NCBI RefSeq assembly: GCF_031195445.1
Contig: NZ_CP133480.1
Span: forward strand, 620,001 to 684,000
DNA: 64,000 nucleotides
Direction of reading: 5' to 3'
Origin: Acuticoccus sp. MNP-M23
Lineage (GTDB): Bacteria; Pseudomonadota; Alphaproteobacteria; Rhizobiales; Amorphaceae
Notes under the pieces: generated by a model
Seen by the model: only the letters and a program-made list of their open reading frames with translations
The model's database searches: none
Told to the model about the DNA's origin: nothing
Position numbers and translations under genes: made by a program
Part shown: one piece after another, positions 1 to 64,000 of the stretch
How the letters are laid out: each line of letters starts with the position of its first letter
Position numbering within the stretch: the stretch's first letter is position 1

Positions 1-2
1 GC

Positions 3-1859
3 GGCATCAACCTTGAAGACATCAAGGCGCCCGACTGCTTCCTCATCGAGCAGCAGCTTCGCGAGCTGATGGACATCCCGGTCTTCCACGACGACCAGCA
101 CGGCACCGCGATCATCGCTGCCGCCGGGCTGATCAACTCGGCGCACATCACCGGGCGCTCGCTGCAGGACATGAAGATCGTCTGCAACGGCGCCGGCTCG
201 GCAGGCATCGCCTGCGTCGAACTCATCAAGGCGATGGGCGTGCCGCACAACAACATCATCCTGTGCGACACCAAGGGGCCGATCTACCAGGGCCGCACCG
301 AAGGGATGAACCAGTGGAAGTCGGCCCACGCCGCGCAGACCGACGCGCGGTCCCTCGCCGAAGCGCTGGACGGTGCCGACGTGTTCCTCGGCCTCTCGGT
401 CAAGGGCGCAATGACGCGCGAGATGGTGCGCTCCATGGCGCCGGAGCCGATCATCTTCGCCATGGCCAACCCCGACCCGGAGGTGACGCCCGAGGAAGTC
501 GCCGAGATCCGCGATGACGCCATCGTCGCCACCGGCCGGTCGGACTATCCCAACCAGGTCAACAACGTTCTGGGCTTTCCCTACATCTTCCGCGGTGCGC
601 TCGACGTCCGCGCCACCGCCATCAACGAAGAGATGAAGGTTGCCGCCGCCGAAGCGCTCGCCGCGCTCGCCCGCGAAGACGTGCCGGACGACGTGGCCGC
701 TGCCTACCAGGGCCAGCGCCCCCGTTTCGGCAAGGAATACATCATCCCGGTGCCTTTCGACCCGCGGCTGATCTCCACCATTCCGGCCGCCGTCGCCAAG
801 GCTGCAATGGCATCGGGCGTCGCGCGGCGGCCCATCGTCAACATGGAGCGTTATGCCGAAGAGCTTTCGGCGCGGCGCGATCCCGTGGCCGGCTCCCTGT
901 CGCGGATCTTCACCAAGGTGAAGCAGAACCCCAAGCGGGTGGTGTTTGCCGAAGGCGAGGAGGAGGCCGTGATCCGCGCCGCCGCCTCGTTCGTCAACCA
1001 GGACCTTGGCACGGCCATCCTGATCGGCCGCGAAGAGACCGTGCGCCAGGCCGCGTTCGACGCCGGCATCGACCTGCGCGCCGGGCTCGAAATCCAGAAC
1101 GCCCGCCTCTCCCGCCGAAATGAGGATTACACCCAGTTCCTCTACGCCAAGCTTCAAAGGCAGGGTCAGCTCTTCCGCGACGCGCAGCGCCTCATCAACC
1201 AGGATCGCAACTATTTTGGCGCGGCCATGGTGGCGATGGGCGATGCCGACGCGATGGTGACGGGCGTGACGCGCAATACTGCCGTGGCCCTTGCCGCGGT
1301 GCGGCAGGTGATTTCGGCCAAGCCCGGTCACCGGATCATCGGCGTCTCGCTGGTGCTGTCACGCGGGCGGGCGGTTCTGGTCGCCGACACGTCGGTGCAC
1401 GACCAGCCCAACCCATCCGAGCTGGCCGATACCGCGGAGGAAGCGGCACGCGTTGCCCGCCGCCTCGGCTACGAGCCGCGCATCGCGCTTCTGGCGGCCG
1501 CAAACTTCGGCAACCCGCCCAGCGCCCGCGCGGCGGATGTGCAGGAGGCGGTCGCAATTCTCGGCAAACGCCGGGTGGACTTCGAGTTCGACGGCGAGAT
1601 GGCCGCCGACGTGGCGCTCAACCCGGCGCTGATGGCAGCCTACCCCTTCTCGCGGCTGTCGGGTCCCGCCAACGTGCTTGTTATGCCGGGGCTCGATTCG
1701 GCCTCCATCGCCACCAAGATGCTACAGGAGCTTGGCGGATCGACCGTCTTGGGGCCAATGCTCGTCGGCCTCGACAAGGCGATCCAGATCGTCCCCTTCG
1801 GCGCGCGCGATTCCGACATCGTCAACATGGCGGCGATCGCAAGCTTCGGGGTCAACTGA
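3..1859 (+). CDS. maeB: NADP-dependent malic enzyme with C-terminal phosphotransacetylase-like domain (5' end outside window)
   Basis: Oxidative decarboxylation of malate to pyruvate, cytoplasmic. The reading frame is open from base 3, so the gene begins before the window. Visible residues run from [12 protein letters not shown] through the malic-enzyme core ([10 protein letters not shown]) and its NAD(P)-binding segment ([15 protein letters not shown]). From roughly 295 residues downstream of the first in-window Met begins a phosphate acetyl/butyryltransferase-like domain ([16 protein letters not shown]). This two-domain form is the common alphaproteobacterial and enterobacterial MaeB, in which the phosphotransacetylase part is regarded as regulatory rather than catalytic. 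The assignment is firm; NADP preference is inferred from the architecture. Confidence 0.95.
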
Positions 1860-1901
1860 CCAACACGCAGCGCACTGCGACTGACTTGAACGGAGACGGC
1901 A

Positions 1902-2849
1902 TTGGCAGAGGCGACCATCAACACCTCGGTCATCGTGTGCACTCTGGACCGGCTGGACCTTCTGCGCCGCTGCCTCGATTCGCTGGCGGCGCAGACCTTC
2001 ACCGACCCTTTCGAGGTGGTGGTGGTGGACAACGCCGTCACCGAAGCCGGCGATCCGCGGGTGGCCGCGGAGGTGGAGCGCGCCAATGCGGCGCGGCCCG
2101 GCACCTTTGTCTACCGCCACAGCGTCGGGCCGAACCTGTCCACCGCCCGCAATACGGGGCTGGAGGCAAGCCGCGGCACCAACATCGCCTTTGTGGACGA
2201 CGACCTCGTCTTGCCGCCGGACTGGCTTGCCACCATCGTCTCCGTCCTGCGGCAGACCGGGGCGGACGGCGTTCTGGGCCTCGTCCGGCCGCGCTTTCTA
2301 CCCGGCGGCGAGATGGACGGGCTGGAGCGGCATTTCACCCGCGACCTGCCGCTGCCGGAAGGCGCGCCTGTGGGCCGCAACCGGCACGGCTTCATCGACG
2401 GCGTGCGGACCTGCAACGTGATCGTGAGGCGCTCACGCACCTTCGGGCAGGGCATCTGGTTCGACCCTGCCTTCGGCCGCAGCGGCGGCGAAGACCAGGA
2501 CGTCTTCATCCTGTTCGCCAGGCGGCCGGCATTCCGCCTCGCCTACTCTCCCGCCGCTGAGGCCGAAGAGCTGATCCCGCCCGAACGCCAGAACGCGCGG
2601 TATTTGAAGATGCGCGCTTTCCGCAACAGCCAGGTTTTCGTGCGCGTTCTCACCAAGCACCGGCCGAACCCGCGCCTTGCAGCTTTGATGCAGCGCATCA
2701 TCGGCACCATCCAGTGGGGGCGCGCGCGGACAAAGCGCCTGCTCGCCCGCCCGCAGGGTCTGGCTCGGGTGGAAGCGGAAATTGCCGAAGCGACGGCGGC
2801 CGGCAAGGTCTTCTGGCGCCGGCCGGACCTGCCCGGCCCATACCAGTAA
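1902..2849 (+). CDS. Family 2 glycosyltransferase
   Basis: A 315-residue GT-A fold glycosyltransferase. It opens with the family-2 pattern SVIVCTLDRLDLLRRCLDSL, then a VVDNA segment, and a DDD metal-binding motif at residues 99-101 followed by LVLPPDWL. GGEDQDVF near residue 196 fits the catalytic acidic position. The start is a TTG at 1902 preceded by CGGAGA at a good distance; no in-frame ATG lies nearby. It sits 42 bp after maeB in the same direction and converges on the gnat-trmB gene. Donor and acceptor cannot be read from sequence. A role in surface glycan is plausible given the polysaccharide genes elsewhere in the window. Confidence 0.88.
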   Translation: MAEATINTSVIVCTLDRLDLLRRCLDSLAAQTFTDPFEVVVVDNAVTEAGDPRVAAEVERANAARPGTFVYRHSVGPNLSTARNTGLEASRGTNIAFVDDDLVLPPDWLATIVSVLRQTGADGVLGLVRPRFLPGGEMDGLERHFTRDLPLPEGAPVGRNRHGFIDGVRTCNVIVRRSRTFGQGIWFDPAFGRSGGEDQDVFILFARRPAFRLAYSPAAEAEELIPPERQNARYLKMRAFRNSQVFVRVLTKHRPNPRLAALMQRIIGTIQWGRARTKRLLARPQGLARVEAEIAEATAAGKVFWRRPDLPGPYQ

Positions 2850-2859
2850 GCCCCGGCGC

Positions 2860-3978
2860 TCAGATGCGGCGCAAGGTGAGGTAACGCGGTGTCCGCCCTT
2901 CGCGGAACGCCTTGGTTTCGTAGCGGGTGCCCGGCCAGTGGGGCCACGGGTCGGCGCTGTCACGCTCCAGCACAAAGGCCGGATGGGCCTCCACATGCGC
3001 CCGCGTCCAGCGGACATAGTGGTCGATGTCGGACGCAAAGCGCACCTCGCCGCCCGGCGCCACGGTGCGGGCCAGCCGGCCCAGCCCATCGCTGGAAATG
3101 AAGCGCCGCTTCCAGTGGCGCTGCTTGTGCCATGGGTCCGGGTAAAGAACGTCGACCCTTTGGGCAGACCCTGCGGGCAGCCACTCCAGCACCCGCCGTG
3201 CATCGCCCTGATAAAAGCGCACGTTGGTGAGCGGCAGATCGCGCGCGGCCTTCATGGCGCGGGCAAGTCCGGTCTCGAACGGCTCGATGCCGATCAGCCC
3301 GCTTTCAGGCGCCCGGCGGGCATGGTCGATGAAATGTTCGCCGCCGCCGAAGCCCACCTCAACGCAGAGCGCGTCAGCCGTGCCGAACAGGGCCTTTCGG
3401 CTGTAGGGCACCGACAGGTCCACGAGCAGCGGATCGTCTGCCGCGACCGTACCGCCGCCCTGCCCCTTGCGGCGCCCGTACAGCGCGTCCACCGGCGCCT
3501 TCATCGCCATGGCCGGCGCCAGCGTCTTGCGAAAATAGATCCGCTCGAACCCGTCCTCGTTCCGGCGATCCACCTCGTCAAAGCCAAGCCTGGGGTAAAG
3601 GACGAGGTTGTCGGCCATCTTTGCGTTTGTGTGCAACGCCAGATGCGTTGCACCGGCGGCGCGGGCTCTTTCCTCCACCGCGGCAATCAGCGCCGGGCCG
3701 ATCCCGCGGCCCTGCCGGCCGGGCGCCACCGCGACCGCGCGCAGCCACGCCTCGGGCTGTGCCAGATTGAACGTCGCGTACCCGCACACGCTGCCGTCCG
3801 CATCGACGGCGGCCAGCGCCTGCCCGGCCGCGATCAGAGCGGCATGGTCGTCGTCCATGACGGACGGGCGGCGTCCGATCGGGACGACGTGGCACTCGAA
3901 AGCGGCCTGCGAAATGGCCAGAAGGGCCGCGGCGTCATCCGCCACGGCCCTCCTGATCGTCACGTCAATGGCGTTCAC
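2860..3978 (-). CDS. trmB: Fusion of a GNAT N-acetyltransferase and tRNA (guanine-N7)-methyltransferase TrmB
   Basis: One uninterrupted 372-residue frame carries two domains. Residues 6-153 are a GNAT acetyltransferase with motif A at 82-98 (VAVAPGRQGRGIG) and the terminal YFRKTL typical of the fold. Residues 165-372 are TrmB, which methylates G46 of tRNA: SAM-binding VEVGFGGGEHF at 207-217 and the signature YPDPWHKQRHWKRRF at 279-293. I chose the GTG at 3978, which lies 19 bp after the metK stop and behind a GAGG-type site. An internal ATG at 3510 or 3504 could start a TrmB of about 214-216 residues, but no ribosome site precedes it and no stop separates the domains. The metK-trmB order is conserved in rhizobia; the acetyltransferase part is the unusual feature. 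Confidence 0.88.
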   Translation of the reverse strand: MNAIDVTIRRAVADDAAALLAISQAAFECHVVPIGRRPSVMDDDHAALIAAGQALAAVDADGSVCGYATFNLAQPEAWLRAVAVAPGRQGRGIGPALIAAVEERARAAGATHLALHTNAKMADNLVLYPRLGFDEVDRRNEDGFERIYFRKTLAPAMAMKAPVDALYGRRKGQGGGTVAADDPLLVDLSVPYSRKALFGTADALCVEVGFGGGEHFIDHARRAPESGLIGIEPFETGLARAMKAARDLPLTNVRFYQGDARRVLEWLPAGSAQRVDVLYPDPWHKQRHWKRRFISSDGLGRLARTVAPGGEVRFASDIDHYVRWTRAHVEAHPAFVLERDSADPWPHWPGTRYETKAFREGRTPRYLTLRRI

Positions 3979-3997
3979 GCCGACCGTCCGCCTCTGC

Positions 3998-5167
3998 TCA
4001 GAGTTCGCGGGCGATGGCTTGTGCAAGGTCGGTCTGCTCCCACGAGAACCCGCCGTCCGCGTCCGGCTCGCGGCCGAAGTGGCCGTAGGCCGCGGTGCGG
4101 GCATAGATCGGGCGGTTGAGCTTCAGGGCCTCGCGGATGCCGCGGGGCGACAGATCGATCACGCGGCTGATGGCGGCCTCGATGGCATCGTCCGGTGCCT
4201 TGCCCGTGCCGTGGGTGTCCACGTAGATCGACAGCGGCTGCGACACGCCGATGGCGTAGGCCAGCTGGAGGGTGCAGCGGTTTGCGAGATCGGCCGCAAC
4301 CACGTTCTTGGCGACGTAACGTGCAGCATAGGCTGCCGAACGGTCCACCTTGGTGGGATCCTTGCCGGAGAAGGCGCCGCCGCCGTGGGGGGCTGCACCA
4401 CCGTAGGTGTCGACGATGATCTTGCGGCCCGTGAGGCCGGCGTCACCATCGGGTCCGCCAATCACGAAGGTGCCGGTGGGGTTCACGTACCAGACGGTCT
4501 CCGGCGTGATCCACTCGGCCGGCATCACTTCGCGGATGTAAGGCTCGACTACGGCGCGCACATCATCGGAGGTCATGGTCTCGTCGGTATGCTGGGTGGA
4601 CAGCACGACGGACGTGCAGGCCACGGGCATGCCGTTTTCGTAGCGCAGCGTCACCTGGCTCTTGGCGTCGGGGCCGAGCTTGGGTTCCACGCCGGACTTG
4701 CGCACCTCTGCCAGGCGACGAAGGATCGCGTGGCTGAAGTGGATCGGCGCCGGCATCAGTGCGTCGGTCTCGCGGCAGGCGTAGCCGAACATGATCCCCT
4801 GGTCGCCGGCACCTTCGTCCTTGTTGCCGGCGGCGTCGACGCCCTGCGCAATGTGGGCGGACTGAGCGTGGAGGTGCACTTCGACGTGGGCGTTCTTCCA
4901 GTGAAAGCCGTCCTGCTCGTAGCCGATATCGCGAATTGCGGCGCGCGCCAGCTCTTCCACCTTATCAGGCGTGATGGACGCGGGACCGCGGGTTTCCCCG
5001 GCGATCACAACGCGGTTGGTGGTTGCCAGCGTTTCGCAAGCGACACGGGCCTCCGGCATCTCAGCGAGAAAAGCGTCGACCACCTCGTCCGAAATCCGGT
5101 CGCAAACTTTGTCGGGATGTCCTTCGGACACCGATTCACTGGAGAAGAGGTAGGACTGTCGAGCCAA
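3998..5167 (-). CDS. metK: S-adenosylmethionine synthetase
   Basis: Makes S-adenosylmethionine from methionine and ATP. The 389-residue protein is full length. It shows [13 protein letters not shown] near the N-terminus, the [14 protein letters not shown] loop, and [16 protein letters not shown] in the C-terminal part, all diagnostic of bacterial MetK. The start is a TTG at 5167 preceded by [18 protein letters not shown] lines up with the usual N-terminus and no in-frame ATG is available. It is followed 19 bp downstream by the gnat-trmB fusion, whose methyltransferase half consumes SAM. A short dyad (5192-5208) lies in its leader. Confidence 0.97.
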
Positions 5168-5489
5168 ATCATCAACTTTCGTAGTCGGTCACGTACCCGG
5201 ACGGTACGCATGCCGATTGGTTTTCATTGGGCGTGTTCGTAATGTCAGGACGACATCACGTGCCGCATTTTCAACCATCTAGAACCCTGAAGGTCAACCA
5301 ATGGGGCAGGCACTGGAGGCTTGTCTAGCCTGCGCGCCGGTGTGCTGCAACGCCATTCATGTCCGGCTGGCGGGCTGTCCGAGGGGCTCTGCCGCCCCTT
5401 CGGCAATCGCGCTGACGGCGGGTCCGCAGCGCCGATGCAGGATGCAGACGAGTGCCGCAAACGGCGGCACGCTGTCTGTTGCCGCGCGC
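5168..5489. other. Intergenic leader between XRE regulator and metK (322 bp)
   Basis: No coding frame with support on either strand. The side nearest metK has a perfect 6-bp dyad (5192-5197 and 5203-5208, 5-nt loop). I looked for the SAM-II and SAM/SAH riboswitch consensus patterns in front of metK and could not match either. No clear -35/-10 pair was identified. Confidence 0.6.
5192..5208 (-). promoter_or_regulatory. Inverted repeat in the metK leader
   Basis: CGTACC and GGTACG arms separated by 5 nt, centred about 33 nt upstream of the metK TTG. It could be an operator or a small mRNA hairpin just ahead of the ribosome site. Function is inferred only from position. Confidence 0.35.
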
Positions 5490-5915
5490 TCAGCCCCGCG
5501 CGTCGGCCAGCGTCTCGACCAGATCGATGACGCGGCGGCGCACGCGCGGGTCCCGAATCCGGCTGAAAGCCTTGGCAAGCTCGAGCGCCTCGCCGGTCGT
5601 CTCGCCCGGCAGGAGGAAGCCGGGTGCGCCATCGTCCGCAAACCCGGCCGATTCCCGCGGCTCGGCCTTGTTCAGAGCAAGAGGTGAGGCATCCTCGAAA
5701 AAGAACGAGACCGGGGCCTCAAGAATTTCAGAAATTTCCTGCAGACGGCTTGCACCGATCCGGTTGGTGCCCTTTTCGTATTTCTGCACCTGCTGAAACG
5801 TCACGCCGAGACTATCGCCCAGCTTTTCCTGGGTCATGCCCATCATGGTCCGCCGCAATTTCAAGCGGCTGCCCACGTGGATGTCGATCGGATTCGGTTG
5901 TTTTCGGCCAGCCAT
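5490..5915 (-). CDS. XRE-family helix-turn-helix transcriptional regulator
   Basis: A 141-residue DNA-binding protein. The ATG at 5915 gives MAGRKQPNPIDIHVG, which looks like the usual N-terminus of this rhizobial family; a TTG at 5939 would add 8 residues. The HTH spans about residues 18-70 (RLKLRRTMMGMTQEKLG, then GVTFQQVQKYEKG and NRIGASRLQEIS). The C-terminal half ends with a basic, helical AFSRIRDPRVRRRVIDLVE segment. Its place between lnt and metK matches the regulator called PraR or PhrR in some rhizobia; that equivalence is from memory of gene context and is not proven here. Targets are unknown. Confidence 0.88.
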   Translation of the reverse strand: MAGRKQPNPIDIHVGSRLKLRRTMMGMTQEKLGDSLGVTFQQVQKYEKGTNRIGASRLQEISEILEAPVSFFFEDASPLALNKAEPRESAGFADDGAPGFLLPGETTGEALELAKAFSRIRDPRVRRRVIDLVETLADARG

Positions 5916-6067
5916 CGGCTCACACTGTGTCGTTGACAAAACTCGCTACCTTTCACACCGCAGAGGCGTGAGTGTTGACCCACCCATCTGCATACAGTTG
6001 CGCGAGACCAACGATCGATACCACGGATGGTTGCGTCATTGCAATTTAAAAGTTTTATATACACGCC

Positions 6068-7708
6068 TCAAGTACCGTCTGCATCCTGTGGGCGTCTTCT
6101 TGCAACCGTGATCACGCGAACCACACCTAAGGATACGCCGCCAAGAAACAAAATTACAAATAGTAGAAGATCAGACAACCCAGAATAGTGCGACGGTTGC
6201 GGCGGTGGCAAACGCTCGGTCAGCGTGCCGATTGCTTTCAACCGTAAACTTCCGGCAATGCGCCCTTGCGCATCGATGACAGCGCTGATGCCGGTGTTGG
6301 CAGCCCGCACCACGGGCAGGCCGCGCTCGATGGCCCGCAGCTGTGCATGGCGCAGATGCTGCCGCGGCCCCGGCGTGTTGCCGAACCAGGAATCGTTGGT
6401 GAGGTTGACAATCCAGCGCGCCGGCGGCTCGCCAGCGCCATGGGGAAAAATCACCTCGTAGCAGATCAGCGGCTGGAACGGCGGCAACCCTGCCACCTGA
6501 AGTGTCACCGGCCCATCACCTGCCACGAACTCCCCGCCATTGGCCGCAAGACCCGACAGGCCGAGCCGCGCCATAAGAGCGGAGAATGGCAGATATTCCC
6601 CAAACGGAACCAGATGTGCCTTGTCGTACCGGCCGACCAGCCGCCCTTCCGGCGACATCACGAAAAGCGCATTGTAGCCGACGGTTCTGCCATCTGCCGT
6701 TGCAGCAAGCTCGACCGCGCCGGTGATCAACTGGGTTTCCGGCCCCAGTGCGCCGGCAAGAGCGGCCTGCGGCGCACTCGGCGCCCGCCACTGAAACGGA
6801 ATGGCCGTTTCCGGCCAGATCACCACCGAAGGCCGCGGCAGGGCCTCCTCCCCGGCTGCGGGCGCGGGGCCCGGCTCAGCGGTGAGCTCAAGAAGGCGCT
6901 GCCAGATTTCGGCCTGATGTTCGGGCGCCCACTTCTCGTCCTGCGGCACGGCGGGCTGCACGATGCGGATGAGCGGTGCATCGGCCGCAATTTCGGGTGC
7001 GGTCCATAGCCGGTAGCCGCCATAAGTGGCCATGGCCGCAAGCATCAGCCCGGTCGGGACGGCAAGCCAGCGGCTTTCACGCTCGGCCAGAACAACCGGC
7101 AGCGCGCCGATCAGCACAGCCGGGATGGCAAGCCCGTTGACCCCGACGGCCGACGCGCTTTGCGCCAGAAGGATGGATTGGGTGAGCCCCATGCCGGCCG
7201 CATTCCACGGAAAGCCGGTAAGGACGAGGCCGCGCGCAAGCTCGGTTCCGGCCACGCCCAGCGCCAGTGCCACAGCCCGCCACGCCATGCCGCGCGGCGC
7301 AAGCCCGACGCACATCGCCGCAATGCCGCTGAATGGCGCCAGCAGAAGCGGCAGGCCGACCACCGCCAGCGGCATCAGCCAGGCGTAGGCGTCGGCATCC
7401 ACCAGAAACGCAGCGCCGATCCACCACAGCCCCATGAGGTGAAAACCGAACCCGAATGCAAAGCCGGTAAGAAAGCGCTCCAGCGACCGGCGCCGCACCC
7501 GCGCATCGCCCGCCTCCAGCAACACCAGAAGTGCGCTGTAGGCGGCCAATGCAGGAAGAAGATCGTAAGGCGCAAACGCCAGCGCCAGACCGACGCCGCT
7601 GAACGCGGCGAGGCCGAGGCGGACAACGCGCCGCCCCGCCAGCCGCTCTGCAAGGCGCTCAAGCCTCGTTTTGTTGGTCGTCCTCGGTGCTACCGGTTTC
7701 GCCGCCAT
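6068..7708 (-). CDS. lnt: Apolipoprotein N-acyltransferase
   Basis: Adds the third acyl chain to outer-membrane lipoproteins at the inner membrane. The 546-residue protein has several hydrophobic segments in its first 210 residues, then a nitrilase-like domain. The catalytic triad is visible: Glu in WPETAIPF, Lys in GRYDKAHLVPFGEYLPF and Cys in PLICYEVIFP. The ATG at 7708 lies inside the 3' end of corC (about 50 bp overlap); it is the only ATG in range and has no strong ribosome site, so the start is less certain than the identity. It belongs to the ybeY-corC-lnt group. Confidence 0.94.
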   Translation of the reverse strand: MAAKPVAPRTTNKTRLERLAERLAGRRVVRLGLAAFSGVGLALAFAPYDLLPALAAYSALLVLLEAGDARVRRRSLERFLTGFAFGFGFHLMGLWWIGAAFLVDADAYAWLMPLAVVGLPLLLAPFSGIAAMCVGLAPRGMAWRAVALALGVAGTELARGLVLTGFPWNAAGMGLTQSILLAQSASAVGVNGLAIPAVLIGALPVVLAERESRWLAVPTGLMLAAMATYGGYRLWTAPEIAADAPLIRIVQPAVPQDEKWAPEHQAEIWQRLLELTAEPGPAPAAGEEALPRPSVVIWPETAIPFQWRAPSAPQAALAGALGPETQLITGAVELAATADGRTVGYNALFVMSPEGRLVGRYDKAHLVPFGEYLPFSALMARLGLSGLAANGGEFVAGDGPVTLQVAGLPPFQPLICYEVIFPHGAGEPPARWIVNLTNDSWFGNTPGPRQHLRHAQLRAIERGLPVVRAANTGISAVIDAQGRIAGSLRLKAIGTLTERLPPPQPSHYSGLSDLLLFVILFLGGVSLGVVRVITVARRRPQDADGT

Positions 7709-8648
7709 CGCGGATCATGACCTTGACGCGCTTGATGCGGCGGGGGTCGGCGTCCAGCACCTCGAACTCCACACCCGGAAGCTGGCTGGATGCCACAAGC
7801 TCGCCGCGCACCGGCACCCGGCCCAGAATGGCAAAGACGAGCCCGCCCAGCGTATCCACCTCGTCGCGGAACTCAGTGTCAGGGAATGCAACGCCGGCCT
7901 CCTCTTCAAAGTCTTCCACGGCGACGCGCGCATCAGCGAACCAGGCGCCGTCTTCGCCCTGCTCCATGGTCGGCTCGTCGGGCCAGTCGTACTCGTCTTC
8001 GATATCGCCGACCACCGTCTCGATCAGGTCTTCGAGGGTGACGAGGCCGTCAGTGCCGCCATATTCGTCCACCACCAGCGCCATCTGCGTGCGGTTGGCC
8101 TGCATCCGGACCATCAGGTCCATTGCCGGCATGGAGGGCGGGACGAACAGCACCTGGCGGATGATGTCGAGCTGGCTGAGCGGGCGCGCAAGGTCCACCG
8201 CGCCGAGACGCAGGCCGTCTTCCATGGCCGCCTCTTCGGCGATCTTGATCATCACATCCTTGGCGTGGACGAAGCCGACCGGGTCGTCCAGCGTTTCGCC
8301 GAACACCGGCAGGCGCGAGTGACCGGCTTCGCGGAAGCGGCGCATCAGGTCGGCGACCGAGATGTTCTCGGGCACGGCGTCGATGTCGGCGCGCGGGATC
8401 ATCACGTCCAGAATGCGGACGTCGCGCAGCGCCAGGATATTTTGCAGGAGCCGGCGCTCTTCAGCGGAAAAGACCGCGTCTTCGCTGGTCTCGTCCGCTA
8501 GCGCCTGGGCCAGATTCTCGCGAAGGCCCTCGTTGTTGCGAAGGCCGAAGACGGTAAGGACGCGGTCAAACCAGCCCTCATCGTCGGGTTTGGGTGCGGC
8601 GGCCGTGCCATTTTGCAGGGCCGCGCGGGGACTATCACTGTCAGCCAT
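7659..8648 (-). CDS. corC: CorC/HlyC-type CBS-domain protein
   Basis: A 329-residue cytosolic protein (YbeX type). A CBS pair occupies about residues 75-205 (VMIPRADIDAVPENISV, then DVMIKIAEEA). The conserved linker MALVVDEYGGTDGLVTLEDL follows, and then the transporter-associated CorC_HlyC domain (DFEEEAGV, DTLGGLVFAILGRVP). There is no membrane-spanning DUF21 part. Members are linked to ion homeostasis and, through their ybeY neighbours, to ribosome function. The exact activity is not settled for this branch. Confidence 0.92.
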   Translation of the reverse strand: MADSDSPRAALQNGTAAAPKPDDEGWFDRVLTVFGLRNNEGLRENLAQALADETSEDAVFSAEERRLLQNILALRDVRILDVMIPRADIDAVPENISVADLMRRFREAGHSRLPVFGETLDDPVGFVHAKDVMIKIAEEAAMEDGLRLGAVDLARPLSQLDIIRQVLFVPPSMPAMDLMVRMQANRTQMALVVDEYGGTDGLVTLEDLIETVVGDIEDEYDWPDEPTMEQGEDGAWFADARVAVEDFEEEAGVAFPDTEFRDEVDTLGGLVFAILGRVPVRGELVASSQLPGVEFEVLDADPRRIKRVKVMIRDGGETGSTEDDQQNEA

Positions 8649-8673
8649 TGTTCCCTCGGCGCAAGGCGCCGTC

Positions 8674-9213
8674 TCAACTCCCGTTATAAGGGTCCGGAAT
8701 TCCGAGCCCGTCTAAAATGCCTATCTCAATGCCTTCCATCGTATTGCGCTCGTCCTCGGCCTCGTGGTCATAGCCGAGGAGGTGAAGCACGCCGTGCAGC
8801 ACCAGATGGGTGGTGTGATGGGCCAAGGGAATGGCCCGTTCTGCTGCTTCTTGCGCCATCACCTCGAAAGCGATGGCAATCCCGCCGATAAAGGCGCGGT
8901 CCTGGTCGTCAAAATCGTCAGTGGACGGGAAGGCGAGGACGTTGGTGGGCTGAGGCTTGCCGCGAAACTTGCCGTTGAGTTCGGCCAGAGCGTCAGAGCT
9001 GGTGAAGATGATGTCACAATTGACGAGGCCGGAGCGCGCGTAAGGCGACGCCGCCAGAATGGTCAGCACCATTTCGGCAATGGCATCGGGGTTCACCGGC
9101 TGCCACTGCGAATCCTCGATCCGAACCGATGCGCAGAAACTGTCCGGTCCGACAAGGATGTCGTCCTCATCGGGCAAGAGGTCCTGCGGCAGAACCTTGT
9201 CCGCCAAAGTCAT
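8674..9213 (-). CDS. ybeY: Endoribonuclease YbeY
   Basis: Zinc-dependent endoribonuclease of 16S rRNA maturation and ribosome quality control. The 179-residue protein ends with the metal-binding signature HGVLHLLGYDHEAEDE, supplying three histidines. The upstream INCDIIFTSSDALAELN-like region and TNVLAFPS are also characteristic. Its start overlaps the phoH stop by 4 bases, and corC follows 25 bp downstream. This is a standard phoH-ybeY-corC unit. Confidence 0.95.
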   Translation of the reverse strand: MTLADKVLPQDLLPDEDDILVGPDSFCASVRIEDSQWQPVNPDAIAEMVLTILAASPYARSGLVNCDIIFTSSDALAELNGKFRGKPQPTNVLAFPSTDDFDDQDRAFIGGIAIAFEVMAQEAAERAIPLAHHTTHLVLHGVLHLLGYDHEAEDERNTMEGIEIGILDGLGIPDPYNGS

Positions 9214-10211
9214 TTTCTGTCGGCCTCAGTGGAACTTTCAGCATCGTAAGCGGCAACGATCCGCGCCACAAGCTGGTGCCGGACAACATCTTCGCCGCGG
9301 AAGCGAACATGGCCGATCCCCTCGACATTTTTCAGGATGCGGGTCGCCTCATCAAGACCGGACGGCATGTTCGGCGGCAGGTCGACCTGCGAGGGGTCGC
9401 CGGTCACGATCATGCGCGAGTTTTCACCAAGCCGCGTCAGGAACATCTTCATCTGCATCGCGGTCGTGTTCTGCGCCTCGTCCAGAATCGCCACGCAATT
9501 GCTCAGCGTCCGGCCGCGCATGAAGGCCAGCGGTGCCACCTCGATCACCCCCTGCTGCATGGCGCGGGCAACCTTGTCGCCGGGCATCATCTCGTGCAGC
9601 GCGTCGTAAAGCGGACGCAGATAGGGATCGACCTTCTCTTCCAGCGTCCCGGGCAGAAAGCCGAGACGCTCGCCCGCCTCAACCGCTGGGCGCGACAAAA
9701 TGATCCGCTCCACCAGACCGCGTTCCAGGCACTGCGCGGCATAAGCGACGGCCAGAAACGTCTTGCCGGTGCCAGCGGGGCCGAGGCCGAACACCAGTTC
9801 GTTGGTCTCCATGGCGCGGATGTAGGCGTTCTGCGTTGGCGAGCGGGCTTCCACCTGCCGCTTGCGCGTCGCGATCTTGCCGACCGAATCCGGCCGCTCG
9901 ATGGCAGGCAGAGAAAGCTGATGGTCGTTGGTGCGACAGATGCGGACGGCACCATCCACGTCAGCGCTCTCGATCGGGTGGCCGCGCTTGGCGCGCTTGT
10001 AGAGGTGCTGGAGCACCGCCACCGCCATGTCCACCCCATCGGAATCGCCACGCACGGTGACCTGGTTGCCGCGGGCCACCATGTCGACCTCGCAGCGGCC
10101 CTCGATCATCGCGAGATGGCTGTCGCCGGTGCCGAAAACCTCCTGCGCCACGCGCGGGTCTTCGAACACGAGCGTCCGGCTTTCCTCTTCGGTCGCGTCG
10201 GCAAGGCTCAA
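9210..10211 (-). CDS. phoH: PhoH-like ATPase
   Basis: A 333-residue P-loop ATPase (YbeZ). The Walker A is [13 protein letters not shown] and the Walker B is VAILDEAQN, followed by [11 protein letters not shown] short KH-like N-terminal part precedes the ATPase. It overlaps miaB upstream and ybeY downstream by 4 bases each, indicating translational coupling. Homologues act with YbeY in RNA metabolism. Identity is clear; the biochemical substrate is not known from sequence. Confidence 0.93.
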
Positions 10212-11530
10212 GCGGCTACTCTCCGTCCTGCAGGTTCAGCAAACAGACTGTTACCTTCCGCAGCGTGAACGGCAACCTCCACAATATCGCCAACCGATCC
10301 AGCCCCCTCGGGAATGTGCACGGGCTGGAGGTAGGGCGAGCGGCCGACCCACTGGCCGGCATGCTTGCCGGGCTTCTCGATCAGCACCGGCATCGTCCGC
10401 CCGACGCAGGCGCGGTTGAACGCCTTCTGCTGGGTGGTGAGCAGCGCCTGCAGCCGCTGGAGCCGCTCGGACATGATTGCTTCCGGCACCTGGTCGGTCC
10501 GGGTGGCGGCAGGCGTACCGGGGCGAGGCGAATATTTGAACGAGTAGGCGCTGGCGTAGCCGATGTCCTCGACGAGGGCCATCGTCGCCTCGAAGTCCGC
10601 GTCGGTCTCGCCGGGGAAGCCGACGATGAAGTCGCCCGACAGGGCAATGTCCGGCCGGGCCTTGCGAATGCGCGCGATCAGCTCGCGGTAGGCATCGGCG
10701 GTGTGCTTGCGGTTCATCGCCTTCAGCACACGGTCGGAGCCGGCCTGCACGGGGAGGTGCAGGTAGGGCATCAGCTTTGCCTCATCGCGGTGGGCGGCAA
10801 TCAGGTCTTCGCTCATGTCGTTGGGGTGGCTGGTGGTGAAGCGAAGGCGCGCCAGCCCGTCAATTTCGGCAAGCTGCGCAAGGAGGCCGGCAAGGCTTGC
10901 CCGGCCGCCGCCGTCCGCACCGTTGAAGGCGTTGACGTTCTGGCCAAGCAGCGTGATTTCGCGCACACCGGCTTCGGCAAGCTGGCGCGCTTCGGCGACA
11001 ATGTCGGCCACAGGGCGCGAGACTTCGGCGCCGCGTGTGTAGGGGACGACGCAGAAAGCGCAGAACTTGTCGCAACCTTCCTGCACGGTGAGGAACGCCG
11101 TCACCCCGCGCGCGGTCACGGCGCGGCGCTGGGGGGCGGCGAGTGACTGGAACTTGTCGTCCGACAGATCGGTCTCGACGGGGCTTTGGCCCTTTTCCGC
11201 GGCGGCAATCAGCGCCGGCAGGCGGTGATAGGCCTGCGGGCCGACCACAAAGTCCACGCGCGGCTGGCGGCGGATGATCTCTTCGCCCTCTGCCTGCGCA
11301 ACGCAGCCGGCAACACCGATGAGGCCGCCCTCACCCTTCAGCCGGCCAAGCTCGGAATAGACCTTTTCGGCCGCCTTCTCGCGGATATGGCAGGTGTTGA
11401 GCAAGATGAGATCGGCACCGTCGGCCTTGTCCGTCATCTCGTAGCCGGACGCGGTCAGCTGGTCGGCCATGCGCGTCGCGTCATAGACGTTCATCTGGCA
11501 GCCGTAGCTCTTGATGAAGGCGCGTTTCAT
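10208..11530 (-). CDS. miaB: tRNA-2-methylthio-N6-dimethylallyladenosine synthase MiaB
   Basis: Radical-SAM methylthiotransferase for A37 of tRNA. The ATG at 11530 ([17 protein letters not shown]) gives 440 residues, the family length; longer in-frame extensions run into plsC and are not used. The N-terminal UPF0004 cysteines appear in [16 protein letters not shown] and GVAGCVAQ. The radical-SAM cluster motif is CDKFCAFC, and a C-terminal TRAM domain follows. It overlaps plsC upstream and phoH downstream by 4 bases each. Confidence 0.96.
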
Positions 11531-12348
11531 GCTCTCTCGCGTTTTTTCGGCTCGCGTACCAGTCGGCCTGCGGTTGCCTCTCCCACCATGCGGCGGACGG
11601 CATCCTCGGCAGCCTTTGTGGTGCGCTTGCGGTCCGTTCCCTCGACAAAGGGCAAGGGATCGCCGAACACCACGTCCACGTCGATATCCCCGTGTTTCAG
11701 CACCCACCACAGGTGGGCGGGCATGTCCATATCGCCGTACCATGCAATGCGGGGTTTATGGAACCGGCCGACCGGCACGCCGTGCAACTCGGTGTAGTTG
11801 AGGGCAACGGGCTGGATCATCGCGCCGCCATGGCCGGCCGCCTGCGCGGCCTTGGCAGCCCCCCCCACCAGCGCCGGCCGGAACGGCAGAACGTGGATCC
11901 CGTTGGACGAGGTCCCCTCCCCGAACAGCACCAGAACGTCGCCCTCCGCCATCCGGTCCGCAATCTCCGTGGCGACAGCGCCGGTCTTGGACCGCCGCTC
12001 CCGCTCCACGAACACCGAGCGCTGGAGCTTGGCGAACCAGCCGAAAACCGGCCACGACGCCACCTCGGCCTTGGAGATGAACGAAAGCTCCATCACCGAG
12101 CCCAGCACCATGATGTCGAGCCATGAAACATGGTTGGCGATGAGGAGAAGCGGGCGCTCTCCGGTCGCGGCGCCGTGGATGTGCAGGCGAACGCCAACGA
12201 GGCGGATGGCGACGCGGTGCCACCAGAGCGGCAGGCGGCGCTGCACACCCTTGAGGCGGAAGAGCATGGCGAGGAGCTGCAACGGGATCAGGACAAGCGA
12301 CAGGACAAGGATGCCGACAATGGCAATGATGGCGCGGATCGTGCTCAT
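11527..12348 (-). CDS. plsC: 1-acyl-sn-glycerol-3-phosphate acyltransferase
   Basis: Acylates lysophosphatidic acid to phosphatidic acid at the inner membrane. The 273-residue protein begins with a hydrophobic segment (residues about 4-28). It carries the HX4D motif in NHVSWLDIM and the FGEGTSSNG acceptor-binding block. Its stop overlaps the miaB start (ATGA). It is flanked by rimI 7 bp upstream, in a tightly packed operon. Confidence 0.92.
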
Positions 12349-12355
12349 GAATGGA

Positions 12356-12913
12356 TCAGCGCAGCGCCAGCGCGGGCTGCTTCAGCGTCAGGCGCATGGT
12401 CAGCGCCTTGTGCCGGGGCTGATCGTCCGCGCTGGCATAATAGGCCTTGCGCTCGCCCACCGGCTCGAAGCCGGCACGGCGATAGATCGCCAGAGCAGGC
12501 GCGTTGGACGGGTCCACCTCGAGGAAGATGTCGACCGCGCGTTCGGTGTAAAGGTGGCGCAACGCGGCCTCCAGCAGCATGTTGCCGACGCCGGCGCCGC
12601 GCTGACGGGGATGGACCGCCATGGTCAGCACCTCGGCCTCGTCGGCCGCCTGACGCACGGTGATGAAGCCGATGGGCTTGCGGCTTGCCGTGGCAGCGCC
12701 CCGGCGCGCGACGAACGTGGTCACGCCGGGCCCTTCGTTGAGGGCGGCCTGCTCGTCCGCCGACCACGGCGCCAGAAACGACTCCGCGTGGATTTCTTCA
12801 AGCGTATCATAGTCCGATGGGCGCAGCGCATCGATCGTGCGCGGCGCCGCTAGCCAGCCGATCATGTCCGTCGTGCCCCTGCGGTTAGGGGTGCAGTTGG
12901 CCACAACCATCAC
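12356..12913 (-). CDS. rimI: Ribosomal-protein-alanine N-acetyltransferase-like GNAT protein
   Basis: A GNAT acetyltransferase with motif A VLTMAVHPRQRGAGVGNMLL, followed by FLEVDPSNAPALAIYRRAGF, which is the RimI pattern. RimI acetylates the N-terminus of ribosomal protein S18. The ATG at 12913 overlaps the tsaB stop (ATGA) and gives 185 residues. An ATG at 12865 would give 169 residues, closer to the family average, so the start is uncertain. The tsaB-rimI order is widely conserved. Confidence 0.88.
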   Translation of the reverse strand: MMVVANCTPNRRGTTDMIGWLAAPRTIDALRPSDYDTLEEIHAESFLAPWSADEQAALNEGPGVTTFVARRGAATASRKPIGFITVRQAADEAEVLTMAVHPRQRGAGVGNMLLEAALRHLYTERAVDIFLEVDPSNAPALAIYRRAGFEPVGERKAYYASADDQPRHKALTMRLTLKQPALALR

Positions 12914-13545
12914 GCCCGCGCCAGTGCTTTGTGGGTCTGCGGCGCCGCATCCACCTCTGCAAGGTAACGCGCACGGGGCGACCGGCCCGCCGGGTCGCCA
13001 GCAGCCGCCGCTGCGAGATGTTGCAGATCAAGGGTTTGAAGGGGCGTGCCGGTGCCAAGCACGGCAATGGCCGAGGCAGGCCCCGCAATTGTCGCGCCCT
13101 TCGCGGCCGCAAGCTCGACGCAAGTCGAAGCTGCAACGCGGGCTTCAAACTGCGGCGGAGCGGATGCGGTTGTGTAGAGTGCCCCGAACATTGCGCCATG
13201 CCGCGCGTCAATCACCGCAAGGGCGGGGAAACCGGCCTGCCGGGCCAGCACTTCCAGCGTGGAAACCCCAACCGCCGGAATGCTGCAGGCAAAGGCCAGC
13301 CCCTTTGCGTAGGCAATGCCTACGCGCACCCCGGTGAAAGAGCCCGGCCCCACGGTAACGGCGATGCGCGCAAGGTCGCCTGCCTTGAGACCGGCCTGTG
13401 CGAGGGCCGCAGCCGAATGGGCGGCGATGGCTTCAGCATCGCCTCTGGCATCGGCGCTGGACGTGCCGCGGACAACGCCGTCCACAAGGACCGCGGCCTG
13501 GCAGCGCTCAAGCGCAGTGTCGAGCGCGAGAACGGGGCCGGTCAC
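12910..13545 (-). CDS. tsaB: tRNA threonylcarbamoyladenosine biosynthesis protein TsaB
   Basis: Partner of TsaD in t6A modification of ANN-decoding tRNAs. The 211-residue protein has the ASKHA-type start VLALDTALERCQAAVL, the VGPGSFTGVRVG loop and GLAFACSIPAVGVSTLE, all typical of TsaB/YeaZ. It overlaps nfuA upstream and rimI downstream by 4 bases each. Confidence 0.94.
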   Translation of the reverse strand: MTGPVLALDTALERCQAAVLVDGVVRGTSSADARGDAEAIAAHSAAALAQAGLKAGDLARIAVTVGPGSFTGVRVGIAYAKGLAFACSIPAVGVSTLEVLARQAGFPALAVIDARHGAMFGALYTTASAPPQFEARVAASTCVELAAAKGATIAGPASAIAVLGTGTPLQTLDLQHLAAAAAGDPAGRSPRARYLAEVDAAPQTHKALARA

Positions 13546-14105
13546 GCGACGGGACGAACCTCCTGCACTTCAGGCACGAAGTGCCGAAGGAGATTCTGAA
13601 TGCCCATCTGCAACGTCATGGTGGAGGACGGACAGCCAGCACACGCCCCGCGCATGGAAAGGTGCACCACACCATCGTGGTAGGAGCGGAAAATGATGTC
13701 GCCGCCATCGCTGGCCACGGCCGGCCGCACGCGCTCGTCGAGAATTTCCTTGATCATGGCCACCGTCGCCGCGTCTTCCTCGGCAAATTCCTCGCCATCG
13801 GCCTCCGCCGGGGCCGCCGAGGGGTCGTCCACCACCGCATCGCCCGACAGGTAGTGCTCCATGATCGCACCGAGAACGGACGGCTTGAGGTGCTCCCACG
13901 GCGTGCCGTCCTTGGAGACGGAAACGAAATCGTACCCCAGGAAAACGCCGGTCACCCCTTCGACCGCGAACAGACGCCGTGCCAGCGGAGAGGCATCCGC
14001 CTCATCAACGCTTCGGAAATCGAGCACGCCGCTCTGCATGACCGTTTGACCGGGAAGGAATTTGAGCGTTTCCGGATTCGGCGTCGCTTCGGTCTGAATG
14101 AACAT
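13542..14105 (-). CDS. nfuA: NifU-family Fe-S scaffold protein (Nfu type)
   Basis: Carries or delivers Fe-S clusters. The 187-residue protein has an N-terminal Nfu_N domain (MFIQTEATPNPETLKFLPG) and a C-terminal NifU domain with the cluster-binding CXXC in GACAGCPSSTMTLQMGI. It is the first gene of the minus-strand tsaB-rimI-plsC-miaB series and faces the DUF427 gene across a 136-bp divergent gap. Downstream miaB makes an Fe-S enzyme, so the pairing is sensible. Confidence 0.93.
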   Translation of the reverse strand: MFIQTEATPNPETLKFLPGQTVMQSGVLDFRSVDEADASPLARRLFAVEGVTGVFLGYDFVSVSKDGTPWEHLKPSVLGAIMEHYLSGDAVVDDPSAAPAEADGEEFAEEDAATVAMIKEILDERVRPAVASDGGDIIFRSYHDGVVHLSMRGACAGCPSSTMTLQMGIQNLLRHFVPEVQEVRPVA

Positions 14106-14241
14106 TCATTTCTCCCAAGACATTTCTAGGCGGGCATGCGGCAATGACGCATCGCAAATAAGGAGCGGAAGCTGATCTGCAACATGTGCATGGCAGCGGT
14201 GCGGCCCGGTTGTTGCAGCGTTGCGACCAACGGAGGGACCA

Positions 14242-14610
14242 ATGGCAAACCCGGCACCAGGATTTTCAGCGCAGCCCGAACACAGCATCGTTCTGGACGG
14301 AGGGCCCGCCGTGGTCACTGTTGTTCTGAACGGTATCATGATCGCTGCCACCACCCATGCGATAATGCTGCACGAGGAAGGCTACAAGGCACGCGCCTAC
14401 ATCCCTCGCGAAGAAGTGATCGGCACTCTCAAGCGCACCACCCGCACCACTCACTGCCCCTTCAAGGGCGACGCCACCTATTATGACGTGATTGTCAGCG
14501 GCGAAACCATTGCCGATGCGGCATGGAGTTACGACGCGCCGTTCGACGAGATGGCCGCCATCGAAGGCCACGTGGCGTTTGACGACCGCTTCGACATCTC
14601 GGTCGGCTAG
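14242..14610 (+). CDS. DUF427 domain protein
   Basis: A 122-residue protein of the DUF427 family, recognised by HEEGYKARAYIPREEV, CPFKGDATYYDVIVSG and AWSYDAPFDEMAAI. The ATG at 14242 follows GGAGGG at a good distance. Family members are small single-domain cytosolic proteins without an agreed function; nothing here narrows it. It stands alone on the plus strand between two minus-strand operons. Confidence 0.85.
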   Translation: MANPAPGFSAQPEHSIVLDGGPAVVTVVLNGIMIAATTHAIMLHEEGYKARAYIPREEVIGTLKRTTRTTHCPFKGDATYYDVIVSGETIADAAWSYDAPFDEMAAIEGHVAFDDRFDISVG

Positions 14611-14624
14611 CCCTCTGCTCCGGC

Positions 14625-15383
14625 CTAGAGCGCGTAGCCGAACCAGCGCAGTTCGTCGCCGAGGATCTCGTTCAGTTTTGCAATGGTTTCAGGCGCCAGC
14701 TTGCGCTTGTGGTCGCCCGGCGCAACCTGCCGCTTGTGCGCAGTCTCGTCTTCTGCGGCAACCGCAAAGTCGAGCTTTCCGGCAAGGCGCGCCATCAGCG
14801 CGTCGGTGCGTGGCTGGCCGACGAAATCGCACACCCGGTCCAGCCAGTCGTCCGTCAGGTCGACCATTTCCTCGTAGGTCACCAGCAGCGCGTCGTCGTG
14901 CAAGCCGAGGATCGTGCGCAGGATCGACATCCGCGTGACGTAGTGGCGGGCGTCGGCCACCACGAAGTCGTCGATGGTGGTGCGGGCGAGCCTCTCCTGC
15001 CGCGCCACGAACCTGCGCAGCTTCTCCGGGTCTTTCGGCGGCACATGGCTGCGCAGGTACGAGTAGTAGGCCGACGTCATGCAGTCGCGCGGATCGCGCA
15101 CCTGAACGATGGTTTTCAGCCCGAAGAGGCGCGGCATGTCCTTCACGTAAGGCCCGCGCGCGACACCATAATAGACGCCCTCGTCCGCCATTTCCGCCTG
15201 ATAGGCGATGTAAAGCTCATCCTCCGTCAGGGGCGAGGCCGGCACCTTCCGCTCGATCAGGTCGGAGCGGTAGCCCTTCTCCGCGGCGATCTCGCCGATG
15301 ATCTCGGACGCGATCGAACTCCCCGCCTTGTGCATGGAAAGGGCGATCAGGCTTTTGGGGCCATCAGCGGCGTCGTGTGGCAT
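14625..15383 (-). CDS. Sulfotransferase-like protein
   Basis: A 252-residue PAPS-type sulfotransferase. Residues 12-23 (SLIALSMHKAGSS region) hold the 5'-phosphosulfate loop, and VRDPRDCMTSAYYSY near residue 100 matches the 3'-phosphate-binding strand and helix. Acceptor is unknown; a glycan or lipid is possible given the surface-polysaccharide genes in the window. It lies 12 bp after parC on the same strand, so it is probably co-transcribed with it, an unusual place for such a gene. Confidence 0.82.
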   Translation of the reverse strand: MPHDAADGPKSLIALSMHKAGSSIASEIIGEIAAEKGYRSDLIERKVPASPLTEDELYIAYQAEMADEGVYYGVARGPYVKDMPRLFGLKTIVQVRDPRDCMTSAYYSYLRSHVPPKDPEKLRRFVARQERLARTTIDDFVVADARHYVTRMSILRTILGLHDDALLVTYEEMVDLTDDWLDRVCDFVGQPRTDALMARLAGKLDFAVAAEDETAHKRQVAPGDHKRKLAPETIAKLNEILGDELRWFGYAL

Positions 15384-15395
15384 GGGCAGACCTGG

Positions 15396-17645
15396 TCAGG
15401 GTTTGAAGCTGTTGGATTTGGGGAACCCCGGAGGCGCCATGCGCCCTGCTGAGGCCCGCTCGCCGCGATATTCGGCAAGCTGGTCGAGCGTGCGCACGTG
15501 CCGGCGCCCGCCAGTATCGAACCAGACAAGGCCCTCGGCCCCGTCGAAGGTGACAATGTCGGACAGGCCGCCGTCCTTGTAGCGCTGGAGGCGGACACCG
15601 CGGCCCTTGGAGAGGGTCGGCACCTGTTCCACCGGGAACAGCAGCAGCTTGCGGTTTTCGCCGATCGCCGCGACATAGTCGCCGTTGGCGGGCACCGCGC
15701 GGAACGCCGCGTCGCCCTCTGCCGGCGACATCACCTGCCGGCCCCGCTTGGTGTTGGCCACAAGATCGTCCGACACGGCAATGAACCCGCGGCCGAGCTT
15801 TGTGGCAAAGAGCCACTGCGCCCCGGCTGCAAAGAGGAACATCGCCGCAATCTCCACCTCCGCGCCAAGCTCCAGGAGGAGGCGCAGCGGCTCGCCGTGG
15901 CCGCGGCCGCCGGGGAGCTTGTCGCAGCCCATGGTGTAGATGCGCCCGTCGGTGGTGAGGACCAGCAGCTTGTCGGTGGTCTCGGCGTGGAGCCATTCCC
16001 GCAGGGTATCGTCCTGGCGGAAGGTGAGGCCGTCCAGCTCCTTGACGTGACCCTTCAGCGCCCTGATCCAGCCCTTGGCGGAGAGCACGACCGTGACCGG
16101 CTCGCGCTCGATCATCGCCTCGGCCACAACGTCCGGAAGGTTGGTGGGTGCCTCGCCGAACTGGGTGCGCCGGGCACCAAGGTCGGTGTCCTTGCCGAAC
16201 TTGGCCTTCACCTCGCGGATCGAGCCTGCCACGCGCGCCCACTGCTTCTCCTCGCTGGCGAGCAGCTCCTCAAGCTCGGCACGCTCGGCGGTGAGCCGGT
16301 CATGCTCGCGGCGGATCTCCATCTCTTCCAGCCGGCGGAGCGAACGCAGGCGCATGTTGAGGATGGCCTCGGCCTGCGTGTCGGTCAGCGTGAACTCGGC
16401 GATCAGCTCGGCCTTGGCATCGTCCGCATTGCGGATGATCGCGATCACCTTGTCGAGGTCGAGATAGACGATCAGAAAGCCGTCGAGAACCTCGAGCCGG
16501 TGAACCACCTTGGAAAGCCGGTGGTCGGCCCGGCGCACGGCCACCTCCTTCAGGTGGTCCAGCCACGCGCGGATCACCTCGACAAGGCCCACGACGCGCG
16601 GCACCTGCCCGCCCATCAACACGTTCATGTTGAGCGAGATGCGGGTTTCCAGCTCGGTGAGGCGGAAAAGGCTTTCCATCAGGATCTGGGCGTCGACGGT
16701 TTTTGCGCGCGGTTCCAGGACGATGCGCATGTCCTCGGCGCTCTCGTCGCGCACATCGCCCAGCAGCGGCAGCTTCTTGGCCTCCCACAGCTCCGCGATC
16801 CGTTCGATCAACCGGCTCTTCTGCACCTGATACGGGATCTCGGTGACGACGATCTGCCACGTCCCCCGGCCCAGATCCTCCACGTTCCAGATGGCGCGTG
16901 TGCGGAAACCGCCGCGCCCGGTCCGGTAGGCTTCCGCAATGGAATCCGGGCTCTCGATGATGAGGCCGCCGGTGGGAAAATCGGGCCCCTTGATGATTTC
17001 CAGAATGGTGCCGAGCCGCGCCTCGGGATGCTTGATGAGATGCAGCGCGGCTTCCGCCACCTCCGCCGCGTTGTGCGGCGGAATGTTGGTGGCCATGCCC
17101 ACCGCAATGCCCGACGAGCCGTTGGCAAGAAGGTTGGGGAAGCCGCCGGGGAGGACGACAGGCTCCACCTCGGAGCCATCGTAGGTCTCGCGGAAATCGA
17201 CGGCATCCTCGTCAAGCCCGTCGAGCAGCAGCTTGGCGACTTCGGTGAGGCGCGCCTCGGTGTAGCGCATGGCCGCTGCGCCGTCGCCGTCGACGGTGCC
17301 GAAATTGCCCTGGCCGTCCACCAGCGGATAGCGGACCGCAAAATCCTGCGCGAGCCGCACCAGAGCCTCGTAGACCGCGGTGTCGCCATGCGGGTGGAAC
17401 TTACCGATGACATCGCCCACCACACGGGCCGATTTCTTGAACGGCTGGCCGGGGTCGAGCCGCAGCGCGCGCATGGCGAACAGCAGCCGCCGGTGCACAG
17501 GCTTCATCCCGTCGCGCACGTCCGGCAGCGCGCGGTGCATGATGGTCGACAGCGCGTAGGCGAGATAGCGCTCTTCGAGCGCTTCCTTGAGGTCGATGGC
17601 GTCGTCGTCTTCGGGCGGAATGGCTGGGTCGATCGGATCGGCCAT
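15396..17645 (-). CDS. parC: DNA topoisomerase IV subunit A
   Basis: Cuts and passes DNA with ParE to decatenate chromosomes. The 749-residue protein has the catalytic Tyr128 in MRYTEARL and the surrounding [13 protein letters not shown] quinolone-region helix, in which Thr stands at the usual Ser position. There is a coiled-coil segment near residues 420-460 and a short C-terminal beta-propeller-like region. ParC rather than GyrA is inferred from the length and from the lack of a clear GyrA-box. Its start is 108 bp downstream of the SOUL gene's stop. Confidence 0.93.
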
Positions 17646-17753
17646 GAGGTCTCCACGGCGCGGGGGTCGGGCTCGCTGGGCAGGGTGGGTTGGTGTAGCG
17701 CACGGCGCCGTGGCCGCAAAGGGCGCCTGTGGGTAACAGCGCCGGTTTGCGCC

Positions 17754-18362
17754 TCAGCGGGCGAGCGGGATCATCACTTCGTTGCGCCGCATGAACGGAA
17801 GCCGCCACGGCGGATCGTAGAAGGCAAAGCGCGCAGGCCCGGCAGCGGTCAGGCCATTGTCCGCCATCCACGCCTTGAGCGCCTCGGTCTGGCGTTGCAG
17901 CGTTGCCTCCCCGGCAAAGCCCGAAAAGCGGACCGCCGCCACCCGCTCCGCCGGCCTCTTGCGAATGTCGACCGCCTCGCCCCTGGGCCGGGGCAGCGTC
18001 TTTGCGGTAAAGCGGGACGGCATCACGAAATCCACCGTCCAGGCTGGCCCGTCTGCCGACCGGCGCCGGGCGGGGGTCTGGATCACCGGCGCGGTCATCG
18101 AAATCTCTTCGTTGTCCGAATTGCCGCCGAAAATGAACGACGCAAGGGTGCGAAATCCGGCGTTGGCGGCATCATCGCGCGGGCCGCTGACCGCGGTCTG
18201 CGCCACGAGAAGGGCCGGATAGCGGCGCACCTCAAAGGCACCGTCGGACCGCTCGACCTGATATTCCGGCGTTTCGACGCTGGCCATGCTGCGCTCCGTC
18301 CACACCACGCCAGCGGCCAGAACCACAACCGCCACGCAAACGCCGTAAAGAACCCACCGCAT
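17754..18362 (-). CDS. SOUL-family haem-binding-like protein with N-terminal membrane anchor
   Basis: A 202-residue protein. A hydrophobic N-terminal segment (WVLYGVCVAVVVLAAGVVW) suggests a signal anchor. The rest is a SOUL domain: YQVERSDGAFEVRRYPALLVAQ, a central GGNSDNEEISMTAPVIQT block and the terminal YDPPWRLPFMRRNEVMIPL. I chose the ATG at 18362, which follows GGGAG; a GTG at 18371 is also open. SOUL proteins are associated with tetrapyrrole binding; whether this one binds haem is unknown. Located between recO and parC. Confidence 0.85.
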   Translation of the reverse strand: MRWVLYGVCVAVVVLAAGVVWTERSMASVETPEYQVERSDGAFEVRRYPALLVAQTAVSGPRDDAANAGFRTLASFIFGGNSDNEEISMTAPVIQTPARRRSADGPAWTVDFVMPSRFTAKTLPRPRGEAVDIRKRPAERVAAVRFSGFAGEATLQRQTEALKAWMADNGLTAAGPARFAFYDPPWRLPFMRRNEVMIPLAR

Positions 18363-18418
18363 CAACCGCACTCCCTGATGGCACCTGAGATAGCGCGCTG
18401 CGCCGCTGCGAACAGGCG

Positions 18419-19162
18419 CTACAAGCGCGCAGCGTCCAGTTTGGCAATGGCCTTGACCACCGCGCTCACGAAACGCTCGCGCTGCGGGGGGATCCGCTTG
18501 TTGGCGAGCCCCGCAATCTGCGTCGCCAGAAAGTGCCCGGTGAGGCGAAAACCGCCGGCAACGCTCTCTGCATCTGCCGGACCGTCGCCGGCAAGGAAGG
18601 CCGGAAGCGGCAACAGACGGTCAACGTAGGGGGCAGCGGCCGCCCTGCACACCGCGCGGCCCGTGCGCGGGGACACGTGGGTCAGGTCCTCGCGCGTGCC
18701 CGTCACGGCGCACTCGGTCAGATCGAGGCCGAAGCCGAATTCTTCCAGGAGAATGATCTCGAACCGCACGCCGGATTCGCCCGCCGCCTCGGCAAGCGCA
18801 AAGGCTGCGACCAGCGCATCGGCGGCGGCGAACAGCCGGGGGTGCGGGTCGCGTTCGGGCAGGAAGGCCAGCAGCGAGGCCAGCGACTGGAGGCCGAATG
18901 CACCCCAGGCGCTTTCCATCACCAGCCCGGCACGCGCCTCCAGAAGCTCCAGCTGGAAGGTGCCAAGCTGGTCGTCGAGCCGGCCGCGCCACAGCGCGTC
19001 CACCCGGTTGCCGGGCTGGAGCAGCGCGCGCATGGTCTTGCCGCGCGCGCCGCGGACCATACCGGCGGTCCGCCCCTCACGCGGGGTCAGCACCTCCACA
19101 ATCTTCGAGGTTTCGCCGAACGGGCGGGCGGACAGGATCAGCGCCTCGTCGCGCCACTCCAT
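18419..19162 (-). CDS. recO: DNA repair protein RecO
   Basis: Recombination mediator that helps load RecA in the RecFOR pathway. The 247-residue protein starts with the OB-fold pattern MEWRDEALILSARPFGETS and continues with the helical C-terminal domain containing LLEEFGFGLDLTECAVTG. It lies 53 bp downstream of era on the same strand, the common rnc-era-recO order. Confidence 0.93.
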   Translation of the reverse strand: MEWRDEALILSARPFGETSKIVEVLTPREGRTAGMVRGARGKTMRALLQPGNRVDALWRGRLDDQLGTFQLELLEARAGLVMESAWGAFGLQSLASLLAFLPERDPHPRLFAAADALVAAFALAEAAGESGVRFEIILLEEFGFGLDLTECAVTGTREDLTHVSPRTGRAVCRAAAAPYVDRLLPLPAFLAGDGPADAESVAGGFRLTGHFLATQIAGLANKRIPPQRERFVSAVVKAIAKLDAARL

Positions 19163-19215
19163 GGCTCAGGCCCTTCCGGCGAGCCGTGGCCGGCGGAAAC
19201 GCGCGGCCGGGCCGG

Positions 19216-20247
19216 TCATTTGGAGTAGTCGAGGCCCATCTCGCGGTAGCGCTCGGGGTCGTCGGTCCATTTGGGCCGCACCTTCACGAACAGGAAAAGA
19301 TGCACCGGCGCGCCGGACATGGAAGCGATCTGCTGGCGGGCGGCCATGGAGATGGCGCGGATGGTCGCCCCTTTTTCGCCGATCACGATCTTCTTCTGCC
19401 CCTCGCGCTCCACGAAGATCGCCTGCTCGATCCGGGCCGACCCGTCGCGCAGGGTCTTCCACGTCTCGGTCTCGACGGTGGCGGAATATGGCAGTTCGTC
19501 ATGCAGGCGCAGGGTGAGCTGCTCGCGGGTGATCTCGGCGGCCAGCTGGCGCATGGGAATGTCGGAGATCTGGTCTTCGGGATAAAGCCAAGGACCGGCC
19601 GGGACGGCGGCGGCCAGATGCTCGCGCACATCGGCAACGCCGCTGCCTTCCTGCGCGGAAATCATGAATGTGTCGCCGAACGCCGTCACCTTGTTGGCGT
19701 CTTCGGCCAGCTTGAGGAGGGCGGGCGGGTCGACCAGGTCGATCTTGGTGAGGATCAGCGTTTTCGGCATCCGCACCTGGGTCAGTTCTTCCAGGATTGC
19801 GGCGTTGGCAGGGTCGATCCCGCGACGGGCATCGATCAGCAGGCACACATGGTCGGCGTCGTAGGCCGAAGACCATGCGGTTTTCACCATGGCGCGGTCG
19901 AGCCGGCGGCGCGGATCGAAGATGCCCGGCGTATCGACCAGAATGACCTGCGAGCCTTCGGCCATGAAGATGCCGCGCACGATGGCACGCGTGGTCTGCA
20001 CCTTGTGGGTGACGATGGACACCTTGGCGCCGACCAGCGCGTTGACGAGTGTCGACTTGCCGGCGTTGGGAGCACCGATCAGCGCAACAAAACCGGCACG
20101 GTTGCCGGGTGCGGTGGGGTCGCGGTCAGGCTCGCCCGCATCTGCGGGCAGCGTGTCGGAGGCGGGCGCGTCGGTGATGGCGGAGTGTTCCTTCTGGTCT
20201 GGTTGTGCGGCGGCATCGGGCCGGTCGTCGGGGTCTGGCGGGTTCAT
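19216..20247 (-). CDS. era: GTPase Era
   Basis: Ribosome-assembly GTPase binding the 3' end of 16S rRNA. The ATG at 20247 overlaps the rnc stop (ATGA), giving 343 residues. G1 is GAPNAGKST, G3 DTPGI, G4 TKIDLV, and the C-terminal KH domain includes VIGEKGATIRAI. The first 50 or so residues are an acidic, Pro/Ala-rich extension not seen in the minimal enzyme. Longer in-frame extension into rnc is rejected. Confidence 0.95.
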   Translation of the reverse strand: MNPPDPDDRPDAAAQPDQKEHSAITDAPASDTLPADAGEPDRDPTAPGNRAGFVALIGAPNAGKSTLVNALVGAKVSIVTHKVQTTRAIVRGIFMAEGSQVILVDTPGIFDPRRRLDRAMVKTAWSSAYDADHVCLLIDARRGIDPANAAILEELTQVRMPKTLILTKIDLVDPPALLKLAEDANKVTAFGDTFMISAQEGSGVADVREHLAAAVPAGPWLYPEDQISDIPMRQLAAEITREQLTLRLHDELPYSATVETETWKTLRDGSARIEQAIFVEREGQKKIVIGEKGATIRAISMAARQQIASMSGAPVHLFLFVKVRPKWTDDPERYREMGLDYSK

Positions 20248-20936
20248 GCGTCGATTGCCGCGCCGAGACCGGCAAGGGCCGCGCGCGCGGCATTCTGCTC
20301 GGCTTCGCGCTTGGAGCCGCCCTCGCCGCGGCCGAGCGGCCCGCTGTGGTTCACCACCTCGATCACGAAATGGGGCTTGTGATCCGGCCCGCGCCGCTCC
20401 AGCAGCACATAGTCCGGCGGCGGGCCGCCATTGGCCTGCACCCGCTCCTGTAGCGCGGTCTTCGGATCGCGCTCGGGGCGCTCGTCGGTCTCGATCAGCG
20501 GCGCCCACACGTTGAGGATGACCGCCTGGGCTGCATCGTACCCCGCATCGAGGTAGACGGCAGCCAGCACCGCTTCGCAGGCATCGGCCAGGATGGCGGC
20601 CTTCTTGCGGCCTCCCGAGTGGGCCTCGGCATGGCCAAGCTTCAACGCACCGTCGATCCCCAGAAACAGCGCCCGGTCGGCGCACGCTTCGCGGCGGACC
20701 AGCGCATTGAGGCGGCGGGCAAGCTCCCCCTCCTCCGCCTCGGGGTACCGGTCGTGCAGCATGGCCGCAATCACGAGGCCGAGCACACGGTCGCCCAGAA
20801 ATTCGAGCCGCTGGTAGCTTTCGCCGCGCCCTTGGGCAAAGGCGCTGGCGTGCATGACGGCACGCTCCAGCAATCCGCGGTCGGCAAACCGGTGGCCGAG
20901 CGCGGATTCCAGGCGTGCAAGCGGGTCGGCGCTCAT
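20244..20936 (-). CDS. rnc: Ribonuclease III
   Basis: Processes rRNA precursors and other double-stranded RNA. The 230-residue protein has the signature RLEFLGDRVLGLVIA and a second acidic cluster (ILADACEAVLAAVYLD), then a C-terminal dsRNA-binding domain (KTALQERVQANG to GSKREAEQNAARAAL). It lies between lepB and era, overlapping era by 4 bases. Confidence 0.96.
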   Translation of the reverse strand: MSADPLARLESALGHRFADRGLLERAVMHASAFAQGRGESYQRLEFLGDRVLGLVIAAMLHDRYPEAEEGELARRLNALVRREACADRALFLGIDGALKLGHAEAHSGGRKKAAILADACEAVLAAVYLDAGYDAAQAVILNVWAPLIETDERPERDPKTALQERVQANGGPPPDYVLLERRGPDHKPHFVIEVVNHSGPLGRGEGGSKREAEQNAARAALAGLGAAIDA

Positions 20937-20961
20937 GAGCGCGCTCCCGCAGCCGCGCTGC

Positions 20962-21723
20962 TTATGAGCGTAGCGAGTCGAATATCCGGTCCCATCTCAC
21001 CGCCGTTGGCCAGTTCCAGAACTGCCAGATGGGAGTGTCCTCCCGAATAGAGAAGAAGATAACTTCAGCACGGCCCACAAAATTTTCGTATGGGACGTAT
21101 CCCACAGCGTCTTTGGCACGGCTGTCGGCCGAATTATCCCGGTTATCACCCATCATGAAGTAGTGGCCTTCGGGCACGACATAGACGCCCGTGTTGTCGA
21201 ACCGGCCATTGTCTTCGGTGTCCAGCACTTCGTAGGAGACGCCGTTGGGCAATGTTTCGCGGAACCTGCGCGCACGGATCTCACGGCCGTTGAAGCCGAT
21301 ATCCACGTAGTCAGTCATCTGCTCACGCGGGACTGCAACGTCGTTGATGTAGACGACGCCTTCCTTCACCTGCATCCGGTCGCCGGGCAGGCCCATCACA
21401 CGCTTGATGTAGTCTGTCTTGTTGTCACGCGGCAGTTTGAAGACTGCGATATCGCCGCGATCAGGCGAAGAGCCGAGCACCCGGCCCGGAATTGGCACAA
21501 TGCCGAACGGGAAGGAATATTGCGAATAACCGTAAGCGTATTTCGAGACGAACAGATAATCGCCAACCAGCAGCGTGTCGACCATGGATGCAGAGGGAAT
21601 ATTGAACGGCTGGAACAGGAAGGTCCTGATCACGAATGCAATCAGCAACGCCTGGAAGATGACTTTTACGGTATCGTACAGGCCGCCCTCACTCTCCGTC
21701 TTTTTCTTCGCCACGCTATTCAT
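20962..21723 (-). CDS. lepB: Signal peptidase I
   Basis: Cleaves signal peptides at the outer face of the inner membrane. One membrane segment (residues about 20-38) leads into the catalytic serine motif IPSASMVDTL. The catalytic lysine is in DYIKRVMGLPGDRMQV, and GDNRDNSADSR is the conserved box E. I used the ATG at 21723 (MNSVAKKKTESE), giving 253 residues; a GTG at 21750 would add nine. It is followed 25 bp downstream by rnc. Confidence 0.94.
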   Translation of the reverse strand: MNSVAKKKTESEGGLYDTVKVIFQALLIAFVIRTFLFQPFNIPSASMVDTLLVGDYLFVSKYAYGYSQYSFPFGIVPIPGRVLGSSPDRGDIAVFKLPRDNKTDYIKRVMGLPGDRMQVKEGVVYINDVAVPREQMTDYVDIGFNGREIRARRFRETLPNGVSYEVLDTEDNGRFDNTGVYVVPEGHYFMMGDNRDNSADSRAKDAVGYVPYENFVGRAEVIFFSIREDTPIWQFWNWPTAVRWDRIFDSLRS

Positions 21724-21824
21724 CACCTTTATCGTGGCGCTCCAGAACACGCGCCGCTTGCGGGCCGCATTGAGCGGACCCGCGGGACATAAACTCTACC
21801 GGAGCGACACGCAATAAAACGCGG

Positions 21825-22253
21825 TCAAGACTCCACCGCAGCCTTGCCCGCAAATTCTGCCGGCACCGCCTCGATCACCACAAAGGCCTGCGCATAGGGG
21901 TGATCGTCCGTCATCGTCAGATGGATTGCGCCGACGTATCCGCTGGGCACCAGCCGATCAAGCCTTTCGCGCGCACCGCCGGTCAGTTCCATGGTGGGCT
22001 GCCCGCTGGGGAGGTTCACCACGCCCATCTCGCGCCATGCCACCCCCATCCGGATCCCTGTGCCCAGCGCCTTGGAGGTAGCCTCCTTTGCGGCGAACCG
22101 CTTGGCGTAGGTCGCCGCCTGGTTGGCGCGCCCCCTGGCCTTGGCTCGCTCCACCTCGGTGAAGACGCGTGCCTCGAACCGCTCGCCAAAACGGTTCAGC
22201 GTGGATTCGATCCGCCGTATATCGGCAAGGTCCGAGCCGATCCCGACAATCAT
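21825..22253 (-). CDS. acpS: Holo-[acyl-carrier-protein] synthase
   Basis: Transfers 4'-phosphopantetheine to acyl carrier proteins. The 142-residue protein begins [16 protein letters not shown], with the Mg-binding Asp in GSDLADI, and contains [19 protein letters not shown]. Its ATG at 22253 overlaps the DUF2062 stop. The ACP domain of the large PKS in this window also needs such an enzyme, although an AcpS is not always able to serve a type I PKS. Confidence 0.94.
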
Positions 22254-22879
22254 GCCTCTTTCCTCGCCTCGTCGTCGTCGCCATCCTCGGCCATCGTGTC
22301 GGCCGCCTTCGCCAGCGCGGCAGCCGCCGCCCGCTCCCGGCTCGCCGCCAGCCGCTCGGCGCGCACCCTGTGGGACACCACCACGGCGGAGCGCACCAGA
22401 ACATAGAGCGTCACCGCCAGGATGAGGCCGATAATCGCCCCGCCGACGAACATCGGTTTGAGCGTCGGCCACAGCGTGCCGAAGGACGAAGTGATCAGCC
22501 CCAGCGACCACTCGATGTGCAGCGGCGACATGGCACCGGGCGCCCGGCCCAGGATCAGTTCGCCGATCTGAAAGGATGACACCCAGATCAGCGGAAACGT
22601 CAAAGGATTGCCGACGGCGGTGCCGAAGGCGGCCGCCAGCATCGACCCGCCGACGATCCACGCAAAGAAGAAGGCGAGCAGAAAGTGAAACCCTATCAGC
22701 GGGGTGCAGGACGCAAACGCGCCAACCGCCACCCCGGCCGCAATGGCATGGGGCGACGCTTCCAGGCGCAACACCCGCGCCTTGTAGTAGCGGAAGGACC
22801 GGGGAAACGAGCGCCGCGGCCACAGCGCGAGGCGGAACCGCTCAATGAGGCCCGGGCTACCCCGGCGGCCAAACAGCAT
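22250..22879 (-). CDS. DUF2062 membrane protein
   Basis: A 209-residue protein with an amphipathic basic N-terminus and two or three hydrophobic helices ([19 protein letters not shown], and [19 protein letters not shown]). It has the [21 protein letters not shown] block typical of DUF2062. The ATG at 22879 follows AAGGA. The C-terminus is charged and helical. Function is unknown; its conserved place between rsh and acpS in rhizobia supports co-expression with this housekeeping cluster. Confidence 0.83.
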
Positions 22880-22939
22880 TGCAACGTTCCTTCCAAACAA
22901 CCGGCGCCGAAGCGCCTTACACAACTCTTATATGGGGTA

Positions 22940-25270
22940 TCAGGCGTGCGCGCGCGATGCCTCGCTGACAACTGACAAAGCGTTCAGCCGATCGAGGATA
23001 GCCGAAAGGTGTGCCCGATCCCGAACTTCAAGCGTGATAGTCATCTCGCGGAAATCGTCCGTTTTCGCAATCATGTTGAGTTCGTCGATGTTGGAATCGG
23101 CCTCGGCAATGACGATCGCAATCTCGGCAAGAACCCCGGTTTCGTTGGCCACCATCAGCCGCACGTCAACCGGGTACAGCGTGCCTTCGCTGGCTTTCAG
23201 GTCCCAGCCCACCTCCACCCAGCGGGCGGGATCGGCGCCGAACGCATCAAGCGCCTCGCCGGCATGGACCGGGTACACGGTGACACCCTTGCCTGGATCC
23301 AGAATGCCGATGATGCCGTCGCCGGGGATTGCGAGGTGCTTGGGCGAGAACTGGACCGGCAGATCGCTCCGGCCGCCCCGCACGTTGACGGCAATCCCGT
23401 GGCGGCGGCCGGCATCCACCTCGCCGGGCGGCGATTCGTAACCGAGCACCGACAAGACGGCGCTCGCCGGCCGCTCGGCGCTGCCGATCGCGTGGGCGAG
23501 CGCGTCCTCGCTCTCGAAGCCGAGCCGTTCTGCCGCAAGGCCAAAGTCCAGCGGTCCCTTGAGGTCGCGCCGGGCCATCTCGTTTTCCACCAGCTCCAAG
23601 CCGAGGCGAACGAACTTGCGCCGGTCCGCATCCTTGTTGGCCTTGCGGATGGCAGCGCGCGCCTTGCCGGTGACGGCAAGCACGCTCCACGCTGCCGGCG
23701 GGGATGCCCCCTCCTTGCGCATGATCTCCACCTCGTCGCCGCTGGCGAGGGGCGTTACCAGCGGCTTGGGGTGGCCATTGATGCGGCAGCCCGTGCAGCT
23801 GTTCCCGATCTGGGTGTGGACCTGGTAGGCAAAGTCGATCGGTGTTGCCCCCGGCGGCAGGGCAATCAGCTTGCCCTTGGGCGTGAAGCAGAAGACGCGG
23901 TCCTGGAACAGCTCCAGCTTGGTGTCGTGCAGGAAGTCGCGGCTGTTGCCCTCGTCGGAAAGCTGCTCGACGGTTTGCCGGAGCCAGGCATAGACCTTCG
24001 AATCGTGCGCCAGTTCCTTCATGGAGCGCGCGCTGCCATCCTTGCTGAGCGCATGCGCCGCGACACCATATTCGGCAAAGCGGTGCATTTCGTGGGTTCG
24101 GATCTGCAGCTCCACGCGCTGATCCTGCAGGCCGATGACGGTGGTATGCAGCGAGCGGTAATCGTTCTGCTTGGGCAGCGAGATGTAGTCCTTGAAGCGA
24201 CCGGGCACGCACTTGAACGAGGTGTGGATGACCCCCAGCGCCTTGTAGCAGGCCAGCGGCGTGTCCACGATCACGCGGAAGCCGTAGATGTCTGACAGGC
24301 TCTCGAAGTTGACCAGCTTGCGCTGCATCTTCTGATAGATCGAATAGGGCCGCTTCTCGCGCCCGCTGACCGTGGCGTCGATCCCGTTTTCGGCCAGCCG
24401 CCCGGCCAGTTCGGCCTCGATGTCGCCGAAGCGGGCGCCCAGCGCTTCCCGCCGCTTGGCAAGCTCCTTCTCGATGACAACCGCTTCTTCGGCAAAAAGC
24501 ACGCCGAAGGCCAGATGCTCCAGCTCCTCGCGCATCCACTGGATGCCCATGCGCCCGGCAAGCGGCGCGTAGACGTCCATCGTTTCCTCGGCAATGCGGG
24601 TCCGCTTGTGCGGCGGCACCCACTTGAGGGTCCGCATATTGTGCAGCCGGTCGGCCAGCTTGACGAGAAGCACGCGCACATCGTCGGCCACCGCCAGGAA
24701 CAGTTTGCGCAGGTTCTCGCTCTGCTTGTCCTCGACGTTCACAAGGTCGAGCTTGGCAATCTTGGTGAGGCCGTCGACCAGCTTGCCGATCTCGTTGCCG
24801 AACAGCTTGTCGATTTCCGCGCGGGTGGCGTCGGTATCTTCAATCACGTCGTGCAGCAGCGCGGTGGCGATGCTCGCATCGTCCAGGCGCATCCCGGTCA
24901 GGATCGCGGCCACTTCCAGCGGGTGGGAAAAATACGGATCGCCCGACGCGCGGGTCTGATGGCCGTGCTTGCGCATGGAATAGACGTAAGCGCGGTTGAG
25001 GAGGGCTTCGTCGCTGCCGGGATTGTAGCTCGCCACGCGCTCGACAAGCTCATATTGCCGCATCATCTGCCGCGCAGGCTTGGCGGCAGCGTCCGCATTG
25101 GCGGGCGCAGTATCGCCGGGGCGACCGGCGTCTGCCGCCGGGGTTGCCGGCGCTTCGGCCGGCCGGGTCGCCACTTTCAGCGCAGCGGCCGCCTCACCGA
25201 GGCGCCCGCCGCTGGTCGGCGCACCGTCCGCAGACGGGACGCTGTCTTGCTCTGGCGGATCGCTGCGCAT
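22940..25270 (-). CDS. rsh: Bifunctional (p)ppGpp synthetase/hydrolase Rsh
   Basis: Makes and degrades the stringent-response alarmone. In order: an HD hydrolase domain (SHPLEVAAILTGM, HDVIEDTDAT), the synthetase domain (REKRPYSIYQKMQRK, SDIYGFRVIVDT), a TGS domain (FTPKGKLIALPPGATPIDFA) and a C-terminal ACT domain. The HD motif is intact, so both activities are predicted. The ATG at 25270 gives 776 residues with a low-complexity Ala/Pro extension of about 68 residues ahead of MMRQYELVERV, where rhizobial Rel proteins often start (25066). A GAGGGG precedes 25270, and nothing precedes 25066. Confidence 0.95.
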   Translation of the reverse strand: MRSDPPEQDSVPSADGAPTSGGRLGEAAAALKVATRPAEAPATPAADAGRPGDTAPANADAAAKPARQMMRQYELVERVASYNPGSDEALLNRAYVYSMRKHGHQTRASGDPYFSHPLEVAAILTGMRLDDASIATALLHDVIEDTDATRAEIDKLFGNEIGKLVDGLTKIAKLDLVNVEDKQSENLRKLFLAVADDVRVLLVKLADRLHNMRTLKWVPPHKRTRIAEETMDVYAPLAGRMGIQWMREELEHLAFGVLFAEEAVVIEKELAKRREALGARFGDIEAELAGRLAENGIDATVSGREKRPYSIYQKMQRKLVNFESLSDIYGFRVIVDTPLACYKALGVIHTSFKCVPGRFKDYISLPKQNDYRSLHTTVIGLQDQRVELQIRTHEMHRFAEYGVAAHALSKDGSARSMKELAHDSKVYAWLRQTVEQLSDEGNSRDFLHDTKLELFQDRVFCFTPKGKLIALPPGATPIDFAYQVHTQIGNSCTGCRINGHPKPLVTPLASGDEVEIMRKEGASPPAAWSVLAVTGKARAAIRKANKDADRRKFVRLGLELVENEMARRDLKGPLDFGLAAERLGFESEDALAHAIGSAERPASAVLSVLGYESPPGEVDAGRRHGIAVNVRGGRSDLPVQFSPKHLAIPGDGIIGILDPGKGVTVYPVHAGEALDAFGADPARWVEVGWDLKASEGTLYPVDVRLMVANETGVLAEIAIVIAEADSNIDELNMIAKTDDFREMTITLEVRDRAHLSAILDRLNALSVVSEASRAHA

Positions 25271-25282
25271 GGCAGCGGCCCC

Positions 25283-25663
25283 TCAGACTTCCTCTGTCCG
25301 CTCAGGCGGCACCAGGGTTTCCATGGCACGCAGGAGCTCTTCCTCCGACATGGAATTGAAGCTTGTGTCGGCGCCGTCTTCGGACGGGGCACCGGAGGTC
25401 ACGGCGGCAACGGGCTCGGGCTCGGGCTCGTCGACTTCGGTATGCTTTTGCAGGGAGTGGATCAGCTCTTCTTTCAGATCCTCGGGATGAATGCGTTGGT
25501 CGGCAATCTCGCGCAACGCCACGACAGGATTCTTATCCTTGTCGCGATCGACCTGGATCGGCGAACCGCTCGAGATCAGACGTGCCCTGTGGCCGGCAAG
25601 AAGCACCAGCTCAAAACGATTTTCGACCTTGTCGACGCAATCTTCGACAGTCACGCGCGCCAT
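25283..25663 (-). CDS. rpoZ: RNA polymerase omega subunit
   Basis: Small subunit aiding RNA polymerase assembly. The ATG at 25663 ([13 protein letters not shown]) follows GGAGAG and gives 126 residues. The core ([25 protein letters not shown]) is standard. The second half is an acidic tail, as in other alphaproteobacteria. It lies 12 bp upstream of rsh on the same strand, the usual pairing. Confidence 0.95.
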
Positions 25664-25871
25664 TGCGCTCTCCAACGAATTAAGTTGACAAGAAGCCTTC
25701 CAAATATCAATCAGGCAGCGTTGGCGCAAGCGTCACGTACCCTAGATATAGGCAAACGTAGCTTTTGCCCGCTCCATCGGGCGGGCTCCAGTTCTGGACA
25801 GCCAACAAAGCAGGGTCCATGTCAGTCGCATGGTATATTTCCAGACCCTGCGCGCAAACGAAAGATATCGG

Positions 25872-26444
25872 ATGTTCGACCCGCGAGAAAAAATCGCTCT
25901 GTTCATTGACGGTGCCAATCTATACAGCGCCGCTCGGTCTCTAGGCTTCGATATCGACTATAAACGCCTCTTGACCGAGTTCGGCAAGAAGGGATACCTC
26001 CTGCGCGCCTATTATTACACTGCCCTCGCGGAAGATCAGGAATTCTCGACCTTGCGGCCGCTGATCGACTGGCTTGATTATAACGGCTATTCGGTCGTCA
26101 CTAAACCGCTGAAGGAATTCTACGACCAGTCGGGCCGCCGGAAGGTCAAGGGCAACATGGACATCGAGCTCGTTATTGATGCCATGGAGCTGGCTGACCA
26201 GGTTGACCATGTGGTCCTCTTCTCCGGCGATGGCGATTTCCGCCGCCTGGCCGAGGCCGTTCAGCGCAAGGGGAAAAAATTCTCGGTGGTCTCTTCCCTG
26301 CAGACGCAGCCGCCGATGATTGCCGACGATCTGCGCCGTCAGGCTGACAATTTCATCGAGCTGAACGATCTGCAGGCGATGATCGGCCGCGACCCGTCCG
26401 AGCGGCAGGCTCGTCCCGAGCGCGTCGTCCACGTCTCCACCTGA
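25872..26444 (+). CDS. NYN-domain (PIN-like) ribonuclease family protein
   Basis: A 190-residue protein of the LabA/DUF88 family. Acidic residues expected at the PIN-like active site appear in ALFIDGANLY, KGNMDIELVIDAM and LFSGDGDFRRL. The ATG at 25872 gives MFDPREKIALFIDGANLY, the usual family start. It is divergent from rpoZ. RNase activity is predicted from the fold; the substrate is unknown. Confidence 0.87.
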   Translation: MFDPREKIALFIDGANLYSAARSLGFDIDYKRLLTEFGKKGYLLRAYYYTALAEDQEFSTLRPLIDWLDYNGYSVVTKPLKEFYDQSGRRKVKGNMDIELVIDAMELADQVDHVVLFSGDGDFRRLAEAVQRKGKKFSVVSSLQTQPPMIADDLRRQADNFIELNDLQAMIGRDPSERQARPERVVHVST

Positions 26445-26464
26445 ACCGCGGCGGCGCCTTGCCG

Positions 26465-27127
26465 ATGGCTGACCACAAGGCGCTGACCGCGCTCGACCCG
26501 CCGCGCGACTGCCCCCTGTGCCCCCGATTGGTGGAATATCGCCTCGCCCAGCGGGAGGCCGTGCCGGACGGCTTTAATGCGCCGGTTCCCACCTTCTGGC
26601 CAGTTGACGCGCCGCAGCTTCTTGTTGTGGGGCTCGCGCCCGGCGTTTCGGGTGCCAACCGCACCGGCCGCCCCTTCACCGGCGACTTTGCCGGAGAGAT
26701 TCTTTACAACGCATTGATTTCGCACGGCTTTGCCCGCGGCGTCTTCCGCGCCCGGCCTGACGACGGGCTGGAGCTTTGCGGTGCCGCCGTCACCAATGCG
26801 GTGCGCTGCGTGCCGCCGAAGAACAAGCCCACCGGGCCGGAAATCAACACCTGCCGCCCCTTTCTCGCCGAGACCATCAGCGCGGTGGCGGGCACCCGCG
26901 TCATTCTGGCGCTGGGGCGCATTGCGCACGACACGGTGCTGCGCACGCTGGGGCTGAAACTGTCGGCCTACAAGTTCGGGCATGGCGCGGTGCACCGGCC
27001 GGGCTCTGTCATCGTCGCCGACAGCTACCACCCTTCCCGCTACAACGTGAACACCCGCGTCCTGACGCCTGAGATGTTCGACACCGTGATTGCGAACGTC
27101 CGCCGCCTCGTCGACGACGGCGCCTGA
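26465..27127 (+). CDS. Uracil-DNA glycosylase, family 5 (UDGb) type, Fe-S containing
   Basis: Removes uracil and deaminated purines from DNA. The 220-residue protein has motif GLAPGVSGANRTGRPFTGD at residues 56-74 and the late loop HPSRYNVNTRVLT, which resemble the UDGb family. Four cysteines (16, 19, 115, 130) are placed as for the family's 4Fe-4S cluster. I used the ATG at 26465; a TTG at 26459 is open. It follows the NYN gene by 20 bp and is closed by a strong terminator. Confidence 0.88.
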   Translation: MADHKALTALDPPRDCPLCPRLVEYRLAQREAVPDGFNAPVPTFWPVDAPQLLVVGLAPGVSGANRTGRPFTGDFAGEILYNALISHGFARGVFRARPDDGLELCGAAVTNAVRCVPPKNKPTGPEINTCRPFLAETISAVAGTRVILALGRIAHDTVLRTLGLKLSAYKFGHGAVHRPGSVIVADSYHPSRYNVNTRVLTPEMFDTVIANVRRLVDDGA

Positions 27128-27170
27128 CCGCCGGTCTTCGCACCGCCTGCCCTCACGGTACCCAATGAAA

Positions 27171-27209
27171 CGAAAAAGGCCAGCCGGGCGAACCGGCTGG
27201 CCTTTTTCG
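27171..27209. terminator. Bidirectional intrinsic terminator
   Basis: A perfect stem: GGCCAGCCGG (27178-27187), 5-nt loop, CCGGCTGGCC (27193-27202), flanked by an A5 run before and a T5 run after. It ends the plus-strand UDG gene and the minus-strand capsule gene that converge here. Confidence 0.93.
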
Positions 27210-27228
27210 TCAGGCGCGGTGGCCCTGC

Positions 27229-28365
27229 CTACTTGAAGCGCGTGGTGAGGGTCGCGACCGTGGTGGCCGTGTTGATGATTGGCGACACGATCTCCAGGAA
27301 CTTGCCGAGCTGGGCAGACGGGTGGTTTGCCACGTAGAGGATGTCGTCGTCGCGCAGTTCGAACTGCTTCATCAGGAAGAAGGAGCGCGGGTCCTTGAGG
27401 TTGATCTGGTAGATCGTCGGCACCAGCGAGCCTTCGGCTGTGGTGACGGCGCGCTCGTCCAGCGCCTTGGCGATGAAGTCCGGCTCGAAGCGGAAGATGT
27501 AGACGCCCATGGCATCGGCCAGCTTGTCGTCCAGACCGCCGGCACGGGCAATCGCCTCGGCCAGGGTGACGCGGCGTGCCTCGAACTTGAACTCTTCCTT
27601 GGTGTTGGTGGCCCCCATGACGGTGAAGGTGCGCGTCACGTCGCTGACGAGAACGGTATCACCCGGACGAACCGAGACGTTGTCCTTGGGCACGTCGAAC
27701 AGGTCTTCGAGGTTGGCGGTGGCGACCGTGTTGCCGCGGCGCAGTGTCACCTGCGACTCGTAGGTCTCGCCGGTGGTGCCGCCAGCTGCCGCAATCAGAT
27801 CGAGGACACGAAGGCCCGCGACGCTGACCGGCTTGGGACCCGGATCGTTCACCTTGCCGAGCACGGTGGCGGAGTTGGCAAGGCTCTGGCCGACCAGCAC
27901 CTGCACCTGCGGCTGGATCGCCTTGTCGGCAAGCGATGCCTCAATGGTGCTGCGCAGCGCAGCCGGCGCAAGACCGGAGGCCCGGACCGCGCCCACATAG
28001 GGAACGAAGATGCGGCCGCTCTCGTCGATCACCGCTTCAATCTGTGTGGCCTTGGCCGTGGAGGAGGAGAACAGACCGTCCGCCCCCGCTTCAAAGATGT
28101 TGACCTTGACCTGGTCGCCGACCTGCAGCCGGATTGCCGTGCTGCCGTCCTGCACCTTGAAGAAGGACGAGAACCCCGGCGGCTGGTACTGGCCGGTGAT
28201 GTTGGTGACCTTCTCATCAACATCAATGACAAGGTGCGACGGTTTCTTGAAATTCGGGTTGTCGAGCGTGTCTATGTCTTTGCGCAGCGGGCCGCTTGAG
28301 GGCAACGCCGAACATCCGGCCAAGGCGATTGAGACGAGCACTGCCGCCGCACCTCTAAAAATCAT
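27229..28365 (-). CDS. Outer-membrane polysaccharide export lipoprotein (Wza/KpsD family)
   Basis: Forms the periplasm/outer-membrane channel for capsule or exopolysaccharide. The 378-residue protein has a lipoprotein signal with lipobox LAGC at Cys18. A poly-export domain follows (LQVGDQVKVNIFEAG; GRIFVPYVGAVRASGL) and then SLBB-type repeats (VGQSLANSATVLG, RPGDTVLVSD). It is the last gene of the minus-strand export group with the KpsE-like and KpsT-like genes. The polymerase and glycosyltransferase part of such a locus is not in the neighbourhood. Confidence 0.92.
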   Translation of the reverse strand: MIFRGAAAVLVSIALAGCSALPSSGPLRKDIDTLDNPNFKKPSHLVIDVDEKVTNITGQYQPPGFSSFFKVQDGSTAIRLQVGDQVKVNIFEAGADGLFSSSTAKATQIEAVIDESGRIFVPYVGAVRASGLAPAALRSTIEASLADKAIQPQVQVLVGQSLANSATVLGKVNDPGPKPVSVAGLRVLDLIAAAGGTTGETYESQVTLRRGNTVATANLEDLFDVPKDNVSVRPGDTVLVSDVTRTFTVMGATNTKEEFKFEARRVTLAEAIARAGGLDDKLADAMGVYIFRFEPDFIAKALDERAVTTAEGSLVPTIYQINLKDPRSFFLMKQFELRDDDILYVANHPSAQLGKFLEIVSPIINTATTVATLTTRFK

Positions 28366-28664
28366 CGCACTGACCTTCCATTCCGCAACAAGGGATCCTT
28401 ACCACTGTGAGGATTGCGGGTGGAGCCACGATCGGCCGGTCATGGTCGAACTGATGGAACCCGTTGCAGCAAAGGCACACGAAAATTCACAGCCCCCGCC
28501 AATAAATTTACCCTGAATCGCAGCCGGTCGCGCTGGCCGCGACGCACCGCGGTCCGGCAGCGGGGCCAGCAAACTCCTGAATTCAGGGAAGGTTCCAACG
28601 GCGGCGGGTTGCCAGCCAGCCGGGGATCAGCCCCCGGCGCAGCTGGCAACGCGCAAGAACAGGG
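28366..28664. other. Intergenic region between capsule export genes (299 bp)
   Basis: No supported coding frame. It contains a 12-bp perfect palindrome (CCTGAATTCAGG, 28576-28587) and a strong two-part hairpin (28608-28650) directly downstream of the KpsE-like gene. No clear promoter was seen for the wza-like gene, although the spacing leaves room for one. Confidence 0.6.
28608..28650 (-). other. Strong composite hairpin after the KpsE-like gene
   Basis: Outer arms GTTGCCAGC (28608-28616) and GCTGGCAAC (28642-28650) enclose an inner 7-bp stem GCCGGGG/CCCCGGC (28619-28625, 28632-28638) with a 6-nt loop. No T-run follows on the minus strand, so it is not a classical terminator. It may act as an attenuator or mRNA 3'-end stabiliser. 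Confidence 0.55.
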
Positions 28665-30032
28665 TTAACTCACCCGGTCGCGAATTGCGGCGCCAACCAG
28701 CGCAATCATTCCCCAGATGAGGAAAAGCGAACCGAACACGATGGCTGTCCATCGGATCGCCTGGGGATAGGTGGCGTCTTCCGGTGCGCTACCGGACAGG
28801 AAGACGGCGAGGTAGCGCTGCTGCTTCATCGCATCCACACGCGCGCTTTCCAGCGAGGCGAGGCTCGACACATAGGCCCGCTCGGCAAACTCGCGCTCGG
28901 CGACAATCTCTTCGTAGTTGGACAGACGCTCGGTGAGGACGAGCTGGTCCGGTCCGTCGCTGGAGCCGGCATCGCGCACTGCCACGCTCAGCCGCTCCTT
29001 GGCGATCTGCCGCTGAAGCGAATCGATCTTGTTTTGCACATAGACGACGCGCGGCGAGTTCTTGCTCATGGTCGACAGCAGCGCGCTCAGTTCGGCCTCC
29101 GTGGAGGAAAGCTCCGCCTCAAGCGAGCCCACAAGACTCTGGCGCGATGCGGCGACCGCCGTCGGATCGATTTCCCGCTCGGAGCCGCGATAGGACGCCA
29201 CCTTCTTGCGGGCATCGGAATAACGCTTTTCCGAGATCTTCAGCTCGTTGCGGGCGGTTTGCAGGCTGTCCTCGCGGGCCCGAAGCGACAGGAAGTTGAT
29301 CAGATCCTCGGACTTTTCCAGCACCTTCTTGGTGATCGCCTCGGCATCGGCGGGGCGGAAGGCGCGGATCGTCATACTGATGATCCCGGTGTCGGTGTCG
29401 TATTCCACCGCGCTCATGGTCTGCCAATAGGAGACCAGCCCCTCGATGGTCGTTTCCGGGTCGAGGCGGTAGTAGGGGTCCGCCGAAGGGCGTGAATATA
29501 TTTCGAGGAAATTGGCTTCGGCGACCAGATGCTCCACCATTTCGCGGGACTCGATATAGTCCTGCAGGATGTAGCTGTCGGCGGTTTCGCTATCGCCGCC
29601 CGTGCCGCCGACACCGAACATGGCGCCAATGTCGATGGACGAGGTCGTCGCGCTTGCCCCGCGCACGGAAAACGCACTTTCCGTGGCGTACTGATCGGCC
29701 GCGACAAAGCCGTAAAAGAGTATCGTCAGAACCGTCGGCACCAGAACGAACACCACGAACAGCATCTTGACGAAGCGGCCGAACCGGGTGGTCGATTTCA
29801 GCATCTGCGGGCGGGGGGGCAACGAGAACTGCTCGGGCCGCAGCACAGCAGGCGGCGCGCCGGGGTTGGCCCGCGCTGTCGCAACGCGCGACGACCCTGC
29901 CGCCTCTTCGCTTTCGGCCGGCTGCGTTTCCTCCCGCTCGGTCACGGCACGGCGCCGCTCCAGGCGCGCCTTCCGCAAGGCCGCACGGCGTTCGTTCGCT
30001 TCGGATACTGGAACCAGGTTGTTGTCTGTCAT
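28665..30032 (-). CDS. Capsule polysaccharide export inner-membrane protein (KpsE/Wzz-like)
   Basis: A polysaccharide co-polymerase-like protein of 455 residues that bridges the inner-membrane exporter and the outer-membrane channel. There is a basic, disordered cytoplasmic N-terminus (about 80 residues) and a membrane helix at about 91-110. The periplasmic Wzz-like region carries long coiled coils (about 230-370, for example ELKISEKRYSDARKKVASYRG). A second membrane helix lies near the C-terminus (IVFGSLFLIWGMIALVGAA). It lies 6 bp downstream of the KpsT-like gene. Confidence 0.9.
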   Translation of the reverse strand: MTDNNLVPVSEANERRAALRKARLERRRAVTEREETQPAESEEAAGSSRVATARANPGAPPAVLRPEQFSLPPRPQMLKSTTRFGRFVKMLFVVFVLVPTVLTILFYGFVAADQYATESAFSVRGASATTSSIDIGAMFGVGGTGGDSETADSYILQDYIESREMVEHLVAEANFLEIYSRPSADPYYRLDPETTIEGLVSYWQTMSAVEYDTDTGIISMTIRAFRPADAEAITKKVLEKSEDLINFLSLRAREDSLQTARNELKISEKRYSDARKKVASYRGSEREIDPTAVAASRQSLVGSLEAELSSTEAELSALLSTMSKNSPRVVYVQNKIDSLQRQIAKERLSVAVRDAGSSDGPDQLVLTERLSNYEEIVAEREFAERAYVSSLASLESARVDAMKQQRYLAVFLSGSAPEDATYPQAIRWTAIVFGSLFLIWGMIALVGAAIRDRVS

Positions 30033-30038
30033 CGCGGG

Positions 30039-30902
30039 CTAAAAGAGAACTTCCCCGTTGTCTTCCTCGTCGAACGCGTCATCGGATTCGCCTTTACTGC
30101 TGACTGGGGCATTCTGGGGCGGCGGCAACGCTTCGAAGATCGTTGCGGCTTCCTCCACATCGTCGAAATGGTACAGACGGCCTTCATAAAGGATGTAAGC
30201 CAGATTCGCGTTCTCAGGAACCAGGCGCCTGCTATCAATCGACATGAGATAGTCTTTCGATAAAAGACGCGTCTTCAGTTCCTCGCCTCTCTCTTCGTCA
30301 AGCTTCAATGTGTGCGGCTTGAAGGGGCCATTGAACAGAAGCAGATCGAAGTCGCACAGGAGCGCGATGAGATAGCCATAGCGCCGCCGGGGGATCAGCT
30401 GCAAGGACTTGAACGGCTCCTTGAGAGCTTTGGGTTCCAGCTCCAGAAAACTCAGCGTGGCGGCAATAGTTGCCTCGGTGGACAAGCCGAGGACGTGGGA
30501 AATGAACAAGGTGTTGTCCCGCAGCGTCACCCGCGGGTCGGCAAAGGCCAGCGACCCCACCGGCCATGAAATGTTCGACTTGACGTGAACCTTCCCGCGA
30601 TCGGGCGCCTGACGCTGCTGGAGAATATCCATGATGGTCCCGCGGCCCGAGCCTTCGTGCCCGAACATCACCATCTTCCGCCCCTTCGGGAACCCGACCG
30701 AAAGGTTGTGGAAGACGTTGATGCGCTGGGTCTTGAGCTGCATCGTGACGTCGACCTTGTCGAGCGCGGCATGGCAGCGGTTGATGTGGATGCGGGTCTG
30801 CCGGGCAAGCAGGTCCTCTTCGGTGACGACACGTTGCTCGCTCGCACCGCCATCGCGGTCGCGCATCGCGTCCTCAAAGGAGACGACCGTCGCCTGACTC
30901 AT
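30039..30902 (-). CDS. KpsT-like ABC ATPase homologue with degenerate nucleotide-binding motifs
   Basis: A 287-residue protein placed where a capsule-export ATPase is expected. The ABC core aligns from about residue 60 (INVFHNLSVGFPKGRKMVMFG) to 245, but every catalytic motif is changed. The Walker A is GHEGSGRGT (81-89, Lys replaced by Arg and Ser/Thr by Gly). The signature region reads QLIPRRRYG instead of SSGM-type. The Walker B ends LLLFNG where DE is expected. The ATG at 30902 follows GGAGA. It is probably not an ATPase and may be a structural or regulatory partner of an intact exporter encoded elsewhere. No mutation-like frameshift is present, so it appears maintained. Confidence 0.75.
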   Translation of the reverse strand: MSQATVVSFEDAMRDRDGGASEQRVVTEEDLLARQTRIHINRCHAALDKVDVTMQLKTQRINVFHNLSVGFPKGRKMVMFGHEGSGRGTIMDILQQRQAPDRGKVHVKSNISWPVGSLAFADPRVTLRDNTLFISHVLGLSTEATIAATLSFLELEPKALKEPFKSLQLIPRRRYGYLIALLCDFDLLLFNGPFKPHTLKLDEERGEELKTRLLSKDYLMSIDSRRLVPENANLAYILYEGRLYHFDDVEEAATIFEALPPPQNAPVSSKGESDDAFDEEDNGEVLF

Positions 30903-31222
30903 ACTGGTCTCCGCAACCTTCGCGATGCAACAAGCCCGCGAACTGTGCACTGCACAAAGTGTACCACACTTTGTTTCTTGGACACTGCTTCGCCTGAGCG
31001 CAAGCTGAACATCCTAAAGCCGAGAATGGTCCATGCCCGCCTCAAACCGCGCTGCTGCCAGCGCAGGACAGCGCCCGGCGGGCCAGCCTGATGTCAAATA
31101 TCGGTTCAGCAACAGCGGGCGCAAGCCCTGACGCGGTCTGTCCGGCACAAGCAGGTTTCGTGCAAATGGATCAATGGGGGCCGCGGGAAATGCCCTACGC
31201 CCGCTTCTGGCCGCCCGCAAGC
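30903..31222. other. Intergenic region upstream of capsule export genes (320 bp)
   Basis: Holds an inverted repeat (30954-30974) about 50 bp upstream of the KpsT-like start. No supported gene; small open frames here have no ribosome site or recognisable product. The 3' end of panE borders it on the right, so any promoter here would serve the capsule genes. Confidence 0.6.
30954..30974. promoter_or_regulatory. Perfect 9-bp inverted repeat, candidate operator
   Basis: ACAAAGTGT, 3-nt spacer, ACACTTTGT, located 52-72 bp upstream of the KpsT-like ATG. The symmetry and length fit a dimeric repressor or activator site. No T-run follows, which argues against a terminator. Confidence 0.5.
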
Positions 31223-32152
31223 TCAGCCAGCGAGCGGATTGCCGCTGCGCCACGGGCTGAGGGCGGCAAAGGCGGCCCGGTGCACCGGTGTTGGAATGCC
31301 GGCATCCGCGCCAAGCGCCACCACCTTGCCGGACAACTCGGCAACCTCCAACCGCCGGCCGCGCTCCAGGTCAAACAACATGGACGACTTCATCCCCGCG
31401 CTGCCGGGCGCGGACAGCATCTCCATCCGAGCCTCCACAATGCCGGGGTCCACCGAGGGTTCGTGCAGCATGGCAACGGCAAGGGTCTCCGCCATTGCGG
31501 CGCGGAACAACTCGCGCGATGCCGGGTCGGCCAGAACGGGGCCGATGGGCAGCCGGGTCAGACAGGTGATTGCGGAAAAGGCGGAGAGGAAAATGAATTT
31601 CTCCCAGATCTGCCGGTTGATGTCGTCCACCAGGGCATGCTCGGCACCGGACCGGCCAAATGCAGCGGACAGTGCAGCAAGTGGCGCGCGCGCCGTTGCC
31701 GCGAAGGGGCCGAACACCACCCGTGCAAAGCTGGAGCTGTGCCGCACCACCCCTGGCGCCTCCACTTCGGCGCCGATATAGGCAACGCCGCCGCCGACCC
31801 GCGCCACGCCGAACGCCTCGGTCAGCGCCCCGCGGGCCGAGATGCCGTTCTGGAACGGGATCACCACCGTGCCGGCGCCCACCACCGGGCGGATGGCCTC
31901 AACCGCCTCCGCCGTGTCGTAGAGCTTGACGAGAAACATCACGATATCGGCCGGCCCCGCGTCTGCCGGCGTATCGGTGGCGGCAATGGGCTGGGTGAGA
32001 TTGCCAAGCCCGCTTTCCAGCCGGATGCCGTTTTTACGGATGGCCTCCAGATGCGCCCCGCGGGCCACCAGCGTCACGTCTTCGCCGGCCGCCTGCAGGC
32101 GTGCGCCGAAATAGCCGCCGACGGCGCCCGCCCCCATCACCAGAATCTTCAC
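31223..32152 (-). CDS. panE: 2-dehydropantoate 2-reductase (ketopantoate reductase)
   Basis: NADPH-dependent reduction of ketopantoate in pantothenate and coenzyme A synthesis. The 309-residue protein has the Rossmann motif MGAGAVGGYFGARL at the N-terminus and the catalytic-lysine region RQIWEKFIFLSAFSAITC in the helical C-terminal domain. The GTG at 32152 follows AGGAGA. The family includes paralogues with other 2-oxo acids, so substrate is likely but not certain. Confidence 0.88.
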   Translation of the reverse strand: MKILVMGAGAVGGYFGARLQAAGEDVTLVARGAHLEAIRKNGIRLESGLGNLTQPIAATDTPADAGPADIVMFLVKLYDTAEAVEAIRPVVGAGTVVIPFQNGISARGALTEAFGVARVGGGVAYIGAEVEAPGVVRHSSSFARVVFGPFAATARAPLAALSAAFGRSGAEHALVDDINRQIWEKFIFLSAFSAITCLTRLPIGPVLADPASRELFRAAMAETLAVAMLHEPSVDPGIVEARMEMLSAPGSAGMKSSMLFDLERGRRLEVAELSGKVVALGADAGIPTPVHRAAFAALSPWRSGNPLAG

Positions 32153-32306
32153 GGGATTGTTCTCCTGCTAGCGCGCGCTCTCCGGCACCATGAACAGCCG
32201 GCGCGGCGACACCGGCGCTAACGGTGCCAGCGGCCGGGAAAATCATGTTGACGGCGGCCTGCGGGCACATCAAGCCCCAAGGCTGGCCATTGCGGGGGAT
32301 GATCCG

Positions 32307-33095
32307 ATGGACGCGGTTCTTTGCGAACGCCGCGGCGCCGTTCTGCTGTTGACGCTGAACCGGCCCGAAAGGCTGAACGCTTTCAACGAGGCGATGCACA
32401 AGGCGCTCGCCGATGGCCTTGCATTGGCCGAGGGCGACAAAGGCATCCGCGCCGTGGTGCTCACCGGGGCGGGACGTGGCTTTTGCGCCGGTCAGGATCT
32501 CGCTGACAGGGCCTTGGGCGAAGGGGCCGCGCCGCCCGATCTCGGTGAGACCGTGGACCGGCTCTACAACCCGCTTGTTCGCCGCATCCGGGCCTTGCCC
32601 GTGCCGGTGGTGGTGGCGGTGAACGGGGTCGCCGCAGGCGCCGGGCTCAACGTGGCGCTGGCATGCGATATCGTGCTTGCCGCGCGCTCATCGGTGTTTC
32701 TTCAGCCGTTCGCCAATCTCGGTCTGGTGCCGGACGCCGGGGGCACGTTCACCCTGCCCCGCATTGTCGGCACGGTGCGCGCACGCGCCATGGCAATGCT
32801 GGCCGAGAAGATCGACGCCGAAACGGCGGAGCGCTGGGGCCTCGTCTACCGCGTGTACGAAGACGAGCGGCTGATGGAGGCGGCCATGGCCACTGCCGCG
32901 CGGCTGGCCGCCCTCCCCACCGACGGACTGGCCGCCATGAAGCGTGCATTCGATGCCGGCGCCGCCAATACGCTGGATAAACAGCTGGACCTTGAGCGAG
33001 ACTTGCAACAGGCACAGGGGCGACACCCGGACTACGCCGAAGGGGTGACGGCCTTCCTCGCCAAAAGGCCGCCGGTTTTCAAGGGACGCCGGTAG
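32307..33095 (+). CDS. Enoyl-CoA hydratase/isomerase family protein
   Basis: A 262-residue crotonase. Oxyanion-hole segments are GAGRGFCAGQDLADR and NGVAAGAGLNVALACD. The general acid position is in FANLGLVPDAGGTFTLPR, the pattern seen in PaaG-type isomerases/hydratases. The ATG at 32307 follows a GGGGGA stretch; the longer in-frame upstream part overlaps the panE promoter area and is not used. Divergent from panE. The substrate is not determined by sequence. Confidence 0.88.
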   Translation: MDAVLCERRGAVLLLTLNRPERLNAFNEAMHKALADGLALAEGDKGIRAVVLTGAGRGFCAGQDLADRALGEGAAPPDLGETVDRLYNPLVRRIRALPVPVVVAVNGVAAGAGLNVALACDIVLAARSSVFLQPFANLGLVPDAGGTFTLPRIVGTVRARAMAMLAEKIDAETAERWGLVYRVYEDERLMEAAMATAARLAALPTDGLAAMKRAFDAGAANTLDKQLDLERDLQQAQGRHPDYAEGVTAFLAKRPPVFKGRR

Positions 33096-33215
33096 CGCCA
33101 CGGCCGCCGTGCCGTGTTCCACGGCGTTCGCCGCATACCCATTATCGACCGTGCGGCCGTACCCCCGCGCGACCACTGGTTTAGTTTCACGCTCTCAGGC
33201 GCAGGAGCAAGAAAC

Positions 33216-34616
33216 ATGGCCAACCCCATGCAAAAGAGTGATTTTGGCAAGACCGCCGATATTCTGCAGTTCGTCACCGCAGGCCCGGACGAACATCGCA
33301 GCTGCATGGTCAACCGCGCGCTGGACGTGATGCGTCACCATCTCAACATGGACGTGGCGTACATCAACGAAGTCCGGGACGACCACACCATCGCGCGCTA
33401 CGTCAACGCCGAGCCCGGCGCCCCGGCTCCCACGATCGGAGAACCGAGGCCCGCCAGAGACGGCTACTGCAGGGCGATGCTGGACGGGAACCTGCCCGGC
33501 CTCATTCCCAACACCGCCGACGTGCCGTTTGCGCAGTCTCTTGACGTGACTCACGCTTTCCCTGTCGCCGCCTATGTGGCCGCGCCGCTGCACCTGCAGG
33601 ACGGCAGCCTCTACGGCACGTTCTGCTGCGTTTCCAGACATCCGAATGAAACCCTGAACGACCGCGACCACGCAATGCTCAAGGCGTTCTGCGACCTTGC
33701 CTCCTACCAGATCACCCAGGACCTGAATGACGGGCTGGCTGTGCGGAACGCGCGGGCGCGCGTCAGCGCAGTGCTCGCCGCGCCGGAGAAGCTGACCGTT
33801 GCGCTACAGCCGATCTGGGGCATCCAGCATGCCAGACCGTTTGCGGTGGAGGTCCTCTCGCGCTTCGAGGACGGACCCTATCGCACGCCCGACCTGTGGT
33901 TTGCCGACGCAGAGCTGGCCGGCATGCGCGCCGAACTCGAATTGCTGGCCCTGCGCAGGGGGCTTGAGACGCTGTACATCGTGCCGGAGGCCGTTTCGGT
34001 CTCGATCAACGTATCGCCGGACACGGCGATGCTTCCGGGATTTGCCGATGCGCTGGAGGGGCGGCCGCTGCACCGGATCATCCTGGAGCTGACCGAACAC
34101 AGCCCTGTGAGTGACTACCCTGCCTTGCGCGATGCGTTGGCGCCGCTGCGCAAGCAGGGCGTCGCTCTCGCCGTGGACGACGCGGGGGGTGGCTATGCAA
34201 GCCTCAGCCACATTCTTCAGCTAAAGCCGGACATCATCAAGGCCGACATTTCGCTGACGCGGAACATCCACCGCGACAAGGCTGCACAGTCGCTGATGTC
34301 AGCGCTGGCGGGATTTGCGCAAGCCACAGGCAGCAAAATGGTGGCCGAGGGCGTCGAGAATGCAAAGGAGCTGTCCCAGCTTCAGCGCCTTGGGGTCGGG
34401 TTTGCGCAGGGCTACCATCTTGGCCGCCCGGTCAACCCCGCCAACCTGCCCGATACGCTGGGCCGTGGCGCTGCCGCAATCTACCCGCCGCCGGACAATG
34501 TGGCAGGCGTGCGGCTGGAGCCCGAGATCGGCGCGTTCTACGAGCCGCGGACCAAGTCCGCTGCACCGCGGTCCATGAACGACGAGACGATGCGCGCGCC
34601 CGCCAACGCGGCCTGA
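33216..34616 (+). CDS. GAF-EAL cyclic-di-GMP phosphodiesterase
   Basis: A 466-residue cytoplasmic signalling protein. An N-terminal GAF domain (about 16-165; YINEVRDDHTIARYV, AAYVAAPLHL) precedes an EAL domain (about 185-425). The EAL active-site residues look intact: Glu212 (VEVLSR), Asn265 (INVSP), Glu291/294 (ELTEH), Asp321-Asp322 (DDAGGGYASL), Lys342 (KAD), Glu378/381 and Gln398. There is no GGDEF domain. The ATG at 33216 follows AGGAG. The GAF ligand is unknown. A link to the nearby surface-polysaccharide genes is possible but unproven. Confidence 0.9.
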   Translation: MANPMQKSDFGKTADILQFVTAGPDEHRSCMVNRALDVMRHHLNMDVAYINEVRDDHTIARYVNAEPGAPAPTIGEPRPARDGYCRAMLDGNLPGLIPNTADVPFAQSLDVTHAFPVAAYVAAPLHLQDGSLYGTFCCVSRHPNETLNDRDHAMLKAFCDLASYQITQDLNDGLAVRNARARVSAVLAAPEKLTVALQPIWGIQHARPFAVEVLSRFEDGPYRTPDLWFADAELAGMRAELELLALRRGLETLYIVPEAVSVSINVSPDTAMLPGFADALEGRPLHRIILELTEHSPVSDYPALRDALAPLRKQGVALAVDDAGGGYASLSHILQLKPDIIKADISLTRNIHRDKAAQSLMSALAGFAQATGSKMVAEGVENAKELSQLQRLGVGFAQGYHLGRPVNPANLPDTLGRGAAAIYPPPDNVAGVRLEPEIGAFYEPRTKSAAPRSMNDETMRAPANAA

Positions 34617-34634
34617 GCACGGATCTCCCGCCGG

Positions 34635-35747
34635 TCAGGCCGGCGAGATGGCGCGAACGGTGCCGTCGACATCTTCCTCGGCGCGCCCGGCCACCTGGAG
34701 TTCGACAAGGGCTGCCATCACCGCCCCGGCGGACAGTCCCGTCTGGCGGATAAGGTCGTCGGCCGTGACCGGGGTCAGCGACAGGCTGGCCGCGACCCGC
34801 TCCATGGCAGCCGGCGGCAAAGGCTGATCGGCATCATCTGCAAAACCCGGAAAACGCGGCTCGGGCGGGTCCCAGCGCGCCACACCGTCCAGCACGTCCC
34901 GCGCCGTGACGGCCATGCCCGCCCCCGATTGCAGGAGCTGAAGGCACCCCGCCGCACGCGGATCGAGCGGCGACCCCGGCACGGCAAACAGCTCGCGGTT
35001 CTCGTCGGCGGCATAGCGCGCGGTGTGCAGCGACCCGGAATTGTGTGCCGCCTCAATCACCACCACGCCATCGCTGAGGCCCGCAATCAACCTGTTGCGC
35101 CGCGGGTAGTCCCGCGCCCGCGGGTTGAACCCGAGCGGCATTTCGGACACCACCGCCCCGCCGCTCGCGATGATCTCGTCTGCCAGCGCGATGTGCTCTT
35201 CCGGTGTCGGCCGGTCGACGCCGCCGGCCACAACCGCCACCGTGCCGAACGGCAGCGCAGCCCGGTGCGCGGCCGCATCAATGCCCAGCGCCAGGCCCGA
35301 AACCACCGTGCGCCCTGCCGCACCGAACGCCTCGGCAAAACGCGCCGACAGCGTACATCCCGCCGCGGACGCCTTGCGCGCCCCCACAACGCCGAGCGGC
35401 GCGCGCGACAGCACCGCCGTGTCGCCGCGCACCGTAATCACGGGCGGCGGCGCATGAATGCGCGCCAGCCGCTCCGGGTAGCCCGGCGCACCAAGAAAGA
35501 GATATCCGACGCCGAGCCGTTCGGCCCGCGCCCGCTCGCGTGTCACCTCATCGGCAGTGGCGCGGACGATGGGCCGCTTCAAGCCTGCGCGCGACGCAAT
35601 TTCCGGCAGCGCTTCCAGCGCCGCAGCCGCCGACCCGTGGCGCTTGAGCAGACCCCAGAACGTGGCAGGGCCGACATTCTCCGAACGGATGAGACGGAGC
35701 CAGTCCGCTTCCGCCTGCGCACCGCGCGGGGCCTGCTGGGGGTTCAC
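34635..35747 (-). CDS. dprA: DNA-processing protein DprA
   Basis: Binds incoming single-stranded DNA and loads RecA during transformation. The GTG at 35747 overlaps the plsY stop (GTGA) and gives 370 residues. The Rossmann-like core includes [52 protein letters not shown] and [14 protein letters not shown] winged-helix-like C-terminus follows. The frame is open further upstream inside plsY, but that part is not used. Confidence 0.93.
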
Positions 35748-36361
35748 GACTTCTTGCCGATCCGGCTCTCGCTGCCCGACAGCAGGCGCCGGATGTTGGG
35801 CGTGTGCTTGAACCACAACAATGCCGTCAGGAGGCCAAAAACCTCGGCAAACTGGTATTCATCGAGCCCCACCAGCACGAATGGCGTGACGAGCGCTGCC
35901 ACCAGCGCAGCCAGCGACGAGAAGCGGAAGATGAACGCAGTGGCAAGCCACACGGCGGCAAACGCCAGCCCCGCAAGAGGCACGGCCGCCACAAGGCAGC
36001 CGAGGTAGGTGGCCACACCCTTGCCGCCGCGAAAGCCCAGCCAGACCGGGTAAAGATGGCCCAGAAACGCGCCGAGCGCCGCCGTCACCGCAAAGTCGGG
36101 CCCGCCAAACCGGGCTGCGACCAGAACCGCGACCGCCCCCTTCGCGCCATCAAGAAAAAGCGTGGCAGCGGCAAGATCTTTGCGGCCGGTGCGCAAGACA
36201 TTTGTCGCGCCGATATTGCCGGAACCGATCTTGCGCACGTCCCCCAACCCGGCAATTCTGGTGATCAGCAGGCCGAAGGGGACCGCCCCCATCAGGTAAG
36301 CGAGCACGAAAACCGCAAGAAAGTAGGGCCAGACCGCCGCCCAGCTGATCGGATCGGGCAT
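35744..36361 (-). CDS. plsY: Acyl-phosphate glycerol-3-phosphate acyltransferase PlsY
   Basis: First acylation step in phospholipid synthesis, using acyl-phosphate. The 205-residue membrane protein has several hydrophobic helices and the conserved loops [13 protein letters not shown] and [12 protein letters not shown]. Its stop overlaps the dprA start. The plsY-dprA order is common in alphaproteobacteria. Confidence 0.95.
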
Positions 36362-36509
36362 GAGTTCTCCATTTATTGTTTAGCATCACATGCAATTAAC
36401 CTTTTCAACGCGCGTCGGAAAAGTCGGCTGTTGCCGCATGCTGGCTTGATCGCTAAGAACTAACTTAAATGCCTTCCCGCTCAATGCATTCTGTCGGGGA
36501 ACCCACGCT

Positions 36510-38189
36510 GTGCACAAGACGATGGATGAGACGTTAGGTCGACGCGTGGCTCTTCGCCGCGTGGACGATACGCCTGCGTCGCCCGTCATGCGACCGGCAG
36601 AGTATGCAGGGCACAACGCCTTCGCATCCGATCCCGTGCTGACCGCCTGCATGGATGCTACCCTCGACGACCGGACCGAGGAAGAGCTGCGCACCCTTGG
36701 CACCTATTGGGGCTCGGTCGATGCGCAGGAGGTGGCGCGCCTCGCCACCACCAATGGCCCGAAGCTCCGCCGGGAGGACATCGAAGGCCGCCGCATCGAC
36801 CAGGTGGAGATGCACCCCGCCTATCACGCTCTGATGAACCGCAGTGTGACATCCGGCCTCCTGTCCTCTGCGTGGGAGGACGGCGACGGCACGCGCCAGC
36901 ACCGCCTGCGCGCATCCACCCTCTACCTCACCGCCTCCTGCGAGCGGGGCCACCTTGCCCCGGTGTGCGCATCCCATGCGGCCATTGCCTCCCTCGCCTA
37001 CGCGCCGGAGCTGGAGGCCGAACTCTTTCCCCTCCTTGCCTCACGCCGGTACGATCGTCGCCCGATTCCCGTGTCGGAGAAGGAAGGCGCAATCCTGACG
37101 CTGGCGATCTCGGAGCGGGACCACGCCGGAGAGCATGGCGCCATCCGCAGCCGCGGCGAGCTTACCGCTGGCGACGGCATCCGGATCACCGGCGAGAAAG
37201 CCGCAGTCTGCGCACCCGGCGCCGACCTGTTGCTGGTGCTGGTGAAAACCGCCGATGGCCCCACCGCCGCCATCGTGCCGCGCTATGCACCCGAAAACGC
37301 CGACACAATCGCCATCGAGCAGATGCTCAGCCCTGGCGGGCTGGAAGCGCAGGCGCTGGCCAACCTCCGCTTCGAGGGAGCGCGCGGCCGCACCATCGGC
37401 GATCCAGGCCGCGGCCTGCAGGTCCTGCGCGACGTGCGCACCCTCACCCAGCTCGACAGCGCGGTGATTGCGGCAGGCTCCGTGCGGACTGCCGTCGGCC
37501 GCGCCGCGCACTATCTGCGCACCCGCTTCTTCGACGGTCAGGCGCTGATTGCCGATCCGCTGAACGAGCGCCTGCTGGCGGACCTTGCCCTCACCAGCGC
37601 CGCGCAGACCGCGCTTTCCCTGCGCCTCGCCGCGGCGTTCGACCGTGCCTTCGAGCGCGATGGCGACCATGCCGTGGCCCGCGTTCTCACGCCCGCCACC
37701 AAGATCTACGTGCTGAAGACAGCCGGCGCCGTTGCCATGGAAGCACGCGAGCTGATGGGCACCGCTGCCCTGTCGCAGACCCACCCCGCGGCACGCGTTG
37801 CGCCCGATCTTGGCGTGTTTGCCACCTGGGACGGTGCCAGCAACGATGCCGCGCACGACCTGATCAGCCTCATTGCCCGCGACGAAAGCGTTCTTGCCGA
37901 TGCGCTGGACGAGCTCGGCACCGAGCTTGGCACCCAGAATGCCGACCTCATCGACCGCACCATGATCCTGGGCCGCGAGGCTGTCGCCAATCCGGGTCTC
38001 GCCCGCGCCTTTGCCGACCAGCTGGCCATGGTGGGCGCGGCGGCGGCAATGCGGGCGAACCTGCCGCGGGTGGTGTCGGACGCATTTGTCGCTGCCCGCC
38101 TGCGCGGCGGCTACACCGCGCAATATGGCGCACTCGACAGCCGGTTCGACGCAGCCGCCATCATCGACTTCACCGTCCCGGAAGACTGA
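36510..38189 (+). CDS. AidB-like acyl-CoA dehydrogenase family protein
   Basis: A 559-residue flavoprotein of the acyl-CoA dehydrogenase superfamily. Residues MHPAYHALMNRSV match the AidB-type N-terminal region, and RVLTPATKIYVLKTAGAVAMEA lies in the helical C-terminal domain. AidB of E. coli is part of the adaptive response to alkylating agents; an ogt gene lies within 1 kb. The GTG at 36510 follows GGGGA; an ATG at 36522 is an alternative. Substrate and real function are unknown. Confidence 0.87.
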   Translation: MHKTMDETLGRRVALRRVDDTPASPVMRPAEYAGHNAFASDPVLTACMDATLDDRTEEELRTLGTYWGSVDAQEVARLATTNGPKLRREDIEGRRIDQVEMHPAYHALMNRSVTSGLLSSAWEDGDGTRQHRLRASTLYLTASCERGHLAPVCASHAAIASLAYAPELEAELFPLLASRRYDRRPIPVSEKEGAILTLAISERDHAGEHGAIRSRGELTAGDGIRITGEKAAVCAPGADLLLVLVKTADGPTAAIVPRYAPENADTIAIEQMLSPGGLEAQALANLRFEGARGRTIGDPGRGLQVLRDVRTLTQLDSAVIAAGSVRTAVGRAAHYLRTRFFDGQALIADPLNERLLADLALTSAAQTALSLRLAAAFDRAFERDGDHAVARVLTPATKIYVLKTAGAVAMEARELMGTAALSQTHPAARVAPDLGVFATWDGASNDAAHDLISLIARDESVLADALDELGTELGTQNADLIDRTMILGREAVANPGLARAFADQLAMVGAAAAMRANLPRVVSDAFVAARLRGGYTAQYGALDSRFDAAAIIDFTVPED

Positions 38190-38192
38190 CAG

Positions 38193-38263
38193 GCGCCCGC
38201 CGGGTGCGGACGGGCGCTGGACGCCCGCCCACAACACCTGGGGGCGGCGGCGCTAGCGCCCCC
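38193..38263. other. GC-rich hairpins between convergent genes
   Basis: Two short stems lie in the 63-bp convergent gap: GCGCCCG/CGGGCGC (38193-38199, 38211-38217) and GGGGGCG/CGCCCCC (38240-38246, 38257-38263, overlapping the last codons of the RraA-like gene). Neither has a T-run. They may reduce read-through between the aidB-like and RraA-like genes. Confidence 0.35.
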
Positions 38264-38966
38264 GCCCCTTGCGCCAGGAGGCGAATTCGGTGCGCGTTGC
38301 CTCCTCGGTGGCGGGGTAGAGGCCGAGGATGGAGCGGCCCTCCAGCACCTTCTCGGCCACGAAATCCTCAAAGCACGTCATTTCGACAGCTTCCGCGGTG
38401 ATCTCGTCCACCAGATGGGCCGGGATCACGATGACCCCCTCGCCATCGCCCACCATCACATCGCCCGGAAACACCGGCGCGTCGCCGCACCCGATGGGCA
38501 CGTTGATGTCGATCGCCTGATGCTTCGTGAGGTTGGTGGGGGCGGACGGCCGGTTGTGGTAGGCGGGGATCGAAAGATCAGCAATTTCCGGACTGTCGCG
38601 AAACCCGCCGTCCGTCACCACACCGGCAACACCACGCACCATCAACCGCGAAACGAGGATCGCCCCGGCGGATGCTGCGGTGGGGTCCTTGCGCGAATCG
38701 ATCACCAGCACTGCGCCCGCCGGGCAGTCCTCCACCGCCTTGCGCTGGGGATGACCGCGGTCCTGAAAGACCGTGATGGGGTTCAGGTCCTCGCGGGCCG
38801 GAATGTAGCGCAGCGTGAACGCTTCGCCGACCATGTTGGGTTTGCCGGCGTCGATCGGCCTCACATTCTGCACGAACTGGTTGTTGAGGCCACGTTTGAA
38901 CAGGGCCGTGGAGAGCGTCGCGGTGGAGACGCCCTTGAGCGCCTCGCGGTTTTCGTCAGAGAGCAT
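38253..38966 (-). CDS. RraA-like protein (4-hydroxy-4-methyl-2-oxoglutarate aldolase family)
   Basis: A 237-residue member of the RraA/HMG-aldolase fold. GVSTATLSTALFKRG near the start, GAILVSRLMVRGVAGVVTDG and the GGFRDSPEI segment match the family's substrate-binding region. The ATG at 38966 follows a strong GGAGGA site; the longer upstream frame is discarded. Members include both RNase E regulators and pyruvate aldolases; the sequence alone does not separate these, although aldolase-like catabolic roles are common in this order. Confidence 0.85.
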   Translation of the reverse strand: MLSDENREALKGVSTATLSTALFKRGLNNQFVQNVRPIDAGKPNMVGEAFTLRYIPAREDLNPITVFQDRGHPQRKAVEDCPAGAVLVIDSRKDPTAASAGAILVSRLMVRGVAGVVTDGGFRDSPEIADLSIPAYHNRPSAPTNLTKHQAIDINVPIGCGDAPVFPGDVMVGDGEGVIVIPAHLVDEITAEAVEMTCFEDFVAEKVLEGRSILGLYPATEEATRTEFASWRKGRGR

Positions 38967-39054
38967 CTTTTCCTCCGGTCGCCCGGCTGTTGATGTGCCT
39001 GGGCGCCATGGGAGAGACCTTGCCCCGCCGCCGGGTCCGCGGCAAGCTCGCGCC

Positions 39055-39582
39055 ATGCAACTTTGCCGCGCCGCATGCCCCTCCCCCATCGGCCCGCTCA
39101 CCGTCATCACCGACGGCGAGGACAATCTCTGCGCGCTCGACTTCGACGGCTATGACGAGCGCCTCCACCGCCTTCTGGTGCGCTATCACGGCGCGGCGCT
39201 GACTGTGGCCGAAACGCCCGTCCCCCGCGCCATCGCAAAGGCGTTGGACGCCTATTTTGCCGGCGCGATGGATGCGCTGCAGGCGCTGCCGGTGCGCACC
39301 AACGGGAGCGCCTTCCAGGAGCGGGTGTGGACCGCCCTGCGCACCATCGGGCCCGGCGAAACGCTGAGCTACGGCGCACTTGCCGCGCGCATCGGTTCCG
39401 CCAAGGCCAGCCGCGCGGTCGGGCTGGCCAACGGCGCCAACCCCGTTGCCATCGCTGTGCCCTGCCACCGCGTGATCGGCGCCGACGGCTCGCTCACCGG
39501 CTTCGGCGGCGGCATCGAACGCAAGCGCTGGCTCCTTGCCCATGAGGCGGCCCATTCGGGCCTGTTTGCCGCCATCGCCTGA
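39055..39582 (+). CDS. ogt: Methylated-DNA-protein-cysteine methyltransferase
   Basis: Repairs O6-methylguanine by transferring the methyl group to its own cysteine. The 175-residue protein has the active-site motif AVPCHRVIG and the recognition helix segment TLSYGALAARIGSAKASRAVG. The ATG at 39055 begins MQLCRAACPSPIGPLTV. The gene is divergent from the RraA-like gene across 88 bp. Confidence 0.94.
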   Translation: MQLCRAACPSPIGPLTVITDGEDNLCALDFDGYDERLHRLLVRYHGAALTVAETPVPRAIAKALDAYFAGAMDALQALPVRTNGSAFQERVWTALRTIGPGETLSYGALAARIGSAKASRAVGLANGANPVAIAVPCHRVIGADGSLTGFGGGIERKRWLLAHEAAHSGLFAAIA

Positions 39583-39642
39583 AACCCTTGCCCAAATGTG
39601 CAATCGACCTGTTAGGTTGGCCGCAAAACGGGAGGAACGGGC

Positions 39643-40926
39643 ATGGATGTCATTCGGGATCTGGTTGAGCACATCAAGGTGCCGGCGATGGCGCCGGTGC
39701 GGCAGATTTTCGACGACACCCACATCGCCGACCTCGAAGCCCACCTTAGCCGCGCCTTCACCGAGGCCAACCTTGCCGCCCGCATCAAACCCGGCGAGAC
39801 CGTGGCGCTCGGCGTCGGGAGCCGCGGCGTTGCCGAACTCCCGACCCTCGTGCGCCTCACGGTCGAGGCGCTGAAGGCGGCGGGCGCAGAACCCTTCATC
39901 GTGCCGGCCATGGGCAGCCATGGCGGTGCGTCCGCGGAAGGGCAGACGAAAATGCTGGCCTCCCTCGGCGTGACCGAAGAGAGCGCCGGCTGCCCGATCC
40001 GCTCATCCATGGAAACGGTCACCGTCGGCCAGCTCCCCAGCGGCCTTGCCGCGCTGATGGACGCCGAGGCGATGGGGGCCGACCACATCGCCTTCATCAA
40101 CCGCGTCAAGCCGCACACCAGCTTCTCGGGCACCATCGAGAGCGGCCTTTGCAAGATGATGGCAATCGGCCTTGCCAACCAGAAGGGCGCGGACAGCTGC
40201 CACCAGGAAGGCTTCGGCCGGATGGCGCACAACGTGGTGGAGATGGCGAAGGTGAAGCTCGCCAACGCGCCGATCCTGTTCGGCCTTGCAACCGTCGAGA
40301 ATGGCTACGACCGGATCGCCATGGCCGAAGTGGTGTTCGCCGAGGACATTCTGGCGCGCGAACCGGCCCTGCTTGCCGAAGCGCGATCGAAAATGCCGCG
40401 CGTGCTGTTCGACCCGCTGGACGTTCTGGTGGTCGGCCAGATGGGAAAGGATTTTTCCGGCTCCGGCATGGATCCCAACATCACCGGTCGCCCCGGCACG
40501 CCCTATCTTGATCTGCGCCAGACCACCGGCAAGCTGGTTGTGCTGAACATCAGTCAACGGTCGGGCGGCAACGCCACGGGCCTTGGCCTTGCGGACTTCT
40601 GCACCAAGGCCCTTTACGACCAGATCGACTACCGCGCGTTCTACACCAACCACCTGACGTCGACCGTCACCACGGGCTCGAAAATCCCGATGATCATGGC
40701 GACCGACAAGATGGCCGTGCAGGGTGCGGTTAAGACCTGCAACGCGGCAGACCCGCTGGCCCCCCGCATCGCCTACATCCCCAACACGCTGCAGCTGGAG
40801 CATGTTTTCGTCAGTGAGGCGCTGCTGGCCGAGGCCCGCTCGCGGGACGATGTGGAAGCGCTGACGGATGCAACCGACTGGCCGTTTGACGCGGAAGGCA
40901 CATCCACCCTCTCTTTCAAGCACTGA
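39643..40926 (+). CDS. LarA-family nickel-pincer-type racemase/epimerase (DUF2088)
   Basis: A 427-residue protein of the lactate racemase LarA superfamily. Residues corresponding to the nickel-pincer nucleotide ligands seem to be present: His93 (GSHGG), His158 (KPHTS), Lys171 (SGLCKMM) and His187 (DSCHQ). The spacing Lys171-His187 equals the 16 residues between Lys184 and His200 of the Lactobacillus enzyme. Start ATG 39643 follows GGGAGGAACGG. The substrate is unknown; the superfamily includes racemases and epimerases of several 2-hydroxy acids. Cofactor genes larC, larE and larB lie at 54.1-56.6 kb. It ends 48 bp before smpB. Confidence 0.82.
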   Translation: MDVIRDLVEHIKVPAMAPVRQIFDDTHIADLEAHLSRAFTEANLAARIKPGETVALGVGSRGVAELPTLVRLTVEALKAAGAEPFIVPAMGSHGGASAEGQTKMLASLGVTEESAGCPIRSSMETVTVGQLPSGLAALMDAEAMGADHIAFINRVKPHTSFSGTIESGLCKMMAIGLANQKGADSCHQEGFGRMAHNVVEMAKVKLANAPILFGLATVENGYDRIAMAEVVFAEDILAREPALLAEARSKMPRVLFDPLDVLVVGQMGKDFSGSGMDPNITGRPGTPYLDLRQTTGKLVVLNISQRSGGNATGLGLADFCTKALYDQIDYRAFYTNHLTSTVTTGSKIPMIMATDKMAVQGAVKTCNAADPLAPRIAYIPNTLQLEHVFVSEALLAEARSRDDVEALTDATDWPFDAEGTSTLSFKH

Positions 40927-40974
40927 ACGGCGCCCCATATAGGAATGCCGAACAAAAGACCCTAGAAGTCCCCG

Positions 40975-41457
40975 ATGGCCAAACCGAACAAACCGGACCC
41001 CAACGAGCGGGTCGTCGCAGAGAACCGCAAAGCGCGCTTCAACTACGAGATCCTCGACACGGTGGAAGCCGGCATCCAGCTTCAGGGCACGGAAGTGAAA
41101 TCGCTGCGCGATGGCCGGTCCAACGTGGCCGACGCCTACGCCAGCGATACCAACGGCGAGCTGTGGCTCTACAATTTCCACATTCCCGAGTATCAGAAGG
41201 CAATGACGCTGCTCAACCACGAGCTGCGCCGCCCGCGCAAGCTGCTGCTGCGCCGCAGTGAACTGAACAAGATGATCGGCTCGATCCAGAAGGAAGGGCT
41301 CACCATCGTGCCGCTGCGCGTCTATTTCAACGCGCGCGGCATGGCGAAGGTGCTGGTGGCGCTGGCGAAGGGCAAGAAGAACCACGACAAGCGCGAGACG
41401 TCCAAGCAGCGCGACTGGCAGCGCGACAAGCAACGCCTGCTGCGCGACAAGGGCTGA
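40975..41457 (+). CDS. smpB: SsrA-binding protein SmpB
   Basis: Binds tmRNA for ribosome rescue. The 160-residue protein has NRKARFNYEILDTVEAGIQLQ, the TEVKSLRDG motif and the basic C-terminal tail (KRETSKQRDWQRDKQR). No ssrA gene was recognised in the window. Confidence 0.96.
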   Translation: MAKPNKPDPNERVVAENRKARFNYEILDTVEAGIQLQGTEVKSLRDGRSNVADAYASDTNGELWLYNFHIPEYQKAMTLLNHELRRPRKLLLRRSELNKMIGSIQKEGLTIVPLRVYFNARGMAKVLVALAKGKKNHDKRETSKQRDWQRDKQRLLRDKG

Positions 41458-41461
41458 TCAC

Positions 41462-41487
41462 GGCGCGCGACGCGCCACCGTTTCTTT
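41462..41487 (+). terminator. Probable intrinsic terminator of smpB
   Basis: Stem GGCGCG/CGCGCC (41462-41467, 41471-41476) with a 3-nt loop, followed by ACCG and a broken T-run (TTTCTTT). It lies just after the smpB stop. The T-run is imperfect. Confidence 0.5.
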
Positions 41488-41579
41488 GTCTTGATATCCT
41501 GCCAGACGTCCGCTGTTGCGGACGCCCCGTCCCAGTCGGCGGACGCGCTGGCCCGCATCGGCCGCGCCGTGCTGAAAAC

Positions 41580-42971
41580 CTACCGTGCCAGACTGTTGGC
41601 GAGCAGCTTCAGCCCTTCGCCTTCGGAGGCGGCCAGCTTGAGGCAGGTGGCCGTGAGCTCGACCGCGCGCTCGATGTCCTCGAACGTGTGCGTCGAGTTG
41701 ATGAAAAACCGCAGGCGCGCGGCCTTCTCCGGCACGGCCGGATAGATGATCGGCTGCACGTTGAGCCCGGCTTCGGACAGGCGGTGCGACACGACGGCGG
41801 CCAGAATGCTGTCCCCGATGATGATCGGCACCACGGCAAGGCCTTCGCTGGTGCCGGTGTCGAGCCCGGCCGCTTTCGCCGTCTTCAGGAAATGCTGGCC
41901 GTTTTCCACCAGTTTGGTCACTCGCTCCGGCTCTTCGTCCAGAATCTTGAGCGCAGCCAGGGCAGCTGCGGTGGATGCCGGCGGCAGGCCCACCGAGAAC
42001 ACGAAGCCCGGCGCCGTCGCCTTCAGATATTCCACCAGCGAGGACGACCCGGCAATGAAGCCGCCGCAGGACGACAGCGTCTTCGACAGCGTGCCCATCC
42101 AGATTTCAACCGCGTTGGGGTCCACCCCGTCGCGCTCGGCGAGGCCACGGCCGGTTTCACCCACAACGCCCAGCGCGTGGGCTTCATCCACCAGCAGCCA
42201 CGCATCGTAGCGGTTTTTGAGGCGCACCAGCTTGGCAAGGGGCGGCGAGTCCCCGTCCATGGAGTAAAGGCCCTCCACCGCAATCAGCACCCGGTCGAAG
42301 CTCGAGCGGCTCTTGCTCAGGAGCTCTTCCAGATGGTCCAGATCGTTGTGGCGGAAGGTGAGACGGGTCGCGCCCGACAGGCGCACGCCCTCCACAATGG
42401 AGTTGTGGATGAAGGCATCGGTGAGGACGAGATCGTCCTTTTTCAGAAGGTGCCCGATGGTCGTGACGTTGGTGGCATGGCCGGACACCATCACCACGGC
42501 ATCTTCCACGCCGAGATAATGGGCGATGGCCGCCTCGAATTCCCGGTGGAACGGGCGCTCGCCGGACACGACGCGGCTCGCCGAGACGGAGGTGCCGAAG
42601 GTGTCGGTCGCTGCCTTGGCGGCTTCGGTGACGCGCGGGTCGCCGTTGAGGCCGCAATAATCGTACGACGAGAAGTTGATGTACTCGCGACCGTCGATCT
42701 GCGTATGGGCGGCGGCCCGGACTTCGTGGGAGCGGAAGAACGGGCTTTCGATCTTCAGGATGTCGGCGGCAGCGCGCTGGATCTTCAGCTGGCGCACTTC
42801 ATCGAGGGTGCCGAAATCGAACGCGGTGGACGCGGTCCGCCGTTCGGTTTCCTTCGGCACCATCCGGTCGAACTTGCGCTCCAGACCGGCCTTGCGGGAG
42901 GCGCGACCAGCGGCCAGGAGCTGATCCTTGGCCGCCGCCTTCAACCCACCGATGCCACCGCGTTTCGTCAT
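41580..42971 (-). CDS. Alpha-oxoamine synthase (RkpG/8-amino-7-oxononanoate synthase-like)
   Basis: A 463-residue fold-type I PLP enzyme that condenses an acyl thioester with an amino acid and releases CO2. PLP lysine is Lys297 in GTLSKTLSSCGG; Asp262 and His265 are in VDEAHALG; SSYDYCGLNGDPRV is the family's substrate region. About 75 residues precede the core, longer than typical 390-residue biotin enzymes. It overlaps the PKS stop (ATGA), so the two are translationally coupled. The same pairing occurs as RkpA-RkpG in Sinorhizobium K-antigen synthesis. The predicted job is to off-load the PKS acyl chain as an amino-ketone. The amino acid used is unknown. Confidence 0.88.
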   Translation of the reverse strand: MTKRGGIGGLKAAAKDQLLAAGRASRKAGLERKFDRMVPKETERRTASTAFDFGTLDEVRQLKIQRAAADILKIESPFFRSHEVRAAAHTQIDGREYINFSSYDYCGLNGDPRVTEAAKAATDTFGTSVSASRVVSGERPFHREFEAAIAHYLGVEDAVVMVSGHATNVTTIGHLLKKDDLVLTDAFIHNSIVEGVRLSGATRLTFRHNDLDHLEELLSKSRSSFDRVLIAVEGLYSMDGDSPPLAKLVRLKNRYDAWLLVDEAHALGVVGETGRGLAERDGVDPNAVEIWMGTLSKTLSSCGGFIAGSSSLVEYLKATAPGFVFSVGLPPASTAAALAALKILDEEPERVTKLVENGQHFLKTAKAAGLDTGTSEGLAVVPIIIGDSILAAVVSHRLSEAGLNVQPIIYPAVPEKAARLRFFINSTHTFEDIERAVELTATCLKLAASEGEGLKLLANSLAR

Positions 42972-45900
42972 GAAATGATCTTCCTCATGCCGCTCGTCTT
43001 CTGAAGAACGGCCGCTTCGAGCGCCTCGATGTCGGTGTCGCCCTTTTCGACGTTTTCAGAGAGGTGGCGACTTGCCACAGCCTCTGAATCCTCGTCCATC
43101 ACCGCATCGTCGCCACGGCCGCGCTGGACCACCTTCTTGGCAAGGTCGGTCAGCGTTGCGCCGGCCGCCAGCGACATCAGCGGAATGTCGATTCCGAGCC
43201 GCTGCTCGGCCGCCATGCGCAGTTCCACACCCATCAGCGAATCCATGCCGAGCGCGGTGAGCGGCTTGTGCACGTCGATCTCGCCGGTGGGCAGCTTGAG
43301 GATCCGCGAAATTTCGCCGGTGAGGAGGCGCGTCACTTCGCCAAGCGCTTCCTGATCGGTGAGGCCGGCGAGGCGTTCGGACAGGTTGATCGCGCCGCCG
43401 CCTTCGCCTGATTCGGTCGGCTCCTCGGCAAGGTCCTCGAACGAGGGGCTTTTCACCAGCTCCAGATCCTTGCGCGCCGCAGCCCAGTCCACCTTGCCGA
43501 TGAGACGGACCGCAGGGCCTTCGGTCATCGCGCCGTCTTCGATCAGCGCCTTCAGACCGGCAAGGCCTTCGGCGGAGCTGACCAGATGGCGCCCGAGCTT
43601 GCGCTGCAACAGCTCGTTGGCGCTGGAATCACGGGCCAGGACGCCAACGTCGCCAATGCCGCCCCAGGAGATGGCGAGTGCAGGCTTGCCCTCGGCCCGG
43701 CGACGCCGCGCGATGGCTTCCAGGAAGGCATTGGCGGCCACGTAATTGGCCTGCCCCGGATTGCCGAGTTGCACGGTGATGGAGGAGTAGACCACAAACA
43801 GGTCGTGCGGCACGTCGCGCGTGGCCGCCTCCAGCGAGATAACACCGGCAACTTTGGGTGTGATTGGCGTGGCGAAGCGGTCTTCGTCCAGGGACGTGAT
43901 CAGCGCGTCGTCCAGCACCATGGCCATCTGGAACACGCCGCCCAGCGGGCGCTCGGCGGCAATCTCGGCCACCAGCGCAGCCGTCGCGGCCTTGTCAGTC
44001 ACGTCCAGCGTTGCAAGCGTGATGCTGACACCGGCCGCGCGGTGCGCCTCAATGGCCGCCGCAATCGTCTCGTCCTTGACGCCGGAGCGGCTGGCGAGAA
44101 CCAGATGCCGGGCACCTTCCGCAATCAGCCACTCTGCGGTGGCAAAGCCGAAGCCGGACGTACCGCCCACCAGCAGATACGCCTTGTCCGGGGCGACAAC
44201 GGCGCGCGGCTCCGGCCGCGGTTCGGGCGGCAGGGGCGCCTCGACAATGATCTTGCCGATATGGCCAGCCGACTGCATCAGGCGGAACGCATCGCGCACG
44301 CCGTCCGCCGCGAACATGCGGTAGGGCAGCGGGGTCAGCTCGCCGGTGCCGAAGAGGTCGATCACCGTCTTCAGGATGCGCTTGGCGGACTTCGGCTTGT
44401 GCTTCATCAGCTGGTCGGCGTCGATGCCGAAATAGCTGAGGTTGCGGCGGAAGGGGCGCAGGCCGAGCTTTGTGTCGGCGTAGAAGTCGCGCTTGCCGAG
44501 CTCCAGGAACCGGCCAAACGGCTTCAGCGCCCCGACGGACCGCTCCATCGCCTCGCCGGCCAGCGAATTGAGCACCACATCGACGCCTTCGCCGCCCGTG
44601 GCGGCACGCGCCTCGTCGGCAAAGGTCAGGCCGCGGGAATCGAACACTTCGTCGGCGCCAAGGCGGGTCAGCAGCGCCCGCTTTTCGGTGGTTCCTGCGG
44701 TGGCAAACACGGTTGCGCCGCGCCACTTGGCGATCTGCAGTGCCGCAAGGCCGACGCCGCCAGCGCCGCCGTGGATGAGGACGGTGTCGCCCTCCTCCAG
44801 CTGGCCGAGCTCCACCAGCGCGTAATACGCCGTCAGGAACGCGACCGGGACGCTGGCTGTGGCCGCCGGGCCAAGGTCGGCCGGCCGGCGGGCAACGGCA
44901 GACGCGGTGACGGTGACATGGGAGGCAAAACAGGCCGGTGCGAAGGCGATGACAGGGTCGCCCACCGCAAGGTCGGTCACGTCAGCGCCGATGGCTTCGA
45001 CCACGCCGGCGCATTCCATCCCAAGCGTCGCGCCGGCAAAGCCGTCCTGCAACGCCTCGTGCGGAAGAAGGCCCAGCGTCCACATCACATCGCGGAAGTT
45101 GAGACCGACCGCTTCCACGCGCAGGCGAACGTCGCCAGCGCCCAGCGCCGGGTTTTTCGCGGTGCGCCAGACCAGATGATCGATGGAGCCACGGTGCGGG
45201 ATCGCAAGCGTGGTCATGTCGCCACCGGCAGGGCCCTGCGGCGCGGTCGGCCGGTAGCGCACGGCGCCGCGATGGTCGCTGGTCAGCACGATCTCGCGTT
45301 CTGCGTTCAGCTCTGCAAGCTCCGCGCGCAACCGGACCGCGGCTTCGCTCGGCTCGAAGCTCTGCGCCACATCCACCAGCCGCAGCGAAAGGTGCGGGAA
45401 CTCGTTGATGGCAACGCGGCCGAAGGCGCCAATGGCGGCTGCCACGGGGCGCACCTCGTTGGCACCCGGCACCTGCGCACCGAACGTCACAAGGGTGACG
45501 TTGCGGGCCTCAGTGCCCAGACCTTCGAGGAAACGGCTGATCTCGGTGAGCCGGCTTGCAAGTTTGGCCGGGTCGTTCTCGTGGATGGCGACCAGACAAT
45601 CGCCCTCCGGTCCGGAGGCCAGATCCAGCACCGGCGGCTGCTCTTCCTGCATGGCGGACAGCGCGTCGCAGACGCGGCGGGCAATCTCGCCCACGGCATG
45701 GAGCGACGGAAGCTCCGGCCAGTTCGTCCGCTCTGCCGCAGCCTCACGGCCGGCGGACCACAGGAGCGCATCGCATTCGGCGGAGGCGAGTGCCCCAACA
45801 CCGCGCACCTGAAGGCCGATGCCTTCGATGGCGGTGCGCCACTCATCGGCGTCGATCAGGCGGCCGACCGGCGATTCGGGATCAGCAGATCCCGCCCACC

Positions 45901-48900
45901 ATTCCGTGCTGAGGCCTGCCAGCGCGTCGGTAAATAGTGCAGGCCCGTAGGCCGCGCCCAGAACCGTTCCGCCCGGTTTCAGGAGCTCCACCAGGTCGGC
46001 GAGCAGCGGCGCGCCAAGCGCCGGCGCAACCACGATCGCGTCAAACGGATGATGCTCCGCAGCAAGCGTGCCGAACGGCGCCACTTCGACACCGGTCACC
46101 CGTTCGAACACGAGGCTGAGGCGCTCGGCGTCGGTCCGGTCGCGGTCGGTGATGACGAGGCGGACGCGCTCGGGGTCGATCTTGCTGGCAAGGCCACGCA
46201 GGAAGGTGGTGTTGGCCGCCCCGATCACCAGGACGCGGAGCGCGGCGTCGTTGCCGGCAAACAGCGCGTCCAGCGTTTCGGACAAGGCGCCAAACAGCGG
46301 CGCGGAGAACGGCGCATCGGTCAGAAGCTGCGCCATCAAAGGGTCAGCGGCGGGCAGCGTCTCGTCCAGCCCGTTGCGAATGGCATTCTCGAAGAAGGTG
46401 GGGAGCGCGGCCAGAAGTGCGGTTTCCGCCACCCGGTCCGGATGCTCGGCCGAAAGAAGCCCGACCACGTCGGCCACGGCCAGACCCGCGCCGGTGACCT
46501 GCCAGCGACCGTCCTTTTCCTCGGCCTGCTCGGACGCTTCCAGCGCCAGCAAAAGCCGGGTGACAAGCGGCACTGCAGTGCGGTTCAGCTTGCCTTTTTC
46601 GCAAAGGTCGTTGAGGCGGGCGGGCTCGGACAGGAGGGCGCCCAGCGCCTCTTCGGCAGCCGCCTGCACGCCGGCTTCCATGAGCAGCGCGGTTTCCGAA
46701 GGCTCGGCCCCATCCGCGGCCAGAAGGTGGGCGGGCAGCGCCGGCACCGCCGACGCAGGCTCCAGCGCACGGCTGATCCGCTTGATATAGGGGGCGGCAA
46801 AAATCGTCTCGGCGCCAGCGTGGCGGTTGAGCGGCACCGCCTGGAAGCGCACGGCCTCGATGACGGCGACAATCCCGCCCGCGGCATCGCGCAGCGTGAA
46901 GTCGGCCTCGACAATCCCCTCGGTGGGCATCCGCACCGAAAGGTCGGCTTCCACGGGCGCGGCAGCGTTCTGTGCCATCACCAGCCGGCCCACACGGATC
47001 GGCAGAACCGCCGTGTCGCCGCCTTCGATCTTGCCCGCAAGAAAGGCGAACAGGGCGTGGAAGCAGCTGTCGAACAGGGTCGGGTCGAGGACGAAGCCGA
47101 ACTTGGCCGTCGCCGGATCGGCGGATGCGAGGCGCACATGGGCGCGGCTGTCATCGATCAGCGACACCGAGTTGGCACGGCGGAACACCGGGCCGTACGG
47201 CAGGCCGAACGCCCGCGTCATTTCGTAAAGCCGAGCCGCGGGAACGATGGCGGCATCCGCCGGAACCTCGAACGGCAGGGGATTCTGCGGCGCGGCCGGT
47301 GCCTTGCCCACAGTTGCCTTCACATGCGGCATGTAGGGGTCGGTGGACAGCCGCACCCGGCTTTCGATGAGGAAGGTATGCGGCGCAATCTCGCGGGTTC
47401 GCACCTCGCGTTCGGTGGCATCGTCCAGCACCAGCGGGGCGTAGATGTCGAGATCGCGCACCTCGAGGGCCGCGTCCTTGTACAGCGCACGACCGGCGGC
47501 AAGCAGCATCTCGGTGAAACCCGCGGCGGGGAAGACGACGGCTTCCTCCACCTTGTGGTCCACGAGGAAGGGGAGGCGCCTGGCATCGTGAGACACCAGC
47601 CAGACCGACTGGTCCAGGTCGTGCCGGTCGCCGAGGAGAACGTGTGCGCGCCGGTCCAGCAGGCGCACGCGCTCGCTGGATTCGGCCGTGCGATAGTAGG
47701 CGTGCTGCCACGGGTAGTTCGGCAGAACCGACGCCGATGCCGCCTTGGCGCCGAACAGGATGTCCTCGTCCACCGAGGCGCCGTTGGCCAGCGCACCGCG
47801 GATGACTTCGGACACCGGCTGGGTTGCGGCGTCATTTTGCTGGAACGACGACAGGACCACTGCCTTGAGGTCCGAGGTCCGGGCGGCGTCGTTCAGATAA
47901 CCGGTCAGCACCGGGCGCGGACCAATTTCGAGGAACAGGCGGTGTTCACCCAGGAGCGACTTGATCGCTGCACTGAACAGCACGGGCTGGCGTACGTTAT
48001 CCCACCAGTAGGTGGCCCCGAGGTCGCGGCCATCCACCAGGGCGCCGGTGACGCTGGAGACCATCGGCAGCGTCGATGTCTGGGGCTCGATGCTGGCGAG
48101 CGAGTTGAGCAGCGGATCGCGGATCGGCTCCACGAGAGCGCAGTGGAACGGATAGTCGAGGTCGAGCCGCTTCAGCGCCCAGCGCTTCTTGCGCGCTGCC
48201 TTGCCAAATTCGGCAAGCGCGCCGACCGGACCGGAAATGGTGACAGACCGCGAGGAATTTTCTGCCGCCACTTCGAGGCCGGCATATGGCGCGATGGCGG
48301 CACGCGCCTCGTCCGGCGGCAGGAGCAGCGCAGCCATGCCGCCAAGGTGCCGTGTGACCTCCTGGTGCGTGGAGCGGGCGTGGATGACCCGCACCGCATC
48401 GGCCAGGCTGAGCGCGCCTGCGGCCCAGGCCGCGGCCACCTCGCCCACCGAATGGCCAACGACAGCCGACGGGGTGAGGCCCTTTTTCTGGAGCGATTCG
48501 GTGAGCGCCACCTGCAGCGCGAAAAGGAGCGGCTGCGCGATCTCGGTGCGCTCGATCTCGCTCTCAAGATCTTCGGAGAACAGCATCGTCACGAGAGACC
48601 AGCCGGCCACCGACATGAACAGGCGGTCCGCCCGGTCGAACGACAGGCGGAAATCGGTCTCGTTCTGGTAGGCGGTCCGGCCCATGCCGGCCCACTGCGA
48701 GCCGTTGCCGGAATAGACGAACACCGGCGCCTGCGCTGCGGTCAGCGCTTCGCCCAGAACGGCGCGCTCATGCTTTTCGCCGGCAGCCACGGCGGTGAGC
48801 GCGGCGCCCACCTCATCGGTGGTGCCCGGCGCGATGACGGCGCGGAACGGAAGCCGCTGGCGACCGTGGGCCGCGGCATTGGCGTAAAGTGCGGTGTCAC

Positions 48901-50302
48901 CGGCCGCGGCCAGCGCATCGGCGCTGCGGGCAGCCAGCTGGCGCAGCGCAGGCTCGCTGGCGGCGCTGATGACGATGGGGGCCGCGCGGTGAGTCAGCGG
49001 CAAGGGAGCGACCGGCTCGCCGTCTTCCATCACCACGTGCGCGTTGGCGCCGCCGAAGCCGAAGGAGTTGATGCCCGCGGCCCGCGGCGTGCCGTTGCGC
49101 GCCAGCGGCGTCGCCTCGCTGGCCACCTTGAGGTTCAGCGCCTCGAACCGGATGTCCGGGTTGGGCTTGTCGAAATGGAGGTTGGCGGGCAGACAATTGT
49201 TGGCAAGCGCCATCTGCGCCTTCAGGACGCCGACGAGGCCGGACGCCGGCTCCAGATGGCCGAAATTGGTCTTGGATGAGCCGATCAGCAGGGGGTCGGT
49301 GCGGCGGGTCGCAATCACCCGGCCGATGGCCTCTGCCTCGATCGGGTCGCCGACGCGGGTGCCAGTGCCATGGGCTTCGACGAACGCCATCTGGTTCGGG
49401 TCCACCTCGAAGCGCTCGTAGACCTCTTCCAGAAGTGCGGCCTGCGCATCCATCGAAGGCAGCGAGAGGCCGGCGGTGCGCCCGTCCGCGTTGGTGCCGG
49501 AGCCGACGAAGCGGGCCAGGATGGGGTCGCCATTGGCACGGGCTGCGGTATCTGCGCGCAGCACCAGCGTCACCGCCCCTTCGGAGCGGACGTAGCCGTC
49601 GGCACCGGCATCGAACGCACGGCAAAGGCCGTTTTCCGACAGCATGGACGCGCGCGAGAACCCGGCGAACGGCACGGGATGGAACAGCATCGAGACGCCG
49701 CCCACGAGCGCGGTCTCGACACGGCCGTTCTGGATGTCTTCGATGGCGCGGTGGAGCGCGATCAGCGAGGACGAGCACGCCGTGTCGATGACGTAGGACG
49801 GCCCGCGCAGATCGAACGCGTAGGAGAGGCGGTTGGCGATGATCGACAGGGTGTTGCCGGTCATCGACTGGGGTTCGATCACCGCCATGTCGAGCTGGGC
49901 GTTGGTGCCGTAGTCCAGCGAGGAAGCACCGACGTAGACGCCAACCTTTTCGCCCGCCAGCGACGAGGGTGGGATGCCGGCATTCTCCAGCGCCTCGACG
50001 GAAACTTCCAGAATGACGCGCTGCTGCGGGTCCATCGCAGCCGCTTCGCGCGGGGAAATGCCGAAATAGCCGGGGTCGAAATCGAATGGCCGGGCCAGCT
50101 GGCCGGCAGCGAAAGTCACCGCACGGCCGGGCGCCGTCCGGTCGGGATGGAGGTGTTGCTGGGTTCCGAAACGGTCTTCGTCGATCTGCGTGACGACACA
50201 GCGGCCACTGCGCAGGACATCCCAGAACTCATCGAGACCGTTCGCAGACGGCAAACGGCAGGCCGCGCCCACCAGGGCCACCTTCGAAACGGACACGGTC
50301 AT
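42968..50302 (-). CDS. Reducing type I polyketide synthase, single module (RkpA-like)
   Basis: About 2,444 residues from the ATG at 50302, which follows AAGGA (numbers below count from a TTG 2 codons earlier). Domains: KS (about 6-430; Cys178 in DTACSSSL, His313, His351), AT (about 525-830; Ser620 in GHSVGE), DH (about 885-1165; His918, with Glu where Gly is usual), a degenerate methyltransferase-like region (about 1350-1520; no glycine-rich SAM loop), ER (about 1705-2022; GGAGGVGLAALQ), KR (about 2043-2270; VGGTSGFG, Tyr2189), ACP (about 2320-2395; Ser2357 in GMDSLMG). There is no thioesterase. The complete reducing loop predicts a saturated acyl chain, passed to the coupled oxoamine synthase. 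Confidence 0.93.
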   Translation of the reverse strand: MTVSVSKVALVGAACRLPSANGLDEFWDVLRSGRCVVTQIDEDRFGTQQHLHPDRTAPGRAVTFAAGQLARPFDFDPGYFGISPREAAAMDPQQRVILEVSVEALENAGIPPSSLAGEKVGVYVGASSLDYGTNAQLDMAVIEPQSMTGNTLSIIANRLSYAFDLRGPSYVIDTACSSSLIALHRAIEDIQNGRVETALVGGVSMLFHPVPFAGFSRASMLSENGLCRAFDAGADGYVRSEGAVTLVLRADTAARANGDPILARFVGSGTNADGRTAGLSLPSMDAQAALLEEVYERFEVDPNQMAFVEAHGTGTRVGDPIEAEAIGRVIATRRTDPLLIGSSKTNFGHLEPASGLVGVLKAQMALANNCLPANLHFDKPNPDIRFEALNLKVASEATPLARNGTPRAAGINSFGFGGANAHVVMEDGEPVAPLPLTHRAAPIVISAASEPALRQLAARSADALAAAGDTALYANAAAHGRQRLPFRAVIAPGTTDEVGAALTAVAAGEKHERAVLGEALTAAQAPVFVYSGNGSQWAGMGRTAYQNETDFRLSFDRADRLFMSVAGWSLVTMLFSEDLESEIERTEIAQPLLFALQVALTESLQKKGLTPSAVVGHSVGEVAAAWAAGALSLADAVRVIHARSTHQEVTRHLGGMAALLLPPDEARAAIAPYAGLEVAAENSSRSVTISGPVGALAEFGKAARKKRWALKRLDLDYPFHCALVEPIRDPLLNSLASIEPQTSTLPMVSSVTGALVDGRDLGATYWWDNVRQPVLFSAAIKSLLGEHRLFLEIGPRPVLTGYLNDAARTSDLKAVVLSSFQQNDAATQPVSEVIRGALANGASVDEDILFGAKAASASVLPNYPWQHAYYRTAESSERVRLLDRRAHVLLGDRHDLDQSVWLVSHDARRLPFLVDHKVEEAVVFPAAGFTEMLLAAGRALYKDAALEVRDLDIYAPLVLDDATEREVRTREIAPHTFLIESRVRLSTDPYMPHVKATVGKAPAAPQNPLPFEVPADAAIVPAARLYEMTRAFGLPYGPVFRRANSVSLIDDSRAHVRLASADPATAKFGFVLDPTLFDSCFHALFAFLAGKIEGGDTAVLPIRVGRLVMAQNAAAPVEADLSVRMPTEGIVEADFTLRDAAGGIVAVIEAVRFQAVPLNRHAGAETIFAAPYIKRISRALEPASAVPALPAHLLAADGAEPSETALLMEAGVQAAAEEALGALLSEPARLNDLCEKGKLNRTAVPLVTRLLLALEASEQAEEKDGRWQVTGAGLAVADVVGLLSAEHPDRVAETALLAALPTFFENAIRNGLDETLPAADPLMAQLLTDAPFSAPLFGALSETLDALFAGNDAALRVLVIGAANTTFLRGLASKIDPERVRLVITDRDRTDAERLSLVFERVTGVEVAPFGTLAAEHHPFDAIVVAPALGAPLLADLVELLKPGGTVLGAAYGPALFTDALAGLSTEWWAGSADPESPVGRLIDADEWRTAIEGIGLQVRGVGALASAECDALLWSAGREAAAERTNWPELPSLHAVGEIARRVCDALSAMQEEQPPVLDLASGPEGDCLVAIHENDPAKLASRLTEISRFLEGLGTEARNVTLVTFGAQVPGANEVRPVAAAIGAFGRVAINEFPHLSLRLVDVAQSFEPSEAAVRLRAELAELNAEREIVLTSDHRGAVRYRPTAPQGPAGGDMTTLAIPHRGSIDHLVWRTAKNPALGAGDVRLRVEAVGLNFRDVMWTLGLLPHEALQDGFAGATLGMECAGVVEAIGADVTDLAVGDPVIAFAPACFASHVTVTASAVARRPADLGPAATASVPVAFLTAYYALVELGQLEEGDTVLIHGGAGGVGLAALQIAKWRGATVFATAGTTEKRALLTRLGADEVFDSRGLTFADEARAATGGEGVDVVLNSLAGEAMERSVGALKPFGRFLELGKRDFYADTKLGLRPFRRNLSYFGIDADQLMKHKPKSAKRILKTVIDLFGTGELTPLPYRMFAADGVRDAFRLMQSAGHIGKIIVEAPLPPEPRPEPRAVVAPDKAYLLVGGTSGFGFATAEWLIAEGARHLVLASRSGVKDETIAAAIEAHRAAGVSITLATLDVTDKAATAALVAEIAAERPLGGVFQMAMVLDDALITSLDEDRFATPITPKVAGVISLEAATRDVPHDLFVVYSSITVQLGNPGQANYVAANAFLEAIARRRRAEGKPALAISWGGIGDVGVLARDSSANELLQRKLGRHLVSSAEGLAGLKALIEDGAMTEGPAVRLIGKVDWAAARKDLELVKSPSFEDLAEEPTESGEGGGAINLSERLAGLTDQEALGEVTRLLTGEISRILKLPTGEIDVHKPLTALGMDSLMGVELRMAAEQRLGIDIPLMSLAAGATLTDLAKKVVQRGRGDDAVMDEDSEAVASRHLSENVEKGDTDIEALEAAVLQKTSGMRKIIS

Positions 50303-50486
50303 ACGCAAGATCCTTCAGTCCGACCGACAGGACAATTGGCGGGGGCACTGCGGGGCTGCCCCCCGCTTCTTGCCGGACGCTCTACCCGTTCCTTCACACT
50401 CAGGTCAGGCAAAGCCAAAAACGCATAGGCGATTGCTCTACAAGCTGCAAGAACAGGAATAATTCTGAAACTTCTCAGCGTACCGG

Positions 50487-51404
50487 TCATGCCACACTCC
50501 GGGCACGGGCAAGGTCGTCCGCCGTCGGCATGACGGCACCATGGTGGCCGCAGGTAAACGCCGCAGCAAGCTGTGCAAAATCAAGAAGATCACCGAGGGA
50601 GTCTTCGCTGAGGGCGCTAAGGGCGCTCTTGCTGAGGGTGCCGGTCTGCTGAAGGCGGAACAGCAGCGCCGCCATGAAGGCATCGCCTGCCCCCACAGGG
50701 TCGCGCACCGCGGTCGCGCAGGATTTGCGCCAGACCCGGTGCTGCGCCGTCATCGCCAGAGCACCGCCCTCCGCCATCGTCAGGATGGCAATGGCCGCCC
50801 CGTCATCCACACGCGCCTTCATATATTTTTCCGCGTCCCCCTCGCCGATCAATTCTATGTCGGCCACGCTAGCCTTAACGACGCCTGAAAATGCAGCAAT
50901 TTTGCGCAATCTTCCACAATAAGCCGCACGATCCGTAATAGAAGGTGCCCGCGCGTTGATATCGAGGCTCACCAGAGGCGCCAAACGGGCGGCCTCTGCG
51001 ATATGCCCGCCCACCGGGTCCTGCGCCAGAACGGCCGAGCCGACGTGCAGACACGTGGCACCGGCAGGCAGGGGCGGCAGTGCCGTGTCGTGCATCACCC
51101 GGTCAGGGTCGGCGATATTGTAGCGGGGCTCGTCGCCCGACATGTCGACGATGGCTGTGGGGGTGGCCCGGTCCGCCCGGCGCACGGCAGAGCAGTCCAC
51201 GCCGGCTCCACAAAGGGATGCGAAAAAGCGCTGACCGAGGGTGTCGTGCGACAGCTCCCAGAGATAGCCCGCTTTGCCGCCCAGTTTCGCGATCCCGACG
51301 GCGACGGTGTAGTGCGAACCGCCCAGCACGGGGCGATACACAATATCGTCGCCCTCCCCCTCGGGCATCAGATCCACCAGCGATTCACCACATGCAACAA
51401 TCAC
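50487..51404 (-). CDS. PfkB-family carbohydrate kinase (fructokinase-like)
   Basis: A 305-residue ribokinase-fold sugar kinase. The catalytic Asp241 is in DPVGAGDAFMAALL, and the substrate lid contains VLGGSHYTVAVGIAKLGG. Thr replaces the usual Asn in this Gly-Gly loop. The GTG at 51404 follows GGAG. It lies 184 bp upstream of the PKS on the same strand and may be co-transcribed. The sugar is not identifiable from sequence; fructokinase is the nearest guess. Confidence 0.85.
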   Translation of the reverse strand: MIVACGESLVDLMPEGEGDDIVYRPVLGGSHYTVAVGIAKLGGKAGYLWELSHDTLGQRFFASLCGAGVDCSAVRRADRATPTAIVDMSGDEPRYNIADPDRVMHDTALPPLPAGATCLHVGSAVLAQDPVGGHIAEAARLAPLVSLDINARAPSITDRAAYCGRLRKIAAFSGVVKASVADIELIGEGDAEKYMKARVDDGAAIAILTMAEGGALAMTAQHRVWRKSCATAVRDPVGAGDAFMAALLFRLQQTGTLSKSALSALSEDSLGDLLDFAQLAAAFTCGHHGAVMPTADDLARARSVA

Positions 51405-51871
51405 AAGGACGCGAAACTCCAAAAGCCCGGCACTCTTCCATCCACACAACGTGACTGCCGAATCCGGCATACCGTTTCTGGAAGCTTCTTCTGCTAGTTC
51501 GATTTGAGGCGCACGTCATCCGGTCATGTGTACACGAGTCCCGCGTCGCGACCTCGATCGGCGCAGCATTATCTCCTGCGGCCCGACTTTGATCGCCTGA
51601 CGGCGACGGCGCACCTAACAATATATTTACACTCAAAGATTGCATCTAGTTCAAAATCACGACCAAGAATGCAATCTCAGCGTAAATTCGTCTTCCATAT
51701 TTAGCGTTCGGCTTGGCATTCCTTTCCCACCCGGAGCGAGGCCGGGACGAAAGCTGGCGCTGTCGGAACGTCTGCGACCGTAACAGGATGCAACACCAAT
51801 TGAGCGCACAAGTGCCGGTTTTCGCGGCTTGCTAACTTATTAGAACAATCGTCCGTGCTATTTGCCTCGGT
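51405..51871. other. Divergent intergenic control region (467 bp)
   Basis: Separates the minus-strand kinase/PKS/oxoamine synthase group from the plus-strand Gfo/Idh-DegT pair. It is visibly AT-richer than its surroundings between about 51600 and 51710. It contains an interrupted inverted repeat (51625-51687). No gene is supported. It probably holds promoters for both directions. Confidence 0.7.
51625..51687. promoter_or_regulatory. Long interrupted inverted repeat, candidate operator
   Basis: Inner arms AGATTGCAT (51637-51645) and ATGCAATCT (51669-51677) and outer arms ATTTAC (51625-51630) and GTAAAT (51682-51687) are arranged symmetrically in an AT-rich stretch. Unequal gaps (6 and 4 nt) separate inner and outer arms. 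It fits either a two-site operator or an RNA hairpin. Confidence 0.45.
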
Positions 51872-52786
51872 ATGAAAAAGGTCAACATGGCTGTGATAGG
51901 TGTCGGCGCTTTCGGGCGTCATCATGCCCGTCACCTGTCCGCCAACCCGGCAATTGAAACGCTTACAATCGTCGATCGCGACATCGAGCGCGCACGCGCC
52001 GTGGCCGGACCGCTGGGCGCGGAAGCCGCGGCGAGCGTAAGCGACCTTGCGCTGGATGCAGCGGTGGTCACCGTGCCGACCGAGGCCCACGCTGCCGTCG
52101 CCGGCCCGCTTCTGGAACGCGGCGTTCACGTCTTCATCGAAAAGCCGATCGCGGACACAGGCGTTGCGGCCGACGCACTGATTCGCGCGGCGGACGCCTC
52201 CGGCGCAGTCCTGCAGATCGGGCACATCGAGCGCTTTTCGGCAGCCTTCGAAGCGCTGGCCAAAAATGCCGGCCCCGTTCGCCACATTGCAGCGCGCAGG
52301 CACAACCCGCCCCGGCCGGTTGCCCCCACCGTCGACGTCGTGCTCGACCTGATGATCCACGACATCGACCTCTGCCTTACGCTTGCCGGCGCTCCGGTCA
52401 CGTCCGTCGAGGCGTTCGCGCCGGATGGCACGGGCCATGAGGCCGCCATCGCCCGCCTCGTTTTTGCCAACGGCGCGGTCGCCGACATTTCCGCCAGCCG
52501 CCTTGCCCCTGTGGTGGAGCGCACGCTGGACGTTCACGACAACGCCGGCGTGCTGCACGCCGACCTTGTCGCCAAAGCCGTCGTCCGCACCACGGGCAGC
52601 GACGTCACCCCCATCGAACTCGGCCCGGAGCGGGACAGCCTCGCCACCGAACTTGCCGAATTTCTGAATGCCATCGCCACCGGCTCCAGGCCGCGTGTGG
52701 ATGGCGCAGCCGCTTCGGCGGCCCTCGCCGTCGCGATCCGCATTCGCGACGCCCTGTCCCGTCAACGCCTGTCGTTGTCTGCATAA
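51872..52786 (+). CDS. Gfo/Idh/MocA-family oxidoreductase
   Basis: A 304-residue NAD(P)-dependent sugar dehydrogenase. The Rossmann motif is AVIGVGAFGRHHARHL, and the EKP motif is in HVFIEKPIAD. DLMIHDIDLCL carries the family's conserved His-Asp pair. It ends 9 bp before the DegT aminotransferase start. This pair is typical of 3-oxidation/3-amination of a UDP-sugar (WlbA/WlbE-like), but the sugar is not known here. Confidence 0.9.
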   Translation: MKKVNMAVIGVGAFGRHHARHLSANPAIETLTIVDRDIERARAVAGPLGAEAAASVSDLALDAAVVTVPTEAHAAVAGPLLERGVHVFIEKPIADTGVAADALIRAADASGAVLQIGHIERFSAAFEALAKNAGPVRHIAARRHNPPRPVAPTVDVVLDLMIHDIDLCLTLAGAPVTSVEAFAPDGTGHEAAIARLVFANGAVADISASRLAPVVERTLDVHDNAGVLHADLVAKAVVRTTGSDVTPIELGPERDSLATELAEFLNAIATGSRPRVDGAAASAALAVAIRIRDALSRQRLSLSA

Positions 52787-52795
52787 AGGTTGAAG

Positions 52796-53980
52796 ATGTC
52801 AGTCTCCGCTCTCCGGGCCCCCGTTGCCACCCAGCAGCCGATCCCGCTCTTCGACCTGAAGCGCCAGCAGGCCCGCCTCCGCCACGACATCGACCGGCGC
52901 CTCGCCAAGGTGCTCGACCACGGCCAGTTCATCCTCGGCCCGGAAGTGACCGAGCTTGAGGAGTCGATCGCCGCCTTCTCCGGCGTTGCCCACGGCATCG
53001 GCGTGTCTTCCGGCCGCGATGCGCTGATCATGGCGCTGATGGCCATGGGCGTCGGCCCCGGCGATGCGGTGATCGTCCCCGCCTTCACCTTCTCGGCGAC
53101 CGCCGCGGTGGTGTCGTCCGTCGGCGCCACGCCCGTTTTCGTCGACGTCGACCCCGCCACCTACAACATGGACCCGCACGCCATTGCGCCGGCCATCGAG
53201 AGCGCGCGTACCCGCGGCCTCGACCCCAAGGTGGTGATGCCGGTGGACCTCTTCGGCCTTCCCGCCGACTACGCCGCCATCAAGCAGGTGACTGACGCCT
53301 ACGGCGTGCGCATCGTCGCCGATGCGGCGCAGAGCTTTGGCGGCCGGATCGGCGATGCGCGGGTTGGCGGGCTTGCGCCGATCTCCTGCGTCAGCTTCTA
53401 CCCGACCAAGCCGCTGGGTGCGTTCGGTGACGGCGGCGGCCTCCTCACCGACGACGACGAGCTGGCCGAAACCGTGCGCCAGATCCGCACCCACGGCCGC
53501 CAGGGCGACGGCGACGAGGCCATGCGCATCGGGATGACCGGCCGCCTCGACACCATGCAGGCGGCAATTCTTCTGGCGAAGCTCTCCGTCTTCAAGGCCG
53601 AGCTGAACCGCCGCGCCGAGATTGCCGCACTTTACAACAAGCTGCTGGACGGCGTGTGCACGCTGCCCCCCGCGGATGGCGTTTCCCGCTCCGCCTATGC
53701 GCTTTACACCGTGCGCCTGAAAAACCGCGACGGCGCCCGCGATGCGCTGGCCGCCCGCCAGATCGGCGCCGGCCTCTTCTACCGCGTGCCGCTCCACAAG
53801 CACCCCGCCTTCGCCGCCACGCTGGCGGGCGACGAGAAGCTCGGCGTTGCCGAAATGCTGTCGCGCGAAGTCCTCAGCTTGCCGATGGGCCCGGACATCA
53901 CAGACGACGAGGTCCACATGGTGGCCGACACGCTGGTCGAATTCGTCCACGGCAACGCCGGTCAGCCCGCCGCGGCCTGA
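52796..53980 (+). CDS. DegT/DnrJ/EryC1 sugar aminotransferase
   Basis: A 394-residue PLP enzyme that aminates a nucleotide keto-sugar. Lys205 in SFYPTKPLGAFGDGG is the PLP lysine; Asp176 is in DAAQSFGG; the N-terminus has IPLFDLKRQQ and the GRDAL segment. The ATG at 52796 follows AAAGG; a TTG at 52790 is open. It forms an operon with the dehydrogenase upstream. Amino-sugar production for surface polysaccharide is the likely use. Confidence 0.92.
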   Translation: MSVSALRAPVATQQPIPLFDLKRQQARLRHDIDRRLAKVLDHGQFILGPEVTELEESIAAFSGVAHGIGVSSGRDALIMALMAMGVGPGDAVIVPAFTFSATAAVVSSVGATPVFVDVDPATYNMDPHAIAPAIESARTRGLDPKVVMPVDLFGLPADYAAIKQVTDAYGVRIVADAAQSFGGRIGDARVGGLAPISCVSFYPTKPLGAFGDGGGLLTDDDELAETVRQIRTHGRQGDGDEAMRIGMTGRLDTMQAAILLAKLSVFKAELNRRAEIAALYNKLLDGVCTLPPADGVSRSAYALYTVRLKNRDGARDALAARQIGAGLFYRVPLHKHPAFAATLAGDEKLGVAEMLSREVLSLPMGPDITDDEVHMVADTLVEFVHGNAGQPAAA

Positions 53981-54059
53981 CGGATCCCTTGAGCCGGCGG
54001 GCGGAAAAGGCCACACTCCGCCCGCGCGGCCACCCCCGGCCGCGACGGCCGGGCGACCC

Positions 54060-55199
54060 ATGACGCGACACATCCATCTCGACCCCGTCGGCGGCATCGC
54101 AGGCGACATGTTCGTTGCCGCCATGCTGTCGGCCTTTCCCCATCTCGCCCCCCGCGTGATGGCCGACCTTGCCGCCGTCCTGCCGGACGGCCTCACCGCC
54201 GAACTCACCGCCGGCAAGAGCCTCGCCCTCGCCGCCAACCGCTTCGCGATCAACGGCGAGGCTGCCACCCCGCGCATCGCCCACTTCCCCGACCTTGTCG
54301 CCCGGATCAACGGCGCCGCCCTGTCGGACGGTACGGCCGATGCCGCCGTCGCCATCCTTACCCGCCTCGCCGAGTCCGAGGCCGAGGTGCACGCCGTGCC
54401 GCTGGCGCACGTCCACTTTCACGAGATTGCCGACTGGGATTCGCTTGGCGACGTCGTCGCCGCGGGCAGCCTGATCGCCGCCCTCCCCGGCACCACGTGG
54501 AGCGCGTCACCGCTCCCGCTCGGCGGCGGGCAGGTCAAGACCTCGCACGGCCCGCTCCCGGTGCCAGCCCCCGCCACAACGCTGCTCCTCAAGGGTTTTG
54601 CCTTCCGCGATGATGGCGTCCCCGGCGAGCGGGTCACCCCCACGGGCGCCGCGATCCTCGCCCACCTCGCGCCAGCGGATCGGCGCGGCGGCACCCTGTC
54701 CGCCACCGGCCTCGGTGCCGGCACGCGAGACCTCCCCGGCATCGCCAATGTCCTGCGCGTCCTCGTCTTTGCGGCGGGCGGCGCCGTGGCGGACGACACC
54801 GTTGCGGTTCTCGCCTTTGCGGTGGATGACATGACGGGCGAGGAAATTGCCACGGCCGCCGAGCGCCTGCGCGCCGAGCCCGGTGTGCGCGACCTCACCA
54901 TCACGCCTCGGCTCGGCAAGAAGGGCCGCCCGGAGCATTTGTTCGAGCTTCTCGTCGACCCGGCCGCGCGCGAGCGGGTGGCAGACGCCTGCTTCGATGA
55001 GACCGCCACCATTGGCCTGCGCTGGCGTCACGAGGCGCGGCTCGTCCTGCCGCGCACCGCCGTGGATGGCGAGATCCGCCGCAAGGACACCCTCCGCCCG
55101 GACGGCACCACCACCGCCAAGGCCGAGAGCGACGACCTCACAGGCGCTTCACTTGCCGCACGCCGCGCCGCGAAAGCCAAGGCGGAGGGCCCCCGGTGA
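54060..55199 (+). CDS. larC: Nickel-pincer cofactor biosynthesis protein LarC
   Basis: CTP-dependent nickel insertase that finishes the nickel-pincer nucleotide. The 379-residue protein begins MTRHIHLDPVGGIAGDMF and has VHFHEIADWDSLGDVV, both diagnostic. In the C-terminal half AVDDMTGEEIATAAERL is typical. It is one continuous frame, unlike the split larC1/larC2 of lactobacilli. The ATG at 54060 has no strong ribosome site. It lies 79 bp after the DegT gene and overlaps larE (GTGA). Confidence 0.92.
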   Translation: MTRHIHLDPVGGIAGDMFVAAMLSAFPHLAPRVMADLAAVLPDGLTAELTAGKSLALAANRFAINGEAATPRIAHFPDLVARINGAALSDGTADAAVAILTRLAESEAEVHAVPLAHVHFHEIADWDSLGDVVAAGSLIAALPGTTWSASPLPLGGGQVKTSHGPLPVPAPATTLLLKGFAFRDDGVPGERVTPTGAAILAHLAPADRRGGTLSATGLGAGTRDLPGIANVLRVLVFAAGGAVADDTVAVLAFAVDDMTGEEIATAAERLRAEPGVRDLTITPRLGKKGRPEHLFELLVDPAARERVADACFDETATIGLRWRHEARLVLPRTAVDGEIRRKDTLRPDGTTTAKAESDDLTGASLAARRAAKAKAEGPR

Positions 55200-55981
55200 G
55201 CGCCGAGGCCGCCATTCTCGCCGCGATCGCGCGGCACGACGCGCTGGCGATTGCGGTCAGCGGCGGCGTCGATTCGATGCTGCTCGCCCACCTTGCCCAC
55301 CGCACCGGCGCGGCGGTGAAGGTCGTCCACGCGGTTTCCTTCGCCGTGCCGGAAGAGGCAACGGCACGGGTGAAAGTGCACGCCACCCGCCACGGCTGGG
55401 ACCTTGCACTGGTGGACGCCGGCGAGCTTGCCGACCCGCAATACACCGCCAACCCGGTCAATCGCTGCTACTTCTGCAAATCCAACCTTTACAGCCGGAT
55501 CCGCAGCGTGACGGACGCCACCATCGCATCCGGCGCAAACACCGACGACCTTGGCGACTTTCGCCCCGGCCTCCTCGCCGCCGCCGAACGCAGTGTCGTG
55601 CACCCCTTCGTCGAGGCCGGCGCGGGCAAGGCGGTGATCTACGCGCTGGCCGCCGAACTGGGACTTGGCGACATCGCCGCCCTCCCCGCGCAGCCTTGCC
55701 TTGCGAGCCGCATCGAGACCGGCATCACCGTCACCCCCGAAACGCTCACCTTCATCGACGAGACCGAGCGCACGCTCCGTCCCCTTCTGGGCGCCGGCGC
55801 CGCGCTGCGCTGCCGCGTCACCGCCGCAGGCGTTGCGGTGGAGGTCGCCCCAACGCCGCCCCCCGCGGCAGCCACCGCTGCACACAGCGCGGCGGCCGAC
55901 ATCTGCGCCATGGCGGGGCGGCCTTTTCTGGGCCTGAAGCCGTACCAGCGCGGCTCGGCCTTCCTCACCGGGGCAGCCTGA
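55196..55981 (+). CDS. larE: Pyridinium-3,5-dicarboxylate mononucleotide sulfur transferase LarE
   Basis: PP-loop ATPase that thiolates the cofactor precursor. The 261-residue protein has the PP-loop SGGVDS (22-27). Three conserved-looking cysteines are Cys91 and Cys94 (RCYFCK) and Cys168 (QPCLASRIETG). The Cys168 position matches the sacrificial cysteine of the Lactobacillus enzyme. The extra CXXC resembles LarE proteins reported to hold a Fe-S cluster for catalytic sulfur transfer. Start GTG at 55196 overlaps the larC stop. Confidence 0.9.
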   Translation: MSAEAAILAAIARHDALAIAVSGGVDSMLLAHLAHRTGAAVKVVHAVSFAVPEEATARVKVHATRHGWDLALVDAGELADPQYTANPVNRCYFCKSNLYSRIRSVTDATIASGANTDDLGDFRPGLLAAAERSVVHPFVEAGAGKAVIYALAAELGLGDIAALPAQPCLASRIETGITVTPETLTFIDETERTLRPLLGAGAALRCRVTAAGVAVEVAPTPPPAAATAAHSAAADICAMAGRPFLGLKPYQRGSAFLTGAA

Positions 55982-56632
55982 ATGGTCTTCACGTTCGACT
56001 GGGACCGCACCGCGCGCACCGGCACCGCCGAAGCCGTCCTGTGCGAGGGCAAAGAGCCATCCGACATTGAAGCCATCTGCGCCGACGCTGCCGGCCGGGC
56101 AATGTTCCTCACCCGCCTCACCCCCGAGATGCTGGCTGCGCTTGCGGCCCCGTTGCGCGAAAGACTCGACTACGAGCCCCTCTCGCGCACCGCCATCCTC
56201 GGCACGCCGCCGGCGCCGTCCGGCCCTGCCGCCGCCATTGTGGCCGCCGGCACCGCAGACCGGGGCACGGCGCTGGAAGCGGCCCGCACGCTTCAGTTCA
56301 GCGGCCGCAATCACAAGATGATCATCGATGTGGGGGTGGCCGGCCTGTGGCGTTTGACCGCACGGCTGGACGAGATCGAACGGGCCCCGGTGGTGATCGT
56401 CGTCGCGGGCATGGAGGGCGCGATCTTCAGCGTGCTCGCCGGGCTCATCGCGGCGCCGATCATTGCCGTGCCGACCAGCAATGGCTACGGCGTGGCCGAA
56501 GGCGGCAAGGCGGCGCTCTCCAGCGCACTGGCGTCCTGTGCGCCCGGCATCACCACCGTCAACATCGACAACGGCTTCGGTGCGGCGTGTGCGGCCATCC
56601 GGATTCTGCGGGCGCGGCAGGCGACCGCTTGA
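55982..56632 (+). CDS. larB: Nicotinate mononucleotide carboxylase/hydrolase LarB
   Basis: Carboxylates and hydrolyses nicotinic acid adenine dinucleotide, the first step of nickel-pincer cofactor synthesis. The 216-residue protein has the AIR-carboxylase-like C-terminal half ([37 protein letters not shown]) and the LarB ending [15 protein letters not shown]. Its start immediately follows the larE stop. The larC-larE-larB order forms one operon. Confidence 0.92.
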
Positions 56633-56654
56633 ACCTGCCGCACCGGCGGTGCAA

Positions 56655-58079
56655 ATGTCGCGCATGACGCAAATCAATATCATTGGCGGCGGTCTCGCCG
56701 GGTCAGAAGCCGCATTCCAGCTGGCCGAAGCCGGCATGACCGTCGTCCTGCACGAGATGCGCCCCGTGCGCACCACCGAGGCGCACAAGACGGACGGCCT
56801 TGCCGAACTCGTCTGCTCCAACTCGTTCCGTTCCGACGATGCGCAAAACAGCGCCGTCGGCCTGATCCATCAGGAGCTGCGGGACATGGGCTCGCTCATC
56901 ATGGAAGCGGCCGACCGCAACCAGGTGCCGGCGGGCGGTGCGCTGGCGGTGGACCGCGACGGCTTTTCCGCAGTCGTCACCGAGCGGCTCTCGCAGCACC
57001 CCAACATCACCATCAGCCGCGAGGAAGTGACCAAGCTGCCGCAGACCATGGCGATTGTCGCCACCGGCCCGCTCACCAGCAAGGCTCTGGCGGCCGAGAT
57101 TGCCGCCCTCACCGGCGCCGATGCGCTGGCGTTCTTCGATGCCATTGCCCCCATCGTCTACCGCGAGAGCGTCGACATGGACGTGGCGTGGTTCCAGTCC
57201 CGCTACGACAAGCCCGGACCCGGCGGCACCGGCGCCGACTATCTCAACTGCCCGATGTCGCGCGACCAGTACGAAGCCTTCATCGACGCGCTGATCGCGT
57301 CCGACCGGGTCCCGTTCAAGGGTTTCGAAGACACGCCCTATTTCGACGGCTGCCTCCCCATTGAGGTGATGGCCGAGCGCGGCCGCGAAACGCTGCGCCA
57401 CGGGCCGATGAAGCCCGTCGGCCTCACCAACCCGCGCGACCCGCAGGTGAAACCCTACGCCATCGTCCAGCTGCGGCAGGACAATGCGCTGGGCACGCTC
57501 TACAATATGGTCGGCTTCCAGACGAAGCTGCGTTACGGCGCGCAAGGCGACGTGTTCCGGATGATCCCCGGCCTGGAGAAGGCCGAGTTCGCGCGCCTTG
57601 GCGGCCTCCACCGCAACACCTACATCGAGAGCCCGCGCCTGCTTGACCCGACGCTGCGGCTGAAGGCATCCCCCAATCTGCGCTTTGCCGGCCAGGTGAC
57701 GGGCTGCGAGGGTTATGTGGAGGCAACAGCCACCGGAATGCTTGCTGCGCGCTTTGCCGCCGCGGAAATGACGGGGGCCGCCCTTGTCCCGCCGCCTGCC
57801 ACAACGGCGCTCGGCGCTCTTCTGGGCCACATCACCGGCGGTCACCTCACCGAGGAGGCTGCGGAGGCCGGAAAGCCCCGCTCCTATCAGCCGATGAATG
57901 TCAATTTCGGGCTGTTTCCGGAGCTGGACGAGACTGCCAAGCGCGGCCGGCGCGGTGCCCGCAAGCAAGCCCGCAAGGTGGCCTACTGCGAACGCGCCCG
58001 CGAGGACTTTGCAGCCTGGCGGGCTGGCGCTCCCCCGTCCGCTGACGTCGCGGATGCGAAGGATACGGTCACCGCATAA
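56655..58079 (+). CDS. trmFO: Methylenetetrahydrofolate-tRNA-(uracil-5-)-methyltransferase TrmFO
   Basis: Folate- and FAD-dependent formation of m5U54 in tRNA. The 474-residue protein has the dinucleotide motif [19 protein letters not shown] and the signature [20 protein letters not shown] with CSNSFRSDD. ATGs at 56655 and 56664 are both possible; I used the first. It lies 22 bp after larB but is functionally unrelated to it. Confidence 0.94.
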
Positions 58080-58155
58080 CCAGTATCTCGCAGAAGGACA
58101 CTAGAAGGCGCGTCCTTTCGTTACATTTCGTTGATGACGTGAAGCGGCGCCGACC

Positions 58156-59250
58156 GTGCGCCATGCGTTGAAAAGAGGACGACGAGAGGTGGAACCCATC
58201 CCGGCCGGATCCGAACTGTCGGTCGATCATAGTGCTATCGTAGAAGCCTTGCACGACGCTGTGGTCGTCATCGACAGTTCGCTGACCGTTCACTTCGCCA
58301 ACACATCCTACCTCGAACTTTTCGGCTGCAGCCAGGCAGACGCGGTCGGACATCGGTTGTTTTCCAACCATGCGGCACTGGCAGGCGACACTATTCTCAG
58401 CGGCCTTCTCAAGGCCGTATGCGAACTGGACGTCAGCGTGGACGGCTATGTGCTCGAAGCCGAGTTTCCGGACGAGGGGCAGCGCAAGGTTCAGATCCGC
58501 GCCCATCGCATCAACAAGACCGGCCTCCTGTCGGCGCTGACCGTGGTCTCCCTGTCTCTCCTCGCCAGTGAAAACGCTGATGCAAGCGCGGCCGCCACGG
58601 CGGCTGCGGTGAAATCTGTCGAGGCGGAGCTTGCGGATGTCCACCACCGCGCCCGCAACAATCTCGCCTCCATCTTGTCCATGCTCCGGCTGGAGCAACG
58701 CGGTGTGAGCGACCCGCACACCTCCGGCATTCTGGAGCGGGTGTCGCTGCGGATCGAAGCGGTGTCCTGGGTCTACGAGCTGATGCGGCTCGATGCCGAC
58801 CGCCGCGCAATTCCGCTCCTGCCCTATTTCCGGCTGTTGGGCCGCGCGATAGAGAGCCAGTCCGGCGCAGCGCGGCAGAAGTGGCATGTGGAGGTTGGCG
58901 GCGAAGACCTTGCGGCAACCACCGACGAAGCGGTCAACATCGGCATGCTGCTCACCGAAATTCTGGCTGACATTGCCGACACCAAATTTGCCGGAGCCGA
59001 GGCGCCAGGGCTCGTTTCGATCGACCTGCGGCGCAGCGCCGACCAGATGGCAATCACCATAACGGACAGCCGGACCGGAGACATCATTCCCGCATCGGCC
59101 AACGCGCCGCCCTCCCTCGGCCAGAAGCTGATCAAGCTCTATCTTTCGGCGTTGCACGGGCGGATGGAGCAGACCGGCACGCCTGGCGAGTGCGTGTGGA
59201 CGGCGCTGCGCCTGAACCACAGCGGCGCCACCATCCGCCTGGCGGCCTGA
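58156..59250 (+). CDS. PAS/HisKA_2-type sensor histidine kinase with degenerate ATP-binding domain
   Basis: A 364-residue cytoplasmic sensor. PAS-like domain at about 25-130 (ALHDAVVVIDSSLTVHFANT), then a HisKA_2 phosphoacceptor helix with DVHHRARNNLASILSMLRL at 161-179. The ATPase part is changed: the N box reads TEILADIADTKF (267-278) with Asp272 where the ATP-binding Asn is expected, and the G1 box reads DSRTGDI. Autophosphorylation is doubtful. No response regulator is adjacent. The start is uncertain: GTG 58156 or GTG 58189, the latter behind a purine-rich site. Confidence 0.75.
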   Translation: MRHALKRGRREVEPIPAGSELSVDHSAIVEALHDAVVVIDSSLTVHFANTSYLELFGCSQADAVGHRLFSNHAALAGDTILSGLLKAVCELDVSVDGYVLEAEFPDEGQRKVQIRAHRINKTGLLSALTVVSLSLLASENADASAAATAAAVKSVEAELADVHHRARNNLASILSMLRLEQRGVSDPHTSGILERVSLRIEAVSWVYELMRLDADRRAIPLLPYFRLLGRAIESQSGAARQKWHVEVGGEDLAATTDEAVNIGMLLTEILADIADTKFAGAEAPGLVSIDLRRSADQMAITITDSRTGDIIPASANAPPSLGQKLIKLYLSALHGRMEQTGTPGECVWTALRLNHSGATIRLAA

Positions 59251-59273
59251 CGCCCCCTGACGGCTCCGGTGGC

Positions 59274-60143
59274 TCAGGCCGCCAGAAAACGCTTCACGGT
59301 TTCGATGGATGCGCGGTCCCACAGGAGCGGCGCGTGCCCCTCGCCACTGGCGACGAACGTGCCAAGCCGGCGATGGCACCGGCGCATGGACTCAACGGTC
59401 GCGGCGGAAAGGAGATCCGAGTGCGCGCCGCGCAGGACGAGCACCGGGCATTGCTTCAACGCGTCGAAGGCCGGCCAGAAATCGGGCGGTTCTGACGCCG
59501 AATTGGTCTGGCGGAAAGGGGCTGCCAGCGCTTCGTCATAGTCGAGCACCACGTCGCCCGTTTCGGCATCGGACGAGGCGAGCTGGCGCGCGAACCGGAC
59601 CCATTGTTCGCCCCTCAGGCGCGGGAACTGGGTCTGCTGGGTGGCGGACAGCGCTTCGCCGAGGGCCTCGAACGAGGCAAATCGCATGGTGGTGCCGACG
59701 TTCTCGCCAATCCGTGCAAGCCCCGCCGGCTCGATCCGCGGGCCGATATCGTTGAGCACCACGCGGTCGATCCGTTCCGGGTGGAACATCGCAAGCAGCA
59801 TGACGAGCAGCCCCCCGCGCGAGGTGCCGACGAACCGGGCACGCGGGATCTTGAATGCATCCATCGCGGCCAGAAGGTCCGCCATTTCCTGCGGAAGGGT
59901 GTAGGTTTCCGGCGCACTCCGGCCGGATCTGCCGCGCCCGCGCGAGTCCAGCGAGAGAACGCGCATCGCCTCGCCGGCGCTGCCTGTGGTGGCCAGAACA
60001 TCGGCGATGGCGGTGAAGTCGCGGGCGTTGCGCGTCAGGCCCGGCAGGCAGATGACCGGGCAAGGGTCCGACTGAGGGCCGCGATCCTCTGCATGCAGCA
60101 GGACGCCATCGTTGGCCTTGGCGGTCAGTTCGCGCGGGGTCAG
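59274..60143 (-). CDS. Alpha/beta hydrolase, probable CTG start
   Basis: The hydrolase core includes GTSRGG (nucleophile Ser) and late VASGEGHAPLLWDR with the catalytic His. The first ATG in frame (59966) would cut off the N-terminal strand and the oxyanion segment VICLPGLTRNARDF, which are encoded in frame just upstream. Reading back, no ATG, GTG or TTG occurs before the frame closes, but a CTG at 60143 is preceded by GGGGGAGG and overlaps the lytic transglycosylase stop as CTGA. This gives 289 residues, a normal length. The substrate is unknown. Confidence 0.8.
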   Translation of the reverse strand: MTPRELTAKANDGVLLHAEDRGPQSDPCPVICLPGLTRNARDFTAIADVLATTGSAGEAMRVLSLDSRGRGRSGRSAPETYTLPQEMADLLAAMDAFKIPRARFVGTSRGGLLVMLLAMFHPERIDRVVLNDIGPRIEPAGLARIGENVGTTMRFASFEALGEALSATQQTQFPRLRGEQWVRFARQLASSDAETGDVVLDYDEALAAPFRQTNSASEPPDFWPAFDALKQCPVLVLRGAHSDLLSAATVESMRRCHRRLGTFVASGEGHAPLLWDRASIETVKRFLAA

Positions 60144-62527
60144 CTCTGCCTCCCCCGTTTCAGGTCGCCCGTGATCGCGAGCTGTCCCGTGCCCAGCGCT
60201 TCACGGTAGACCTGGACGTTCTCCATCACCCGCTGCACGTAGTTGCGCGTTTCGGGGTACGGGATCTGCTCGACCCATGTGATCGGATCGACGCTGCGGT
60301 CACGGGGATCGCCGAAGCGCTCGATCCATTCTCTCACCCGTCCGGCGCCGGCATTGTAGGCCGCGAAGGTGAGAATGTAGGAGCCATCGAAATTGCCGAG
60401 GCGTTTCTTCAGGTAGGCGGCGCCGAGCGTGGCGTTGTAGGCCGGATCGCTGGTGAGCTTCGACTGGCTGTGCCTGAGGCCCAGCTCCTTTGCCACGGAG
60501 GCTGCGGTGCGCGGCATCACCTGCATCAAGCCCGCGGCACCCACGGGGCTTTTCGCGCCCGAATTGAACTGCGATTCCTGCCTCGCGATAGAGTAGACCA
60601 CGGCGCGGTCGAGCCCTGCCGGAATTTTGGCAGAGCGGGGGATGTGCTGCGTCGGGTAGGCCAGCTGGCCGACATCGATGCCCTCCTGCTGCGCTTCCTT
60701 GGCGGTCATCAGCGCAAGATGCGGGTAGCCTGCGTCCAGCGCAAGCTTGACCGCAAGCGTTGCCTGCCCCGGCGTCTTGACCGTTTCGCCCAGCGTTTTC
60801 AGGAGCGGCCAGATGCGGTGCGCATGACCTGCCGCCACAAGCCGCGTGGTCGCGACTGCAAGCGGGTTGGCTTTCATGGCGGCAATGTCGCTGCCGGTCG
60901 GCTTGGGCGCCTTGCCGACGCCGGTGCCCTTGATGCCAAGCTCGGTGCGCGCCAGCTGCCCATAATAGGTGAAGCCATAGCGCGACGCGATCTGGAGCTG
61001 TTTGCGCGCGCCATTGCTATCGCCGCGCTGCGCAGCCGCCTTGCCCCGCCAGTAGGCCGCCCGCGACAACGAAAGCGGCGTGGTCGCAATCTGCTCGAGC
61101 GCCGCAAAATGCCGTTCCGCGGCGGCCCCGTCCTTCAGGCCGGTGAGGGCGAACCAGCCGGCGTGGAACGCCTCGTCCGCCTTGTCTCCATTGCTCTCGG
61201 CAAAGCCGATGCTGGCGAGCGCGTAGGCGGAGCGCCAATCCCCCTTTTCGGCCAGCGAACGCGCGACGATGCGGCTTTCGATCCACCACGCATCGCCATT
61301 CACCACCGTACGCGGCGAGACGCGCGACAGGAGCTTTGCCGCGCCCGCAAGATCGTCCGCACGGCGCATCACTTCCGCGGCAGCCAGCGAATAGCCGGGC
61401 CGCTTGCGGTAAGCCGCAGGCACCCGCTTCAGAAGTGCATTGGCGCCGGACGCGCCCTCCGCCGCGGCGAGGCGCGCATCCATGTAGGCGCGCGGCCCCG
61501 TCCCCAGCCGGCTGCGAAGGCCCTTGGCCTCGGCACTGCGGCCTTCACCGATCAGATAATCAATCCGCGACAGGTGGTCGTCCACCGTGAGGATCGCGCC
61601 GAAATCTTCGGCATAGGCCCCCTGCAGGCCCACACCCAGCGCACGATTGTGCCAGACGGCGCGCACCGCGCGGGTTGCTGCGGCACGGTCGCCCGTTTCC
61701 AGATAGGCCTTGCCCAGAAGGCGCACCCCGGAGCCGGAAATGGCTTTGCCATTCAGCGCTCTGATGACCGCCGCCGCGCTCGGCCGCTCCCTTGCGAGGC
61801 TCTCCTCGGCACGGGTCTGGATCATTTTCGGGTCGGGCCAGCCTTTGCCGCGGGCAATGAAGTCGGCGACCATGGCGTAGGTGAGTTCGGGCGGACCGGC
61901 GCGGACGACCAGATAGTCGATGGTCAGAACGTCGAGCGGATCGCTGAGCGCGTTGCGGCGGGCGAATACTTCTTCGTAGCGATCGGCGCGCAAGGCATCG
62001 AGCGCATTCTTGAAGGAGCCGCTGCGCCGGCCGAACTTGGCGTAGGCCGTGCTGTCGCGCTGGCCATGGGCCGACAGCGCGACGTTGGCCGCAGGGGGAG
62101 CCGCCACGACCGTTGGAACCGGAGGCGGCGCCGACACCAGGCCGCTCACCACCGCATCGGGCGCACTGAAGAGCGAGGCGACCGGGCCATCGTTGGCCGC
62201 CGCGTAGGCGCTGGCAACCGGCACGGCAACGCCGTTTTCCACGCGGCCCACCACCTTGGCCCGGCTCGGGCGGCGGCGCGGCAACGCGTGGCCTGCCGCA
62301 ATCTGCGCGGCAACGGCCGGCGCCGTTTCGGGCGCTTCGGCAAAGGCGTTGTCGAAGCGGGCGGGCGCGGCAGCGCGCACGGGATTGCCGCGCGGCAACG
62401 GAGAATCAACCAGAACGACCCCGGATGACACCACCGGCGGGCGCAAGGGCGCTGCGGTTGCGGTTTCGGGGCCGAGCGCACCGGCGGCCATCGCCGCGGC
62501 AATGGCGAACGTGGTGGGTGAACGCAT
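60140..62527 (-). CDS. Soluble lytic murein transglycosylase
   Basis: Periplasmic enzyme that cleaves peptidoglycan to 1,6-anhydro products. The ATG at 62527 follows GGAG and gives 795 residues with a signal peptide (RSPTTFAIAAAMAAGALGP...). A long alpha-helical, TPR-like superhelix precedes the C-terminal SLT domain, whose catalytic Glu is in ARQESQFNSGAKSPVGAAG, followed by LMQVMPRTA and YNAGAGRVREW. An upstream ATG at 62569 is possible. It is divergent from dapA and overlaps the hydrolase downstream. Confidence 0.92.
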   Translation of the reverse strand: MRSPTTFAIAAAMAAGALGPETATAAPLRPPVVSSGVVLVDSPLPRGNPVRAAAPARFDNAFAEAPETAPAVAAQIAAGHALPRRRPSRAKVVGRVENGVAVPVASAYAAANDGPVASLFSAPDAVVSGLVSAPPPVPTVVAAPPAANVALSAHGQRDSTAYAKFGRRSGSFKNALDALRADRYEEVFARRNALSDPLDVLTIDYLVVRAGPPELTYAMVADFIARGKGWPDPKMIQTRAEESLARERPSAAAVIRALNGKAISGSGVRLLGKAYLETGDRAAATRAVRAVWHNRALGVGLQGAYAEDFGAILTVDDHLSRIDYLIGEGRSAEAKGLRSRLGTGPRAYMDARLAAAEGASGANALLKRVPAAYRKRPGYSLAAAEVMRRADDLAGAAKLLSRVSPRTVVNGDAWWIESRIVARSLAEKGDWRSAYALASIGFAESNGDKADEAFHAGWFALTGLKDGAAAERHFAALEQIATTPLSLSRAAYWRGKAAAQRGDSNGARKQLQIASRYGFTYYGQLARTELGIKGTGVGKAPKPTGSDIAAMKANPLAVATTRLVAAGHAHRIWPLLKTLGETVKTPGQATLAVKLALDAGYPHLALMTAKEAQQEGIDVGQLAYPTQHIPRSAKIPAGLDRAVVYSIARQESQFNSGAKSPVGAAGLMQVMPRTAASVAKELGLRHSQSKLTSDPAYNATLGAAYLKKRLGNFDGSYILTFAAYNAGAGRVREWIERFGDPRDRSVDPITWVEQIPYPETRNYVQRVMENVQVYREALGTGQLAITGDLKRGRQS

Positions 62528-62831
62528 CAAGAACTCCGAACGCAAACGCTGAAAGATCGAACGATAGGGCATTTTGCTTGCCAATTCGGTAATCAAATAG
62601 TGAGGCTTGAAGAAAGTCTACACCCTGAAGTTGCCGAAGTCGTCCGCCCTTCGTCCAGCGGGGCGTTTGCAGCAAGTGGGCGGCACTTTGGCGCACGCCG
62701 TGAAGCACCGCGTTCGTTTCCCGTCGCCCCCTCGTTGCGCCGGTGACACAAAACTGCCCTTGCGCGAAGGTTCCCTTTGGCACGAGGCCGAAAGTGGCGC
62801 TAAAGGTCGGAGCAAAGCGGGAGGACCAAAA
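62528..62831. other. Divergent intergenic region between lytic transglycosylase and dapA (304 bp)
   Basis: No gene or RNA motif recognised. The in-frame extension of dapA through this region is not supported, because the good ribosome site (GGGAGGA) is next to 62832. I saw no clear dyad or promoter. Confidence 0.55.
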
Positions 62832-63710
62832 TTGTTCACAGGCTCAATAACGGCGCTCGTCACACCATTTCGCGACGGCAAGATCGACGAGCGGGCGTTT
62901 ACGGACCTCATCGACTGGCAGATCGCGTCGGGCACCAACGGGTTCGTGCCCGTGGGCACGACCGGCGAATCCCCCACGCTCAGCCATGAAGAGCACCGCC
63001 GCGTGGTGGAGCTCTGCGTGGAAACGACGTCCGGACGCGTCCCGGTGATTGCCGGCGCTGGCTCCAACTCCACCCGCGAGGCTGTCGCGCTGGCCGAACA
63101 CGCCGAAAAGGCCGGCGCCACCGGCGTGCTGGTGGTCACCCCCTACTACAACAAGCCGAGCCAGGCGGGCTTGTTCGCTCACTTCAGCGCCGTTGCGAAG
63201 GCCGTCAGCCTGCCCATCATCATCTACAACATTCCGCCCCGCTCGGTGGTGGACATGAGCGTGGAGACCATGGCGGCGCTGGCCGACGCCCACCCCAACA
63301 TCGTCGGCGTCAAGGATGCGACCGCCAACCTTGCGCGGGTCAGCCGGCAGCGCGCCGCCTGCGGCGAAAAGTTCGTGCAGCTTTCCGGTGAGGATGCCAC
63401 GGCGCTTGCCTTCAACGCCCACGGTGGCATCGGGTGCATTTCGGTCACGGCCAACGTGGCGCCCAAAGAGTGCGCGGACTTTCAGGCTGCCTGCACCCGA
63501 GGCGATTACAAGGCGGCGCTCGCCATGCAGGATGTGCTGATGCCGCTGCACGACGCGATGTTTGTGGAGCCCAACCCGGCCGGGCCGAAATATGCCCTGT
63601 CGCGCCTCGGCAAGATCGCCAACGAGCTGCGTGAGCCCCTCGTTCCGGTGAGTGCGCCCACCGCTGCCATCATCGACAAGGCTATGGCCCTTGCCGGATT
63701 GAGCGACTGA
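62832..63710 (+). CDS. dapA: 4-hydroxy-tetrahydrodipicolinate synthase
   Basis: Condenses pyruvate with aspartate semialdehyde in lysine and diaminopimelate synthesis. The TTG at 62832 follows GGGAGGA and gives 292 residues, the exact family length, starting (M)[34 protein letters not shown] and the Schiff-base lysine in GVKDATANL are present. A longer frame beginning at 62607 lacks a ribosome site. Confidence 0.95.
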
Positions 63711-63810
63711 TCCGCCGATCTGCCAGCTGGTCTTGCCGGTAAAAAGCTGCTGGTCTTCAAAACCCCGAAACAGTCCGCTGGAGCACAGCGCCGACATGAA
63801 TGGAGCACCG

Positions 63811-64000
63811 ATGACACGCCACACCATGCTTCTGGCTGCACTCGCCGCCGGCGCCTTCAGCCTCGCGGTCGTCCCCGTCGAGGCCAAGCCGGCGCGCTGC
63901 TACAGCACCGACGAAGGCGACTATGCGTGCGACTTCAAGCAGTTTGGCGGTGACGGCAGCTTCACCGTCTCCGCCCCCCTGCGGCCGACCTACACCATCT
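63811..64000 (+). CDS. Secreted hypothetical protein (3' end outside window)
   Basis: The first 63 residues of a protein with a signal peptide (MTRHTMLLAALAAGAFSLAV, cleavage likely after VEA) and two cysteines soon after (ARCYSTDEGDYACDF). The ATG at 63811 follows GGAG; an ATG at 63796 is also in frame. Nothing identifies the function; it is truncated by the window end. It is 100 bp after dapA on the same strand. Confidence 0.7.
   Translation, partial: MTRHTMLLAALAAGAFSLAVVPVEAKPARCYSTDEGDYACDFKQFGGDGSFTVSAPLRPTYTI

Follow-up and report, generated by a model that had tools for sequence, protein, structure and literature searches.

In a 64-kb window of the Acuticoccus genome (the whole stretch of DNA that was analysed), a gene for a large polyketide synthase (PKS) runs directly into a gene for an alpha-oxoamine synthase (AOS). 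The question raised by this arrangement is what lipid the two enzymes make and what the cell uses it for. A sequence-only reading of the locus had suggested that the PKS builds a long saturated acyl chain, that the oxoamine synthase releases it as a sphingoid-like amino-ketone, and that the product might anchor an exported capsule. From the analysis described below, we consider it probable, with appreciable room for doubt, that the pair makes a sphingoid lipid terminus for an ABC-exported Kdo capsule. The features of the pair are the following:

42968..50302, minus strand: highly reducing iterative type I PKS of the RkpA/SgaA type, 2444 aa (ORF and Pfam)
48836..50284, minus strand: KS with C-terminal extension (Pfam PF00109/PF02801/PF16197; DTACSSS, EAHGTGT, NFGH)
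47831..48724, minus strand: AT (Pfam; GHSVGE, with YPFH at the specificity site)
46832..47644, minus strand: DH, catalytic His and Asp present (Pfam, alignment)
45239..46828, minus strand: DH-ER linker, C-methyltransferase-like with a degenerate SAM motif (pseudo-MT), weakly conserved (profile)
44243..45142, minus strand: ER (Pfam, alignment)
43658..44182, minus strand: KR (Pfam, alignment)
43136..43324, minus strand: ACP, Ser within GMDSL (Pfam, alignment)
42971..43132, minus strand: tail beyond the ACP, containing a conserved His motif; may be a docking peptide (alignment)
42968..42971, minus strand: ATGA overlap of PKS stop and AOS start (ORFs)
41580..42971, minus strand: PLP alpha-oxoamine synthase of the RkpG/SgaB type, 463 aa, Lys297 (ORF, profile, alignment)

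The PKS reading frame extends over 42968..50308 on the minus strand, with candidate starts at 50308 (TTG) and 50302 (ATG). Pfam placed KS, AT, DH, ER, KR and PP-binding domains along it in that order and found no thioesterase in the whole protein, just as the sequence-only reading had it; the linker between DH and ER, which that reading did not list, completes a mono-modular KS-AT-DH-pseudoMT-ER-KR-ACP arrangement. The catalytic residues (KS Cys/His/His, AT Ser/His, DH His/Asp, KR Ser/Tyr/Asn and ACP Ser) were invariant in all 36 aligned PKSs, a selection out of 72 near-complete ones, and the YPFH motif of the AT is one that we take to indicate malonyl specificity. The profile of the DH-ER linker matched PKS C-methyltransferases (CurJ, E 7e-48, and LovB) as well as the corresponding region of animal FAS. 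Because a consensus built from 29 sequences shows no GxGxG SAM motif, this segment was classed as a pseudo-methyltransferase. An active C-methyltransferase was rejected on the ground that the motif is not conserved among the relatives, and a straight saturated chain is therefore expected. A PfkB kinase encoded upstream was also considered as a part of the system and was rejected, since it was present in only 2 of 120 relatives' loci, a test that rests on 80 named loci, many of the others ending inside the PKS.

The PKS stop (42968-42970) and the ATG of the AOS (42969-42971) have ATGA in common, so the overlap ascribed to the pair by the earlier reading is real, and the lysine it singled out, Lys297, was invariant in 19 of 19 aligned sequences. 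Among the NCBIfam models listed, that for SPT being one, none was matched by the AOS above its cut-off; bioF scored highest, at 363 bits (cut-off 426), and assignments as BioF/KBL or as canonical bacterial SPT by curated equivalog score were rejected for that reason. The closest solved relative is the SPT of Sphingobacterium (321 bits, against 298-304 for the best KBL-type chains and 264 for E. coli BioF). The window AOS is 57% identical to the Pseudomonas putida ortholog over residues 60-441 and 53.5% identical to that of Sinorhizobium meliloti; within the genus, G183 also carries the AOS, as do three further genomes at 74-85% identity.

The best 80 PKS-AOS loci listed by the named scan belong nearly all to Alpha-, Beta- and Gammaproteobacteria. 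A PKS match was present in 79 of them, with a fragment alone in L136, and the PKS was immediately upstream of the AOS on the same strand in 77, the exceptions being L132, L141 and L147. Since so many of the best listed loci keep this arrangement, the pair is not a chance feature. Fusions of PKS and AOS in one frame were found in G380 (L168) and Planktothrix agardhii (L177), and these natural fusions support a direct hand-over of the chain from the PKS to the AOS. The tail beyond the ACP could be the docking peptide for such a step.

The earlier reading regarded the product of this bacterial pair as not defined, a statement that is out of date. According to the main text of PMC12134224, PfSgaA and PfSgaB of Pseudomonas fluorescens MYb115, an iterative PKS followed by an AOS, give C24, C26 and C28 sphinganines that vanish in sgaA and sgaB deletions; SgaB is almost exclusive for L-serine over alanine and glycine, species of +154 Da were assigned as phosphoglycerol-sphinganines, and SgaC, an SDR, is the proposed ketosphinganine reductase. 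The same source counts 6101 homologous clusters, and the strings rkp, wcb, capsul, K-antigen and Sinorhizobium are all absent from its main text. We judge SgaAB to be orthologous to the window pair from the shared architecture and from the Pseudomonas loci L152 and L174, the likeness having been drawn through these rather than through the MYb115 sequences themselves, and we class the window pair with SgaAB and RkpA-RkpG. Sphinganine and phosphoglycerol-sphinganine are thus products known from an apparent ortholog. Together with the domain content, this precedent lends support to the proposal that a long saturated chain is released by the oxoamine synthase to a sphingoid base. The proposed amino-ketone holds as the compound that the AOS makes, but it would be an intermediate and not the end product where a ketoreductase is present.

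A search for co-occurrence with capsule genes across the order, which the sequence-only reading had put forward as a check, revealed a strong association. Of 199 order genomes surveyed, 44 have an AOS ortholog (E<1e-120; weaker matches are other family members) and 54 a strong KpsS-type PF05159 protein (E<1e-40). KpsS was present in 38 of the 44 AOS-bearing genomes versus 16 of the 155 without AOS (Fisher 8e-22), which leaves 6 AOS genomes without a strong KpsS; G090 is counted in the 44 although the PKS adjoins neither of its AOS. Related genomes are not independent, and the counts by genus (16 of 21 with AOS versus 10 of 78 without; p 5e-8) are the fairer figures. In the 38 genomes with both, the distance was 20 kb or less in 19, greater but on the same contig in 7, and the two genes were on different contigs in 12. 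PF05159 was likewise present in 28 of 32 named PKS-AOS genomes, hand-picked out of the 80 best listed loci, with 4 lacking a strong KpsS. In the order and phylum listings of AOS, PGT (a family introduced below) and SDR, 3 to 12 candidates at most were scored per genome, and absences there are soft; all candidates were scored for the SDR and PF00884 proteins of the window genome, for KpsS in the named genomes, and for PGT in the latter save two.

The operons, which like the co-occurrence and the pair's own domains, active sites and coupling are read from sequence, suggest a more specific picture. When the DNA of the best 80 named loci was read, KpsS was found in 32, SDR in 28, KpsD in 25 and KpsC in 19, with at least one of the three Kps proteins in 39; the remaining 41 had no KpsS, KpsC or KpsD match, and several of these lie on contigs that stop shortly past the AOS. 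Eleven of the 80 best listed loci also encode an extra protein family. It belongs to PF00884 (4 of the 11 tested), and among solved proteins it comes closest to the phosphoglycerol transferase GacH (E 2.4e-33) and to LTA primase/synthase. This family is accordingly named PGT here, for a predicted GacH/LtaS-like phosphoglycerol transferase. In Rhizobium lusitanum (L134) and S. meliloti Ak57 (L173), the gene order is PKS-AOS-SDR-PGT-KpsS. Export genes precede this array in S. meliloti, where the AOS start again overlaps the PKS stop and the PGT, situated in a stretch without a listed gene, was detected by profile (436 bits). By position, the five genes appear to correspond to rkpA-G-H-I-J, the names being matched by order to the literature. 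The SDR at the RkpH position in Rhizobiaceae reached only 119-140 bits against the SDR profile, and the one that was checked matched generic SDR models alone, below cut-off; its ketosphinganine-reductase role is the least secure of the assignments.

Other lineages have genes of this set in different orders: PKS-AOS-KpsS-SDR-PGT in Methylococcaceae (L113), SDR-PGT-PKS-AOS in L149, SDR-PGT-PKS-LpxC-AOS-KpsD-KpsM-KpsT-KpsE in Caballeronia (L175, with no KpsS in 29 kb of sequence), KpsS-SDR-PGT-PKS-LpxC-AOS in Paraburkholderia (L176), PGT-KpsS-PKS-AOS-SDR plus KpsE, T and M in Shinella (L178), and KpsD-E-T adjoining PKS-AOS-SDR-KpsS-KpsS in Breoghania (L080). On a Pseudomonas plasmid (L174), PKS-AOS is accompanied on the opposite strand by PhyH-KpsC-GNAT-PGT-SDR-KpsS-KpsC, and KpsF and KdsB are encoded close by. 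In MYb115, four genes would fit at the usual spacing between the tags of SgaB (RS19800) and SgaC (RS19775), and the plasmid has exactly four in the equivalent gap (PhyH, KpsC, GNAT and PGT); by analogy, the gap in MYb115 would hold PhyH, KpsC, GNAT and PGT-like genes.

The distance tables take in SDR rows to E 2.6e-64 and KpsS rows to E 4e-67. Of the 41 strong SDR matches in the order, 23 were within 5 kb of KpsS, 15 of these without an AOS ortholog within 5 kb; 3 were near AOS alone and 15 near neither. PGT was within 5 kb of KpsS in all 12 order genomes with a strong PGT (E<1e-90); weaker relatives, at E 1e-17 to 1e-48, occur in 17 other genomes of the order. It was also present in 18 of the 32 hand-picked genomes, within 5 kb of KpsS in 15 of the 17 having both. 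Thresholds were chosen after viewing the lists, and the phylum table is therefore given at two settings. Among 398 phylum genomes, AOS (E<1e-160, 17 genomes) occurred in 11 of 13 with a strong PGT (E<1e-95) versus 6 of 385 without (p 1e-15); at looser settings (PGT 1e-60, 21 genomes; AOS 1e-120, 23 genomes) the counts were 12 of 21 versus 11 of 377. In G510 and G534, PGT lies beside KpsS and KpsM-T-E-D with no AOS ortholog at E 1e-120, and a strict rule that PGT needs PKS-AOS was rejected on their account. PGT relatives at E 1e-60 to 1e-92 occur in 8 more phylum genomes, one of which has an AOS listed. Since G510, G534 and seven of these eight show none listed, PGT is not bound to the AOS of the PKS-AOS pair. 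Its place beside KpsS and the exporter genes in G510 and G534 suggests that PGT is in the first instance a part of the capsule route.

The window genome (G000) carries a variant of this system. Its candidate export genes are:

27229..28365, minus strand: KpsD/OPX-like polysaccharide export protein (Poly_export/SLBB)
28665..30032, minus strand: KpsE-type inner-membrane export protein (TIGR01010, 238 bits, under the cut-off of 437.5)
30039..30950, minus strand: KpsT-like ATPase with a deviant Walker A, GHEGSGRGT (profile)

These genes, at 27.2-31.0 kb of the window, are 11 kb from the AOS, and the best matches of the KpsD and KpsE among 120 relatives' loci were those of Breoghania; KpsM was not found within the 64 kb. 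No SDR lies beside the window pair, and a dedicated SDR was not found among the 94 candidates scored in the genome (best 1.9e-35), which has 37 SDR matches at E 1e-20. A dedicated SDR adjoins the AOS in the congeners G064 and G131, and none was seen in the congener G159 (12 of 116 candidates scored). PGT was not found in the window genome at E 1e-15 (7 of 19 candidates scored). In a separate check, all 7 of its PF00884 proteins failed the PGT profile, which 2 controls passed, and no PGT was listed in any of 5 genus members (7 candidates scored in each).

A PF05159 search of the window genome found only two proteins, both single-module and 0.9 and 2.7 Mb from the pair, and no two-module KpsC (poly-Kdo synthase). 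The one that was tested scored 226 bits against the NCBIfam KpsS cut-off of 600, below which P. putida KpsS falls likewise, and the Pfam-named neighbours of the two genes are HlyD, ABC and others, with no Kps (10 tested, 4 unnamed). The two KpsS copies that adjoin PKS-AOS in Roseibium and Stappia separate into two clades in a KpsS tree of 50 rows. The near-AOS KpsS of L088 and L096 fall outside both, and the two proteins of the window genome fall one in each, on long branches; for this reason the scattered genes probably belong to the PKS-AOS system. The number of KpsS genes also varies with PGT: all 27 PGT-bearing genomes had one single-module KpsS, whereas 24 of the 34 with KpsS and no PGT had two and 10 had one. 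KpsS is defined in this table as a near full-length PF05159 match (E<1e-54) with no second match in frame, and genomes are counted as independent, with no phylogenetic correction. The table omits the 690-aa KpsC frame of G204 and leaves out KpsS-less genomes, G086 (AOS without PKS) and the duplicates G221, G222, G224, G225 and G230.

The mechanism we propose from these observations is as follows. The PKS would iterate on its single ACP to build a very long saturated acyl chain, which the AOS would take from the ACP in a decarboxylative condensation with an amino acid, most likely L-serine, to give 3-ketosphinganine. A reductase would turn this into sphinganine, and the sphingoid base would become the lipid terminus of the ABC-exported capsule. 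In many lineages, the GacH/LtaS-like enzyme (RkpI) would attach phosphoglycerol, and KpsS (RkpJ) would place the first Kdo on the resulting mimic of lyso-PG. Having a single chain and an identical head group, sphinganine-phosphoglycerol could replace lyso-PG. The window lineage lacks the PGT and has kept two KpsS paralogs in its place; for Acuticoccus we infer the use of serine, the acceptor role and, indeed, every step. Against this mechanism speak the AOS genomes without a strong KpsS, the SDR matches near neither KpsS nor AOS, the lack of a PGT, a dedicated SDR and a two-module KpsC in the window genome, and the description, in a cited title and one passage, of the anchor of the S. meliloti KPS as a phospholipid. 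That KPS is described in parts of PMC5539429 as a beta-(2-7) Kdo polymer with a lipid anchor, affected by rkpA among other genes. Passages of two other papers describe KpsS as putting the first Kdo on (lyso-)PG and KpsC as extending it (PMC7694667), and KpsMT as modelled with a Kdo-PG glycolipid whose phosphate is likely coordinated by arginines (PMC11041684).

Read in this way, S. meliloti rkpA-G-H-I-J would encode a PKS, a serine acyltransferase, a reductase, a phosphoglycerol transferase and a Kdo transferase. A broader, joint claim is that many proteobacterial Kdo capsules (rkp and probably wcb type) are built on polyketide-derived sphinganine-1-phosphoglycerol, a lyso-PG mimic, and not on a glycerophospholipid, that rkpA-G-H-I-J are to be assigned accordingly, and that in the window lineage a second KpsS paralog replaces the phosphoglycerol step, glycosylating the sphingoid base by another route. 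We find the case for this claim as a whole evenly balanced.

The pair might instead make free sphingolipids, as secondary metabolites or membrane lipids, with the capsule genes as mere neighbours. The products of SgaAB were found as free lipids and are treated as secondary metabolites in the main text of PMC12134224; the 41 best listed loci without KpsS, KpsC or KpsD, some on short contigs, and the Planktothrix fusion, which has no Kps matches in the 19 kb read, fit this picture as well. Against it are the association with KpsS, which is seen both genome-wide and in operons of three classes, and the effect of rkpA on the S. meliloti 1021 KPS reported in parts of PMC5539429, and we consider free sphingolipids an unlikely explanation. 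The same association and operons uphold the lipid-anchor role for an exported capsule that the sequence-only reading had suggested, an idea already in print for rkp.

It is also possible, though doubtful, that the Acuticoccus product in particular is some other amino-ketone or amino-alcohol lipid (one derived from alanine or glycine, say, or one that is never reduced), and perhaps not used for a capsule. The grounds for this are the missing reductase and phosphoglycerol transferase: a dedicated SDR is absent even though G064 and G131 have one beside the AOS, and PGT is listed in none of the 5 genus members and was not found in the window genome on a full check. On the other hand, the AOS is of the same family as its P. 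putida ortholog, with the 57% identity over residues 60-441 given above, any of the 37 SDR matches could serve as the reductase, and both KpsS paralogs are kept. That the AOS is simply an enzyme of primary metabolism, a paralog of BioF or KBL with no tie to the PKS, is hardly credible: bioF gave the top NCBIfam score, but the scores are below the cut-offs, the best solved relative is an SPT, and the gene overlaps that of a PKS which is directly upstream in 77 of the 80 best listed loci and in some cases fused to it.

A capsule terminus made by the PKS-AOS pair is therefore the reading we prefer. That the rkp-1 genes serve a lipid carrier or anchor for K-antigen was already published (parts of PMC4881576 and PMC3557214), and the advance lies in the chemistry and the enzyme assignments. 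For decades the rkp lipid has been known by inference; the SgaAB sphingolipids came out in 2025 in a main text without a capsule link. Linking the two assigns a reaction that can be tested to every rkpA-G-H-I-J gene. Two predictions follow: many capsules of symbionts and environmental bacteria should have a sphingolipid-type terminus, and the phosphoglycerol-sphinganines of P. fluorescens should be precursors or remnants of capsule primers. A sphingoid capsule-terminus assignment was not met in searches of the open-licence literature, one of them covering 2013 onward, which is weak evidence of absence, and a 2025 review of capsule attachment contains no occurrence of sphing, rhizob or polyketide (PMC12220298).

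Compared with known systems, the window pair is closest to SgaAB and rkp-1. SgaAB is likewise an iterative PKS followed by an AOS; its locus includes the proposed reductase SgaC, whereas the window species lacks a dedicated SDR and a PGT. The rkp-1 region of S. meliloti has the orthologous PKS and AOS, with SDR, PGT and KpsS directly after the AOS, genes that in the window genome are absent or elsewhere. Because no dedicated SDR and no PGT were found, the end product is less certain in Acuticoccus than in S. meliloti or Pseudomonas. In the fumonisin-type PKS and AOS, the AOS releases a reduced polyketide, as is proposed here; that system is fungal, uses alanine and gives a methyl-branched toxin. 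Canonical bacterial SPT of Caulobacter and Sphingomonas would share the AOS chemistry on acyl-ACP, but uses a free ACP charged by an acyl-ACP synthetase (AcpR, AasR) and not a PKS (parts of PMC9386255). Finally, of the E. coli group 2 capsule system (KpsS/KpsC/KpsMTED), the window genome has KpsS-type enzymes and candidate KpsD/E/T-like exporters; the E. coli terminus, lyso-PG-(Kdo)n, is a glycerolipid made with no PKS or AOS, in contrast to the sphingoid terminus proposed here.

The iterative PKS ends in a variable tail after its ACP, and a conserved His lies within this tail in the window PKS and in 71 other PKSs. The strict motif [LIVM][AV]xxH was matched by 52 of these 72 tails compared with the ∼7% expected from shuffling, a comparison made among sequences that are related rather than independent. 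Judged from sequence, the tail is a possible docking peptide for the alpha-oxoamine synthase (AOS).

window 42971-43132, minus strand: post-ACP tail of the PKS, with the conserved His

The arrangement of the pair varies among relatives. The two genes are separated by an inserted LpxC-type deacetylase gene in three Burkholderiaceae loci, and they are fused into a single reading frame in a proteobacterium and on a Planktothrix plasmid. A further Kps locus (L052, genome G086, contig C102) carries an AOS, the phosphoglycerol transferase and the SDR (the putative ketosphinganine reductase), with no PKS match adjoining its AOS.

L145 8995-9912: LpxC-type deacetylase, between PKS and AOS
L175 (Caballeronia) 12988-13914: same
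L176 (Paraburkholderia) 12887-13801: same
L168 (proteobacterium) 8832-16001, minus strand: PKS-AOS fusion
L177 (Planktothrix) 2518-10158, plus strand: PKS-AOS fusion

Within the window, a PfkB-type sugar kinase lies just upstream of the PKS, and of the relatives' loci that were compared, just two have it at this position: L073, from Acuticoccus, and L074. The pair is also flanked on both sides by nickel-cofactor genes. The Walker A motif of the KpsT-like ATPase has Arg in place of Lys, and KpsT of locus L108 has GSGRS at the same site.

2860-4104, minus strand: single reading frame that encodes both a GNAT acetyltransferase domain and a TrmB-like methyltransferase domain
30039-30950, minus strand: KpsT-like ATPase, Walker A GHEGSGRGT
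39643-40926, plus strand: nickel-pincer-cofactor-dependent isomerase (NF052515, score above cut-off)
50487-51470, minus strand: PfkB-type sugar kinase
53742-55199, plus strand: LarC-like nickel insertion protein

Two Pseudomonas clusters, L174 (on a plasmid) and L152, contain additional genes for phytanoyl-CoA-dioxygenase-like and GNAT proteins, which may hydroxylate and N-acylate the sphingoid base.

L174 13216-14259: phytanoyl-CoA-dioxygenase-like protein
L174 16375-16977: GNAT protein
L152 12581-13624: phytanoyl-CoA-dioxygenase-like protein
L152 15740-16318: GNAT protein
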